Part shown: piece by piece, positions 1 through 52,513 of the stretch
Numbering within the stretch: position 1 is the stretch's first letter
Layout of the letters: the number at the start of each line of letters is the position of its first letter
Origin: Paracoccaceae bacterium
GTDB taxonomy: Bacteria; Pseudomonadota; Alphaproteobacteria; Rhodobacterales; Rhodobacteraceae
DNA: 52,513 nucleotides
Assembly (NCBI GenBank): GCA_024226455.1
Contig: JAAELR010000169.1
Coordinates: 1-52,513, forward strand
Direction: 5' to 3'
Made by a program: the position numbers and the translations under genes
Notes under the pieces: model-generated
What the model was told of the DNA's origin: nothing
Database searches by the model: none
What the model saw: only the letters and a program-made list of their open reading frames with translations

Positions 1-2
1 CC

Positions 3-1034
3 GAGTACGCTGGCCAAACCGGACCGAAGACAAATCAGAAGGTCGACGAAGCGCTCGACGGAGTCTTGTTTGTCGACGAAGCGTACAGTCTCGTCGCGGA
101 ATCGGGAGACGATCCGTACGGTCGCGAAGCCGTTCAAGCGCTGCTCAAGCGGATGGAAGACGATCGCGATCGGTTGGTCGTCGTTCTCGCGGGCTATCCC
201 GACGAGATGGATCGCCTAATCAACGAGTCCGGATCAGAGTGTGTAGATGGACCCTACGACGATATCTGTGCTTCTCTAGAGTTGTCTTCCACAGAGCAAG
301 CATTTGAAGTCACGTTGGATGCTGTCGAGAACCGGGAAGAAAGAGCACTGCCGCGATATGTGCCGCCACAAGCACCGCCATTGGAACAGCCCAACGATCC
401 CAGTGCGATACCTGGCTCCGGACATTACGAAGCACTCGGTATTGAAAACACCTCTCCCAATCCAGTTGTTCAAAGAGCCGATCCATGTAGCATGTGGGGG
501 GCTGTTCCCAGCCCAGAGTGCGATGCCGGTGGTCATCCCAATTTGTCCGGCGCTTTGAGTGCTGAAGAAACGTATTGGGGTGATGAGGTGGCGCGTCGGC
601 TTGAAGTAGAGCGTCAGGATATGCAGGAACGCGGGTATTATGCTGGCCCGGATTATTGGGATAGGAGGGCACGTGAGTTGGAAGCAGAACTCCGGCCAGA
701 GCCAATCCTCCAAGCTCCAGTAGGATACGGGTCTGAGATTGACCGTCGAGTTGAAGAGGCGCGTTTAGCTTTAGAAGCCCCATTAGCTGAAGAGGAAGGC
801 GTAGTAACTTCCTTTATTCGCGAGGAATGGGAGGCGTACAAAACTGAACGAACGCGCCGGGCTGAAGAGGAAGCCATCCGCAAGCGCTGGGAGGCGTATA
901 TGGCAGAACTAGCGCGCCGAGCTGAAGAAGATCAGGACTGCCCCTTTTGGTGGGCCACGATTGGATGCTGGCTTGCCCCGGAACCACTCGAAACTTCGGA
1001 AGGTGCGATTTGGCCGCGGGTCCCTCGCCACTAA
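3..1034 (+). CDS. C-terminal part of AAA+ ATPase (CbbX/SpoVK type) fused to an unrelated tail
   Basis: The reading frame is open at the left edge, so the gene starts outside the window. The first ~75 codons match the CbbX/SpoVK AAA+ group: a conserved EYAGQTGPKT stretch, Walker B GVLFVDEAYSL and the strand ending AGYPDEMDRL. In the family the next residues are the sensor-1 and arginine-finger region (usually NPGLRSRF). Here they are absent: from about base 228 the protein continues with acidic, Pro-rich and Glu/Arg-rich sequence that I do not recognise, with two copies of a WEAYxxExxRRAEE coiled-coil motif near residues 265-295. Base composition also drops after this point. The ATPase is therefore probably inactive, or the ORF is a recombination chimera. 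AAA identity is confident; function of the tail is unknown. Confidence 0.7.
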   Translation, partial: EYAGQTGPKTNQKVDEALDGVLFVDEAYSLVAESGDDPYGREAVQALLKRMEDDRDRLVVVLAGYPDEMDRLINESGSECVDGPYDDICASLELSSTEQAFEVTLDAVENREERALPRYVPPQAPPLEQPNDPSAIPGSGHYEALGIENTSPNPVVQRADPCSMWGAVPSPECDAGGHPNLSGALSAEETYWGDEVARRLEVERQDMQERGYYAGPDYWDRRARELEAELRPEPILQAPVGYGSEIDRRVEEARLALEAPLAEEEGVVTSFIREEWEAYKTERTRRAEEEAIRKRWEAYMAELARRAEEDQDCPFWWATIGCWLAPEPLETSEGAIWPRVPRH

Positions 1035-1090
1035 GTCGGTATCTGGCGCAGATTTCCGCTTTGAACAAACAGCAAAGTACGGTGAAAACA

Positions 1091-2356
1091 ATGAGAGCTA
1101 GTTTTTTTCGTGGCCTTGTTCTTGCGATTGCCATTGTGACGTCATCACAAGCCATGGGTGACGCGACTGATGATTGCAATAGCAATGACCCGGCACTGAT
1201 AATCTCAGGATGCTCGGAAGTCATTAATATTGATGGACTACCGGATGAACATAAGATGATTGCCCTCGGTCGCCGTTCCGATGCCTACATTGCCGTAAGG
1301 AACTTTGATAGTGCAGTGGCTGACCGAGAAGAGGTCCTGACGCTGGATCCAGCAAATCAAGAGTACACACAACGTGTGCGTGATGTGTTAAAAATTCGGG
1401 CTGACGCGTCACTAGCCGCTGGAAAACATAACGCAGCAATCATCGGTTATTCGAGAGCACTTGATTACGACAGTAGCGCGGGAGATGTGGCTTTTGTGTT
1501 CAATACATTGCTCGGTCGTATCGAGGCTAGATTGAGGAAAGGTCTCTTCCAGAGTGCGCTCAATGATCTGTCTAGCATTATCGAATTGGACAGAGCTGGT
1601 GGGGCGGGTCCAAGTAATAATCAAGTGCAGCTGGTCAGGGGGCTGGATGCTAACGAAGTTGCAGGAATAGTAAGGCTTGTCCGTCTCTATGAGCTAAAGA
1701 CAGGCTATTTTGCGCCTGAATCAGGTTCCCCCTTATGGAACCAAACGTACTCGAAAGCGCGAGATATAATTAGTTCAAGTTCTAGGTATAATTGCAGACT
1801 CAGTAACTCGGATGGTTGGGAGTATGGTCAGCCGTTAGATCGTACGCGCAATGAGCCTGAGATATGCTTGGCCTTCCATCAGCTAAAAATCGTCCAAATT
1901 CGACTATTGCTTGCAGAAAGTAAAGCACGAATTAGGTCCGGACGTTTGCCAAAAGCAAGTCGAATTGTTGGCCGGGTTTTAGAGCTGGATTCAAAAAACC
2001 TGAACGCACTCTTGTTGAAGGGGCTCATCCTGGAAAAACAAGAAAAGCTCAACAATGCTGAACTACTCTATGCCGCCGTTCTTGAAATCGATTCTGATAA
2101 CAGGGGTGCACAAGAAGGCTTGGAGCGCCTTTCGGAACGCGAAAAATCCATCGTGCGCCTGATCCAACTGGAGCTTACAAGATTGAACTGCAAGCCCGGG
2201 CCTATAGACGGAATATGGGGGCCAAAAAGCCGTGAGGCGCTTCTTGATGTTGGGAAGTTTTCTGATAAATCCCTTCCCTCCCGAGAACCCACACAAAGAA
2301 CGCTTGACGCTCTTAGCCGTTTTGACGGAGTGGATGGTTGTTGGCCCTATGAGTGA
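1091..2356 (+). CDS. Secreted TPR-repeat protein with C-terminal peptidoglycan-binding-like domain
   Basis: 421 residues. The ATG at 1091 is chosen because it starts a clear signal peptide (MRASFFRGLVLAIAIVTSSQAMG) and an earlier in-frame start at 947 would overlap the preceding gene. After the signal comes a DCNSNDPALIISGCSEVI segment typical of alphaproteobacterial periplasmic TPR proteins, then TPR-like helices around residues 45-130 and 290-345. The last ~65 residues resemble a PG_binding_1 fold (RLNCKPGPIDGIWGPKSREAL). It likely works in the periplasm as a scaffold or peptidoglycan-associated factor; no enzyme motif is visible. Base use is AT-richer than the rest of the window, matching its place in the integrated island. 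Confidence 0.65.
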   Translation: MRASFFRGLVLAIAIVTSSQAMGDATDDCNSNDPALIISGCSEVINIDGLPDEHKMIALGRRSDAYIAVRNFDSAVADREEVLTLDPANQEYTQRVRDVLKIRADASLAAGKHNAAIIGYSRALDYDSSAGDVAFVFNTLLGRIEARLRKGLFQSALNDLSSIIELDRAGGAGPSNNQVQLVRGLDANEVAGIVRLVRLYELKTGYFAPESGSPLWNQTYSKARDIISSSSRYNCRLSNSDGWEYGQPLDRTRNEPEICLAFHQLKIVQIRLLLAESKARIRSGRLPKASRIVGRVLELDSKNLNALLLKGLILEKQEKLNNAELLYAAVLEIDSDNRGAQEGLERLSEREKSIVRLIQLELTRLNCKPGPIDGIWGPKSREALLDVGKFSDKSLPSREPTQRTLDALSRFDGVDGCWPYE

Positions 2357-2415
2357 CCTGAAACAACTAGTGGACCAACCGAAACATTTGAATCCCGCAA
2401 CGGGCGGGGATCTCC

Positions 2416-2644
2416 GTAAGCGGTGTCTGCGCACTACGGTCCTAAGCGGTTGACTTTTCGCCGAAGTTCCAGGGCAGCAGGACATCGATTTTGCTTTGAG
2501 GGTGGCCTTTAGGTAGGTGAACGGATCGACGCCGTTGATCTTGGCGGTCTCGATCAGCGACGCGATCCGCCCCCAGGCCTTGCCACCCTCGTCATGCCCC
2601 GCGAAGAGCGCGTATTTCCTGTTCAGAGCAATCGGCCTGATCAG
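2416..2644 (-). mobile_element. Remnant of an IS66-family element (terminal inverted repeat plus tnpC 3' end)
   Basis: GTAAGCGG at 2416-2423 reads inward and matches the GTAAGCG-type terminus known for IS66 elements. It lies 26 bases outside the stop codon of a tnpC-like reading frame on the minus strand. The opposite end of the element is missing: homology stops where the integrase gene ends at 2641. Only about 230 bp of what is normally a 2.5-kb element is left. Confidence 0.65.
2442..2644 (-). pseudogene. IS66 transposase (TnpC) C-terminal fragment, frameshifted
   Basis: On the minus strand the frame gives LIRPIALNRKYALFAGHDEG, then GKAWGRIASLIETAKINGVD and PFTYLKAT, the conserved C-terminal part of IS66 TnpC. 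It then loses frame; the usual ending HPQSKIDVLLPWNFGEKSTA-stop is present in another frame down to 2442. The short peptide that normally separates KAT from HPQS is gone. Both sides of the break carry CACCCTC, so a small deletion between microhomologies would explain it. The gene is dead and truncated at its 5' side next to the integrase. Confidence 0.7.
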
Positions 2645-3639
2645 AAGCAGACGTGTGGTCGCAACAACGTTTCGACGTGTTTTTCGTACTGCTCCAAGGC
2701 ATCCCGCATCTCAGGTAGGAAAGAGTATCGGTTATAGATCGCGGCGACTCCTGAGATTTGGGAGCGGTGGTCCAGTATTTGTTCGGTGACGTGCAGAGGG
2801 ACACCGAGCCTCGCCATGGTCGAACTGAAGTAACGCCGGAGGTCATGGAGAACCCAGTCTGTGACACCGGTATGCTTCTCGATCCGTTTCTTGGCTTTGC
2901 TCCAGCCTTGGAAGTTGAACTCGCCCAACAGTGCGCTATACCCGGAGAGTGGTATCGTGTGGGCGCGGCGACTCTTCATAATTGAAGAAGGGAAGGTGAT
3001 CGTGTCGCCATCGATCCAACCCATATTGAAGTTCACGATTTGGGCGCGACGTTGGCCGGTCAGGCAGAGGAGCTTTACGATCGTGGAGTAGGGTGGGTGG
3101 TCGTATGCCATGAGCTTGGCGACTTCATCGTCCGTCAACACACGGTCGCGCTGGCGCATCAGGACCTTACGGCGCGCATATGGGTTGTGATCTGTCAAGT
3201 CTCGGTCAATACACCAGTTGAAGAAGACCTTCAGCGTTGCGATTTGGTGCGGATCGGTGGCGGTCTTTGGTACGCTATTCAGCGTGTTCGCGGCGATTGG
3301 TTTAAGCGAGTATCGATATCGTTCGACCGTAGAGGGCCGTAGGCGGGTCGCACAGTCTTCCAGGAAAGCGGTCTTGGCGTCTTCGAAGGATACCACCTTG
3401 GAGATTGGCGGCGGGCTCACGAGCAACTGCCTCGCAGTTAGGCGGGCGTTCTTGAGCGACATATGTGGCCATTTGCCAATGGTCTTGAGGCGTCGTTGCG
3501 GTCCGAATTGGACAAAGAACGATTTCGAACGAGATGAACATCGAACACCGAACCCTGGGAGTGCCGGATCGAAATGCTTAGCGCTGCCCGTGCTCGGGTT
3601 CGGGAGGCTCCGTATTGTCAGTTCGGTGAGCGGGTTCAC
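2641..3639 (-). CDS. Tyrosine recombinase / site-specific integrase
   Basis: 332 residues with a GTG start. The N-terminal ~75 residues resemble the DUF4102-like arm-binding domain of phage-type integrases, the middle is a core-binding helical domain, and the catalytic domain follows from about 165. The complete active site is visible: Arg197 (TGQRRAQ), Lys222 (IMKSRRAH), His265-x-x-Arg268 (LHDLRRY), His291 (LDHRSQ) and the nucleophile Tyr302 (AIYNRY). The gene points away from the tRNA 3' end at 3785-3829, with its start nearest to it, the usual int/att layout. It should catalyse integration and excision of the island. Its 3' end touches the IS66 remnant, which may have replaced neighbouring island DNA. 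Confidence 0.93.
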   Translation of the reverse strand: MNPLTELTIRSLPNPSTGSAKHFDPALPGFGVRCSSRSKSFFVQFGPQRRLKTIGKWPHMSLKNARLTARQLLVSPPPISKVVSFEDAKTAFLEDCATRLRPSTVERYRYSLKPIAANTLNSVPKTATDPHQIATLKVFFNWCIDRDLTDHNPYARRKVLMRQRDRVLTDDEVAKLMAYDHPPYSTIVKLLCLTGQRRAQIVNFNMGWIDGDTITFPSSIMKSRRAHTIPLSGYSALLGEFNFQGWSKAKKRIEKHTGVTDWVLHDLRRYFSSTMARLGVPLHVTEQILDHRSQISGVAAIYNRYSFLPEMRDALEQYEKHVETLLRPHVCF

Positions 3640-3641
3640 GG

Positions 3642-3662
3642 TTTTGTCTCGTTTTTGTCTCG
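3642..3662 (+). repeat. Tandem 10-bp direct repeat upstream of integrase
   Basis: TTTTGTCTCG occurs at 3642-3651 and again at 3653-3662, an 11-bp period, directly upstream of the integrase start. Tandem short repeats between int and att are typical of integrase arm-type binding sites. The copy number is only two, so this is suggestive, not proof. Confidence 0.4.
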
Positions 3663-3784
3663 CAAATGCGCTGCGTAGGGGCGGAGTTCTATGTGCCAGT
3701 ATGAGTCAACAGCATCGCATAAGCAACTGGAAATAAATGATTATAATTCAGGTATGTTCTTAGGTGAGAGGGCTAGAAATTGAA

Positions 3785-3829
3785 TTGTGGATCCAGAGGT
3801 CCCCTGTTCAAGCCAGGGAGGCGGTACCA
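3785..3829 (+). other. Displaced 3' end of a tRNA gene, probably tRNA-His(GTG): right attachment site (attR)
   Basis: The stretch folds as the 3' half of a tRNA: anticodon loop TTGTGGA (3785-3791, anticodon GTG), 3' anticodon stem TCCAG, variable AGGTC, T-arm CCCTG/TTCAAGC/CAGGG (3802-3818), acceptor strand AGGCGGT (3819-3825), A73 and encoded CCA (3827-3829). The 5' half is missing: bases before 3785 do not pair with the anticodon stem and there is no ACCGCCT-like acceptor strand. This is what remains on the chromosome side when an element integrates at a tRNA 3' end. The intact tRNA should lie at the left end of the island, outside the window. Assignment to His rests on the loop and A73, a feature of many alphaproteobacterial tRNA-His genes. 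Confidence 0.7.
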
Positions 3830-3903
3830 TCAAAATCCGGCGCAATTGCATCGCAAGCTGAATGGCCGGGCCCCCGTGGGTCGGCGGGCATCGCGCCCGT
3901 TGC

Positions 3904-3921
3904 GACCCCGTGCCCGGGGTC
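3904..3921 (-). terminator. Weak hairpin downstream of the DsbA-like gene
   Basis: GACCCC/GGGGTC six-base stem with a six-base loop, about 33 bases past the stop codon of the minus-strand gene at 3954. There is no T-tract, so it is at best a weak terminator or mRNA 3' end structure. Confidence 0.25.
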
Positions 3922-3953
3922 GGCAATCTGTTCGGCGGGGCGCTGGGTTGCGG

Positions 3954-4703
3954 TCAGTTCGACCGCAATTCAGTGATCACGCTCTGCATCCCCTCCAGCG
4001 GAAGGTAGCCGCGCAGCATCTGGGTCTCGAACACGAAACTCGGGGTGCCGTTGATCCGCAGCCGCTGGGCCAGGGCGCGGTTATTGGCGATCGTATCGCG
4101 TACTTGATCGCCGTTCATCGCGGCAAAGATAGCCGGTGTGTCATAGCCCAGATGTTCCGACAGGTCCGACAGGCTTTGCTCGGATATCTCGCCACGCATG
4201 GTCATCAGTGTGTCGCTGGTTTTGGCATAAGCCTCGTCGCCGGCGACCTGCCTGACGGCGATGGCAAAGCGGCTGGCCAGTTCGGACTGGTCGCCCAGGA
4301 TCGGGAATTCCTTGACGACGATGCGGATATTGCCATCGCCCTCGATCAGTTCCTTCACCTCGGGATGGGCGCGCTTGCAGTAGCCGCAGCGGTAGTCGAG
4401 GAATTCAACCACCGTGATGTCGCCGTCGGGATTGCCGCCGACCCAGGAATTGGGATCGTCGAAGATCTCCTGGGCGTTGACCCGGATCAGGTCGATATCG
4501 CCGGAGGCCTGTTCGGCGGCCTGGCGGGTCTCGAGCACCTGGATCGCCTCTAGCAGAACCTCGGGGTCTTCCATCAGATAGGCACGGACCTCGGCGCGGA
4601 ACGCGCTGCGCTCATCGGGCGTCATCACCGCGATGTCGAACGCCGCCAGTGGCGAACCCATGAACGCCGTGAGCGCTGCGGCTGTGGTCAATTTCTTCAG
4701 CAT
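3954..4703 (-). CDS. DsbA/ScsC-like periplasmic thiol:disulfide oxidoreductase
   Basis: 249 residues with a signal peptide ending near SPLAA. A helical N-terminal segment of ~70 residues precedes the thioredoxin fold, as in ScsC/Com1-type DsbA relatives. The active site is C106-G-Y-C109 (EFLDYRCGYCKRAH), and the cis-proline loop is INGTPSFV near residue 220. It should act in the periplasm on disulfides of secreted proteins, as oxidase or isomerase depending on its partner; the sequence alone does not decide. It lies just inside the chromosome side of the island junction and is transcribed towards it. It is followed upstream, 34 bases away and on the same strand, by the M48 protease gene, so they may be co-transcribed. 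Confidence 0.9.
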   Translation of the reverse strand: MLKKLTTAAALTAFMGSPLAAFDIAVMTPDERSAFRAEVRAYLMEDPEVLLEAIQVLETRQAAEQASGDIDLIRVNAQEIFDDPNSWVGGNPDGDITVVEFLDYRCGYCKRAHPEVKELIEGDGNIRIVVKEFPILGDQSELASRFAIAVRQVAGDEAYAKTSDTLMTMRGEISEQSLSDLSEHLGYDTPAIFAAMNGDQVRDTIANNRALAQRLRINGTPSFVFETQMLRGYLPLEGMQSVITELRSN

Positions 4704-4737
4704 AATCCGTTCTTCCCTGTTCGCGGCCTGGGCCGTC

Positions 4738-6078
4738 TCACCTTGCGGCTTTGGCCGCGTTTAGCACATCCTGCGCCCGGTTCCAGCCCGCCGAACCCTG
4801 CGGCAGCATGCCCACGGCACGCTGGGCGTGGATACTGGCGTTTTTCAGGTCACCCTGCAGAGCATAACGCTCTGCGGTCACCACCGAGGCCATGGCGTTC
4901 TGGCCGTTGCGCGCATAGGCCACGGCCAGATCGCGCATCATGCGCGGGTCGTGGGCATCGCGGGCGCGCGCCGTGATCAGCGCCTTCAGCGCCTTGGCAT
5001 AGGCATCGCGGGTCTTGAGCGCCAGCAGCGCGCGGCCGTAGCCGGCCAGGATCAGCGGATTCTTCGGAGCCAGGTTGACGGCGCGCCCATAGGCCTGCAC
5101 TGCCGCCTGGTAGTTGCGCGATTCCAGCAGGATCTGGCCCCTCAGTTCGTGCACGAACGGGTCGCCCGGGCGCATGCGGACCAGCTTGTCGATCTCGGCC
5201 AGGGCCTTTTGATGTTTCGGGGCGCGGTGCCAGGCGATGGCGCGGCGCATCACGTCGATATCGCTGCCGCCGGTCTTCGGGGTCCGGCGCAGGGTAACGC
5301 CCGGGGCATGCAGGAAGGCGCCAAGCTTGCCCTTGGCGCGGGCGAACCAATACGTGGCCGAGGGGTTGTCGCGGGCCCGACCCTTGTAGGCGGCGGCATA
5401 GCCCTTGACGGCGCGGATCCGGTCGCGCGACAGCGGGTGGCTGCGTACATAGGGATCCTGGCGTGCCGCCGACAGGGCCTCTTGGCCGCGAAACAGCTCC
5501 AGCACGCCGGACATCGCCAGGGGGTCGATGCCCTTGACCGCCATGTAGCGCAGCGCGGCCTGGTCGGCAGAGGCCTCTTCGGCCCGGGTATGACCCAGAA
5601 ACACCCGGTTGGCGCTGCTGGCAGAGCCGATGGCGATGCCCGCCGCGGCCGACGCCTCGCCGGTCGAGGCACCCACCGCCAGCGCCATCAGCAGCCCGAA
5701 CCGCGCCACGCCGCGGGCCGAGCGCTGGTTGGCCATCCGCCGCGCGATATGGCCGTTGGCGATATGGGCCAGTTCATGGGCGATGACCGCCTGCAATTCC
5801 TCGGCGCTTTTGAGCTTCATGATCAGCCCGGAATGGATCAGGATGTGTTTGGTGTCGACCACGAAGGCGTTGAGCTTGCTGTTGCGCACCACCAGGATCT
5901 TGATCTGGTTTTGCGGCAACCCGGCGGCGTTGATCATCGGCGCAGCCAATTGTCTCAGCGCGTGCTCGATGTCGGGGTCGCGCAGGATGGTGATGGCGCG
6001 CACCGGTGCCGCGACCGCCAGCGCCAGCAATGCCGCGGCCAGAAATGCCCGTATCCAAACCTGCCCTGTGCCTGCCAT
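4738..6078 (-). CDS. M48-family zinc metalloprotease with TPR repeats (BepA/YfgC-like)
   Basis: 446 residues from the ATG at 6078; a longer frame to 6357 would run into the divergent aminotransferase gene. A signal peptide (to about PVRA) is followed by the M48 domain with HELAH at residues 101-105 and the third zinc ligand in RAEEASADQAALRYM. From about residue 270 the protein is TPR-like (QKALAEIDKLVRMRPGDPFV, YQAAVQAYGRAVNLAPKNP). This matches the BepA/YfgC group, periplasmic proteases and chaperones that look after outer-membrane protein assembly. The next gene downstream is a DsbA-like protein, which fits a shared envelope quality-control role (inference). Confidence 0.9.
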   Translation of the reverse strand: MAGTGQVWIRAFLAAALLALAVAAPVRAITILRDPDIEHALRQLAAPMINAAGLPQNQIKILVVRNSKLNAFVVDTKHILIHSGLIMKLKSAEELQAVIAHELAHIANGHIARRMANQRSARGVARFGLLMALAVGASTGEASAAAGIAIGSASSANRVFLGHTRAEEASADQAALRYMAVKGIDPLAMSGVLELFRGQEALSAARQDPYVRSHPLSRDRIRAVKGYAAAYKGRARDNPSATYWFARAKGKLGAFLHAPGVTLRRTPKTGGSDIDVMRRAIAWHRAPKHQKALAEIDKLVRMRPGDPFVHELRGQILLESRNYQAAVQAYGRAVNLAPKNPLILAGYGRALLALKTRDAYAKALKALITARARDAHDPRMMRDLAVAYARNGQNAMASVVTAERYALQGDLKNASIHAQRAVGMLPQGSAGWNRAQDVLNAAKAAR

Positions 6079-6133
6079 TGACTGACCGCCTCTTGAAGTG
6101 CCGTTCACCAGACCAGAGCATAGGAGTGAGCCG

Positions 6134-7273
6134 ATGCGGAACTCAAGGCGCAGCGCTGTCGATCCCTTTATTGTGATGGATGTGATGGAGGCGGCGCGGG
6201 TTGCCGAGGCGGCGGGGCGGCACATCATCCACATGGAAGTCGGCCAGCCGGGCACGCCGGCCCCCGCCGGGGCGCTGGAGGCTGTGACGCGCGAGATGGC
6301 GGCGCAACCGATGGGATATACCGTGGCGCTGGGTATCCCCGAACTGCGAGCCCGCATCGCAAGGCTTTACAAAGACTGGTACAATGTCGACCTGGATCCG
6401 GCCCGCGTGATCGTGACCCCGGGTTCGTCGGGGGCGTTTCTGCTGGCCTTCGCGGCGCTCTTCGACAATGGCGACAGGGTGGGGATCGGCGCGCCGGGCT
6501 ATCCTTCGTACCGGCAGATCCTGAAGGCGCTGGGGCTTGATCCGGTGGTCATCGATGCAGCAGCGGAAAACCGCCTGCAACCGGTGCCGGATGATCTACC
6601 CGAGGGGCTGGACGGGTTGATGGTGGCGAGCCCGGCGAATCCGACCGCCACCATGCTGGACCGTGGCGCGCTGTCTGCGTTGATCGGGGCGGCGGCGGAC
6701 CGGGATGTGTCGTTCATTTCGGACGAGATCTATCATGGTATCGAATACCACCGTAAAGCGGTGTCGGCACTGGAGATCAGCGACGACGTCTATGTGATCA
6801 ACTCGTTCTCCAAGTATTTCTCGATGACCGGCTGGAGGGTTGGCTGGATGGTGGTGCCGGAGGCGCATGTGCGGGTGGTCGAGCGACTGGCCCAGAACAT
6901 GTTCATATGCGCCCCGCATGTGGGCCAGATCGCGGCGCTGGCGGCGATGCAGTGCGGCGGCGAGTTGCAGGCGAACCTGGCGGTCTATGCCGAGAATCGC
7001 CGGCTGATGCTGGAGGGACTGCCGACGGCGGGTTTCGGCAGCATCGCACCGCCGGACGGGGCATTCTATGTCTATGCCGATGTGCACGATCTGACGGACG
7101 ACAGCCGCGCCTTCGCCGCCGAGATCCTGCGCCACGCTGGTGTGGCGGTGACGCCGGGGCTGGATTTCGACGAGGCGCGGGGCGCTGGTACATTGCGGTT
7201 CTCGTATGCGCGATCCACCGGGGATATTCGCGAGGGGCTGACGCGGCTGAAGGATTTCATGGGGCGGCGCTGA
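6134..7273 (+). CDS. Class I/II PLP-dependent aminotransferase
   Basis: 379 residues. The ATG at 6134 follows TAGGAGTGAG at a good distance, so it is preferred to an upstream ATG at 6098. Fold-type I features are clear: substrate-side VGQPGTPAP near the N-terminus, GYTVALGIPELRARIA, cofactor-binding PGSSGAF, ASPANPTATM, SDEIYHGIEY and the Schiff-base lysine in SFSKYFSMTGWRVGW. It resembles aspartate/aromatic aminotransferases of the AspB type; the amino donor cannot be told from sequence. It is divergent from the M48 protease and 180 bases before the cell-wall amidase gene. Confidence 0.9.
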   Translation: MRNSRRSAVDPFIVMDVMEAARVAEAAGRHIIHMEVGQPGTPAPAGALEAVTREMAAQPMGYTVALGIPELRARIARLYKDWYNVDLDPARVIVTPGSSGAFLLAFAALFDNGDRVGIGAPGYPSYRQILKALGLDPVVIDAAAENRLQPVPDDLPEGLDGLMVASPANPTATMLDRGALSALIGAAADRDVSFISDEIYHGIEYHRKAVSALEISDDVYVINSFSKYFSMTGWRVGWMVVPEAHVRVVERLAQNMFICAPHVGQIAALAAMQCGGELQANLAVYAENRRLMLEGLPTAGFGSIAPPDGAFYVYADVHDLTDDSRAFAAEILRHAGVAVTPGLDFDEARGAGTLRFSYARSTGDIREGLTRLKDFMGRR

Positions 7274-7453
7274 TCAAAATGTGCGCTACCGCGCGCTCTT
7301 GGTTCAGCAGGTTGCCAGGCGACGTGTCTTTCCGGCGTGGGGCCCGGTGAAAGCGGGCAGGGGTCCGGTTCACCATGGCGAAGCTTTTGGGGGATTCCCG
7401 GGGGCGGGATTGGGCGGTATAGTGAGATTGTGAGACAAGAGAAAAGGGGCACG

Positions 7454-8665
7454 ATGGGCCGGTTTCGTTTGATATGGTCGCTGGCGGCGCTGATGTTCGC
7501 GGGGCAGGTGGCGGCGCAGGGGCTGACGGCGCTGGCGCGGGTCGACGCGGGCGGCTCGCAGGTGGTGGATGCCGGACGCGGGGCGCGGCTGGAGCTGGGG
7601 CTGAGCCAGCCGGTGCCGTTTCGGGTGTTCACGCTGGCGGAACCCTACCGGCTGGTGCTGGATTTCTCGGAAGTTGACTGGACCGGGCTGGACGGGGCGG
7701 CGTTCGACCGTTCGGACCGCGTGGCGGGCGTGGCGATGGGGGGGTACCGGCCCGGCTGGTCGCGTATGGTGCTGCAACTGGAGGCGCCGTTGGCGGTGGC
7801 CGCGGCAGAGATGCGGACCGGCGGCGCGGCGCGGCTGGTGGTGACGCTTGAGCCGGTCTCGCCAGAGGATTTCGCCGCCCGGGCGGGTGCGCCGGAGGGC
7901 ACGGCGTTTGCGCTGCCAGAGCCGGTGCCGCTGGTGGCCCCGCGACCCAGGCAGGCCGGCGACCGGCCGGTGATGGTGGTGTTGGATCCGGGCCATGGCG
8001 GGCTGGATCCGGGGGCGGAACGCGAGGGCGGGGTCGAGGCCGAACTGATGCTGATCTTCGCCCGCGAACTGCGCGAGGGGCTGCTGCGCGCCGGGTTCGA
8101 GGTGATGCTGACCCGCGACGACGACATTTTCGTGCCGCTGGAGATGCGCCAGTCGCTGGCCCGGGCCATGGGGGCGGATGTGTTTCTGAGCCTGCATGCC
8201 GACGCGCTGGCGCAGGGGCGTGCCAGTGGTGCCACGATCTATACGCTGAGCGAGGAGGCCTCGGATATCGCCTCGGAAATGCTGGCCGAGCGGCATGACC
8301 GGGCCGATCTGCTGGCCGGGGTCGACCTGACTCACCACGACGATGAGGTGGCCGCGGTGCTGATGCAGCTGGCCCGAGCCGAGACGGCGCCGCGCAGCGA
8401 CCGGTTGGCGGATGCGCTGGTGGCGGGACTGGGCGAGCATATCGGAAACCTGCACAAAAGGCCGCGGCTGGAGGCGTCGTTCTCGGTGCTGAAAGCGGCG
8501 GATATTCCGGCGGTGCTGATCGAGCTGGGGTTCATGTCATCGGCGCGGGATCTGGCCAACCTCAAGAGCCCGGAATGGCGGGCGCGGGCGGCGGCGGGGA
8601 TCCGCGAAGCGCTGCTGGTCTGGGCCGCCGAGGACGCCGCAGAGGCGGTGTTGCTGCGGCAATAG
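7454..8665 (+). CDS. amiC: N-acetylmuramoyl-L-alanine amidase (AmiC type)
   Basis: 403 residues. The ATG at 7454 follows AAAAGGGG and opens a signal peptide (RFRLIWSLAALMFAGQVAAQ). Residues ~25-150 fit an AMIN domain, which localises the enzyme to septal peptidoglycan. The C-terminal Amidase_3 domain has the zinc ligands: VVLDPGHGGLDPGA (His), a downstream Glu (GGVEAELML), LSLHADA (His) and the catalytic Glu in AVLIELGFMS. It cleaves the amide bond between MurNAc and the stem peptide during daughter-cell separation. The penicillin-binding protein gene lies about 870 bases on, on the same strand but separated by an oppositely oriented methyltransferase gene. Confidence 0.93.
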   Translation: MGRFRLIWSLAALMFAGQVAAQGLTALARVDAGGSQVVDAGRGARLELGLSQPVPFRVFTLAEPYRLVLDFSEVDWTGLDGAAFDRSDRVAGVAMGGYRPGWSRMVLQLEAPLAVAAAEMRTGGAARLVVTLEPVSPEDFAARAGAPEGTAFALPEPVPLVAPRPRQAGDRPVMVVLDPGHGGLDPGAEREGGVEAELMLIFARELREGLLRAGFEVMLTRDDDIFVPLEMRQSLARAMGADVFLSLHADALAQGRASGATIYTLSEEASDIASEMLAERHDRADLLAGVDLTHHDDEVAAVLMQLARAETAPRSDRLADALVAGLGEHIGNLHKRPRLEASFSVLKAADIPAVLIELGFMSSARDLANLKSPEWRARAAAGIREALLVWAAEDAAEAVLLRQ

Positions 8666-8672
8666 GCAACAG

Positions 8673-8713
8673 TGTCCCCATGGGGACATACGACTAATGT
8701 TTTGACAACATTA
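8673..8713. terminator. Two adjacent inverted repeats between convergent genes
   Basis: TGTCCCCATGGGGACA at 8673-8688 is a perfect 16-bp palindrome. TAATGTT-TTGAC-AACATTA at 8695-8713 is a 7-bp stem with a 5-base loop. They sit in the gap between the amidase gene and the convergent methyltransferase gene, where a bidirectional terminator would be expected. The second has A/T-rich flanks, but neither has a long T-tract; the first could equally be a protein-binding site. Confidence 0.35.
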
Positions 8714-8771
8714 TAGATAGCGCTAACAGCCTGGCGACGGAATCGCCCAAGGTCCGGAAGATCAGGGCAGA

Positions 8772-9380
8772 TCAGGACGGGCGTGCCGATTGACGGGCCA
8801 GCCAGATGGTATGGCGACAGCAATCGGGGTCTTCGACCACGAAATCGATCAGCCTGAACCCGGCGGCGCCAAGCAATGCGCGGTAGTCGGCGGGATCGAG
8901 GCTGGCGTGATAGACCTTTTCGCCCTCGACCTCGCCAATGGGTTCGCCCGCGGCGGGGCCGGCGGTGAACATCAGCGCCGCACCGGGGGCGGCATGGGCG
9001 GCGAAGACCGCGAACATGGCGTGCTGGTCGGCGGGACTGAGATGGAAAAAACTGTTCCAGGCGAGGATCGCGTCGAACTGCCGGCCCAGGTCGAGCCCGC
9101 GCATATCGGCATGCACCGCCTCGGCGTGCGGGATGTTCTGGCGAAAAAGCGCCAGCATGGCGGCGGCGCCGTCGACCCCGGTGACCCGCGCGCGCCGGTC
9201 CACCAGATAGCGGGCGATCGGGTTGCCGGTGCCGCAACCCAGATCCAGCACCCGGCGCGGCGGCGGCGTGTGGTGCAGCATCCGGTCGAGCCATTTGCGC
9301 TCGAACAGGGTCTTGTCGCGGCGGCGGGCGAAACCTTCGGCGACGCGTTCGTAGGTGGGCAGGATGTTTTCGGGGGTCAT
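8772..9380 (-). CDS. Class I SAM-dependent methyltransferase
   Basis: 202 residues with a Rossmann-like methyltransferase core: motif I VLDLGCGTGNPIARYL (about residues 44-59), an acidic residue after the second strand (VTGVDGAAAMLALF), motif II HADMRGL and motif III-like FDAILAWNSFFHLSPADQ. The length is that of small-molecule methyltransferases of the Methyltransf_25/UbiE-like group. The substrate cannot be read from the sequence. It is divergent from the penicillin-binding protein gene with 150 bases between the starts and convergent with the amidase gene. Confidence 0.82.
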   Translation of the reverse strand: MTPENILPTYERVAEGFARRRDKTLFERKWLDRMLHHTPPPRRVLDLGCGTGNPIARYLVDRRARVTGVDGAAAMLALFRQNIPHAEAVHADMRGLDLGRQFDAILAWNSFFHLSPADQHAMFAVFAAHAAPGAALMFTAGPAAGEPIGEVEGEKVYHASLDPADYRALLGAAGFRLIDFVVEDPDCCRHTIWLARQSARPS

Positions 9381-9531
9381 GGCATCTGTGTTAGGCGGCA
9401 GACGGGGGCGGGCTCAAGCCTCACCTGTTCGAAATCCGGAGCATGGCTGAAAAACGCCGATGCGGGGGGGCGAGAGGTTTTGACCCTCGCCGCGCGGGCG
9501 CCTATAACGAAGCACAAGCAAAGGGCAGCCC

Positions 9532-12078
9532 ATGTTTCGTTTCGTCCTGTCGTTTCTAGGCGGCATCTTCAGCTATCTCACGAATGGCGCCATCATGGCC
9601 GCTTTCGTGATCGGGGCGGTGTTCTGGATGTACGGGCGCGATCTGCCCAATACCCAGCAGTTGGCCCGTTATGCGCCACCGACGATCAGCCGGATCTATT
9701 CCGGTGAGGGGCGGATGATGGACGAGTTCGCCCGCGAGCGGCGGCTGTTCGCGCCCCCCGAAGAGATACCGGACCTGGTAAAACAGGCCTTCATCAGTGC
9801 CGAGGACAAGAATTTCTATTCCCACAAGGGCTATGACCCGCGGGGCATGGTGGCCGCGGCATTGCAGGCGGCGCGGGGCGGGCGGCTGCGCGGTGCGTCG
9901 ACCATCACCCAGCAGGTGATGAAGAACTTTCTTTTGTCGTCCGACCGGACTGCTGAACGCAAGATCAAAGAGATCATCCTTGCCGCGCGGGTGGAAGAGG
10001 CGTTGGACAAGGACGCGATTCTGGCGCTGTATCTCAACCAGATCGACCTGGGCGCGCGCAGCTTTGGAGTGGCGGCGGCGGCGCAGAGCTATTTCAACAA
10101 GACCCTGGCAGAGCTGCGCCCCGAAGAGGCGGCGTTTCTGGCTATCCATCCCAAGGCGCCCTACAGCTATCACCCGGTCAAGAACCACGACGAGGCGGTG
10201 CAGCGGCGCAACTTCGTGCTGCGCGAGATGCATGAGAACGGTTACCTCTCGGTGGCGCAATACGAGACGGCGCGCGACGCGCCGCTGCTGTCGGTGCAGA
10301 ACGGCGACTATGAAAGCTTCAGGGCCAGCCTGCCGCCGCGCGATTACTTCACCGACGAGATCCGCCGGCAACTGAGCCGGCGCGACGAATTCGGCGAGGA
10401 GGAGTTCTTTAACGGCGGGCTGTCGATCCGGGCCACGATGGACCCCGAGCTTCAGGCCGAGGCGGCCAGGGCGCTGCGCGCGGGGCTGGAGAAATTCGAC
10501 CGAAACCTGGGCGTCTGGCGCGGCACCGGCGAGACGCTGGAGCCAGAGCTGCTGGAAGATGAGGAAAGCTGGCGCGCGGCGCTGGCCGCAGTCGAGATCA
10601 GCCGCGATATCGAGGGCTGGTACCCGGCGGTGGTGCTGCAGGTCGGCAATAACGATGCGCGGATCGGTATCGAGGGGGTCGAAGAGGACGAGGACGGTCA
10701 CTGGATCCCTGCCAAGGACGTGACCTGGGCGCGCAAGCTGCTGGAGGACGACACGCTGGCGCGCAAGGCGCGGGTGGCGGGCGACCTGCTGGAACTGGGC
10801 GACGTGGTGCATGTGCGGCGCATGACCAAGGACGCCGACGGCTCTTTCATCCGCTGGACTCTGCGGCAGATCCCCGAAGTGCAGGGCGGGTTCATGGCGA
10901 TGGATGTGCATACGGGCCGGGTGCTGGCGATGCAGGGCGGGTTCAGCTATCAGCATTCGGTGTTCAACCGGGCGACGCAGGCGACGCGGCAGCCGGGCTC
11001 TTCGTTCAAGCCCTTCGTCTATGCGGCGGCACTGGACAGCGGCTTCAGCCCGGCGACCATCGTGATCGACGCGCCGATCCAGATCGACACCGGCGCCGGC
11101 ATCTGGCGGCCGACCAATGCCAGCCACCAGTTCTATGGGCCCACGCCCCTGCGCACCGGCATCGAGCGGTCGCGCAACCTGATGACGGTGCGGCTGGCGC
11201 AAGAGATCGGCATGGAGACGGTCGCGGGTTATGCCGAGCGCTTTGGCGTCTACGAGAAGCTGCAGCCGTTTCTGGCCAACGCGCTGGGCTCGCAGGAGAC
11301 GACGCTGTTCAAGATGATCTCGGCCTATGCGATGTTCGCCAATGGCGGAGAGCGGGTCGAGCCGACGCTGGTTGACCGGGTGCAGAACCGCTGGGGCGAG
11401 ACCGTCTATCGCCATGACCAGCGCGACTGTTCCGATTGCCGGTACGCCTCGTTGGAGCCGGGTCGGGCGCCACGCATTCTGTCGAACCGTGAGCGGGTGA
11501 TGGATGCGATCACCGCCTACCAGCTGACCTCGATGATGCAGGGCGTGGTGCAGCGCGGCACCGCCGCTGGCAAGGTGCGGCTGGGCGTGCCGGTGGCGGG
11601 CAAGACGGGCACCACGAACGACGCCAAGGACGTGTGGTTCCTGGGTTTCACCAGCAATATCGTGGCGGGTTGTTATATCGGTTTCGACCGGCCGAAATCG
11701 CTGGGCCGGGGGGCCAGTGGCGGCGGCATGTGCGGGCCGGTCTTCACCCGGTTCATGCAGGTGGCGACCGAGAAATACGGCGGCGGCAAGTTCGCGGTGC
11801 CGCCGGGCGGGCATTTCATCAAGATCGACCGCTATTCCGGCGCCCGGCTGCCGAACGGCGCCAGCGGCGCGAGCGTGGTGGCAGAGTATTTCCGCGACGG
11901 TGAAGAGCCGCTATTCGGCATCATGTTCGACGGCGGCTGGGCCATGGGGTCGAACCTGCCGCTCTTTGCGCCTGAAGCGGCCGGCGGCGCGCATCAAGTA
12001 ACCACGTCTGAGGGCAACGTGGTGGTCATTCCGAAAAAGGCGGATTTCGGGAGCATCAGTTCGGGTGGGCTGTACTAG
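9532..12078 (+). CDS. mrcA: Penicillin-binding protein 1A (bifunctional transglycosylase/transpeptidase)
   Basis: 848 residues, normal for PBP1A. One N-terminal transmembrane helix (about residues 15-35) is followed by the GT51 transglycosylase domain with FISAEDKNFYSHKGYD and GASTITQQVMKNFLL. An inserted OB-like region (about 330-450) precedes the transpeptidase domain, whose motifs are S490-S-F-K493 (QPGSSFKPF), S547-R-N549 and K691-T-G (AGKTGTTND). It polymerises and crosslinks peptidoglycan at the inner membrane. The ATG at 9532 follows AAGGGCAGCCC. No defect is seen. Confidence 0.97.
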   Translation: MFRFVLSFLGGIFSYLTNGAIMAAFVIGAVFWMYGRDLPNTQQLARYAPPTISRIYSGEGRMMDEFARERRLFAPPEEIPDLVKQAFISAEDKNFYSHKGYDPRGMVAAALQAARGGRLRGASTITQQVMKNFLLSSDRTAERKIKEIILAARVEEALDKDAILALYLNQIDLGARSFGVAAAAQSYFNKTLAELRPEEAAFLAIHPKAPYSYHPVKNHDEAVQRRNFVLREMHENGYLSVAQYETARDAPLLSVQNGDYESFRASLPPRDYFTDEIRRQLSRRDEFGEEEFFNGGLSIRATMDPELQAEAARALRAGLEKFDRNLGVWRGTGETLEPELLEDEESWRAALAAVEISRDIEGWYPAVVLQVGNNDARIGIEGVEEDEDGHWIPAKDVTWARKLLEDDTLARKARVAGDLLELGDVVHVRRMTKDADGSFIRWTLRQIPEVQGGFMAMDVHTGRVLAMQGGFSYQHSVFNRATQATRQPGSSFKPFVYAAALDSGFSPATIVIDAPIQIDTGAGIWRPTNASHQFYGPTPLRTGIERSRNLMTVRLAQEIGMETVAGYAERFGVYEKLQPFLANALGSQETTLFKMISAYAMFANGGERVEPTLVDRVQNRWGETVYRHDQRDCSDCRYASLEPGRAPRILSNRERVMDAITAYQLTSMMQGVVQRGTAAGKVRLGVPVAGKTGTTNDAKDVWFLGFTSNIVAGCYIGFDRPKSLGRGASGGGMCGPVFTRFMQVATEKYGGGKFAVPPGGHFIKIDRYSGARLPNGASGASVVAEYFRDGEEPLFGIMFDGGWAMGSNLPLFAPEAAGGAHQVTTSEGNVVVIPKKADFGSISSGGLY

Positions 12079-12102
12079 CAGCCAGGCGAGAGAGGCTGGC
12101 TG
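12079..12102 (+). terminator. Hairpin just after the PBP1A stop codon
   Basis: CAGCCAG/CTGGCTG, a 7-bp stem with a 10-base loop, begins one base after the stop codon. It lacks a T-tract, so it may be a transcript 3' end structure or a weak terminator. Confidence 0.35.
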
Positions 12103-12299
12103 AAGAAGCTCTGCGGCCCCGAAATCCGCGTTGGCCGATTTGATCCCTGTCATGTCCGAAACGGCGGTATCGTTGGTGAATGACTGCGGTGTGCCGGGTT
12201 CATGGAAGATCAGCCCCCCGCACCCCGCCCGCGTCCTTGCCGCGCGGTCGCGGCGTTGCTATCACCGTCGCCTGACTTGCCCCACCAAAGGTCTGCCCC

Positions 12300-13421
12300 A
12301 TGCGCGCCGAGACGCAAAACACCGTTGATGCCATCAAGAACTCGCTGGTCCTGCTGGGCCAGCGGATGGACAAAGAGACCGCGCCGCACCGGCTGGAGGA
12401 ATTCAACGCCCGCGTCGAGGATCCGACGCTGTGGGATGACCCCGACAAGGCGCAAAAGCTGATGCGTGACCGGCAGGCGCTGATCGACGCGATGGAGACT
12501 TTTCAGGCCATAGAGCGCGATCTGAATGACAATGTCGAGTTGATCGAACTGGGCGAGATGGAAGACGACGAAGAGGTCGTGGCCGAGGCCGAGGCGGTGC
12601 TGAAGCGGGTGGCGGCGCGGGCCGCCAAAAAGGAAATCGAGGCGCTGCTGAACGGCGAGGCGGACGGCAATGACACGTTTTTGGAGATCAATTCGGGTGC
12701 TGGCGGCACCGAAAGCTGCGACTGGGCGGCGATGCTGGCGCGCATGTATGTGCGCTGGGCGGAAAAGAAGGGCTACAAGGTCGAACTGCAGTCCGAAAGC
12801 GCGGGTGAAGAGGCCGGCATCAAGTCGGCCGCCTACAAGATCAGCGGCCCCAACGCCTATGGCTGGCTGAAAACGGAAAGCGGCGTTCACCGGCTGGTGC
12901 GCATCTCGCCCTATGACAGTGCCGCGCGCCGCCATACCTCGTTTTCATCGGTCTGGGTCTATCCGGTGGTTGACGACAATATCGAGATCGATGTGAACCC
13001 GGCCGATATCAGGGTCGATACCTATCGTTCGTCCGGTGCCGGCGGCCAGCACGTGAACACCACCGACTCGGCGGTGCGGATGACCCATATCCCGACCGGC
13101 ATCGTGGTGACCTCTTCCGAGAAATCGCAGCACCAGAACCGCGACATCGCCATGAAGGCGCTGAAATCGCGGCTGTATCAGATGGAGCTTGACCGCCGCA
13201 ACGCCGCGATCACCGAGGCGCATGAAAACAAGGGTGATGCCGGCTGGGGCAACCAGATACGGTCATACGTGCTGCAGCCCTACCAGATGGTGAAGGACCT
13301 GCGCACATCCTATGAGACCTCCGACACCCAGGGCGTTCTGGACGGCGATCTGGACGGGTTCATGGCCGCGACGCTGGCGCTGGATGTAAGCGGCAAGAGC
13401 CGGGGCGAGGCGACCGCATAG
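12300..13421 (+). CDS. prfB: Peptide chain release factor 2
   Basis: 373 residues, complete. RF2 character is shown by the helical N-terminal domain, the [11 protein letters not shown] segment, the GGQ motif at residues 248-250 ([17 protein letters not shown]) that triggers peptide release, and the C-terminal helix. The stop-codon-reading tripeptide is S203-P204-Y205 ([15 protein letters not shown]) where the best-known RF2s have SPF. The reading frame is continuous, so the programmed +1 frameshift that autoregulates enterobacterial prfB is absent. It terminates translation at UGA and UAA in the cytoplasm. Confidence 0.96.
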
Positions 13422-13557
13422 GACCAGCGGCCGGACCGGAACCCAGCAAAGCCATACTTGAAACCGGGTGAAGCGGCCTGATCTGGCGGCGCGGGTTTCG
13501 GCATCGACGATGGCGACCCGGTCAGATATCCGGGCGGGTCGGTATTGCTGGTCAACT

Positions 13558-16198
13558 TCAGGACGCCGCCCGCCAGTCTTCGGTTACTGCCCCATCGCTC
13601 AACCGAAACGTGTCAACAAGCTCTGGCAGGGAAGTAAACTCTGTCTTCATCGTCTGGATCGAGGCATTGGTCTCCTCGAACATGGCGGCGTTCTCTTGTG
13701 TCGAGCTTTCGAGTTGATTGGATGCAACCTTGATCTCTTCAATTCTGCAGCTCTGGTCTTTGCTCAGTTTCTCTACCGCATCAATCTGCACTGTCACCTC
13801 TTTGACCGATACGGCTATGCCCTCCAGGACATGAGCGCTTTTTTCGGTCAGTTGGACGCCATTCTCCACTCTTGCCTCGCTGTCGGAGATGATCCCGGAG
13901 ATATCTTTGGCGGCTTGTGCCGACCGAGCCGCCAGAGCGCGGACCTCTGTGGCAACGACAGAGAATCCACGTCCGGTCTCACCGGCACGGGCGGATTCCA
14001 CGCCGGCATTCAGCGCCAGAAGACTCGTTTGAAACGCTATTTCGTCAATCAGATCGACGATCTTGGCGATGGCGCCAGAGCTTTCCTTGATCTGCCGGAT
14101 CGCGGTAACCGCATCTTCCACGATCCGAATTCCGTTTTCCGTTTCCTGTACGACCTGTGACGACCTCTCGCTGGCGGAGACGGTCGATGTCGCGGATTGT
14201 TCTACCGCGTCCGCCATGCTCACCAGGGCTGCATGGGTTTCCCGCAGCGTGGCCGCATTGGTTTCAGTGCGTCCGGCCAGGGTATCCGCGGCGACAGAGA
14301 TCTCGTCAACCGACAGGTTTGCGGTCAGACCGCTGTCGCGGATGCCGTTGACGATCCGGATCAGGCCTTCCATGGACTCGTTGACGTCATCGGCTATCTT
14401 TGCGAAGATCCCGACATTGGCACCATTGATCCGGAACGTTAGGTCGCCGCTGGTCAACGCCGCCATTGCCGCCGAGATATCCCTCAGGCCATCATTGGTG
14501 ATCTCGCCAATGCGATTGATGCCACGGCTCAACTCGAGAAACACACCCTCCTTGCCGTCGATACCCAACCGTTTTGTGAAATCGCCCATCGCACAGGCGT
14601 CGACCACCTCCGCGATCTCCTGGGCAACGGCGACTTCCCTTTGGCGTTGCTCCTCTTCCTTGCGGCGATTGGCCGTCTCGAGTTAGAGTTCGAGTTCGCG
14701 ACGCCGGGCTTGCGCCTCAGCTTTTTGTCTTTCGGCAAGTGCTGCCTTTTCCCGCGCTTCGGTTTCCTCGCCCTGTTTTTTCAGGGCCTCCATCTTGGCG
14801 TTCTGCTCTTTGAAATGGCCGATGCTGGTTGCAATCCCACCGATCTCGTCGCGCCGGTCCGAATAGGGCACCAGAACCTCAAGGTCGCCATCGGTCACGG
14901 TTCGCAGAACGGTCGAGAGGCGGGCAATGGGCCGGGAAATCGACTGCGCCAGCCACAATGCCGCGGCGATTGACACAGCAAGACAGCCCAAGGCCAGATA
15001 TATCATTGTATTGCGTATCTGCCTTAGCGGTGCGTAGGCCAGTTGCGCTGGAATCTCGGCGACAAATGCCCAGGTCGTCCCGTGGAAATTCAGCGGAGCC
15101 GCGGCCTGCAGATAGCGCGTTCCGTCGCGGCTATCCGAGAATTCGCCGGTCACCCCGGCAATTGCTTCGGCGACCGCTGGTCCGGAGATTTCCCGGGTCA
15201 GGACCGAGGCTTCGCCAAATCGGGGGTCTTCGTTGCGCAGCAACCGGTCATCGCCGACAACCATGCATGGGTTCCATGCCCAAGGTCGCCAACAAGCGCC
15301 GCAAGCCGGTCGATCGGCATTTGGAAGGCGATGACCCCCAGCAAGGTGCCGTCGTTTGCCACGACCTTTTTGGCAATAAAGCTGGCCGGAGCCCCCAAAC
15401 TCGGTTCGTAGGGCGCGAAATCCACGAATGCCAGGTTGTTGCCGGCAGCGTTCGTGGCGGCACGAAATGTCTCGCCCAGGCCCGAGTCGGCGAATTCGCC
15501 GGTCATGATGTTGGTGGCGTAGTCGAGTTCTTTGCATACCGTGTAGATGATGTTTCCGTCAGGATCGATCAGGAACACATCGTAGTACCCACGCTCATCC
15601 TTGAGGGAGTTGAAGCTTGGGTGAAACTGGCGGTGAAAGAAGGAATAGCCAGCACCATCCCGGACGTATACCAGTTTGTCCTTTTCGCCTGTGGGGTTTG
15701 GGTTTTCGGTTATGTAGTGGCGCTGCAATGTAGACGCCCGATCCTCTCCAAGTGAGGTCCAGGCTTTGGAGAACTTGTCAAGAGCGTCTTGGGTCAACGG
15801 CAGGGATGCCCAAAGGTTCAGATCCTGATTAATCGATTCCAGGTAGCTGGCGAAACCCGTCCGGGCCGCGTCCCGTCTCTCTGCCAGGTCTGCCACGATC
15901 ATGTTTTCGGTTGAGGCCTTCTGGACCAGGAATACAATGGTCGACAGTACCAGCAGCGACACCAGAACCAGGCCGCCGATCAGCAGAGTTTTTTTATGCA
16001 CTAGCCCGGATTATTCATCAGCGCCGGGGAACTCCCAATGCGCCCTGTTTTCATTGAGGAAACCCAGTTTTCGCCCGGACATTTTTTGTCCGGCGCTGAA
16101 ACGCGCGACCAAACCTAATATCGCCATGATAACATCAACTTAACGCCACTCGGAGAGCCGTTTTGCATTTTCCGGTGAATAATCCGGGCTAGTTTCAT
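13558..16198 (-). pseudogene. Methyl-accepting chemotaxis protein, inactivated by insertion, frameshift and stop codon
   Basis: The parts in order are an N-terminal membrane helix (HKKTLLIGGLVLVSLLVLST), a Cache-like periplasmic sensor, a second helix near LALGCLAVSIAAALWL, HAMP domains and a signalling domain with [20 protein letters not shown] and [20 protein letters not shown]. Three lesions break it. (1) A 184-bp element sits after codon 3; removing it with one CTAG copy gives an in-frame start ATG-AAA-CTA-GTG-CAT at 16198. (2) Near 15260-15263 one G is missing after a TGG codon, shifting the frame from DLGHGTHAW to VVGDDRLLRNEDPRF. (3) TAA at 14683-14685 interrupts RELEL-stop-LETAN, probably from GAA. 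The remaining pieces cannot give a working receptor. No che genes are nearby. Confidence 0.9.
16001..16192. mobile_element. 184-bp MITE-like element with CTAG target duplication
   Basis: Terminal inverted repeats CCCGGATTATTCA (16005-16017) and TGAATAATCCGGG (16176-16188) are perfect over 13 bp. Each is flanked by CTAG (16001-16004 and 16189-16192), read as a 4-bp target duplication. The element has no coding capacity; inside it is a CCGGACA/TGTCCGG hairpin at about 16076-16094. It interrupts the chemoreceptor gene in its third to fourth codon, and its removal restores the frame. It must be moved by a transposase elsewhere in the genome; I cannot name the parent family. Confidence 0.75.
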
Positions 16199-16662
16199 GG
16201 ATCGCTCTCGATTGCCGATGCCCGATTGCGGGAAAATATGCCTGAACGCTGAAACTTGTGTTAATGGGCTGGTGCGGCTGGCACGCGACGTGGCGCATGG
16301 CGGAATGGGTGCGGTTGTCGGCAGAGTGGCCGGGGCTGGGGGGTGCGGCCTTCGGGCCGGGTTGGGCGCAGGTTGCGTCTTGTGAAGTCGGCGGGGGTCT
16401 GAAACCACCCTGCCTGTCTTCGGTTGGTGGGATCTGACAAGTTCGGGCTGTCGAAAAGCGGTCGGTCAGGCCCGCCTGGATCATTGAAAATGCCGATTGA
16501 ACATTCAAATATTTCGATGTATCAAAAAAGTAGTCTGCGCAATTGGTTCGGCGCCAGTTTTGGGGAGAGGGACAAGCGATTGCGAATTCCGGCTCCTTGC
16601 ATTTGGCAAACCCTGAGAACCAATTGGCTGGCCCCCGTGACCGTTGCGATCGGAGCTGCAAA
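16199..16662. other. Non-coding stretch between dead chemoreceptor gene and MBL-fold gene
   Basis: No convincing gene is seen on either strand. The left part is GC-rich spacer upstream of the chemoreceptor start, with GAGAG at a ribosome-site distance from the restored ATG at 16198. The right part (16480-16560) is AT-rich and holds the promoter candidate listed separately. Confidence 0.5.
16484..16512 (+). promoter_or_regulatory. Candidate sigma-70 type promoter for the molybdoenzyme-linked cluster
   Basis: TTGAAA (16484-16489), a 17-base spacer, then AAATAT (16507-16512), in the only AT-rich patch upstream of the MBL-fold gene at 16663. The match to consensus is fair and the spacing right; activity is not shown. 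Confidence 0.35.
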
Positions 16663-17319
16663 ATGAAAATCAACTGGTGCGGTCATTCGGCGTTCCTGGT
16701 TGCCTCTGAAAACGGTCTGGTCCGGCTGCTTTTCGACCCCTATATACCCGGCTCCTGGAACGGGGCGCTGAAATACGCCCCCATACGCGAGACCTGTGAC
16801 GCTGTCTTTGTGTCTCACAAGCACGATGGCCATTTTGGCTTTAACACCATCAACGGCAACCGGGCGCTGATCCGCGGGCATGGCAAGTTCTGGGTTCAGA
16901 ACGTGCATGTCAACGGAGTGCAAACCTGGCATGATGACTGCAAGGGCCAGGAGCGCGGCGACAACACCGCCTTTGCTTTCAGGCTGGATGGCATCAATAT
17001 CGCGCATATGGGCGATATCGGGCACAAGCTGGACGACCGGCAACTGGAAGAACTGGGTGATGTGGACGTGTTGATGATTCCCTGCGGCGGCCATTCTACC
17101 GTGGACGCCGAGGGCGCCTTTGGTATTGTGCAGCAGTTGCAGCCGGGTATCGTGCTGCCCATGCACTACAAGACCGACAAGCTTGATGCCGTTTTGGAGG
17201 AGGTGGATGCTTTCGCCAGGCTTTTTTCGAAGGTGGAGAGGGTTGACGGCTCATTGGAGCTTGCCGCCGAAACCTTGCCTGAAGACACCACCCTGATGAT
17301 CATGACCCCAAAATACTGA
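16663..17319 (+). CDS. MBL-fold (metallo-beta-lactamase superfamily) hydrolase, UlaG/YtkL-like
   Basis: 218 residues, soluble, no signal peptide. The ATG at 16663 starts the usual first strand (MKINWCGHSAFLV); upstream in-frame sequence does not fit the fold. Metal-site motifs are H52-K-H54-D-G-H57 (VFVSHKHDGHFGF), an Asp in AHMGDIGH, PCGGHSTVDA and the late His in LPMHYKTDKLD. The order fits UlaG-type Zn hydrolases of the MBL superfamily. The usual Asp of HxHxDH is displaced by one position and replaced by Gly, so metal use or activity may differ. It is the first gene of the run leading into the molybdoenzyme genes, but 330 bases separate it from the catalytic subunit. Substrate unknown. Confidence 0.8.
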   Translation: MKINWCGHSAFLVASENGLVRLLFDPYIPGSWNGALKYAPIRETCDAVFVSHKHDGHFGFNTINGNRALIRGHGKFWVQNVHVNGVQTWHDDCKGQERGDNTAFAFRLDGINIAHMGDIGHKLDDRQLEELGDVDVLMIPCGGHSTVDAEGAFGIVQQLQPGIVLPMHYKTDKLDAVLEEVDAFARLFSKVERVDGSLELAAETLPEDTTLMIMTPKY

Positions 17320-17352
17320 CGGATGACCATGCTGACTTTTTCCAGGGAAAAC

Positions 17353-17571
17353 ATGAACGAAGAGGTCGAAATGATCCGCCGCCTGCAACAAGAGGCGCGT
17401 GGCATTCCGGATGCGCAATGGGCGAGTTGGGTCAACAGGAACCGCGACAGTATCCGTTTGTCGGGAAATGACGGCTATGTGCCGGATCGCGATGAGTGGA
17501 TGAAAAGATGCGAGAGTTTTCTGGTGTGTATGGGAAACCCGCCAATGATGGCGGCGGAGAAAAGGACTTGA
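17353..17571 (+). CDS. Small soluble protein of unknown function
   Basis: 72 residues if translated from the ATG at 17353, which follows CCAGGGAAAAC; an in-frame ATG at 17323 has no ribosome site but cannot be excluded. The sequence is hydrophilic with Trp residues (DAQWASWVNRNRDSIRLSG, RDEWMKRCESFLVCM) and two Cys near the C-terminus. I recognise no family. It lies 33 bases after the MBL-fold gene and 76 before the molybdoenzyme gene, so it is probably transcribed with them. Confidence 0.55.
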   Translation: MNEEVEMIRRLQQEARGIPDAQWASWVNRNRDSIRLSGNDGYVPDRDEWMKRCESFLVCMGNPPMMAAEKRT

Positions 17572-17647
17572 GGCGGCAAACTGACGCTATCAATGTACAC
17601 AAACACCGGATAGACATATTCCAAGATACGAATACAGGAGAGCAAAG

Positions 17648-20185
17648 ATGTCGCTGAAACCCCTAGACGAGTCGACGCGCGACTACGATCAGGTGATTGC
17701 CACAAACTGCAACAATCAGTGTGAATCGTCTTGCGGCATGCTGGTCTATGTCAAGGACGGGCGGGTTGTCGATATCATGGGCGACACCCGCAACCCCAAC
17801 GCCTATGGGGCGCTGTGCTGCAAGGGCTCCGGGTCATACCAACACATCTATAATCCCCTGCGCGTCAAGTACCCGATGATCCGCAAGACCCTGGATGACG
17901 ATTTTCAGCGGGTCTCGTGGGACGATGCGCTCGATTTCACCGCCGAGCGCCTGCTGAAGGTGCGTCAGAAATACGGCCCCGAAGCGCTGATGATCCACCG
18001 CACCGGTCGGTCGGACTATAACTGGAAGATGGGCGCCAAGCGGTTCTCCAAGCTGTGGGGCACGCCCAACATCGTGGGCCAGGGTCCGATCTGCTGTGAA
18101 AGCCCGGGCATTGCCGGCAACTACACTTTCGGCGCCAAAGAGCTGTTCCGCCTGACCAATCCGACCATGGACTGGGTCAATTCCAAGTGCATTCTGGTGG
18201 CAGGGTCCAACATGGCCGCCTCCGAGGTCACCACCGCCAACTGGCTGCTGAATGCCAAGGAAAACGGCGCCACCATCATCGTCATCGATCCGCGCTTCAA
18301 CGCCACCATGGCCAAGGCCGACATCGCGATGCGGCTGCGCCCCAACACCGACGCGGCCCTGGCACTGGCCATGATCAACGTGATCCTCAAGGAAAATCTG
18401 CAAGACGACGCGTTCATCAAGGAAAACGTGGCGGGCCTTGCCGAGTGGATGCCCATCATCGAGGACATGCCGCCAGAGCGCGCCGAGCGTATCACCTGGG
18501 TTCCCAAGGATACCATCATCGAGGCCGCGCGTGCCTTTGGCATGGCCAAGCCCGCCTCGATGACCGGCTGCCTGGGGACCGCCCAGACCTACAATTCCAA
18601 CAACATCAACCGCACCTATCAACTGCTGGCTGCGATCACCGGCAACGTCGGCATCGAGGGCGGCGGCGTCAACTGGCTGCATAACTGCCGGCCGCCCGAT
18701 AATCCCGGTCACGACCTTGCCGGCTATGCGCGCGGCGATCTGGACGCTCAGATAGATGCTGCAGCCGCCGGCTACGGTGTTGAAGGAGAGGCGCTTGACC
18801 TGCCCAACCGTGGTGGCCCGCGTCCGCCGATCACCGACAAGCTGGTGCCGTGGCTGGATATCTCGGCCGCCGCCTTCCCCAACGCCATCCTGACCCAGAA
18901 GCCGTACCCGATCCGCGCGGTCTGGTGGAACGGCAACATGCTGGCGCAGATGCCCAATACCAACAAGTATTCGGCAGCGATGAAGGCCAATGTGGACATT
19001 GCGATCCACATGTCCTGGCACCCGAACTTTACCTATCACCACGCCCATGTGGCATTTCCGATCACCTCATGGGTCGAGCGTGAGGGCCAGGTACACCACG
19101 GCAACAACCGCCTGAACCAGTGGTACAACAAGGCCATCGACGAGAACTGGGAGTGCCGCAACGATATCGACGTGGTCTGCGGCATTGCCGACCGGGTCGG
19201 CTTGGGCGACTATTTCCCGTTCCGCGACAGCCGCAACCGCGCCGATCTGCCGGCCTGGGTGACCTTCTTCAACAAGCAAGAACCCCTGACCGCCGGCATC
19301 GTCAAGGAAACCATGGATCCCGAAACAACGCCTCCGGGCGGGGTGATGTGGCCTGCGATGACGGAAAAAGAGGCGATGACCTTCGAAACGCCCGAGGCCA
19401 GGATCCGCGGCAAGTGGATCATGTACAAGAAAGGTGAAAACTATCCCGGTTCCGACAAGCGGTTCCCGACCGAGAGCGGCAAGATCGAGTGCGCTTCACG
19501 CCCGCTGGACGTGCTGGGCTGGGACAGCCTGCCGCAACACCGCGAAGGGGCACATACCGCCGTTTCCGCGCCAGAAGAGTTCAAGGACTATCCGCTGGTG
19601 CTGTGTACCGGACGTCTGGTCTCATCGTTTCACGAAATGGGTCACTGGTGGCCGTGGACCGATGAGCTTGAGCCGGAGAAGTTTGCCCAGATCCACCCGG
19701 GGCTGGCGAGTGCCTTGGGTATCCGGGACGGCGACGTGGTTGTGCTGGAATCCAAGCGCGCAGAGATCGAAAGCTTCGCCTGGGTCACCGAAGAGACTGA
19801 CCCGCGCGAGATCTGGGTGCCGGCCTCGACGGATGAGTATCAGCCGTTCGTGCCGGGTGTCACCAACCGCAATGTCAGCTATCTGATCGACGATATCGTC
19901 AAGGATCCGGTCTATAACCAGCCGGAATTCAAGGCACAGCTGATCAACATCCGCAAGAAGGGCGATGACCGCGACAAGGCGATCACGCTGACCCACTCTA
20001 TCGTTGACCCGATGTCCGACTATCCGGTCAAGGATTATGAATTCGGTCAGTATCAGGATGGCGTTGCCCAGGGCGGTGCGCCGACCTGGGACAAGCAAAG
20101 CGGCACCGTTCAATATGAGGGCCAGTCTTATGAGACAGGCAATCTGATCGAAAAAGTGTTGGCTAAGCGCCTCGCGGCTGAATAG
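17648..20185 (+). CDS. Cytoplasmic bis-MGD molybdenum/tungsten oxidoreductase, catalytic subunit (DMSO reductase superfamily)
   Basis: 845 residues; ATG follows CAGGAGAGCAAAG. An N-terminal [4Fe-4S] site C21-x3-C25-x3-C29...C57/C58-KG is followed by the Molybdopterin domain (from about residue 65) and the C-terminal Molydop_binding domain (about 650-790; LVLCTGRLVSSFHEMGHWW, THPG-like IHPGLASALGIRDGDVVVL). C149-C150-E151-S-P-G-I-A-G aligns with the V-U/C-H-G-P-S-V-A-G loop of formate dehydrogenases, so Cys150 is the likely metal ligand, and the catalytic His of formate dehydrogenases is replaced by Glu151. There is no twin-arginine signal, so the enzyme should stay in the cytoplasm. Downstream genes encode a ferredoxin subunit and maturation factors. 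Substrate cannot be assigned; it is not a clear match to nitrate, DMSO, arsenate or formate enzymes. Confidence 0.9.
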   Translation: MSLKPLDESTRDYDQVIATNCNNQCESSCGMLVYVKDGRVVDIMGDTRNPNAYGALCCKGSGSYQHIYNPLRVKYPMIRKTLDDDFQRVSWDDALDFTAERLLKVRQKYGPEALMIHRTGRSDYNWKMGAKRFSKLWGTPNIVGQGPICCESPGIAGNYTFGAKELFRLTNPTMDWVNSKCILVAGSNMAASEVTTANWLLNAKENGATIIVIDPRFNATMAKADIAMRLRPNTDAALALAMINVILKENLQDDAFIKENVAGLAEWMPIIEDMPPERAERITWVPKDTIIEAARAFGMAKPASMTGCLGTAQTYNSNNINRTYQLLAAITGNVGIEGGGVNWLHNCRPPDNPGHDLAGYARGDLDAQIDAAAAGYGVEGEALDLPNRGGPRPPITDKLVPWLDISAAAFPNAILTQKPYPIRAVWWNGNMLAQMPNTNKYSAAMKANVDIAIHMSWHPNFTYHHAHVAFPITSWVEREGQVHHGNNRLNQWYNKAIDENWECRNDIDVVCGIADRVGLGDYFPFRDSRNRADLPAWVTFFNKQEPLTAGIVKETMDPETTPPGGVMWPAMTEKEAMTFETPEARIRGKWIMYKKGENYPGSDKRFPTESGKIECASRPLDVLGWDSLPQHREGAHTAVSAPEEFKDYPLVLCTGRLVSSFHEMGHWWPWTDELEPEKFAQIHPGLASALGIRDGDVVVLESKRAEIESFAWVTEETDPREIWVPASTDEYQPFVPGVTNRNVSYLIDDIVKDPVYNQPEFKAQLINIRKKGDDRDKAITLTHSIVDPMSDYPVKDYEFGQYQDGVAQGGAPTWDKQSGTVQYEGQSYETGNLIEKVLAKRLAAE

Positions 20186-20198
20186 GAGGTCTGGTTTC

Positions 20199-20846
20199 AT
20201 GACAGAGCAATCCAAGGACTTCATGACCGAAACCATCGGGCACAAGAACGAGTACAGCAAGGTTGCCGGGCACGACGCGGCCAGGACCCTGCCGGGTCCG
20301 GGTCCGAACCCCAGCGCGCACTACACGCTGTTTCATGACGCGGACCGGTGCATCGGCTGCTACTCGTGCGAAGTGCACTGCAAACTGGAAAACGAGGTCC
20401 CCGTGGGGCCTCGTCTGATGCGGATCGTGCAAATTGGGCCCAAGGTCAGCGCCGGCAAGCTGAAAACGGCCTATGTGGCGATGTCGTGTTTTCATTGTCA
20501 GGATCCGGGCTGTGTCGCGGTATGTCCCACCGGGGCGATGCACCAGCGCGCCGATGGTCTGGTCGACGTCAATCAGGACATCTGCATCGGCTGCAAGGCC
20601 TGCATTGGCGGCTGCCCGTTCGGCGCGCCGCAATACAATCCGCAGTCCAAGACCGTGATCAAGTGTTCCTATTGCGTGCATCGCGTGGATCGCGGCCTGT
20701 GGCCGGCCTGCGCTACCAAGTGCACCACGCATTGCCTGTACTTCGGCAATATCAACGAGATCTCCACGATCATTCGAGAGCGCTATTCCAGGCAGCGCAA
20801 CGCTGGTATCGCGCATTTGCCAACCGGCACCGAAGTAACTCGCTAG
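20199..20846 (+). CDS. Ferredoxin-type electron-transfer subunit with four [4Fe-4S] sites
   Basis: 215 residues. AGGAGG stands 9 bases before the ATG, and the gene starts 13 bases after the catalytic subunit. Four cluster-binding sets are visible: C51-x2-C54-x2-C57-x3-C61, C97-x2-C100-x4-C105-x3-C109, C129-x2-C132-x2-C135-x3-C139, and C156-x2-C159-x11-C171-x3-C175. This is the DmsB/PhsB/NrfC layout of the small subunit in bis-MGD enzymes. It has no signal peptide, matching its cytoplasmic partner. No membrane-anchor subunit is encoded in the cluster, so electrons probably go to or come from a soluble partner, possibly the FAD protein encoded at 23404. Confidence 0.92.
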   Translation: MTEQSKDFMTETIGHKNEYSKVAGHDAARTLPGPGPNPSAHYTLFHDADRCIGCYSCEVHCKLENEVPVGPRLMRIVQIGPKVSAGKLKTAYVAMSCFHCQDPGCVAVCPTGAMHQRADGLVDVNQDICIGCKACIGGCPFGAPQYNPQSKTVIKCSYCVHRVDRGLWPACATKCTTHCLYFGNINEISTIIRERYSRQRNAGIAHLPTGTEVTR

Positions 20847-20856
20847 GGGGGTGAAC

Positions 20857-21198
20857 ATGACCAACAAAGCAAATGTCTACTACGACGAGAGCAAGACCTC
20901 GACCGAGCGGGTCGCGGCGCATGGCGATCAGTACATTCCCGATCCGCAAAAGCTGCTCGACGCGGGCTATGCTGGAACCATCTGGGGAACGCCGATCCGG
21001 GTGGATTTTCAGAATGGCGATTTCGAGAAGGCCGACAAGGCCGTCGCGGCGTCCGGCAGCAAGATAATCTACAAGGCGGTTGCCTCGGTAGAGCCATACC
21101 ACGCCACGATCTGGGTCACCGAAGAGGATGGCGAAAAGGCGATCAAGGCCGTCACCGACGCCGGTGTCACGGTGCATGAAGTCAAGGCCTTCTACTAG
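20857..21198 (+). CDS. Small protein of unknown function, possible third subunit of the molybdoenzyme
   Basis: 113 residues. The ATG at 20857 follows TAGGGGGG, a strong site; a GTG six bases earlier overlaps that site. The protein is soluble, without Cys, with an alternating strand/helix pattern in its second half (KIIYKAVASVEPYHATIWVT, EEDGEKAIKAVTDAGVTVHE) that suggests a small ferredoxin-like or ACT-like alpha/beta fold. I do not recognise the family. It starts 10 bases after the ferredoxin gene and comes before the chaperone genes, the position of a structural subunit. Confidence 0.75.
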   Translation: MTNKANVYYDESKTSTERVAAHGDQYIPDPQKLLDAGYAGTIWGTPIRVDFQNGDFEKADKAVAASGSKIIYKAVASVEPYHATIWVTEEDGEKAIKAVTDAGVTVHEVKAFY

Positions 21199-21253
21199 GT
21201 CCGGCGCCTTCTGTCTTTGGTTTTCGGGCTCCAGAGACCCGGCAAGCAAACCC

Positions 21254-21283
21254 ATGTCCGGGATCGGCAACGACCCCGGACAT
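21254..21283 (+). promoter_or_regulatory. Intra-operon hairpin between structural and maturation genes
   Basis: ATGTCCGGG (21254-21262) pairs perfectly with CCCGGACAT (21275-21283) across a 12-base loop, with no T-tract after it. It lies in the 168-base gap between the third small gene and the chaperone gene. Such a structure can mark an RNA processing or stability boundary, giving more of the structural subunits than of the chaperones. Confidence 0.45.
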
Positions 21284-21366
21284 CATGAAGACCAGATCAG
21301 AATGAACCGGCCTCTTGCTTTGCTCTGCGGCAAAAAAGCCGGGTTGTTACATGCTTGGGAAACCCC

Positions 21367-22398
21367 ATGAAAGAAAACGATCTCAGCCAGACGCTCAACG
21401 ATTTGTTGGACGAGTTCGATCGCCTCGACGCAGAGAGCACCCGCGTCAGCGACCGGGTCGGCGACCGCGAAACCCCCGGCGGCAAGAACCGCAAGGAACT
21501 GCGCGAGCAAACCGAGATCGACCTGCTGTATTCCGACCCGCAGGTGATCGACTTTTGGAAAAGCGAGGGGCAGCGTTACAGCTATCTCTACTGGGTTCGA
21601 GCGATGGTCCACCGCAATGTAGAGCCGGCCCGGATCGCCCCATGCCAGCCGCCCTCCACCGATGACCAGACCCTTGTCGACCAGCAAAGGCAAAACGTCT
21701 ATTCGTTGCTGGCCGAGTTGCTGGAGAACCCCACCCGGGATCTGGCCGAGCGCCTGAGCAGCGGCGCGCTGCTGGAGAGCCTGGCCGCCGTGCCGCTGGC
21801 GCTTGGCGGGCATGGTTCCGTTGCTCAGGGAACGGCCGACCTGGCCGCGCTGAAAGGGCAGGACGTCGAGGAACTGCTCAACGAGATCCGCATGGAATAC
21901 GCGCGGATCATCTATGACAGCTTCTTTCCCTACGTCTCGCCATACGAATCCATCTATCTTGGCGACCGGCAGGTGCAGGGCGATCGCACCGGCCAGGTCT
22001 ACAGCGCCTACAACGCCGCCGGTCTGAAGGCATCGGGCGAGTTTGCCGACCATATCATGCACGAATGCGCCTTCGTTGCAGAGCTGCTGGGCCGCAAGCT
22101 GTGTGCCGACGAGGCCCAAGACACGCAAGCGGCAGATCAGGCCATGGGCCACCATGACCGCTTTCTGGCCGATCACCTGCTGCCCTGGGCAACCCGGTTC
22201 GGTCATGACTTTGCCAAAGTGGCCGCGATGCGCGAAGAAAACAGCCGCGAACGGCCCGCACAAAGCTACGTCACCGGCATAGGCAAACTGGTGGTGGGCT
22301 TTTTCACGCTGGAAGCCAACCGGTTCCACGCAAGACAGCCCCTCGCCGAGCGGTTCGTTCTGTTCGAGAGCGAAGGCCCAGAGGATACCGCCAGCTGA
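21367..22398 (+). CDS. TorD/NarJ-family molybdoenzyme chaperone with an N-terminal extension
   Basis: 343 residues from ATG 21367; the usual TorD/DmsD/NarJ length is 180-230. The last ~230 residues carry the family pattern: QNVYSLLAELLENPTRDL, EYARIIYDSFFPYVSPYESIYLG, QVYSAYNAAGLKASGEFADH and the helix IMHECAFVAELLGRKL. The first ~110 residues are hydrophilic and acidic, of unknown role. Such chaperones hold the apo-catalytic subunit until bis-MGD is inserted; since the enzyme has no Tat signal the role here should be cofactor insertion, not export proofreading. The stop codon overlaps the start of the next gene by one base (TGATG), so translation is coupled to the parvulin. Confidence 0.85.
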   Translation: MKENDLSQTLNDLLDEFDRLDAESTRVSDRVGDRETPGGKNRKELREQTEIDLLYSDPQVIDFWKSEGQRYSYLYWVRAMVHRNVEPARIAPCQPPSTDDQTLVDQQRQNVYSLLAELLENPTRDLAERLSSGALLESLAAVPLALGGHGSVAQGTADLAALKGQDVEELLNEIRMEYARIIYDSFFPYVSPYESIYLGDRQVQGDRTGQVYSAYNAAGLKASGEFADHIMHECAFVAELLGRKLCADEAQDTQAADQAMGHHDRFLADHLLPWATRFGHDFAKVAAMREENSRERPAQSYVTGIGKLVVGFFTLEANRFHARQPLAERFVLFESEGPEDTAS

Positions 22399-23327
22399 TG
22401 AGCAGCAAGGTCGACAACCAGCCTTTGGCAACGGTCAATGGCCACATCATCTATGCCGGGTCTCTGTCGCGTGAGATAGAGCAGCTGGCGGCCACGGTCC
22501 ACGGGGTCAGCTTTGAAAACCTGGTGCCAAGCCAGCGCGCCGAGTTGAAGAAGAACGCCATCACCAAGCTGGTTCGCGAAGAGCTGGTGCTGGAGAGCAA
22601 ACTGGCGGTTTCGGTGCAGCCGACCGAAGATGAACTGAAAGCAGGCATCGACGAGGCCCAGTTGGGGATACTGGTTCAGGGCGGCGACGACATCGTGGAC
22701 GATGAGGGGTTTCAGAAGCGGCTGGGCGAGAGCGTCCGCCGGGAACTGATCATTCATCACGTGATCGGGTTGTTTCTGGCCGAGGCAGAGGTCAGCGACG
22801 ACGACGTGGCGCGCTTCTATCAGGCCCAGAACCAGGCTCCGGGGCTAAGCCGTTTTGTGCGCGATGGCCGCCTGGATCTTGCAGAGATCTTTCTGGAAGC
22901 CGAAAAGACGCTTTGCCCCGCGGGTCGGTCGGCTTTGATCCTTGCCTTGCGTTCGTTCAAGGAGCGTATCGAGGATGGGGAAACATTTGCCGATCTGGCG
23001 CGAAAGCACTCGGAACGCGCCGGGACCCGGGAAAGTGGCGGTCGTATCGGCTGGGTCCGCCGTGGCGAGATAAACGATGCGGCCTTCGATGCCGCTTGCG
23101 CCCCCGACGAAAACAGCCTGACCGACGTGGTGCCAACCCCGAGCGGTTACCTGCTGATGCAGGTCATCGACAAGGATTTGTCGGTGCTGCCGCTGGACGA
23201 GGTACGCGACGAGATCCGCCGGGAATTGCGTGACGCCCAGGCCAGGGCCGCCTTCAGGGAGTGGGTTTCGCAGTTGATGGCAAAGGCCGATATCCGGGTC
23301 GGCGGCGACCCCAGCACATGGAAATGA
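22398..23327 (+). CDS. Parvulin-type peptidyl-prolyl isomerase (NifM/NxrX-like), cytoplasmic
   Basis: 309 residues, no signal peptide. An N-terminal helical SurA/NifM-like domain (ATVNGHIIYAGSLSREIEQL) is followed by a PpiC domain at about residues 155-260 (RLDLAEIFLEAEK, GETFADLARKHSERAGTRES, GGRIGWVRRGEINDAAFDAA, PSGYLLMQVID) and a C-terminal helix. Periplasmic SurA/PpiC proteins carry signal peptides; this one does not, as with NifM and the NxrX protein encoded between nitrite oxidoreductase genes. Here it most likely helps fold or mature the molybdoenzyme in the cytoplasm (inference from position). Translationally coupled to the TorD-like gene. Confidence 0.85.
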   Translation: MSSKVDNQPLATVNGHIIYAGSLSREIEQLAATVHGVSFENLVPSQRAELKKNAITKLVREELVLESKLAVSVQPTEDELKAGIDEAQLGILVQGGDDIVDDEGFQKRLGESVRRELIIHHVIGLFLAEAEVSDDDVARFYQAQNQAPGLSRFVRDGRLDLAEIFLEAEKTLCPAGRSALILALRSFKERIEDGETFADLARKHSERAGTRESGGRIGWVRRGEINDAAFDAACAPDENSLTDVVPTPSGYLLMQVIDKDLSVLPLDEVRDEIRRELRDAQARAAFREWVSQLMAKADIRVGGDPSTWK

Positions 23328-23403
23328 TGAAACGGGTCAGCAACATGCCCAGGGTTCAAGGCCTTGGCGGCAAGGGTTTTCCCGGCGAAAAGGAGCAAAC
23401 AGC

Positions 23404-24924
23404 ATGACTGGCAGAATGGTCATCATCGGCAACGGTCCCGCGACTGCGGAGGCTATAGAAGCCATCCGCAAGTTCAGTCCCGACGCAAGTATCACCGTCC
23501 TCAACAAGGAACCCTGGCCCGCGTATTCGCCCTGTCCGCTGGCGCTATACGGATGGAACGAGGCGCCGGACTATGCGCAGGCGCGCGGCGAATGGGGCGA
23601 AAAGCACCCCGACGAACGCATCCCGCAGATGCTCGGCATTCCCCGCGAGGGTCTCTACTGGAAAGGCGGCATGGAGTTCTACCAGCGCCATAACGTGGAT
23701 CTGCGGCTTTCGATGCCCGCCAGGTCGATTGACACCGAACGCAAGGTTGTGGTGGCTGAGAACGGCGAAGAGTTCGAATGGGACAAGCTGTTGATCGCCG
23801 CCGGTGCCACAACCTTCTGGGTGCCTATCCCCGGTCTGGCAGAGGCCAGAGACAAGGGCCTGGCGCATGCCTTCAAGACCATCGAGGACGCCGACAGCGT
23901 GGTCGACCATCTGCGCGACCCGGACCGTGCATCGGCCAGAGCCTTGGTCATGGGGTCCGGCCCGATCGGCATCGAGGCCTCGGAAACCCTGCGCGGCTGG
24001 GGCGTGGACGTGACCATGGTTGAACTGGTCGATACCGTTTTGCCGGTAATGACCGACGCCGACAGTTCCGATATCCTGAAAAAACACATGGAAGATCACG
24101 GGCGCATGCGGGTGATCACCTCTCAAGGCGCCAAAGAGGTGGTATTCAACGACGACGGGTCGCTGACGGGCGTCGAGGTTGGCGATCTGGGCCTGATCGA
24201 ATGCGACCTGATCATCAACTCGGCCGGCCAGCGCCCCAATACCTGGCTTTGTGACGGCACGGATATCGAGGTGGCCGAACGGGGCGGGATCCTGGTGGAC
24301 CAGTACATGCGCACATCGAACCCGGACGTGTTTTCGGCAGGCGATGTGGCGCAGTTCTTTGATGTGGTGGGGGTTCAGCGAATGATCCCGCTTTGGCCCA
24401 ACGCCGTGGTCGGGGGGCGCATAGCCGGGTTCAACATGGTCGGAAAGCCGGTGTTCAACAAGGGCGGCATCGACGCCAACGCGGTCAACGTCTTCGAACT
24501 GCCCATCGCGGCGGGCGGGTCGCCCAAGGCAGAGCATGACGAGACCCTGATCGGCCGGAACGCCGACACCTGGGTCAAGATGTACCTAAAGGACAATATC
24601 GTGGTCGGCTTCACCGCGATTGGCACGGTGCGCGAGCAAGAACTGAACCTTGACGCCTACAACCTGCCCGCGGAACAGATGGAAGAGATCCGCAGCGCCT
24701 TTGCCCGCAGTCAGAACCGCGAAGGCGCCGGTCTGGAAGGCAACGGGATATTCTACACGCTGCTGAGGCGCAAACAGGTGCTTTGCGATGAAATGAAAGA
24801 GCTGATCCGGCAGGGAGATTTCCGCACCGGAAGCTTCCGGGCCTTGTTTGCCATTGACCGGCACGATTTTGTCCGCCTGCCCGACCGGGTCGGCGTGCGC
24901 GGCCAGGAGATCTGTCCGCGATGA
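23404..24924 (+). CDS. FAD/NAD(P)-dependent oxidoreductase (CoA-disulfide reductase/NADH oxidase fold)
   Basis: 506 residues; ATG after AAAAGGAGC. FAD site at the N-terminus (VIIGNGPATAEAI), NAD(P) site ALVMGSGPIGIEASETL near residue 180 and the second FAD motif NPDVFSAGDVAQFF near 305. Cys44 (WPAYSPCPLALYG) is where CoA-disulfide reductases and NADH peroxidases keep their redox Cys. The C-terminal ~120 residues match no standard dimerisation pattern that I can see. It is a good candidate for the soluble NAD(P)H partner that exchanges electrons with the ferredoxin subunit. Its stop overlaps the start of the Mrp-like gene by four bases (ATGA), so both are co-translated. Confidence 0.88.
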   Translation: MTGRMVIIGNGPATAEAIEAIRKFSPDASITVLNKEPWPAYSPCPLALYGWNEAPDYAQARGEWGEKHPDERIPQMLGIPREGLYWKGGMEFYQRHNVDLRLSMPARSIDTERKVVVAENGEEFEWDKLLIAAGATTFWVPIPGLAEARDKGLAHAFKTIEDADSVVDHLRDPDRASARALVMGSGPIGIEASETLRGWGVDVTMVELVDTVLPVMTDADSSDILKKHMEDHGRMRVITSQGAKEVVFNDDGSLTGVEVGDLGLIECDLIINSAGQRPNTWLCDGTDIEVAERGGILVDQYMRTSNPDVFSAGDVAQFFDVVGVQRMIPLWPNAVVGGRIAGFNMVGKPVFNKGGIDANAVNVFELPIAAGGSPKAEHDETLIGRNADTWVKMYLKDNIVVGFTAIGTVREQELNLDAYNLPAEQMEEIRSAFARSQNREGAGLEGNGIFYTLLRRKQVLCDEMKELIRQGDFRTGSFRALFAIDRHDFVRLPDRVGVRGQEICPR

Positions 24925-25850
24925 CCGATACACCACCCATCCTGACCAGTATTCAGCAGGCACCCGTTGCCGAGCAGCCCTGCGAGCGTCTGAACGGGTG
25001 CGATATCTGCCCGGAATATCACGGCTGTATGCTCAAACGCCGCGAAACCCATGAAAGCTGGCTGGTTGATGAGAAGCTCAAGAAGATCAAATACCGGCTG
25101 ATCGTCGCCTCGGGCAAGGGCGGGGTGGGTAAATCCACGCTGACCGCCGGTATCGCGGTGGCGCTGGCCAGGGCCGGCTTGCGGGTGGCCCTGATAGACG
25201 CTGATATTCATGGCCCCAACATCCCCCAGATGCTGGTGGCCGAAGACAGCGACGCGGCCCGGCATCAAAAGGGCCTGCAACTGGATGAGATCGGTATCGT
25301 TCCGGTGGTGCCGATGCCCCAAGAGGCGCCCGGCCTTGGCATGATATCGATGGATTATTTCATCGAAAGCTCCGATGACGCCGTGATGTGGAAGGGGCCG
25401 CTGAAAAAGGACCTGATCCGCCAGCTGGTCGCGGCAGTAAACTGGGGAGAGCGGGACGTCTTGTTGTTCGATCTGCCGCCCGGAACCGGGGATGAGCCGA
25501 TGATGGTCACCGAGATCGTCGACCGCATCGATGGTGTCGTCGTGGTCTCTACCCCGCAGCGCGTTGCCCTGCTGGACGCACGCAAATCGATCTCGATGGC
25601 AAATCACCTGAACGTTCCGGTTCTGGGCATGGTCGAGAACATGACCGACGAGGATCTGTTCGGCGCCAATCAGGTGAGCAAATCCGCGGAAGAGCTGAAT
25701 GTGCCCTACCTGGGCAGCATTCCGCTGGACCGCAGGATCATAAAACTGGCCGACGAAGGCCGGTCCATCATTGTCGAGCACCCCGAAAGCGAGGCTGCAA
25801 AAGCGATAACGGCATTGACCGATCGGATCATCAGTGATCTGGAGAAATAG
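24921..25850 (+). CDS. Mrp/NBP35/ApbC-like P-loop ATPase with unusual N-terminal Cys cluster
   Basis: 309 residues. Deviant Walker A G65-K-G-G-V-G-K-S-T73 (IVASGKGGVGKSTLTAG), DADIHGPNIPQML, LFDLPPGTGDEPMM and VSTPQRVALLDARKS are diagnostic of Mrp/ApbC Fe-S carrier or MinD-type ATPases. The family's C-terminal CPxC motif, which binds the bridging cluster, is absent: the ENMTDEDLFGAN segment has none. Instead Cys21-x5-Cys27-x2-Cys30-x5-Cys36 stands at the N-terminus (CERLNGCDICPEYHGCM), similar in position to eukaryotic NBP35. It probably delivers Fe-S clusters to the oxidoreductase subunits. Confidence 0.87.
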   Translation: MTDTPPILTSIQQAPVAEQPCERLNGCDICPEYHGCMLKRRETHESWLVDEKLKKIKYRLIVASGKGGVGKSTLTAGIAVALARAGLRVALIDADIHGPNIPQMLVAEDSDAARHQKGLQLDEIGIVPVVPMPQEAPGLGMISMDYFIESSDDAVMWKGPLKKDLIRQLVAAVNWGERDVLLFDLPPGTGDEPMMVTEIVDRIDGVVVVSTPQRVALLDARKSISMANHLNVPVLGMVENMTDEDLFGANQVSKSAEELNVPYLGSIPLDRRIIKLADEGRSIIVEHPESEAAKAITALTDRIISDLEK

Positions 25851-25892
25851 GCCATCGCCCCGGGGGCGATAGGAACCAGGGGAGATCCCGGC

Positions 25893-27068
25893 GTGAACGG
25901 ATTGGCGGCCCATCGGTTTGACCGCAATGAACTTGCCGGTTCGCTAAGCGACCTTGGCACCCTGCTGCCGCTGACCATCGCGCTGGTTCTGGTCAATTCC
26001 GTGCCCCTTGCCACAACCTTGCTGGTGGTCGGCGGGCTCTATGTTTTCGGTGGTCTCTACTATCACCTGCCAATTCCGGTGCAGCCGCTAAAGGTGGTTT
26101 CGGCGGTGGCGATAGCCTCTCAGTTGCCGGTAGAAACCATCGCCGCCTCTGGCCTGATCCTTGGGGTGATCCTGCTGATCCTTGCCGCTACCGGCGCCAT
26201 CGACCTTGTTGCCCGGGCTTTCACCCGCCCCATCGTGCGTGGTATCCAGCTTGGGCTGGGCATGATCCTGATGATCAAGGGGGTGGAGTTCGTAATGGCG
26301 CCCGAGTTGACCCTGAACGGTCCCGCCGCGGCGCCCTGGCTGAACCCGGTTGTCGGTATCATCGGGGCGGTGATCGTGTTGCTTTTTGTCGAGAACAAGC
26401 GATTTCCGGCGGCGCTGCTTTTGCTCGGCTTTGGTGTCCTGGTCGGTTTGACGCTGGGTGAACGCCCCGAGATGCAGCCGCAAAACTCTGGCCTGGTGCT
26501 GATCCTGCCGGATTTCAGCCATTTCTGGGCTGCGTTTTTCCTATTGGTCCTGCCGCAGTTTCCGCTGACCATCGGCAACGCCATCATCTCTACCCGCGAT
26601 GTGGCGATCACCAAATACGGCGAGGCCAAAAGCGCCCGCGTGACCTTGCGGGCTTTGCTGACGTCCATGGGCATCACCGGGCTGATATCGGGAACCATCG
26701 GTGCCATGCCGGTATGCCACGGCGCCGGAGGTCTGGCCGCGGCCTACCGTTTCGGGGCGCGCACCGGCGGATCGAACCTGATCATAGGCGTCATCGCCAT
26801 CGTTCTGGCGCTGTTGTTCACCGATCAGGCCCTGATGGTGCTAACCTTGATACCCCAAAGCATTCTTGGCGTGCTGTTGTTCTTTGCCGGGCTGGAACTG
26901 GCGCGGATGATCGCGGATACGGGCGGCAAATGGGACCTGATGACAGCACTGGCAATCGCCGGCGTTTCGGTTGCGACCAGCAACATGGGCATTGGCGTTC
27001 TGGTCGGCTTCGCCATGCAGGGGGTCATCATGGCGACGCAAGGCCGGTCGGCAAACGATACCGAATAG
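25893..27068 (+). CDS. MOT1-type molybdate (or sulfate/tungstate) transporter
   Basis: 391 residues with a GTG start after CAGGGGAG. About ten hydrophobic helices fill the protein. Signature stretches are the N-terminal GSLSDLGTLLPLTIAL, PIPVQPLKVVSAVAIA, LPQFPLTIGNAIISTRD and MPVCHGAGGLAAAYRFGART, which fit the MFS_MOT1/SulP-related molybdate transporters of plants and bacteria. It should sit in the inner membrane and bring in the oxyanion needed for the cofactor. Placed between the Mrp-like gene and moeA, it makes the cluster independent of the housekeeping ModABC system. Specificity for molybdate over tungstate cannot be read from the sequence. Confidence 0.87.
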   Translation: MNGLAAHRFDRNELAGSLSDLGTLLPLTIALVLVNSVPLATTLLVVGGLYVFGGLYYHLPIPVQPLKVVSAVAIASQLPVETIAASGLILGVILLILAATGAIDLVARAFTRPIVRGIQLGLGMILMIKGVEFVMAPELTLNGPAAAPWLNPVVGIIGAVIVLLFVENKRFPAALLLLGFGVLVGLTLGERPEMQPQNSGLVLILPDFSHFWAAFFLLVLPQFPLTIGNAIISTRDVAITKYGEAKSARVTLRALLTSMGITGLISGTIGAMPVCHGAGGLAAAYRFGARTGGSNLIIGVIAIVLALLFTDQALMVLTLIPQSILGVLLFFAGLELARMIADTGGKWDLMTALAIAGVSVATSNMGIGVLVGFAMQGVIMATQGRSANDTE

Positions 27069-27172
27069 CCATGAGGACACTCCGGCGCCGCAGCCTATTG
27101 CTGAGCAGCAATTTGGTTTCTAACACTTCCCCCAGCAATCGCACCGCAAGAACCGGAACACAGGAGCCACCA

Positions 27173-28384
27173 ATGAACTTGATGCCTTTCGCGCTAGCCC
27201 GCGAGCGTACACTGGCGCGAGTCAGCCCATTGGCCGAGACAGAGACGATCCCGGTGGCCTCGGCTCTGGGTAGGGTGCTGGCCGAACCGGTTGTCGCGCC
27301 TTTTAACGTACCCAATCACGACAACACGTCGATGGATGGCTATGCCGTCCGGTTCGATGATCTGGCGTCGGGCCGTGATAGCACGCTGACGGTGGTCGCC
27401 GACCTGCCGGCGGGCGACCAGCTGACGCAGACCATCGGCGCGGGCGAAGCCGTGCGCATCATGACCGGGGCACCTATCCCCGACGGCTGCGATTGCATCG
27501 TCATTCAAGAGGTGGTGCAGCGCGACGGCGACCAATTGACCGTGCCGCAGGGCCAGACGCGGGCGCAGAATATCCGCCGGGCCGGGCAGGACATATCCGC
27601 CGGCCGCGAGGTGTTTGCCCAAGGCCGCCTGTTGTCGCCACCGGATATCGGAATGCTGACCTCGCTGGGGCTGGCCGAGATCAGCGTCCATCGCCGCCTG
27701 AAAGTCGCCGTGCTGTCGACCGGCAACGAAGTGATCGCCCCGGGCACCCCGCTGGAGCCGGGTCAGGTATACGATTCCAACCGATCCTCGATGAAAGCCG
27801 CCTTGCAGGCGCTGGGTGTCGATATCCTCGATCTGGGCATAATCCGCGACGATAAAAAGGCCATTGCGGCAGCTTTGCGCAAGGGTGCGGCAGAGGCGGA
27901 CGTTGTGCTTACCTCGGGTGGTGTGTCGGTGGGCGACTATGATCTGGTTACCGACGTGATCCGCGAACTGGGCAGCATCGATTTCTGGAAGGTGCGGATG
28001 AAGCCGGGCAAGCCCCAGGCCCATGGCCGCATCGGAGACGCTATCTTCTTTGGTCTGCCCGGTAACCCGGTTTCGGTATTGGCGACGTTCCTGTTGCTGG
28101 TGCGCCCGGCGCTGCTGGTCATGATGGGATGCAAGCCCGAACCGATGAAGCAACTGGTTGTGCCGTTCGGGGGCGATCCGATCAAGAAGACCGGCGACAG
28201 GATGGAATTCGCCCGGGGCGTTCTGCACCATGAGGGTGCCGAAAGCTGGGTCGGCAGCACCGGTTCCCAGAACTCGGGCATCCTGAGCAGCATGTCCAGG
28301 GCGAATGTCTTCATCGTCTTGCCCGACGAGCCGGTCGAGGTGCACAAAGGCGATTTGGTCACCATCGTTCCGATCGAATACTGA
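27173..28384 (+). CDS. moeA: Molybdopterin molybdenumtransferase MoeA
   Basis: 403 residues. The ATG at 27173 follows CAGGAGCCACCA; upstream in-frame sequence overlaps the transporter gene and does not fit. All MoeA landmarks are present: NHDNTSMDGYAVRFDD, IMTGAPIPDGCDCIV, VLSTGNEV with YDSNRSSM, TSGGVSVGDYD, MKPGKP and GLPGNPVSVLATFL, ending in the small C-terminal beta domain. It inserts molybdate into adenylylated molybdopterin. Most genomes have a housekeeping copy by the moaBC or moeB genes; a dedicated copy in an enzyme cluster suggests a specific cofactor need, possibly tungsten, which is inference. Confidence 0.95.
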   Translation: MNLMPFALARERTLARVSPLAETETIPVASALGRVLAEPVVAPFNVPNHDNTSMDGYAVRFDDLASGRDSTLTVVADLPAGDQLTQTIGAGEAVRIMTGAPIPDGCDCIVIQEVVQRDGDQLTVPQGQTRAQNIRRAGQDISAGREVFAQGRLLSPPDIGMLTSLGLAEISVHRRLKVAVLSTGNEVIAPGTPLEPGQVYDSNRSSMKAALQALGVDILDLGIIRDDKKAIAAALRKGAAEADVVLTSGGVSVGDYDLVTDVIRELGSIDFWKVRMKPGKPQAHGRIGDAIFFGLPGNPVSVLATFLLLVRPALLVMMGCKPEPMKQLVVPFGGDPIKKTGDRMEFARGVLHHEGAESWVGSTGSQNSGILSSMSRANVFIVLPDEPVEVHKGDLVTIVPIEY

Positions 28385-28418
28385 TCTGGTATCAGGGTGC
28401 ATTTGGGATCACGTAGTC

Positions 28419-30173
28419 ATGCCTGATTTTCGCTGGGATGAACGAAACCCCTATCCGACGGCCAATACCCTGTTCGATCTGGCCCGGTTCCCGGGTGGCT
28501 TGCTGGTGGCAGTGGCACAGGCCGGGACCATCCTGCAAAGCCACGACGCCGGGGATAGCTGGTCGCGCACCTGGCTGAACACCCAGCATGAATTGCGCGC
28601 CCTGCATGTGTTCGAAGACGGTCGGGGGCTGATCGGCGGGGCCAGCGGGCTGTTATTCAGAACCTCGGACGGGGGCCATGAGTGGCAGCGCCAGCCTTTG
28701 GACACGCCCGAGACGATCCACCGGTTTCATTTCCTGAATGACCGCGACGGTTGGGCTGTGGGGTCTTTCGGCCTGTGCCTGAAGACCTCTGACGGGGGCC
28801 ATTCCTGGGGCCCCTCCGGCCTGGAAACCAGCGCCTGGATCAGGGACATCGCCGACCTTGGGGACGGCAACATCATTGCCGTGGGCGACGCGGGCCAGCG
28901 CTGGGAGAGCCACAATCACGGGGCGGACTGGACCCTGCACCATATGGGTACGCCGCTGTCGCTCAACCGGATTGTCTGGCGTGGGGATACCGGATGGATC
29001 CTGGCCGAGCGGGGCCAGTTCTTCGCGCTCTCAACCTCTGACGGGCAATGGCGCGGGGTTAAGCTGCCCACGGGCCGCAACCTCACAGACCTTCATTGGG
29101 AGACCGGCCTGACGGGATATCTCTGCGGCAGTGGCGGAACCCTGCTGAGAACTGCTGATGGCGGCCAAAGCTGGTCGCCGGAAGCCTTGCCGTCCAGTGT
29201 CAACCTGAACCGTCTGGCCGCTGCGGCGGGGGGTATCTGGCTGGTCGGAGAGATGGGCACCTTGATGAAACGGGATGACGCAGCCGGTGAATGGGGCCTT
29301 CTTTCCTCTGGCCGGCTCAACCAGTTGTGGAGCGTCGCGCAGGTCGCAATGGGACGTTTCATCGTGGTTGGCGAAGACGGTCTGGTGATGCGTTCCGAAA
29401 ATGACGGCAAGACCTGGGCCATGTCGCCCACACCGTGCCCTGGCAAGCTCTATGATGTGGCCATCTGCACCGACCGGCAAGGTGCACCGACGGTCTGGGC
29501 CGTGGGGGCGCAGGGCGCGCTGATGTGTTCCAAAGACAAGGGCGAAACCTGGTCCGCCCATGCTCTGCCAAAGCCCGTCACGCTGTATAGCGTTGCCTTT
29601 GGCGATGCCCTGAACGGCTGGGCCGCGGGCGAGGGCGGTGTGTTGGTGGCGACCAGGGACGGTGGCAATAGCTGGCAAATGATCGACCTGGCAGTCCCCT
29701 CGGCCCTGCACAGCGTGTTTTTCCTGGACCCCGATCATGGCTGGGCCGCTGGCGAGGATGGTTTGATCCTGCTGACCTCGGACGGAGGCGAGACCTGGCA
29801 GCAAAGCTCGTCGGGTACTCAAAAAAGCCTGCATTGCATACATTTTCGCGATGCCTGCGATGGCTGGGCGGTGGGCGCCCAGGGGGCGTTGCTGCGATCA
29901 ACGGACGGCGGCAAAAGCTGGCAACAACACCCCATCGCCCTGAAGGCCGATCTTAATCGGCTGCGCTGGTCGCCGGGCGGCTTTGGCTGGATCGTAGGCG
30001 AGGATGCGAACCTGCTGGTCAGTTCTGACCAGGGCCGGAACTGGAGGCGATTTCCCAAGGCCTCCCAGGCTGCGCTAAAGGATGTCTTGCCGCTTTCCGC
30101 TGGTCCCGGGACAGGCAACGAGGGTCTGCTGTTGGTCGGTGCAAATGGTCTGATCATGGAGTTGCGCTGGTGA
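28419..30173 (+). CDS. Ycf48-like beta-propeller protein, last gene of the molybdoenzyme cluster
   Basis: 584 residues, no signal peptide or membrane helix. Thirteen to fourteen BNR-like motifs of the form G-x-L-x-x-S/T-x-D-G-G-x-x-W run through the chain (GLLFRTSDGGHEW, GTLLRTADGGQSW, GVLVATRDGGNSW, GLILLTSDGGETW, GALLRSTDGGKSW), each after a GWAVG-like strand. This is the pattern of Ycf48/HCF136, a photosystem II assembly factor, but about twice as many repeats as Ycf48. A double propeller is likely. There is no photosystem here; position 34 bases after moeA points to a scaffold or assembly role for the metal enzyme (inference). The ATG at 28419 is the first good start; its ribosome site is weak. 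Confidence 0.85.
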   Translation: MPDFRWDERNPYPTANTLFDLARFPGGLLVAVAQAGTILQSHDAGDSWSRTWLNTQHELRALHVFEDGRGLIGGASGLLFRTSDGGHEWQRQPLDTPETIHRFHFLNDRDGWAVGSFGLCLKTSDGGHSWGPSGLETSAWIRDIADLGDGNIIAVGDAGQRWESHNHGADWTLHHMGTPLSLNRIVWRGDTGWILAERGQFFALSTSDGQWRGVKLPTGRNLTDLHWETGLTGYLCGSGGTLLRTADGGQSWSPEALPSSVNLNRLAAAAGGIWLVGEMGTLMKRDDAAGEWGLLSSGRLNQLWSVAQVAMGRFIVVGEDGLVMRSENDGKTWAMSPTPCPGKLYDVAICTDRQGAPTVWAVGAQGALMCSKDKGETWSAHALPKPVTLYSVAFGDALNGWAAGEGGVLVATRDGGNSWQMIDLAVPSALHSVFFLDPDHGWAAGEDGLILLTSDGGETWQQSSSGTQKSLHCIHFRDACDGWAVGAQGALLRSTDGGKSWQQHPIALKADLNRLRWSPGGFGWIVGEDANLLVSSDQGRNWRRFPKASQAALKDVLPLSAGPGTGNEGLLLVGANGLIMELRW

Positions 30174-30198
30174 ATAGGCAGATTTCGCCAGTCATCGG

Positions 30199-30327
30199 TC
30201 AGCCGACAAGCTGATCTGCCACAAGGTCGATCCGGTAGGTCGCACCGATCGGCAGGATCTCATCATTGAAATCGAAATGCGGGTTTTGCACGCTCATCCG
30301 ATCTTCGCCGACGACCTGAATCGGGCG
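30199..30327 (-). pseudogene. C-terminal scrap of an M20-family amidohydrolase
   Basis: The minus-strand frame reads RPIQVVGEDRMSVQNPHFDF then NDEILPIGATYRIDLVADQL and stops at 30199. This is the C-terminus of M20 amidohydrolases; the complete M20 gene at 39575 ends with the like-shaped HSSDYDFNDDLLGVGAKFWA. A TAA at 30328-30330 closes the frame upstream and no other part of the gene is present. Confidence 0.55.
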
Positions 30328-30516
30328 TTAGCGAAAGAAGCGCATTGATATTACGGGAAATTTCTGACCAGGCTGAGCCCTCGGTTTTCGTCATTATTGG
30401 CGCCATGCAATCCCTTGGTTTTCAACGGTTTTCTATTTCTTGGACTGGTTGTTTTGCACTGAGTCGTAGCAGCCCCCAACGAGACCAACGCCCGCGCATG
30501 GGGCGGGTCGGGCGCG

Positions 30517-30535
30517 GCCCGGGACAAGCCCGGGC
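30517..30535. repeat. REP-like palindrome GCCCGGG-ACAA-GCCCGGGC
   Basis: Perfect 7-bp inverted repeat with a 4-base loop in the gene-poor stretch after the molybdoenzyme cluster. It is similar in design to the palindrome found inside the ligase gene at 44787. Short GC-rich palindromes of this kind are common as dispersed repeats in this group of bacteria. Confidence 0.4.
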
Positions 30536-30545
30536 GAAGCGGGGA

Positions 30546-30719
30546 TCACTCTCCTGCGTCCGCCCAAATCTTCAACAATTCGTGGTTGCTCTGTTTCCAC
30601 CCGCTCAGGAATCGTGGATGCCCACTTTCTGTAAAGGTGACATCAGGTTTTTCCAGACCCTTCTCGATGCAAATCCTCGCAATCCGCTCGAATAGGTCTG
30701 GCGGTGAATCCACCGACAT
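30546..30719 (-). CDS. Small hypothetical protein, 57 residues
   Basis: An ATG at 30719 opens a frame with protein-like composition: MSVDSPPDLFERIARICIEK, then GLEKPDVTFTESGHPRFLSG and WKQSNHELLKIWADAGE. I do not recognise the family. It lies 18 bases after another small, broken reading frame on the same strand, so the two may once have been a pair (for example a toxin-antitoxin pair, unproven) or the start of one larger gene. No clear ribosome site is seen. Confidence 0.4.
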   Translation of the reverse strand: MSVDSPPDLFERIARICIEKGLEKPDVTFTESGHPRFLSGWKQSNHELLKIWADAGE

Positions 30720-30737
30720 CCAGATAGTAAATGGCAG

Positions 30738-30866
30738 TCAACCGACTAAAGCATCCTCAATGCCCGCCGCCCGCAATGCCTCGAAAGAACCCTTTTTGGT
30801 ACGATCCCACCGCGCCTTGTCGGCTTATTGCCAATCTGCGTAGACGTGCCACGTTGAGTCCGCCAT
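30738..30866 (-). pseudogene. Small reading frame with internal stop codon
   Basis: From ATG 30866 the frame gives MADSTWHVYADWQ, TAA at 30825-30827, then ADKARWDRTKKGSFEALRAA and GIEDALVG before a second stop at 30738. The composition on both sides is protein-like and in the same frame, which suggests one gene hit by a nonsense mutation (CAA or GAA to TAA). Family unknown. Confidence 0.4.
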
Positions 30867-31005
30867 GTTCTCAAGACTCAACCCAGAGCCCGGTTGGCAA
30901 TCACCAAAGATAACAGCCAAAAACAAGAACTCTCCACGACCGGCGCGGTGGTTCACATGCAGATGCGGGTGTTCAATCAGCAATTGGCATATTCTTCTGG
31001 CTCTC

Positions 31006-32634
31006 CTAACTGGCCCGGCCTGACCCGAACTCTACCTCGGTGCCCGGCGCGGCATCCAGCAACTGGCGCGTGTAGGAATGGGACGGGTTTGAATAGACCT
31101 GTCGGGTGGGGCCCTGTTCCACCACGATGCCCTTTTGCATCACGATCAGCCGGTCGCAGATCTGCGCTGCGACCCGCAGGTCGTGGGTGATGAACAGCAT
31201 CGCCAGGTTATAGCGTTGCCGGATGTCGTCCAGCAGTTCCAGCACCTGCGCCTGAACCGACACATCCAGGGCCGAGACCGCCTCGTCCGCGATCAGCACT
31301 TCGGGGTCTACCATCAGCGCGCGGGCGATGCAGATGCGTTGCCTTTGGCCGCCGGAAAACTGGTGAGGAAAGCGGTCCAGCGCGTCGGCGGGCAGTCCGA
31401 CCAGCTGCATCAATTGGCGCGCCCTGACGATCGCATCGGCCTTGGTTGTCCCGAAATTCACCGGCGCCTCGATCATCGACAAACCGATGGTGCGCCGCGG
31501 GTTGAGAGAGCGGTAGGGATCCTGAAACACGATCTGCACCTTGCGCCGGTGCGGTCGCAGCTTGGATTCGGGCAGGGTGGCAATCTCGGTGCCGTGCAGG
31601 CTGATCGAGCCCGCCGTCGGGTCGATCAGGCGGGCGATGCATCGGGCGACGGTGGATTTGCCGGAGCCGGATTCGCCGACGATGCCCAGGGTTTCGCCCT
31701 TGCGCACATGCATGGTCACGTCAGAGGCGGCCAGCACCACACGGCCCCGGCCAAACAGACCATTGTGGCCGTACCGCTTGACCAGCCCGTCCACATCGAT
31801 GGCGAAATCGCCCTCGACCGGCTTGCGTTCCGGCGGGGTCATCGAAGGGACCGAGGCCATCAGCATCTGGGTATAGGGCTCTTGCGGGTTTCGCAGAACG
31901 TCCTCTCGCGGGCCCTGTTCGACGATCCGTCCGTCCTGCATCACGACGACGCGGTCGGCGATCTCGGCGACCACGCCGAAATCGTGGGTGATGAACAATA
32001 CGCCGGTGCCGCGGCGTTCCTGCATTTCCTTGACCAGGGTCAGGATCTGCGCCTGCGTTGTGACATCCAGCGCCGTGGTCGGCTCATCCGCGATCAGCAG
32101 GGCGGGGTCCAGCACCAGGGCGATGGCGATCATGATGCGCTGACGTTGCCCGCCGGACAGTTGGTGCGGATAGGCATCGACCATCTTTTTAGGCTCTGGT
32201 AGATGCACCAGTTCCATGATCTCGATGGCCCGTTTGCGGCGTTCCGAGGCGGACATGGAGGTGTGGATTTCCAGCATCTCGGCGATCTGCTCTCCCACCC
32301 TGGCCACCGGGTTAAGGGCGGTCATCGGCTCTTGAAAGATCATTGCCATTCTGGTGCCGCGCAGATCGCGCAGCCGGGTCTTGCCGGCGGTCAGCGTGTT
32401 CTCGCCCTCCAGCAATGTCTCTCCGTCGGTGGGTTTCAGCGCCGCCGGCAAAAGCCCCATCACGGCTGACGCGGTGACCGACTTGCCGGATCCGGATTCG
32501 CCGACCACACAGACGATCTCTCCGGGGGCGACGGTAAAACTGATATTCTCTACGGCGTTGGCCCGGTCGCCGTCGCCCGGCAGACTGACGGTGAGGTTTT
32601 TGACCTCAAGCACGTTTTCGGTCTTGGTCATCAT
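31006..32634 (-). CDS. Fused two-domain ATP-binding protein of a peptide ABC transporter (DppD-DppF type)
   Basis: 542 residues holding two complete ABC domains. Domain 1: Walker A GESGSGKSVTA, signature LSGGQRQR, Walker B LLIADEPTTALD. Domain 2 (from about residue 285): GESGSGKSTVA, FSGGQRQR and VLIADEAVSALD. An oligopeptide-type C-terminal extension follows each (PYTQMLMASVPS and SYTRQLLDAAPG). Such fusions are common in Rhodobacterales. It energises the two permeases encoded directly upstream; its start abuts the stop codon of the permease gene without a gap. Last gene of a four-gene minus-strand operon. Confidence 0.95.
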   Translation of the reverse strand: MMTKTENVLEVKNLTVSLPGDGDRANAVENISFTVAPGEIVCVVGESGSGKSVTASAVMGLLPAALKPTDGETLLEGENTLTAGKTRLRDLRGTRMAMIFQEPMTALNPVARVGEQIAEMLEIHTSMSASERRKRAIEIMELVHLPEPKKMVDAYPHQLSGGQRQRIMIAIALVLDPALLIADEPTTALDVTTQAQILTLVKEMQERRGTGVLFITHDFGVVAEIADRVVVMQDGRIVEQGPREDVLRNPQEPYTQMLMASVPSMTPPERKPVEGDFAIDVDGLVKRYGHNGLFGRGRVVLAASDVTMHVRKGETLGIVGESGSGKSTVARCIARLIDPTAGSISLHGTEIATLPESKLRPHRRKVQIVFQDPYRSLNPRRTIGLSMIEAPVNFGTTKADAIVRARQLMQLVGLPADALDRFPHQFSGGQRQRICIARALMVDPEVLIADEAVSALDVSVQAQVLELLDDIRQRYNLAMLFITHDLRVAAQICDRLIVMQKGIVVEQGPTRQVYSNPSHSYTRQLLDAAPGTEVEFGSGRAS

Positions 32635-33549
32635 TCAGACCCGCCTGGCGAAACGCGGGTCGAGCGTGTCGCGCAGCCCGTCGCCCAGCATGTTGACCGC
32701 CAGCACCGTCACCGCAAGAACCACTCCGGGATAGAGGATCAGATGCGGGTGCAGCTGGAACACCTCTCGCGAGGCGCCCATGATGTTGCCCCAGGTGGGG
32801 ATCTCGTCGGCGGGAATGCCAAGGCCCAGAAAGCTGAGGATCGCCTCGACGATGATGGCAGAGGCCACGATGAACGTGCCCTGCACGATCAGCGGGGCCA
32901 GGGTATTGGGCAGGATATGGCGGATCAGAAGCGTCGGCACCCTGGTTCCGGCAGTGATCGCCGCCTCGACATAGGGCTCCTCGCGGATCGACAGCACGAT
33001 CGACCGGACCAGCCGCACCACTCGTGGCACCTCGGGCACCACGATGGCGATGATCACGCTCATCACACCGGCGTTGAACACCGACACCACCGCGATGGCC
33101 AGCAGGATCGCCGGGATCGCCATCAGCCCGTCCATGACCCGCATTATCACCCCGTCGAGATACCTGAAATACCCCGCGATCAGGCCGAAGAGCACCCCCA
33201 GCGCAATGGAAATCCCGGCCACCGACACGCCCACGACCAGCGATATCCGCGCGCCATAGACGATCCGGCTGTAGACATCGCGCCCCAGCGTGTCGGCCCC
33301 CAGAGGGTACCAGACCGGCACCTTCATGCGGCCCTCATCGGTATAGACGCGCATGGTGCCTTCATAGCCCGGGGGTTTCAGCCGGTTGCTGGTCGACAGT
33401 TCATTCGGGTCGCGAGTGCCCAGAACCGGCGCAAGGATCGCCAGGGCCAGGATCATGGCAACCAGCGTGCCGCCGATCAGCACCGAGGGGTTCAACACAA
33501 GGCGCCGCAGCGTCTGGCGGCCCGGCGACAAGGATTTCACATCCGTCAT
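32635..33549 (-). CDS. Peptide ABC transporter permease (DppC type)
   Basis: 304 residues. One N-terminal helix (VLIGGTLVAMILALAILAPV), a periplasmic segment with a DPNELSTSNRLKPPG and YPLGADTLGRDVYSR stretch typical of DppC/OppC, then five more helices. The EAA loop that contacts the ATPase is AAITAGTRVPTLLIRHILPN. It shares one base with the end of the upstream permease gene. Confidence 0.95.
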   Translation of the reverse strand: MTDVKSLSPGRQTLRRLVLNPSVLIGGTLVAMILALAILAPVLGTRDPNELSTSNRLKPPGYEGTMRVYTDEGRMKVPVWYPLGADTLGRDVYSRIVYGARISLVVGVSVAGISIALGVLFGLIAGYFRYLDGVIMRVMDGLMAIPAILLAIAVVSVFNAGVMSVIIAIVVPEVPRVVRLVRSIVLSIREEPYVEAAITAGTRVPTLLIRHILPNTLAPLIVQGTFIVASAIIVEAILSFLGLGIPADEIPTWGNIMGASREVFQLHPHLILYPGVVLAVTVLAVNMLGDGLRDTLDPRFARRV

Positions 33550-34490
33550 CAGTAGCGAATCCTTGGGTCAAGCACGGTATAGCTCAGGTCGATCACAAGG
33601 TTGATCAGCACGTAGACCAGCGAAAACAGCAGCACCACCGCCTGGATCGTCGGAAAATCGCGGTTCAGCACCGCGTCCACGGTCAAAAGGCCAAGGCCGG
33701 GGATGTTGAACACGCTCTCGGTCACCACCACGCCGCCGATCAGGATGGCAAAGGCAAAGCCGATCACCGTGACGATGGGCACCGCGGCGTTGCGCAGCGC
33801 GTGGCGCACCAGCACTTTGGTTTCGGTCTGGCCCTTGGCGCGGGCGGTGCGGATATAGTCTTCGCCCAGCACCTCCAGCACGCTGGTCCGGGTCATCCGG
33901 GCGATGAAGGCGACGAAGATCACCGACAGCGCCAGCGCGGGCAGGATCAGGTGGCGCAGCCAGCCCCACAGGCCCTCAGAGATGCGGTCATAGCCCTGCA
34001 CCGGGAACCAGGCCAGTTTCAGCGAGAACACATAGATCAGGCCAAAGCCGATGACGAAGACCGGGATCGAAAAGCCCAGTACCGAAAACCCCATGGTCAG
34101 CCGATCCAGCCAACTGCCTTGTTTGTAGGCCGAAATCACCCCCATCGGCACCGCGATGGACACGGTCAGGATAATGGTGACCAGCGACAACGAAAGCGTG
34201 GGTTCGATCCTGGCCACAATCAGCTCGCTGACCTGTTTTTTGAAAAAGAAGCTTTCGCCAAGGTCGCCCTGAAAGATATTGCCCAGCCAGATGCCGAACT
34301 GAACCAGCATGGGTTCATCCAGGCCCAGTTTCTCGCGGATCTCTGCGATTTGCGCGTCGCTGGCATAGTCGCCTGCGATCATCGCCGCCGGATCGCCGGG
34401 GGTCAGCCGCAACAGTAGAAAGATGAACACCGCGACCACCAGCATGACCGGGATCGTCGCAAGCAGCCGCTTCAGCAGGTAAAAGACCAT
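33549..34490 (-). CDS. Peptide ABC transporter permease (DppB type)
   Basis: 313 residues, starting with the DppB signature KRLLATIPVMLVVAVFIFLL and RLTPGDPAAMIAG. Six hydrophobic helices; the EAA motif is in YIRTARAKGQTETKVLVRHA and RNAAVPIVTVIG. It pairs with the DppC-type permease to form the membrane channel for the substrate delivered by the binding protein at 34569. Confidence 0.95.
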   Translation of the reverse strand: MVFYLLKRLLATIPVMLVVAVFIFLLLRLTPGDPAAMIAGDYASDAQIAEIREKLGLDEPMLVQFGIWLGNIFQGDLGESFFFKKQVSELIVARIEPTLSLSLVTIILTVSIAVPMGVISAYKQGSWLDRLTMGFSVLGFSIPVFVIGFGLIYVFSLKLAWFPVQGYDRISEGLWGWLRHLILPALALSVIFVAFIARMTRTSVLEVLGEDYIRTARAKGQTETKVLVRHALRNAAVPIVTVIGFAFAILIGGVVVTESVFNIPGLGLLTVDAVLNRDFPTIQAVVLLFSLVYVLINLVIDLSYTVLDPRIRY

Positions 34491-34568
34491 CAGAGCCCCG
34501 GCGCGGTGTCAGAAAAGCGGACGCCCCGCCGCGAAAGTCGCGGCAGAGCGGATTTCTTGGGTGCAGAG

Positions 34569-36155
34569 CTACTTCTTCTCGACGTTCCAGAACACCGGCA
34601 CGCCTGCCTGCAGATAGCCATCGATGTTGTTGGCCAGGGCCGAGGGCGAGTTCCACTGACCCAGATGGATATGGGTCGGATAGGCGAGCCAGGCCGCCTG
34701 AAGCTCGTCGATCAGCTGCTTTTGCTCCTCGGCCGTGCCCGCCCGGGCGAAGGCATCGCGCAGGTTCTCGATATTCTCGTCGCAGGGCCAGCCGAACAGG
34801 GCCTTGTCACAGCCCGAGTTCAGGAAGGCCATGGTCAGCGGGTTGATCAGGTCACCCATGGTCCAGGCCGTCAAGAACATGTTCCAGCCGCCATCGGCCG
34901 GGGCATCCTGCTTGGAGCGGCGTGCCACCAGCGTCGACCAGTCCATCGACTGCATGTCGACATTCATGCCGATAGCTTCCATCAGATCCTTGGCGACGGG
35001 GGCGAGATTGGCCAGCACCGGCACGTTGGTCGAATGCATCAGAACAATCGGCGTTCCGTCATATCCGCCCTCTTTCAGCAGTTCCTTGGCCCTGGCAAAG
35101 TTGCTGTCCAGCAGCCCGTCCATATGGGCGGTTGATTCAAACGGCATGCCGCACCCGAACAGCGCCTTGCAGGTCTGATAGAATTCCGCGTGACCGATAT
35201 TGGCCTCCAGGAAATCCTCCTGGTTGAAGGCATAAAGCAGCGCCTGGCGGATCTTCGGGTTGTCGAACGGCGGATGCAGAACGTTGAAACGAGCCGTGTA
35301 TTGCAGGCCCGGTGGGTTGGGATCCTTGATATAGGCCTTGCCCGCGTCGTGGACCAGCGGATGCAGGTCGGGCACCAACGATTCGATGATGTCGATCTCA
35401 CCGGCGTTCAACGAGTTCACCGCCTGCTGGATGTCGCGGTTCGGGGTCCATTCCACCCGGTCGACCTTGGCGATCTTGGCGCCGGCAAATCCCGACGTCG
35501 GATCCGAGCGCGGCACGTACTCATCGAATTTGGCATAAACCACCCTGGTGCCCGGCTCCCACTCTTCGGTGACCAGCTTGAACGGGCCGGAACCGATATA
35601 CTCCGAGATCTGTTCCGACCCCGGCGTCGCGGCGATGCGGGCCGGCATCATGAAGGGCACGTTCGACGACGGTTTGCTGAGGGCCAGTTCGATCAGGCCG
35701 GTGGGCGTGTTCATCTTGAAGACGATGTTCTTGTCTCCGTCGGCAGACAAATCGTCGACAAAGCTCATCAGCTTCTGGCCCATGGCGTCCTTGCCGCCCC
35801 AGCGCTTCAGCGATGCAACGCAGTCCTCGGCCGTTACCGGCGCGCCGTCATGCCACATCAGACCGTCGCGCAAGGTCAGCGTCACCGTCATGCCATCCTC
35901 GGACCGGGTGACGGTATCGACCATCTGCGGCTGGATATTGCCGTCGGCATCCAGCGAAAACAGTGTGTCGTAGATCATGTAGCCGTGGTTGCGAGAGATA
36001 TAGGCCGTGGTCCAGATCGGATCGAGGATCTTCAGGCTGGCATGCGGCACGACCCTCAGGACGGTCTCGGCCAGAGCCGCCGACCCGATACCAGTTGCGC
36101 CCAACGCGAAGGTAGCAGCGGCGGCGAGAATACTTTTCCTCAGCATCATCTTCAT
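34569..36155 (-). CDS. Peptide/nickel-type ABC transporter substrate-binding protein (SBP_bac_5)
   Basis: 528 residues; start after AGGGAATAAAAG. Signal peptide ending GIGSAALA. Cluster C binding-protein features are clear: DPIWTTAYISRNHGYMIYDT near the N-terminus, MVDTVTRSEDGMTVTLTLRD, LMWHDGAPVTAEDCVASLKRW, GSGPFKLVTEEWEPGTRVVY and NPKIRQALLYAFNQEDFLE. It is the periplasmic receptor of the transporter encoded downstream. The ligand is unknown; neighbours encode an amidase and two metallo-peptidases, which suggests amide- or peptide-linked compounds. Confidence 0.94.
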   Translation of the reverse strand: MKMMLRKSILAAAATFALGATGIGSAALAETVLRVVPHASLKILDPIWTTAYISRNHGYMIYDTLFSLDADGNIQPQMVDTVTRSEDGMTVTLTLRDGLMWHDGAPVTAEDCVASLKRWGGKDAMGQKLMSFVDDLSADGDKNIVFKMNTPTGLIELALSKPSSNVPFMMPARIAATPGSEQISEYIGSGPFKLVTEEWEPGTRVVYAKFDEYVPRSDPTSGFAGAKIAKVDRVEWTPNRDIQQAVNSLNAGEIDIIESLVPDLHPLVHDAGKAYIKDPNPPGLQYTARFNVLHPPFDNPKIRQALLYAFNQEDFLEANIGHAEFYQTCKALFGCGMPFESTAHMDGLLDSNFARAKELLKEGGYDGTPIVLMHSTNVPVLANLAPVAKDLMEAIGMNVDMQSMDWSTLVARRSKQDAPADGGWNMFLTAWTMGDLINPLTMAFLNSGCDKALFGWPCDENIENLRDAFARAGTAEEQKQLIDELQAAWLAYPTHIHLGQWNSPSALANNIDGYLQAGVPVFWNVEKK

Positions 36156-36448
36156 CTTTTATTCCCTGTTGAGTGAGCTATTTTGTTTTGTAGGATCAAC
36201 TATCGGCGCAATAAAATATCCAAGTCAAATTTATTTTTTGGTGCCGGAGAAAGAAAAGAGGTTGCCACGGCAGGAGCCTGGCGGAAAACTGCAACGCAGC
36301 TGGCAAACCTGCCTTTCAGGAGCCTGCAAGACGGGGCCTGGTGGAAGAGCCTGAAGCGGCTCTTGCGCAGGAACCAGCGCCTTGATCGAGATCTGAAATA
36401 TGCGCTCCTTTTTCGCAGGACCGCTGACAGGAACGTGGGGAACGGAAA

Positions 36449-37864
36449 ATGACGGAAAAGCCACTTTGGCAACTTGGCGCCTGCGATCTGGCGGCGCGCA
36501 TTCGAAACGGCGAGGCTAGCGCCAGCGATGCGGTCGGCTCTGTCGTCATGCGCATGCGACAGCGAAACCCGGCAATCAACGCCGTGGTCGACGATCTGGG
36601 CGATGACGCTCTGGCCCGGGCGGCAAAGCTGGACGCGGCGTTTGCCAAGGACGGCCCCGTCGGGCCGCTGCATGGCGTTCCGGTGACCATCAAGGAAAAC
36701 ATCGACCAACAGGGCAGGGCCACGCCGAACGGTGTCGCCGCCTTCAAGGATCTGATCGCTCCGGCGGACGCTCCGGTGGTGACGAACCTGCGCAATGCCG
36801 GGGCGATTGTGGTCGGGCGGACCAATACGCCCGAGTTTTCCTTCAGGGGCTCGACCGACAACCCGCTGCACGGCCGGACCTACAACCCATGGAACGACTG
36901 GGCCTCTGCGGGCGGCTCTTCGGGCGGGGCGGCGGCTGCGGTCATGTCCGGCATGGGGGCCATCGGACATGGCAACGATATCGGCGGATCGCTTCGCTTT
37001 CCGGCCAACGCGACGGGGGCGGCCACGGTCAAGCCGGGGCTGGGACGGGTGCCGGCCTACAACCCGTCGCAAACCGCCGAACGCGGCCTGATCTCGCAGC
37101 TGATGTCGGTTCAGGGCGTTATTGCGCGTCAGGTGGCCGATGTGCGGCTGGCGATGAAATCGCTCATCGCATACGACCCGCACGATCCATGGATGGTGCC
37201 CATGCCATTCGAGGGCCCGGCCCCCGACGGGCCGGTCAAGGTTGCCTTCACGCGCAACTCTTTCGAGTTCGACCTGCACCCGGCGGTGGATGAAGCGCTG
37301 ACCGCCGCCTGCGAGGCCTTGCGCGATGCGGGCTATGTGGTGGAAGAGGTCGAGCCGCCAAACCTGCGTGAGATCGGGGCCGAAGCGACCCGCGTCCTGT
37401 TTGGCGAAACCAAGGCGCTGTTGCACGACGTGATGCGCCAACATGGCAGCCCCGAGTTCAACGCCTATTTCGACGCCTGTTTCGAGATCGCCCCGCCCTA
37501 CGAGGGCGACGAGTTGCTCGCCGCCTTTGGCCGCCGCAGCCACTATGTCCGGCAATGGCTGCTGTTCTTGCAGGAATATCCGCTGGTCCTGACGCCTTTC
37601 CTGCTAGGGCCGATCTATGCGTGGAACCGCGATATGGAGGGGAGAGAAGGGGCGGAAGAGATCATGCTGAAAGGGTTTTACAGTTTTGCCATGAACCTGC
37701 TGGGCCTGCCCGCCGGCAATGTTCCGGCCAACTACAATGACGGGCTGCCCATAGGCGTGCAGATCGTCGGACGGCGGTTCCGCGAGGACATGATCCTCGA
37801 CGCTTGCGAGGCCATCGAGAGCCGCGTCTGCATCATGGCTGAGACCCTGTTCGCGCGGGGTTGA
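36449..37864 (+). CDS. Amidase signature family hydrolase
   Basis: 471 residues; ATG follows GTGGGGAACGGAAA. The Ser-cisSer-Lys triad is visible: Lys in VPVTIKENIDQQG (about residue 82), cis-Ser in SAGGSSGGAAAAVM and nucleophile Ser in GNDIGGSLRFPANATG. The C-terminal LPIGVQIVGRRFREDMIL is also typical. It hydrolyses a carboxamide in the cytoplasm; the exact substrate is not predictable. It is divergent from the ABC transporter operon, with a 293-base shared control region, and convergent with the M81 peptidase gene. Confidence 0.92.
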   Translation: MTEKPLWQLGACDLAARIRNGEASASDAVGSVVMRMRQRNPAINAVVDDLGDDALARAAKLDAAFAKDGPVGPLHGVPVTIKENIDQQGRATPNGVAAFKDLIAPADAPVVTNLRNAGAIVVGRTNTPEFSFRGSTDNPLHGRTYNPWNDWASAGGSSGGAAAAVMSGMGAIGHGNDIGGSLRFPANATGAATVKPGLGRVPAYNPSQTAERGLISQLMSVQGVIARQVADVRLAMKSLIAYDPHDPWMVPMPFEGPAPDGPVKVAFTRNSFEFDLHPAVDEALTAACEALRDAGYVVEEVEPPNLREIGAEATRVLFGETKALLHDVMRQHGSPEFNAYFDACFEIAPPYEGDELLAAFGRRSHYVRQWLLFLQEYPLVLTPFLLGPIYAWNRDMEGREGAEEIMLKGFYSFAMNLLGLPAGNVPANYNDGLPIGVQIVGRRFREDMILDACEAIESRVCIMAETLFARG

Positions 37865-37876
37865 CCCCGCGCGCTA

Positions 37877-39328
37877 TCAGTTCTGGAACGGGTTTTCGAC
37901 CCGGGGCCAATAGTTCGGATCCCGCTTTGCATAGGGGATGCGGGCATAGTCCGGCGTGATGGCGCCGGGCGTCGCCATGTAGATGACCTCTGATGCAATT
38001 GGGGCAAAGCCCGCATAAAAGTGCTGCGAAGATTTCACCACGACCGCCCTCATCGCCGCGAGATCGCAGCCGAGATCGGTGAAGGCGGTGGGGTGAAACG
38101 CCTGGGTCCGCTTGTCGCTGAGGATCAGGTGAACGCCGTCCGTTTCCAGCCACACGCCGGTGCCCATGGGCATGGCGCTTTGCCCCATCATTTGCGACAT
38201 GCCCTCTTTAAGCCCGCAGATGGTGACATTGATATCCACCGGGTCGCCCGACATGGCGCCGACCTTGCCGCCGACGCGCACCTGCATCCGCCCGCCAACG
38301 CCGACATCGCGGCACATGCGCACGAGAACCGGGTCCCAGAATATGCCTATGGCCACATCCCTGAGCCCCCGTTTCAGCACCTCCTGCAGCACAAAGGTGG
38401 AATCCGCCGGCGCACCGCCACCGGCGTTGTCGGCAAAATCCGCCAGCACGACAGGGAAGGCATCAGCCGCCTCGACCCGGTCGAACGCCTGCCCGATCGT
38501 GGGCCAGTCGGCCTTTATCTGCTGGCGCAGCGACCAAAGATATTCGCCAAACTCCCGGGCAACGGCGCTGGCCCGTTCCGCATTCCCATCGGTAATCGCC
38601 AGCATCCTCGCGCCGACGCGTTCGCAATCTCCCCAGGGGAACCCGTGGCACAGCGACAGGCTCAGTACATCGCCCATGGCCTCTCGCGCCTGCATGTCGG
38701 CGACGAACTTCTGCATCGGCGCCCGGGTGGTGTGGAACATGTTGATCATCCGGCAGTCATAGTCCCGCATCACCGGATCTATCTTTGCCTCAGCCGTATC
38801 GGCGGCCATCCTGAACAACTCACGGGCACGATCGGTGCTGTCGGTGTGGGGATACTCCTTGAAAGCGACGATCAGGTTGGCGGCGTCGAGCATTGCCTGC
38901 GTCAGATGGTTGTGCAGGTCGTTTTCCATGCCAATGACGGCGCTGTCCCCCAAAATGGCCCGTGCCCGGGCAAGAAGATCCCCCTCGCAATCCTCATAGC
39001 CCTCGGCGATCATCGCGCCATGCATGAAGATCAGGAAGATATCAGGCATATGTGCCTGTACATCCGCCAGGATCTCGTCGCGGTAGGCCTCGTAGGCGCG
39101 TTTGATCGTTGTTCCCGAGGGCTGGGCACAAGCCGAAAGGCTCTCAACGACGGCCCAGCCTCTTTGCTCGGCCAGGCGTCTCCATTCGTGCAAGGGCGCG
39201 GAAAACAGATTGGCCGGTTCCGACGTGGCGCTGCGGGTGACGGCCAACTCCTCGAACGCAAGCGTTCCGGTTGGGATCGGGGAAAACGTGTTGGTCTCGG
39301 TCGCCAGACAGGCAATCAGAACTTTCAT
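37877..39328 (-). CDS. M81-family metallopeptidase (MlrC-like)
   Basis: 483 residues, start after AAGGAGAGAGATC. The N-terminal MKVLIACLATETNTFSPIPT is the hallmark of MlrC/M81 proteins. Other landmarks are IFLIFMHGAMIAEGYEDCEG, GMENDLHNHLTQAM, VAFKEYPHTDSTDRA and FADNAGGGAPADST. MlrC hydrolyses the linear tetrapeptide product of microcystin in sphingomonads; most homologues in Roseobacters sit next to dipeptide transporters, as here, and are of unknown substrate. Its neighbour on the same strand downstream of a 246-base gap is the M20 gene upstream. Confidence 0.92.
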   Translation of the reverse strand: MKVLIACLATETNTFSPIPTGTLAFEELAVTRSATSEPANLFSAPLHEWRRLAEQRGWAVVESLSACAQPSGTTIKRAYEAYRDEILADVQAHMPDIFLIFMHGAMIAEGYEDCEGDLLARARAILGDSAVIGMENDLHNHLTQAMLDAANLIVAFKEYPHTDSTDRARELFRMAADTAEAKIDPVMRDYDCRMINMFHTTRAPMQKFVADMQAREAMGDVLSLSLCHGFPWGDCERVGARMLAITDGNAERASAVAREFGEYLWSLRQQIKADWPTIGQAFDRVEAADAFPVVLADFADNAGGGAPADSTFVLQEVLKRGLRDVAIGIFWDPVLVRMCRDVGVGGRMQVRVGGKVGAMSGDPVDINVTICGLKEGMSQMMGQSAMPMGTGVWLETDGVHLILSDKRTQAFHPTAFTDLGCDLAAMRAVVVKSSQHFYAGFAPIASEVIYMATPGAITPDYARIPYAKRDPNYWPRVENPFQN

Positions 39329-39574
39329 GATCTCTCTCCTTCAAGACCCCAAATGCGGGGAGGCGGGGCCATTTCCCGGCTGTCTCCGAGCCCCAGATAA
39401 AGACCCCGGGGCAGCCGTTCGGGCAGCATGTCGTCAGCCCTGATCGGGCGCCCAAGGTTCGATTGCTAGTGCAAGACCGGTCTTCGGTCCATCCCAACGA
39501 GGCTTGCGGGCGTCAGTGCCGCGCCCCCCTTTTGGTCCCCGACCTCGCCTGCGACGCAAACCGGGCACCGCCAC

Positions 39575-40732
39575 TTATGATCCGGCACTGCCGGGCCGTT
39601 CCGGCAGGCGGTCGCGGGCCAGTGCGGCCCAGAACTTCGCGCCCACACCAAGCAGGTCGTCGTTGAAATCGTAGTCCGAAGAATGCAGCGGATGGCCGTG
39701 CGGGCCGTGCTCGCCGTTGCCCAGCAGCAGCAGGCAACCCGGCACCGCAGCACAGAAATGCGCGAAATCCTCGGAAAAGCTCATCGGTTCGCGATTTGCC
39801 ACCGTGTCGAGCCCAAGCCCGGCTGCCACCCCGGCCACCGCAACCGCCTGCGCTTCGGCGTTGACCGTCTCGATGAATTCGGTGTTGAAATCGACCTCGG
39901 CCAGCACGCCATGCGCCGCCGCCACGCCGTTTGCAATCTGCCGGATGAACCCGCCGATAGCGTTGCGGTCCCGGGTGCTGCGGGCACGGACATCGCCCCG
40001 CAGCGTCGCGTTGCCCGGCAACACGTTGCGCTGCCCGTCGGTCAGGAACTCGGTCACCGAGACGACGGCCCCGGCGCCGGGGGCGATCTTGCGCGACACG
40101 ATGGTTTGCAGCGATTGGACCAGTTCCGCCCCGACAGTGATGGCATCGCACCCCGCCTGCGGCATAGAGGCATGCCCGCCCTGACCGCGGATCCTGATCT
40201 CGAACAGGCTCTCGCTGGAGCAGATAATACCGGTGCGCGTGGAAACCTGTGCCACCGGCGCACCGGGCAGGTTGTGGATCGCATAGACCTCGTCAATCGG
40301 GAACCGTTCCAGCACGCCCTCATCGATCATCGCCCGCGCGCCCAGCCCATGTTCCTCGTTGGGCTGGAACAGGAAGACTACCGTGCCGTCGAAGCCGGGA
40401 TCGGCCGCCAGCGCCTGCGCCGCGCCCAGCAGCATGGTGACATGGCCGTCATGGCCGCAGGCATGCATGACGCCCGGTGTCTGGGAGGCATAACCGTGGT
40501 CGCTGGTCTCGGTTATCGGCAACGCGTCCATATCGGCCCGCAAGCCGATGGCGCGGTTGCCATTGCCCGCGCGCAGAACCCCGACAACGCCGACGCCTTC
40601 ATGCACCTCAAGCCCAAGATCGCGCAGGATCCCGGCCACTCTGGCCTTGGTCCGCTCTTCCTGGAACCCAAGTTCCGGCGACCGGTGAAATTCTCGCCGC
40701 AGCGCGGTCAGGTGGGCGGGGTCAAATGCCAT
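39575..40732 (-). CDS. M20-family amidohydrolase (hippurate hydrolase/HipO-like)
   Basis: 385 residues. Metal-site motifs: LRREFHRSPELGFQE at the start, GLRADMDALPI, MHACGHDGHVTMLLGAAQAL, FQPNEEHGLGARAMIDEGVL, and the C-terminal HPLHSSDYDFNDDLLGVGA. The Cys-Gly-His-Asp site places it with HipO/ArgE-like aminoacylases that bind two metals through a Cys. It removes an acyl group from an amino acid or splits a small amide in the cytoplasm. With the amidase, the M81 peptidase and the ABC transporter it makes a coherent amide-degrading set. Confidence 0.93.
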   Translation of the reverse strand: MAFDPAHLTALRREFHRSPELGFQEERTKARVAGILRDLGLEVHEGVGVVGVLRAGNGNRAIGLRADMDALPITETSDHGYASQTPGVMHACGHDGHVTMLLGAAQALAADPGFDGTVVFLFQPNEEHGLGARAMIDEGVLERFPIDEVYAIHNLPGAPVAQVSTRTGIICSSESLFEIRIRGQGGHASMPQAGCDAITVGAELVQSLQTIVSRKIAPGAGAVVSVTEFLTDGQRNVLPGNATLRGDVRARSTRDRNAIGGFIRQIANGVAAAHGVLAEVDFNTEFIETVNAEAQAVAVAGVAAGLGLDTVANREPMSFSEDFAHFCAAVPGCLLLLGNGEHGPHGHPLHSSDYDFNDDLLGVGAKFWAALARDRLPERPGSAGS

Positions 40733-40759
40733 TGGTTGCCCTCTCGTATTTGGCCAGTC

Positions 40760-41521
40760 CTAGAACTCCGACAGCAGCCGGGTGGTTTCGGGGTCCATGA
40801 AGCCGGCGACCGTTGCCTCGGTCTCATGGGCCAGCGCGCGGCTCAGGTCGGTGCTGGCGGCGGCGTTCAGCACCCGCTTCATGGCGCGGGCCGACAGAAC
40901 CGGCAAGTCCGCCAGCTTTGCGGCGGTCTCTTGCGCCTGATCGAGCAGCCGGTCGTCGGGGGCTACCTTCCAGGCGACGCCCGAGGCCAGCAGGTCCTGC
41001 GCCGAATACTTCTCTCCGAAAAACAGCATTTCGCGGGCCTTGTGCAGCCCGACCATCGCCGGCAGCAGCGAGGTCACGGCACCGGTGACAAACAGGTTCA
41101 GCGACACCTCGGGAAAGAAGCCCCTGGCAGTTTCTCCCCAGATCGGAAAGTCACAGTTGATCGCCCACTCAAAGCCGCCGCCCACGGCCCAGCCATTGAT
41201 CGCGCCCACCACCGGTTTGGCGCCAAAGGTGATGGCGCGGGTGGCGCGCTGGATGGCCTGCACCGCGTCGCGGGCCTCTTGCTCATCCTTGGGGTGCACG
41301 TGTTGGCGCCGGTCGTCGCCGGCGCAAAACGCCTTGCCCGCGCCGGTAAAGACAATCGCGCGGGTATCGCGGTCGGCATTCGCATGGTCAAAGGCCCGCG
41401 CCACATCGTCGATCAACTGCCGGTTCATGGCATTCAGGCTGCCGGGGCGGTTCAGGGTGATGGTTCTGACGCCCCGGCCGCCCAGTTCGCTGAGCACGGT
41501 TTCGAATTCGGTGTCACTCAT
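40760..41521 (-). CDS. Enoyl-CoA hydratase/isomerase family protein
   Basis: 253 residues, crotonase fold. Oxyanion-hole segments are GKAFCAGDDRRQH and NGWAVGGGFEWAINCD; the later catalytic-position Glu is in FFPEVSLNLFVTGA. It acts on a CoA thioester. The start codon overlaps the stop of the acyl-CoA ligase gene (ATGA), so the ligase probably makes its substrate or a precursor. Confidence 0.9.
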   Translation of the reverse strand: MSDTEFETVLSELGGRGVRTITLNRPGSLNAMNRQLIDDVARAFDHANADRDTRAIVFTGAGKAFCAGDDRRQHVHPKDEQEARDAVQAIQRATRAITFGAKPVVGAINGWAVGGGFEWAINCDFPIWGETARGFFPEVSLNLFVTGAVTSLLPAMVGLHKAREMLFFGEKYSAQDLLASGVAWKVAPDDRLLDQAQETAAKLADLPVLSARAMKRVLNAAASTDLSRALAHETEATVAGFMDPETTRLLSEF

Positions 41522-42822
41522 TGGTAGCTCCTGAGCACTCTGCGGGTCTTGCCCTCGGTTACTTCGAACGATCCTGCCGGCAAAAGCGTCAGGCGCGCGG
41601 TAACGCCGAGCACCTTCTTGAACACCGCCTCAATCGCCGCCGTCAGGCCGCGAGAGGTGTCAACCCCCGGCGCCAGTTCCGCGTGAACCGGCAGTACATC
41701 GAAGGGCGGTGGCCGGTCCAGCACGATGCGGTAGTCGCCCGTCAGTTCGCCGACCCCCGACAGAACCGAGGCGACCATGGTGGGGAACATGTTAAGCCCG
41801 CGTACCACGATCATGTCATCGGACCGGCCCACCACCCGGAACCGGAACCCGGTGCAGCCGCAGCGGCAGGGGGCGGTGGTGTCGACGGCGATGATGTCCC
41901 CGGTGCGAAACCGCACCAGCGGCTGACAATCGCGCGCCAGATGGGTCAGCACCAGTTCTCCGGTGGTGCCGTCGGCCAGCGGCAGGGGCTGGGCGCTGTC
42001 GGGCTCGATGATCTCGGGGTGCAGAACGTCCCCTGCCACGAAATGCAGCCTTGTGTCGTGGCCGCACTGCGCCGCAAAGTTCGAGAACACGTCCGACACG
42101 CCATAGTTCGCGTTGCGTACCTCGATGCCCCAGGTCGCGGTCAGGCGGGCTCTGAGGGCTGGGTCGTCAAGCCCGGCCTCGCCGCCGAACAGCCCCAGCC
42201 GCAGCCCCAGGTCGCGCGGCGCCAGCCCGGGGAACTTCTCGGCGATGACCCGCTCCAGAACAGCCGGATAGGACGGCGTGCACGACAACGCCGTGACGCC
42301 GACCTCCTGAATGGTGCGGATCAGCAACTCGGTGCTGCCAACCCCGAAAGGAATGACCAGCGCGCCGGTCTGTTGCAGCGTCATGTGGTCGGTCAGCCCG
42401 CCCATCCACATCTGGTAGTTCAGGCAATGGGCGACGATATCGTCCGGCCCCAGACCCGCCAGCCCCTGCGCCCGGCCGCCCACGGTTTCGGTGATCGCGC
42501 AGTCACGCGCCGACAGCGCCAGGTTCATCGCCTGCCCGGTAGTGCCAGAGGTCCGGTGCAGACGCACCGCCTGCGATTGCGGTGCCGCCAGATAATCGCC
42601 AAAGGGCGGGTGTTCGGCCTGCGAGATCCTCAGCTGCGCCTTGTCGCAAAGCGGCAGCCCGGGCAGATCGGCAAGGTCTCTGGGCGGCGAAGCGGCGCCC
42701 CAGAGCTGCTGATAGAACGCCGAGTTTGCGGCGACATACCGGCTTTGCTTGCCCCAGGCGGCCTGAACGTGATCTTTCAGATCCTCGGGTGCGATTCTAT
42801 CGGCATTCGCCAACAGCGTCAT
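41518..42822 (-). CDS. Phenylacetate-CoA ligase-like AMP-forming acyl-CoA ligase
   Basis: 434 residues. The ATG at 42822 overlaps the TetR stop codon in an ATGA, so it is preferred over an ATG 21 bases upstream. The PaaK-type layout is seen: RLHRTSGTTGQAMNLALS (ATP-binding), LRLGLFGGEAGLDDPALRA, NYGVSDVFSNFAAQCGH, a zinc-like CRCGCTGFRFRVVGRSDDM loop and the hinge MIVVRGLNMFPTMVAS. It activates an aromatic or other carboxylic acid with ATP and CoA. The actual acid is unknown. Confidence 0.9.
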   Translation of the reverse strand: MTLLANADRIAPEDLKDHVQAAWGKQSRYVAANSAFYQQLWGAASPPRDLADLPGLPLCDKAQLRISQAEHPPFGDYLAAPQSQAVRLHRTSGTTGQAMNLALSARDCAITETVGGRAQGLAGLGPDDIVAHCLNYQMWMGGLTDHMTLQQTGALVIPFGVGSTELLIRTIQEVGVTALSCTPSYPAVLERVIAEKFPGLAPRDLGLRLGLFGGEAGLDDPALRARLTATWGIEVRNANYGVSDVFSNFAAQCGHDTRLHFVAGDVLHPEIIEPDSAQPLPLADGTTGELVLTHLARDCQPLVRFRTGDIIAVDTTAPCRCGCTGFRFRVVGRSDDMIVVRGLNMFPTMVASVLSGVGELTGDYRIVLDRPPPFDVLPVHAELAPGVDTSRGLTAAIEAVFKKVLGVTARLTLLPAGSFEVTEGKTRRVLRSYQ

Positions 42823-43499
42823 GGCTGCATCCCCCGTTCCCATAGCAGGTCGAGAGTGTCGATGATCGCCTCGCGGTCCTGGGAAAACCCTTGCATATAC
42901 GGGTCGTGGTCCAGCAGCAGCCCGGCAAGATACTGGTCGGTCATGCCGCCCAGCGCATAGGCCCGGCGCATCAGCTCGTCATGACAGACCGGCGAGCCCG
43001 CGCTACGTAACTGCCGCGCCCGCGACGCGACGACGCTTTCCAGCCATTCCCGGTTCAGGGTCTGAAAGGCGGCCCGCGCCTGGGGGAAACCGTCAAGCTG
43101 GCGCTGCAGGCATTTCATCAGGCCGAGATTCTGTTCGAAAAGCCCCACATAGGCCGATGTCGCAGCCCTGACCGGATTGTCCGGGGCGTTCTTCGACGCC
43201 TGCCGCATCCTTGCCTGAACAAATTCGGAAAACCGCAACAGCAGTTCGGCGAGCAGCTCGTTGCGGTTGGCGAAATAGATGTAGAGCGTGCCATGCGAGA
43301 CATTGGCCGCGCCGCAGATCTTTGCCACCGTCAGTTCGGCCAGCGCCGCGGTCTCCAGACAGTCACATACCGCAACCTGAATTGCCGCCCTGGTCCGGCG
43401 CCCCTTGTTCGCTTCTGCCGCCACGGTGCTCAGTTCAGCGCGAAAGCTGAAATCGACCGTGCCCGGGGCGCCCTGTTCCTTGGTTCTGTGACATGCCAT
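42819..43499 (-). CDS. TetR-family transcriptional regulator
   Basis: 226 residues. The helix-turn-helix is in the first third: AALAELTVAKICGAANVSHG then TLYIYFANRNELLAELLLRF. The ligand domain is helical and mostly hydrophobic. It is the first gene of an operon with the ligase and hydratase genes, joined by two ATGA overlaps, and a strong palindrome lies just upstream of its start. It is therefore probably an autorepressor released by an acid or acyl-CoA. Confidence 0.92.
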   Translation of the reverse strand: MACHRTKEQGAPGTVDFSFRAELSTVAAEANKGRRTRAAIQVAVCDCLETAALAELTVAKICGAANVSHGTLYIYFANRNELLAELLLRFSEFVQARMRQASKNAPDNPVRAATSAYVGLFEQNLGLMKCLQRQLDGFPQARAAFQTLNREWLESVVASRARQLRSAGSPVCHDELMRRAYALGGMTDQYLAGLLLDHDPYMQGFSQDREAIIDTLDLLWERGMQP

Positions 43500-43512
43500 G
43501 ACCGGCTCCGAA

Positions 43513-43538
43513 AAAATATGACACCATGTTCATATTTT
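43513..43538. promoter_or_regulatory. Candidate operator of the TetR regulator
   Basis: AAAATATGA (43513-43521) and TCATATTTT (43530-43538) form a perfect 9-bp inverted repeat with an 8-base spacer, 14 bases upstream of the TetR start codon. This AT-rich palindrome is alone in GC-rich surroundings and would overlap the promoter, as expected for autorepression. Confidence 0.65.
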
Positions 43539-43644
43539 CAGAAATCCTGTCAAGCCCCGGCGGTAGGGGTTTGATCATGCCGCTGCCCGTGGTGGCAGTG
43601 CCGGCAACAACCGGCCAGCGCCCAAATTCACCGGTGCGACGGTA

Positions 43645-43797
43645 TCAGATACTCGCCCAGTCGGTGAAGACCTGGGGCTGGGGCTGGGGCTCTGCCTTGT
43701 CGTCCGGACGCACCAGACGGCGGCGGTCGGCCAGGGGGATGGGGTTGCTGCGTTCCTTGGAGTGGACGCGGTCGGGCTCTGTCTTGCGGTATTCCAT
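43645..43797 (-). CDS. Small hydrophilic protein of unknown function, 50 residues
   Basis: The ATG at 43797 follows TGAGGAGCGAGCT, a strong ribosome site at correct distance. The product is very polar, rich in Arg, Pro and Gln (EYRKTEPDRVHSKERSNPIP, PQPQPQVFTDWASI). No family is recognised. It is isolated between the TetR operon and the second ligase. Confidence 0.5.
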   Translation of the reverse strand: MEYRKTEPDRVHSKERSNPIPLADRRRLVRPDDKAEPQPQPQVFTDWASI

Positions 43798-44292
43798 AGC
43801 TCGCTCCTCAGATGGGCGGCACAGTGGCCGCGCTGGACCTGTCACCATCTTGGGACGGAAAGGCCCTGAATACAGAGTCCATCACGGCCATATGACAGGG
43901 CGTGGGCGATAATCGGGCTATTGCTGGGCGATTGGAGCGGTGGCGTGGTTAATAGGGCGCCAGGGCGAAACGCTGCCGTGGCGCGGGCCTGTGGCGCTGG
44001 CGTGGCTGCGGGATGGCGTGACCGGGGCATTGCCTGTGTCAGAGGCGAAAGGCCAGGGCCTGCGTCTCGGGCGCCTCGCGGTTGGCAGCGGTCCGGTTGA
44101 TCGTCCATCCAGGTTCGGCGGTCTTTGCGATGAAGGCGCGGGCACTGGGCTATCGCCCGGACTGAAAGCTGTCCGGCGGGGGGGGATCGGTGCCCATCAG
44201 CGTCAGTTCACCTGCGTCACCGGTCCGAACCCAGTTCGGATCTGCGTGCGCCGGAAAACCGGGCGCTACCATTGCTCTGCAACCTGCACCCC
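43798..44292. other. Stretch without a supported gene
   Basis: Long open frames exist on both strands because of the high GC, but none has a ribosome site or family motif. The frame running into the ligase gene from 43940 shows no protein-like conservation pattern before 44381. I see nothing else here. Confidence 0.4.
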
Positions 44293-44364
44293 ATGTCTGG
44301 TTGGAATGATCGCTTCTGGACTTCGCAACCATGGCTCGACAAGCTGGGCAGGGGCACGCTTTAG
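44293..44364 (+). CDS. Possible 23-residue leader peptide upstream of the ligase gene
   Basis: ATG 44293 to TAG 44364 encodes MSGWNDRFWTSQPWLDKLGR followed by GTL. It has an aromatic-rich protein-like look (three Trp) and its stop codon overlaps the TTAGGAG that serves the ligase start. It could be a leader peptide or a remnant of a gene end. Evidence is thin. Confidence 0.2.
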   Translation: MSGWNDRFWTSQPWLDKLGRGTL

Positions 44365-44380
44365 GAGATCGGCGGGACGC

Positions 44381-45856
44381 ATGACGATTGACCGATGGAT
44401 CGACGCGGCGGCGGCTCGGGCGCCCGGGCGTCCGGCGCTGATCGCCGATGACGCGGAATACAGCTATTCCGGGCTGGCCGATACGGTGACCCGGCGGGCC
44501 GGGGATCTTGCCGCGGCAGGGATCGGGCGTGGCGACCGGGTGGCTTGGTACGGGCTGAACCATTCCGAGGTCTTCGTGCTGCTTTTCGCCTGTGCCCGGC
44601 TGGGCGCGATGCTGGCGCCGCTGAACTGGCGCCTGGCCGAGGCCGAGATCGCCACGATCTGCGCCGATTGCGCGCCGAAGATCGTGTTCCATGATGCGCA
44701 TTTCGCCGACCAGGCCGCGCGGCTGGTGAAGCCGGTCGTGCTGGCGGCGGGACAGACGCCCGCCCCCAGACCGACCCCGGACCCGTCCCCGGATCAGGTC
44801 CGGGGCGGCGCCAGCGAGGAGGATCCGATCCTTCTGGTCTATACCTCTGGCTCTATCGGGGCCCCGAAGGCGGCGGTGCTGACCCAGAAGGGGCTGGTGG
44901 CCAACGCCTTGATGAGCGTGCACGCCCATTCGATGACCGAGACCGACCGGGTGCTGAACGTGCTGCCGCTGTTTCATGTGGGCGGGCTCAATATCATTCC
45001 GACGCCGGGGTTTTCGGTGGGCGCCACGGTGGTTCTGCACGAACGCTTCGACCCCGGCGCGATGATCGCGGCGCTGCAGGACGCGCAGGTCGCCATCACG
45101 GTGCCGACGGTGCTGCAGGCGATGCTGGCACATGCCGACTGGGACGGCGCGGATTTCTCGCGGCTCAGGGTGTTGTCGATCGGCTCGACGGATGTGCCGG
45201 TGCCGCTGATCAAGGCGGTGCAGGCCCGCGGGGTGCCGATGATCCAGGTCTACGGCGCCACCGAGACCGGGCCTTATGCCATCTACCAGACCGTGGCCGA
45301 GGCGGCGCAGACCGTGGGCAGTCTGGGCCGGGCCGGGATTGCCTGCGAGATAAGGCTGGAGCGGCCCGATGGCAGCGAATGCGACCCCGACGAGCCCGGC
45401 GAGATCTGCGTCAGGGGCGACAATACGCTGCGGGAATACTGGAACAATCCGGACCTGACGGGCCTGACGATCCGCGACGGCTGGTTCCATACCGGCGACA
45501 TGGCGCGGGTCGATGCCCGAGGGTTCTACTGGTTCATCGAGCGGCTCAAGCATGTGATCATCTCGGGCGGCGAAAACATCTATCCCGCCGAGATCGAAAG
45601 GCTGCTGCGCCAGCATCCGGGCGTGACCGAGGTGGCGGTGGTCGGGTGTCCCGATCCGAAATGGGGCGAGACGCCCTGGGCGGCCATGGCGGGGCCGGAT
45701 GTGCCGGATCTGGACGGCGTGCTGGACTGGCTGGAGGGGCGTATTGCACGCTATAAGCTGCCCCATGGCGCGGTGGAGGTCGCGGCGCTGCCGCGCAACG
45801 CCATGGGCAAGGTCGTGGCGGCCGATGTGCGCGCGATGATCGGGCAAGCCCGCTGA
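44381..45856 (+). CDS. Class I adenylate-forming acyl-CoA synthetase
   Basis: 491 residues. Start chosen at the ATG 13 bases after TTAGGAG; the N-terminal MTIDRWIDAAAARAPGRPAL is typical of the family. Core motifs: P-loop LLVYTSGSIGAPKAAVLTQ (the usual SGTTGxPKG is altered), VYGATETGPYAIYQ, WFHTGDMARVDARGFYWF, hinge RLKHVIISGGENIYPAEIE and C-terminal PRNAMGKVVAAD with the catalytic Lys. It forms an acyl-AMP and then acyl-CoA. A palindromic repeat inserted in frame adds the Pro/Asp-rich loop PRPTPDPSPDQVRGGASEED at residues ~130-150. It precedes the TRAP transporter genes on the same strand. Confidence 0.9.
   Translation: MTIDRWIDAAAARAPGRPALIADDAEYSYSGLADTVTRRAGDLAAAGIGRGDRVAWYGLNHSEVFVLLFACARLGAMLAPLNWRLAEAEIATICADCAPKIVFHDAHFADQAARLVKPVVLAAGQTPAPRPTPDPSPDQVRGGASEEDPILLVYTSGSIGAPKAAVLTQKGLVANALMSVHAHSMTETDRVLNVLPLFHVGGLNIIPTPGFSVGATVVLHERFDPGAMIAALQDAQVAITVPTVLQAMLAHADWDGADFSRLRVLSIGSTDVPVPLIKAVQARGVPMIQVYGATETGPYAIYQTVAEAAQTVGSLGRAGIACEIRLERPDGSECDPDEPGEICVRGDNTLREYWNNPDLTGLTIRDGWFHTGDMARVDARGFYWFIERLKHVIISGGENIYPAEIERLLRQHPGVTEVAVVGCPDPKWGETPWAAMAGPDVPDLDGVLDWLEGRIARYKLPHGAVEVAALPRNAMGKVVAADVRAMIGQAR
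44787..44805. repeat. REP-like palindrome inside the ligase gene
   Basis: CCCCGGA-TCAGG-TCCGGGG is a perfect 7-bp inverted repeat with a 5-base loop. It is read in frame as part of a Pro/Asp-rich loop between domains of the ligase. Dispersed CCCCGGA(n)TCCGGGG palindromes are common in alphaproteobacterial genomes, usually between genes. Confidence 0.6.
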
Positions 45857-45865
45857 GGAACCGGT

Positions 45866-45897
45866 GCTCATCGGCCCCTTCCGGGCCCTCCTCGCTG
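45866..45897. repeat. Imperfect GC-rich repeat after the ligase gene (copy 1)
   Basis: GCTCATCGG...TCCTCGCTG resembles a second copy at 49047-49077 after the dctM gene, with about three quarters of the bases equal. Both lie within 15 bases of a stop codon. It may be a dispersed intergenic repeat or simply similar transcript ends. Confidence 0.3.
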
Positions 45898-46055
45898 GGC
45901 CTGCCGGGGCCTGCCGAAAGGAAGGCCTTGATCTGGGAGGCCCGAATGGGCAGTCATTGCACAAGGGATAGGCGCCGGCGCCGGTTGCGCTAACTTGATG
46001 ACAAGCGGGCTGGAATTGGCGATACGTTAACAACCAAATCCTGAAGGGAGGAACC

Positions 46056-47069
46056 ATGAAACTATTTCTCAAGAGCTGTGCGGCGGCTTCGGCCCTGGCG
46101 CTGTCGGCGCTGGCCGCCGGGGCCGCCGACGTGACCCTGGCCATCTCGTCCTGGGCACCGCCGACACATGGCATGAACGCCATCGCCTGGCCGGCGGTCA
46201 TCGCCGAGATCGAAAAGGCCACCGAAGGCCGCGTCACTGCCGAGATCAAATACGGTCTGGCCCCGCCGCCGGCACAGATGGACCTTGTGCTCGACGGCGC
46301 CGCCGATATGGCGTGGATCTTTCACGGCTATACCCCGGGGCGCTTTGTTGCCACCAAACTGATCGAATTGCCGGGCTATGAAGGAAGCGCAGAGGCCGCG
46401 TCAGTTGCCCATTGGCGCGCCCATGAGAAATACCTGGCCGCAGCCAATGAGCACAAGGGGCTCAAGCTGGTCTCGCTGATGACCCATGGTGTGGGCGTGC
46501 TGCATACCGATGCCGACGTCACCTCGCTGGACCAGATCGGCGGGCTGAAGCTGCGCATTGGCGGCGGTGTGGCCGGCGATGTCGGTGCGGCACTGGGTGC
46601 CACCGGTATCCGCGTACCAGCGCCCAAGGTCTATGAAACGCTTGCCTCGAACGCCGCCGACGGCGTGATGATGCCGATGGAAGGCAAGGCCAGCTTCAAG
46701 CTCTTCGAGGTGGCCAGGAACACCTTCACGGTGCCCGGCGGGTTCTATCGCGGCTCGTTCGCGATGATCATGAACCAGGACACGTTCGACGGGCTGTCGG
46801 AGGCCGACCAGGCCGCGCTTGACGCCATATTCGGCGAGCATATGTCGCGCGTCGCCGGGCAGACGTGGGATACCATCGACGGCGTGGGCCTCGACAAGCT
46901 GAACGCAACGCCTGACAATTCGCTGCGCGCGGCGAGCGCCGAAGACGCCGCCAAGTGGCAGGAGATGACCGGTCCGATCATCGACAAGGTGCTGGCCGAG
47001 GTCGATGCGATGGGTATCGACGCCGCCGCCGCCCGCGCCTTTATCGCCGAGCAGATGGCGGCCAACTAG
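46056..47069 (+). CDS. dctP: TRAP transporter substrate-binding protein (DctP family)
   Basis: 337 residues with an excellent ribosome site (AAGGGAGGAACC) and a signal peptide ending ALAAGAA. The DctP fold is shown by LAISSWAPPTHGMNAIAW at the start, LVLDGAADMAWIFHGYTPGR, the conserved Arg segment GGLKLRIGGGVAGDVGAALG and YETLASNAADGVMMPMEGKA. It binds an organic acid in the periplasm. With two acyl-CoA ligases and an enoyl-CoA hydratase nearby, a carboxylate other than a C4 acid is plausible. Confidence 0.93.
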   Translation: MKLFLKSCAAASALALSALAAGAADVTLAISSWAPPTHGMNAIAWPAVIAEIEKATEGRVTAEIKYGLAPPPAQMDLVLDGAADMAWIFHGYTPGRFVATKLIELPGYEGSAEAASVAHWRAHEKYLAAANEHKGLKLVSLMTHGVGVLHTDADVTSLDQIGGLKLRIGGGVAGDVGAALGATGIRVPAPKVYETLASNAADGVMMPMEGKASFKLFEVARNTFTVPGGFYRGSFAMIMNQDTFDGLSEADQAALDAIFGEHMSRVAGQTWDTIDGVGLDKLNATPDNSLRAASAEDAAKWQEMTGPIIDKVLAEVDAMGIDAAAARAFIAEQMAAN

Positions 47070-47089
47070 CGGCCACCGGCAACGGCACG

Positions 47090-47120
47090 ACAGGGCCCCC
47101 TCGCAGGGCCCTGTTTTTTT
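47090..47120 (+). terminator. Rho-independent-type hairpin between dctP and dctQ
   Basis: ACAGGGCCC/GGGCCCTGT, a 9-bp GC-rich stem with a 7-base loop, followed by seven T. It begins 21 bases after the dctP stop codon. It would stop most transcripts after the binding-protein gene, giving more receptor than membrane subunits. Confidence 0.85.
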
Positions 47121-47170
47121 GACACCGGCGCCAGTGGTGCCGTCAGATCGCGGATCAGGGCGGAGGGGAC

Positions 47171-47704
47171 ATGAGCGAAGACGGGTTCGACATGGGGCAG
47201 ACCGGGCAGCCGCCGGGGCCGCCGGGCTTGTGGCATTACATCGCCATGCTGCCCACCTGGCTGGCGGCGCTGGTGCTTTTTGCCCTGATGTCCATGACTT
47301 TTCTGGATGTCGTATTGCGTTCTGTCGCCAACAACCCAATCGAGTCGGCCACCGAACTGACCCGGATCTTCATGGCTATCGTCGTGTTCGCTTCGCTGCC
47401 CATGGTGTCGTGGCGCGGCCAGCATATCATCGTCGACCTGATGGATCCGCTGTTTTCGCGCCGCATGGCACGGGCCCGCGATATCCTGATCGATCTGATC
47501 TGCGGTGTGGTGCTGCTCTGGCCGGCCAAGCGCGTCTGGGATCTGGCCGAACGCGCCCGTGACTATGGCGACGTCACCGAATACCTGAACCTTCCGCAAT
47601 ACATCCCCGGCTGGTTCATTGCGTTTTTCACCGGTCTGACCGCGATTGTCTTCATCCTGCGCGGGCTTGCGCGTATCTTCTTCCCTTCCAAGGTTCCCTC
47701 CTGA
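47171..47704 (+). CDS. dctQ: TRAP transporter small membrane subunit (DctQ)
   Basis: 177 residues with four hydrophobic helices. The second region carries the DctQ pattern: FLDVVLRSVANNPIESATEL and TRIFMAIVVFASLPMVSWRG then QHIIVDLMD. It overlaps the dctM start codon by one base (TGATG). It works with DctM in the inner membrane. Confidence 0.92.
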   Translation: MSEDGFDMGQTGQPPGPPGLWHYIAMLPTWLAALVLFALMSMTFLDVVLRSVANNPIESATELTRIFMAIVVFASLPMVSWRGQHIIVDLMDPLFSRRMARARDILIDLICGVVLLWPAKRVWDLAERARDYGDVTEYLNLPQYIPGWFIAFFTGLTAIVFILRGLARIFFPSKVPS

Positions 47705-49035
47705 TGCTGTCTTCCATCATCGGCCTGGTGGCCGTTCTGGTACTGGTCTTCCTGCGCATGCCGATCGCCATCGCCATGGCGATCGTGGGCTTCGTCGGAT
47801 ATATGGAGGAACGCGGCTTTCGCGCCTCGATCTCGATGGTCGGACGGCTGGTCATAGACACCGCACAGAATTACGGCCTCAGCGTGGTGCCGCTTTTCAT
47901 CCTGATGGGGCTGTTTGTCAGCAAGGGCGGGCTTTCGCGCGAGCTGTATCAGGTCTCGTTCGCCTTTCTCGGCCACCTGCGTGGCGGGCTGGCCATGGCC
48001 ACGATCTGCGCCTGTGCGGGGTTCTCGGCAATCTGCGGTTCGTCGCTGGCCACCGCCGCGACCATGTCCAAGGTAGCGATGCCGCAGATGCGCAAATATG
48101 GCTACAAGGACCGGCTGAGCACCGCATCCATCGCCGCCGGCGGTACGCTGGGCATCCTGATCCCGCCCTCGGTGATACTGGTGATCTACGGGCTGCTGAC
48201 CGAAACCTCGATCGGCAAGCTCTTTATCGCCGGGGTGGTGCCGGGGCTGCTGGGTGTGCTGCTTTATCTGGTGGCGGTGAAATGGACCGTGATGCGCGAC
48301 CCGGAGGCGGGACCGGCGGGTGAACGCAGCAGCTGGGTCAGCCGGCTGGCGGCGCTGCGGGATGTCTGGGCGGTGTTGCTGCTGTTCTTTCTGGTCATCG
48401 GAGGTCTTTACGGCGTGCTCGATATCTGGCCGATCCACCTGACATTCTCGCCGACCGAGGCGGCGGGAATGGGGGCGGCGGGGGCCTTTCTGATCGCGCT
48501 GTTACGCGGGTCGCTGAGTTTGCGGGTCACGGTGCAGGTGCTGATTGACGCCGCGCAGACCACGGCGGCGCTGTTCACGGTGCTGATCGGGGCGTGGATA
48601 TTCTCGAATTTCGTCAACCTCGCAGGCCTGCCCGAGGCGCTGAAGGCGATGGTGACCAGCACCGGGCTGGGGCCGATGACCGTAATGATGCTGATCTTGC
48701 TGGTCTATGTGCTGCTGGGATGCGTGTTCGAGAGCCTGTCGATGCTGCTATTGACGGTGCCGATCTTCTTTCCGCTGGTGATCTCGCTCGATTTGGGGCT
48801 TGCCCCTGATCAGCTGGCGGTCTGGTTTGGCATCATCGTGGTGGTGGTGACCGAGATATCGTTGATCACGCCGCCGGTGGGGCTGAATGTGTTCGTGCTG
48901 AAGGGGGTGGTGGGCGACGTGTCGACGGCGACGATCTTTCGCGGCGTCACCCCGTTCTGGATCGTCGACATCGTGCGGCTGGCGCTTTTGGTGCTGCTCC
49001 CGTCGCTGGTGCTGTTCCTGCCTAACTCCATGTGA
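47704..49035 (+). CDS. dctM: TRAP transporter large permease (DctM)
   Basis: 443 residues, about 12 helices. Family landmarks: FLRMPIAIAMAIVGFVGY at the N-terminus, LFILMGLFVSKGGLSRELY, CAGFSAICGSSLATAATMSK, AAGGTLGILIPPSVILVIYG and, near the end, EISLITPPVGLNVFVLKGV. It carries out sodium-driven uptake of the ligand delivered by DctP. Confidence 0.95.
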   Translation: MLSSIIGLVAVLVLVFLRMPIAIAMAIVGFVGYMEERGFRASISMVGRLVIDTAQNYGLSVVPLFILMGLFVSKGGLSRELYQVSFAFLGHLRGGLAMATICACAGFSAICGSSLATAATMSKVAMPQMRKYGYKDRLSTASIAAGGTLGILIPPSVILVIYGLLTETSIGKLFIAGVVPGLLGVLLYLVAVKWTVMRDPEAGPAGERSSWVSRLAALRDVWAVLLLFFLVIGGLYGVLDIWPIHLTFSPTEAAGMGAAGAFLIALLRGSLSLRVTVQVLIDAAQTTAALFTVLIGAWIFSNFVNLAGLPEALKAMVTSTGLGPMTVMMLILLVYVLLGCVFESLSMLLLTVPIFFPLVISLDLGLAPDQLAVWFGIIVVVVTEISLITPPVGLNVFVLKGVVGDVSTATIFRGVTPFWIVDIVRLALLVLLPSLVLFLPNSM

Positions 49036-49046
49036 TCCGCCGGGCC

Positions 49047-49077
49047 GCTCATCGCCCGCTTCGCGCGTTCCTCGCTG
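49047..49077. repeat. Imperfect GC-rich repeat after dctM (copy 2)
   Basis: GCTCATCGC...TCCTCGCTG, partner of the copy at 45866-45897. Contains CGC/GCG self-complementary bases and could form a small hairpin. Confidence 0.3.
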
Positions 49078-49130
49078 ATGGCGGCGCCACACCAGCGAGA
49101 AGGGCCCGCAAGGGACCGACAAGCGCCGCC

Positions 49131-49520
49131 TCAGGCGGTTCCGCCAAGATCGCGCAGGATCGGGCAGTCGGGGCGGTGGTCGCCGGCGCAGGCGGTGACC
49201 AGACCCGAAAGCGTGTCCTGCATGGCGCGAAGATCGGCGATCTTGGCGTCGATCCGCGCCAGATGCTGCTGGGCGATGCGTTTCACATCGGCGCTGGCGC
49301 GGCCCTGATCCTCATATAGCGCCAGCAGCGCCCGGCAATCCGCTATGCTGAACCCCAGCGCCCGGGCGCGGCCCAGGAAGGTCAGCTTGTGCAACTCGGC
49401 GGCGCCGAAATTGCGGTAGCCGTTAGTGTCGCGGGGTGCGGCGATCAGGCCGATCTCTTCGTAATAGCGGATCGTCTTGGCTGGCAGGCCGGCGCGGGTC
49501 GAAACCTCTCCGATATTCAT
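49131..49520 (-). CDS. cueR: Copper-responsive MerR-family regulator CueR
   Basis: 129 residues from the ATG at 49520. MerR DNA-binding domain MNIGEVSTRAGLPAKTIRYY with EEIGLIAAPR and the dimerisation helix. The metal loop has Cys111 and Cys119 (ACAGDHRPDCPIL), the positions that bind Cu(I) in E. coli CueR (Cys112 and Cys120). It lies 13 bases after the copA stop on the same strand, so it is co-transcribed with its target. It should distort and activate the promoter at 52029-52059. Confidence 0.94.
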   Translation of the reverse strand: MNIGEVSTRAGLPAKTIRYYEEIGLIAAPRDTNGYRNFGAAELHKLTFLGRARALGFSIADCRALLALYEDQGRASADVKRIAQQHLARIDAKIADLRAMQDTLSGLVTACAGDHRPDCPILRDLGGTA

Positions 49521-49533
49521 CGCACGATCCTCT

Positions 49534-51993
<2,460 letters not shown>

Positions 51994-52028
51994 ATGGCGT
52001 ATCCGTTCCGGGGGAGGGTGCGAGGCGA

Positions 52029-52059
52029 CAGATAAGCCTTCCTGCAACTGGAAGGTCAA
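52029..52059 (-). promoter_or_regulatory. CueR-dependent copA promoter
   Basis: Read on the minus strand: TTGACC (-35, 52054-52059), a 19-base spacer and TATCTG (-10, 52029-52034). Inside the spacer is the CueR operator CCTTCC-AGTTGCA-GGAAGG (52037-52055). The overlong 19-base spacer and central dyad are the hallmark of MerR-family activation, and the operator matches the known CueR box. Confidence 0.9.
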
Positions 52060-52209
52060 GGGCGGTTAACGCAAAAACATGCGGCCAAACCGCGCCTGCG
52101 GGGGGCCGGTGCGTTGTCGGCCCGGGCCGCCTGCACCTTTGCTTTCCCGCCAATGCGCGCGATGCTGCGGCAGCAGAGCCCGCAACGTCGCCGGGCAAGA
52201 AGGAACCGC

Positions 52210-52377
52210 ATGTCATTTGTCGATTGCTTCGATCCCGTCGTCGACACCTATGTGGCCGGCAACGCGTCGCTCAGGCAACTGGCAACCGGGTATGACTGGG
52301 CAGAGGGGCCGGTCTGGTTCGGTGATACGGGTTGCCTGCTGTTTTCCGACATCCTCGGTAACCGCACCCTGCACCTT
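52210..52377 (+). pseudogene. SMP-30/gluconolactonase-like gene, truncated
   Basis: ATG 52210 after AGAAGGAACCGC opens a typical SMP-30 N-terminus: LRQLATGYDWAEGPVWFGD and CLLFSDILGNRTLHL. Family members are about 290 residues and continue with a repeated six-blade propeller. Here the match ends near 52375 and the frame stops at 52452 after unrelated residues (ITHKSPVTCFCGSESFVEVG). The 3' part of the gene is missing or displaced beyond the window. Confidence 0.65.
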
Positions 52378-52513
52378 TCAATTACCCACAAGTCGCCAGT
52401 TACTTGTTTTTGCGGCTCGGAATCCTTCGTCGAGGTCGGCCAATCGCGTTAAGCCGCGCCAAATGACGGTTGTTCCGGGAGGCGGATCGCTGTTTCGGTC
52501 CAGGTATCCTCCG
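52378..52513 (-). mobile_element. Possible 3' end of an IS transposase gene, running off the window
   Basis: A minus-strand frame open from the window edge ends DPPPGTTVIWRGLTRLADLD then EGFRAAKTSNWRLVGN and stops at 52378, exactly where SMP-30 homology ends. The IWRGLTRLAD-type ending with a final GN resembles the C-termini of some DDE transposases that I recall, but I cannot name the family from 45 residues. An insertion here would explain the truncated lactonase gene. Confidence 0.4.

Follow-up and report, generated by a model that had tools for sequence, protein, structure and literature searches.

Which substrate is served by an apparently soluble bis-MGD enzyme that is encoded beside its own ferredoxin, flavoprotein, and cofactor genes in a Paracoccaceae bacterium? 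The genes concerned form a row at 16663-30173 of the window, by which we mean the whole stretch of 52,513 nucleotides analyzed. A sequence-only reading of this row had left the substrate unknown; the neighbors of related genes and the content of their genomes now suggest the step of Dsr sulfur metabolism at which sulfite is handled in the cytosol. We give roughly even chances to the proposal that the cluster encodes an NAD-linked sulfite dehydrogenase that works in the cytosol, belongs to an undescribed MopB family, and would replace SoeABC.

The gene row and its conserved core

All ten genes named in the sequence-only reading were recovered in a single direction, and two more extend the row to 12 genes, all on the plus strand. 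The added members, an MBL-fold hydrolase (Lactamase_B_3; 16663..17319; PF13483, E 1.2e-45) and an 82-aa protein without a Pfam or NCBIfam match (17323..17571), precede the 845-aa catalytic bis-MGD subunit, cat (17648..20185). There follow a ferredoxin subunit whose 17 Cys suffice for four clusters (20199..20846; Fer4_11, E 3.8e-23), a small ACT-like subunit (20851..21198), a TorD/NarJ-type chaperone (21355..22398; PF02613, E 4.8e-18), a parvulin-type prolyl isomerase lacking a signal segment (22398..23327; Rotamase, E 2.7e-11), a PadH-like FAD/NAD(H) oxidoreductase (23404..24924; Pyr_redox_2, E 3.3e-50), an Mrp/ApbC-like Fe-S carrier ATPase (24921..25850; PF10609, E 8.2e-76), a MOT1-type oxyanion permease (25893..27068; PF16983, E 2.3e-49), MoeA for metal insertion into pterin (27173..28384; MoeA_N, MoCF_biosynth, MoeA_C), and a Ycf48-like beta-propeller (28419..30173; PF14870, E 4.3e-54). 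The start of MoeA lies at 27173, and a later ATG is a possible start of TorD. Gaps between genes range from -4 to 156 bases; the several overlapping start and stop codons described earlier are present at two junctions (TorD/parvulin and FAD/Mrp) and absent from the other nine.

Two further Rhodobacteraceae MAGs (L007 and L008) preserve the complete gene order at protein identities of 56-96% (cat, 96 and 94%; MBL-fold protein, 80 and 69%; propeller, 75 and 60%), and this retention indicates that the row is more than chance. Among plasmids, 0 of 1327 matching records reached 60% identity. Relatives of cat numbered 31, spread over archaea and several bacterial phyla; neighbors were counted in these 31 loci within flanks of at most 10 kb, with several contigs ending early. 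The core consists of cat together with the ferredoxin (29/31 loci), TorD (19/31), and the ACT-like protein (15/31); the flavoprotein accompanies it in 7/31, with none in the 13 archaeal loci, most of which carry two ferredoxins. The parvulin, Ycf48-like, MBL, and 82-aa genes accompany cat only in L007 and L008, the Mrp-like gene only there and in L031, and MOT1 relatives also in L018, L020, and L031. These counts reject the idea that all ten genes constitute one conserved system; conservation of the parvulin, Mrp-like, and Ycf48-like genes, a check that the sequence-only reading had advised, is limited to the loci just named, and much of the supposed assembly line is therefore a local feature of this group of Rhodobacterales.

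The solubility of the enzyme, its position outside the sampled characterized families, its NAD-type flavoprotein, and its cofactor genes are the parts of the former description that found support. The first 40 residues of cat lack an RR pair, as expected for a subunit without a Tat signal, and no 19-residue segment of cat exceeds the hydropathy limit of 1.6. The MOT1 permease, with 10 hydrophobic segments, is the only row member that looks like a membrane protein (Mrp and MoeA each have a single borderline segment, and the remaining nine proteins have none), in keeping with the claimed lack of an anchor, and the absence of CxxCH from all 12 proteins agrees with the claimed lack of a cytochrome. 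The FAD protein best matched PadH among NCBIfam models (NF045765; 182 bits, cut-off 475), and its motif GSGPIG...VEL ends in Glu, which suggests NAD rather than NADP. A NifM-like use is proposed for the parvulin, which scored 35 bits against TIGR02933 NifM (cut-off 168). The small subunit had no Pfam or NCBIfam match at E 0.001; its predicted model (pLDDT 77-96 by blocks, residues 41-110) has the order E-H-E-E-H, a beta-alpha-beta-beta-alpha core, with an extra N-terminal part of ~40 aa. Foldseek returned several ACT proteins among matches with a best E of about 0.01 and none at E <= 0.001, and the C-terminal part is retained in bacterial loci. The AlphaFold model of cat was poor (pLDDT 64.5) and was left unused.

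Family placement of the catalytic subunit

Cat carries Fe4S4, molybdopterin, and dinucleotide-binding domains (Molybdop_Fe4S4, PF04879; Molybdopterin, PF00384; Molydop_binding, PF01568), all above cut-off, placing it in the DMSO reductase (MopB) superfamily, and reached no cut-off among the 25 NCBIfam families listed. In a tree with characterized bis-MGD enzymes, a check that the sequence-only reading had advised, cat formed a separate clade (support 100/100) outside the sampled families, which comprised no acetylene hydratase and a single, long-branched SoeA row; in phmmer, acetylene hydratase 2e7z scored 169 bits, lower than the FDH chains. Wells et al. 2023 (PMC10100899) report unnamed Cys-type MopB families at the base of the groups with sulfur, Asp, and Ser ligands, and cat, which falls at about that position, may or may not be one of them; sections 5 (part 1) and 8 of that paper give no function or neighborhood for these families. 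We take cat to belong to an undescribed, unnamed MopB family, presumably using molybdenum or tungsten.

Cytoplasmic formate dehydrogenases and the FdhF of hydrogen-dependent CO2 reductase (HDCR) resemble cat in being soluble, in having ferredoxin partners, and in giving the best sequence scores, with Fdh-alpha (TIGR01591) as top family at 301 bits and HDCR FdhF as top PDB match. Yet the Fdh-alpha cut-off is 666, and the active site differs. Formate dehydrogenases are marked by a Cys or Sec followed by His, together with an active-site Arg. In all cat rows this His is replaced in either alignment register, and the Arg, present in bacterial and Altiarchaeales rows and in L037, is replaced by Ala or Lys in the remaining 12 archaeal rows, which make up all but one of the 13 rows of Hydrothermarchaeota type. 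Cut-off, residues, and tree led us to reject membership in the formate dehydrogenase family. C149 is invariant (32/32 rows), and the ligand column is C149 by L-INS-i and C150 by HMMER. Thr at position 150 was considered as a metal-ligand switch and dropped because C149 is universal and stands in the L-INS-i ligand column.

PhsA and PsrA share with cat a MopB fold with a Cys ligand and, as proposed here, a sulfur-compound substrate, but they are exported and membrane-anchored, with the periplasm as their location in Table 1 of PMC10100899. Membership in the PhsA family was rejected on the score (206 bits against an equivalog cut-off of 694), the missing RR pair, and the tree. SoeABC comes close in combining a bis-MGD subunit without an export signal with a ferredoxin subunit, and its substrate is the one proposed for cat; SoeA and cat share 26-36% identity across the matched N-terminal stretch. 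However, Soe has a DmsC-type anchor where the cat cluster has a FAD/NAD protein and no anchor, and the SoeA row forms a group (98/97) with PhsA and a PadB-like row, apart from cat; on this tree membership in SoeABC was rejected.

Sulfur genes in cat genomes

DsrA above cut-off occurs in 18 of 31 cat genomes, our own included, but in only 8 of the 291 further genomes from its order. Our genome holds an oxidative dsr operon, with dsrA, B, E, F, H, C, K, and O above cut-offs in one row and DsrM and DsrP matches below cut-offs in the same row. A Chloroflexota contig (L018) reads dsrABCMK-MOT1-cat, and qmo-type genes adjoin cat in four Nitrospirota loci: sat-aprBA-qmo-type-cat (L147/L011), apr-qmo-cat (L148/L013), and qmo-type genes beside cat (L010 and L014); three of these four contigs also carry aprA. 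Among 395 Nitrospirota genomes, eight of the nine with cat take the eight highest DsrL scores, and passages of PMC10591310 place the two Nitrospirota MAGs with DsrL and without dsrD in families named as those of L011 and L017.

The AprAB-Qmo-Sat system that adjoins cat in Nitrospirota handles cytosolic sulfite at the pathway step proposed for cat. It relies on a flavoenzyme, proceeds by way of adenylyl sulfate, and involves ATP, and its proteins are unrelated to cat. Nine archaeal cat genomes carry dsrA (eight above cut-off), with no AprA match >51 bits and no Sat match at E 1e-20. The Dsr of such archaea falls on the reductive side in published phylogeny, so these genomes fit oxidation poorly.

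Among ten dsrA-positive Rhodobacterales, none of which has AprA, the eight without cat have SoeBC-type genes and the two with cat have none, a contrast that depends on two genomes of possibly one lineage. The SoeA, SoeB, and SoeC names are our own reading, confirmed by no NCBIfam model, and SoeC in L109 and L112 has a DmsC match as its sole basis. A search of our genome for AprA and for a SoeABC-type set found neither. Ten MopB places there were checked as candidate SoeA: two exceed the Fdh-alpha cut-off, one each is NarG, NapA, NuoG, and an arsenite-oxidase large subunit, one is cat, and the last three (C2, C336, and C222) stay below every cut-off. C222 adjoins a fused FeS-DmsC protein of 529 aa and what we take to be a PaaK-like ligase, and we read this neighborhood as a PadBCD-like set. 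It was not adopted as the missing Soe because G289 (L116) has a similar fused protein and ligase alongside SoeBC-type genes, which is not proof; C222, with its fused partner, may yet act on sulfite, a point against the proposed role of cat.

A candidate sulfite dehydrogenase and its rivals

We infer the substrate, direction, NAD link, and metal of the enzyme from the genes described above. Oxidative DsrAB would yield sulfite in the cytoplasm, and a Mo- or W-bis-MGD center, probably held by C149, would convert it to sulfate. Electrons would pass from the [4Fe-4S] cluster of cat through the four-cluster ferredoxin and the FAD protein to NAD+; by calculation from redox potentials, the reaction of sulfite with NAD+ is downhill by about 38 kJ/mol. 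The TorD-like protein, parvulin, Mrp, and MoeA may mature the enzyme, MOT1 may import molybdate or tungstate or move sulfate, and in our organism the system would stand in for membrane-bound SoeABC. Several observations weigh against this proposal: DsrA above 300 bits is missing from 11 of 31 genomes, dsr, apr, or qmo genes adjoin cat in only 5 of 31 loci, archaeal loci lack the NAD-linking flavoprotein, G587 combines cat with a SoeABC-type set and no DsrA, and a sulfite dehydrogenase would be redundant in the five cat genomes with AprA above cut-off.

The main rival, which we regard as unlikely, is a cytosolic thiosulfate (or polysulfide) reductase that would draw electrons from NADH or ferredoxin to split thiosulfate, yielding sulfide and the sulfite used by DsrAB and AprAB. 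It acts at the same sulfite node and thus fits the dsr and apr/qmo linkage, suits the archaea with dsrA in which Sat and Apr were not found, and draws on the resemblance of 'ICTESPG' in four members (L010, L011, L014, and L022) to PsrA 'SLCTAPREV'. However, cat lies outside the PhsA/Soe branch, no reductase is needed where dsr is oxidative, and the absence of SoeBC-type genes from genomes with cat and dsrA is left unexplained. It is also doubtful that cat is a formate dehydrogenase, or another enzyme unrelated to sulfur whose link to it reflects shared ancestry or lifestyle, as our genome already holds two proteins above the Fdh-alpha cut-off and dsr and apr/qmo neighbors occur in two phyla.

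Less probable is a substrate among the other small sulfur compounds of Dsr metabolism, for example DsrC trisulfide, a sulfonate, or an intermediate in which sulfur is bound to lipoate. In L020, three GcvH-like, LipS1- and LipS2-like, and two LplA-like genes and one HdrD-like gene precede MOT1-cat, and dsrC lies nearby in L018. Against this, DsrC was unmatched in the remaining 30 loci, both LipS matches fall slightly under cut-offs, and glycine cleavage may be what the lipoate genes are for. A bidirectional enzyme, which would use ferredoxin to reduce sulfate in archaea lacking Sat/Apr and act as a sulfite dehydrogenase in sulfur oxidizers, is improbable: the nine archaeal genomes with dsrA and without AprA or Sat matches, the two ferredoxins in most archaeal loci, the lack of a flavoprotein match in all of them, and a sulfate/sulfite couple of about -390 to -420 mV (18 mM sulfate, 1-10 uM sulfite, 25 C) speak for it, but the genomes are mostly incomplete MAGs, the archaea may be plain sulfite reducers, and we know of no direct sulfate reduction without activation. 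Most improbable is its ATP-free form, in which oxidizers would gain NADH from sulfite and Hydrothermarchaeota-type archaea with DsrAB and no Sat/Apr would reduce sulfate directly with ferredoxin, enabled by DsrAB, which would hold sulfite in the micromolar range.

Sulfite oxidation is the final step of microbial sulfur oxidation, and the routes known to us deliver their electrons either to quinone (SoeABC, Apr-Qmo) or to cytochrome c. If the proposed sulfite dehydrogenase is real, an NAD-linked cytosolic enzyme would supply sulfur oxidizers with reducing power without reverse electron flow, close a gap in dsr-positive genomes that lack Soe and Apr, and provide a marker gene. It would also make testable the question of where archaea with dsrAB and without Sat and Apr obtain their sulfite.

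The cluster and its catalytic family

Twelve plus-strand genes fill positions 16663-30173, in the order MBL-fold protein, 82-aa protein, catalytic bis-MGD subunit (cat; 17648-20185, 845 aa), four-cluster ferredoxin, 115-aa ACT-like protein (20851-21198), TorD, parvulin, FAD oxidoreductase (the flavoprotein; 23404-24924), Mrp, MOT1, MoeA and Ycf48-like propeller. A sequence-only reading had claimed ten or more same-strand genes, and all the kinds it named are present; its claimed absence of a Tat signal, anchor and cytochrome was borne out, as cat has no early RR pair, only MOT1 among the twelve proteins has many hydrophobic segments, and CxxCH was found in none of them. The cluster, in an assembly of 4.36 Mb at 98% completeness, is real and conserved. 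At window positions 1-4000, GC falls to 52-55% and a phage-type integrase is encoded (2641-3639, minus strand); both features make an island end possible there.

Among the 25 NCBIfam families listed, none reached its cut-off for cat (Fdh-alpha 301 bits, cut-off 666; NasC 226, 1100; PhsA 206, 694). A scan of genome contigs gave 31 related loci in 30 genomes: two relatives at 94-96% identity; Nitrospirota, Thermoleophilia/Gaiellales, Chloroflexota/Anaerolineales, one other bacterium and an Altiarchaeales single-cell assembly at 56-70%; and, at 44-49%, 13 loci termed Hydrothermarchaeota-type, with record titles that name Hydrothermarchaeota, Pyrohabitans, Euryarchaeota or simply an archaeon. A tree of 32 rows, with several long branches and a single SoeA row, gathered its 15 cat rows into one group (support 100/100), separate from FDH, Nap/Nas, Aio, Nar, Dms/BisC and PhsA/SoeA/PadB-like rows, the closest row being an uncharacterised plasmid MopB protein (97/97). 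This tree, which the earlier reading had proposed, places cat outside the sampled characterised families, acetylene hydratase having been left out of the rows. Cat is a new family. An excerpt of Wells et al. (PMC10100899) reports Cys-type lineages without names in this part of the superfamily; the molybdoenzymes described in an excerpt of PMC8528874 differ from the cat family, and the abstract of PMC13197769 reports a tungsten maturation route devoted to a different enzyme. Searches of the open literature, subscription journals being mostly outside their scope, listed nothing recognisable as the cat family or a soluble NAD-linked sulfite dehydrogenase; two of the listed papers carry the term 'cytoplasmic sulfite dehydrogenase'. 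One single-cell archaeal assembly, WOR_SM1_SCG, holds two cat genes (L021 and L022); the L021 copy clusters with Chloroflexota copies in the tree, which may reflect contamination or transfer.

The motif GQGPxCxESPG occurs in 31 of 32 cat-family rows, L035 reading RAPLCCESPG in a row broken at the motif. The ligand column falls on C149 by L-INS-i versus C150 by HMMER; C149 is conserved in all 32 rows, Thr occupies position 150 in L010, L011, L014 and L022, and C149 is favoured as the metal ligand. The FDH His was not found in cat rows in either register, and the FDH Arg is kept in L037 and in the rows from bacteria and Altiarchaeales, and Ala or Lys takes its place in the 12 remaining archaeal rows.

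Conserved core and local accessories

Over the 31 loci (E 1e-5, flanks of at most 10 kb, several contigs ending early), matches were obtained for the ferredoxin in 29, TorD in 19, the ACT-like protein in 15 (far from cat in L037), MoeA in 10, the flavoprotein in seven (L007, L008, L009, L011, L012, L016, L022), MOT1 in five, Mrp in three, and parvulin, Ycf48, MBL and the 82-aa protein in two each. The expected conservation of neighbours thus stood only in part: gene order is identical in two Rhodobacteraceae MAGs (L007, L008), but parvulin, Ycf48 and Mrp matched at few loci. The ACT-like protein has a predicted beta-alpha-beta-beta-alpha fold, with weak ACT-type matches.

At E 1e-5 the flavoprotein had no match in any of the 13 Hydrothermarchaeota-type loci. 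Ten (L023, L024, L025, L027-L031, L035, L037) carry, after the first of two ferredoxins and in place of the ACT-like protein, another protein of 77-108 aa, with a Cys pair in the members printed; eight have MoeA and a gene we take to be MobA-like upstream, and in L031 a gene of the TauE/SafE family (PF01925) separates the second ferredoxin from MOT1. Four Nitrospirota loci (L012, 5227-7638; L016; L017; L019) encode, after the small protein, a VWA protein some 750-800 aa long, with relatives in L028, where a thermosome gene adjoins, and L029.

Sulfur genes beside cat and in its genomes

Within the fetched flanks, dsr/apr/qmo-type neighbours occur at five of 31 loci. The Chloroflexota locus L018 reads dsrA (345 bits, under its cut-off of 393), dsrB (383, above 341.5), dsrC (113, above 53.5), DsrM-like (205, under 300), dsrK (545, above 400), MOT1, cat. 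In Nitrospirota RBG_16_64_22 (L147/L011) the row is sat (399, above 323), aprB (214, above 136), aprA (952, above 642), three Hdr/Qmo-type genes that run in the opposite direction and reach no cut-off, and cat; L148/L013 has aprA (893, above cut-off), qmoA-like, qmoB-like, qmoC (453, above 300) and cat on one strand. Hdr/Qmo-type genes also lie near cat in L010 and L014, with aprA and sat on the contig of the former and absent from that of the latter. In L020 (3149-8783; Anaerolineales), three consecutive GcvH-like genes and LplA-, LipS1- and LipS2-like genes, the last two scoring just under cut-off, precede MOT1-cat; these recall lipoate-dependent sulfur oxidation, though they may serve glycine cleavage instead.

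Across 31 genomes (our own plus the 30 locus genomes), DsrA exceeded its cut-off in 18 and reached 347 and 328 bits in two others; of the remaining eleven, G592 and G599 have a DsrB-like match beside a DsrL match on the same contig, and nine have weak, fragmentary or no matches. Among the 20 genomes with DsrA above 300 bits, AprA exceeded cut-off in five and scored 364-504 bits in three; the other 12 gave no AprA match above 51 bits, Sat being present in three and not found in nine, all archaeal. Most of the genomes are MAGs, so a gene missing from them may still exist in the organism. Our own genome's dsr row has A, B, E, F, H, C, K and O above cut-off, M (163, cut-off 300) and P (66, 350) below it, and DsrL (no model) and DsrJ (no match) named from position; because dsrEFH and L are present, the row is of the oxidative type.

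Cat occurs in nine of 395 sampled Nitrospirota genomes. With our DsrL as query, 24 of the 395 passed E 1e-60; the eight top scorers (256-364 bits) are eight of those nine, the ninth scoring 204 bits against 244 for the best cat-less genome. An excerpt of PMC10591310 gives two Nitrospirota MAGs, of f_RBG-16-64-22 and f_9FT-COMBO-42-15 (names that agree with L011 and L017), as encoding DsrL and lacking dsrD, and a deep-aquifer actinobacterial MAG as having three dsrAB sets; G613 (Gaiellales SURF_19, L034), with three dsrA above cut-off, is possibly that MAG. An excerpt of PMC10203281 counts seven genomes with dsrL among 367 from Nitrospirota, four of the seven belonging to the RBG-16-64-22 clade.

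In the window's order, dsrA occurs in eight of 291 other sampled genomes and cat in none of 389. These eight dsrA-positive, cat-less Rhodobacterales, all within the sample scanned for cat, gave no AprA at E 1e-30, where no control genome matched, although the same model found AprA in cat genomes. All eight have a DmsC match (E 2.7e-8 or better) adjoined by a SoeB-type ferredoxin gene, and seven a SoeA-type gene end there, replaced in G289 (L110) by a hydrolase gene; the Soe names are our own reading, NCBIfam having no Soe model, and one complete SoeA has 941 aa. The only DmsC matches in our genome and G588, which have both dsrA and cat, were at E 1.8e-5 and 6.7e-5; they fall in fused FeS-DmsC proteins that adjoin another MopB gene. 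In G587, cat and a SoeABC-type set occur without DsrA. The Soe/cat contrast, drawn from the AprA and Soe-type searches, is eight genomes against two, which may be one lineage.

Three other loci were seen in our genome. L098 (C222:1-10000), a MopB gene with a ligase-like gene and a ferredoxin-DmsC fusion as neighbours, resembles phenylacetyl-CoA oxidoreductase PadBCD; L096 (C2:5000-16000), a MopB frame of 1000 aa without the usual N-terminal Fe-S cysteines and with a ferredoxin-like partner, resembles resorcinol hydroxylase or pyrogallol transhydroxylase. L097 (C340:5000-15000) has an arsenite-oxidase-type pair above cut-off (416 and 119 bits) and two di-heme-type genes upstream, the one scanned being MauG-like, an arrangement known from iodate reductase clusters.

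Proposed reaction and its direction

In the forward direction, cat would oxidise sulfite to sulfate and reduce NAD+. From potentials of -516 mV (sulfite/sulfate) and -320 mV (NAD), this yields about -38 kJ/mol, and the Glu ending the flavoprotein's second nucleotide motif suggests NAD(H) as its cofactor. Redundancy of cat with Apr in Nitrospirota is a point against a sulfite-oxidising role, although SoeABC and AprAB occur together elsewhere. An excerpt of PMC6775978 interprets Hydrothermarchaeota Dsr as sulfate/sulfite reduction; of the genomes in that study JdFR-18 is given as having sat and apr, with which our AprA and Sat searches agree, and no thiosulfate reductase is reported; excerpts of PMC10504309 and PMC10591310, respectively, place Hydrothermarchaeota DsrAB among the reductive type and infer a reductive pathway for Chloroflexota. 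A purely oxidative role therefore misfits some members.

A reversible sulfate/sulfite enzyme would fit, being compatible with members having reductive Dsr; in reverse, ferredoxin would be the donor for sulfate to sulfite, a reaction within its reach because the couple is computed near -390 to -420 mV at 18 mM sulfate, 1-10 uM sulfite and 25 C. A thiosulfate reductase would fit the same members, but the PhsA model scores cat far below its cut-off. The link of cat to sulfur metabolism is itself strong.
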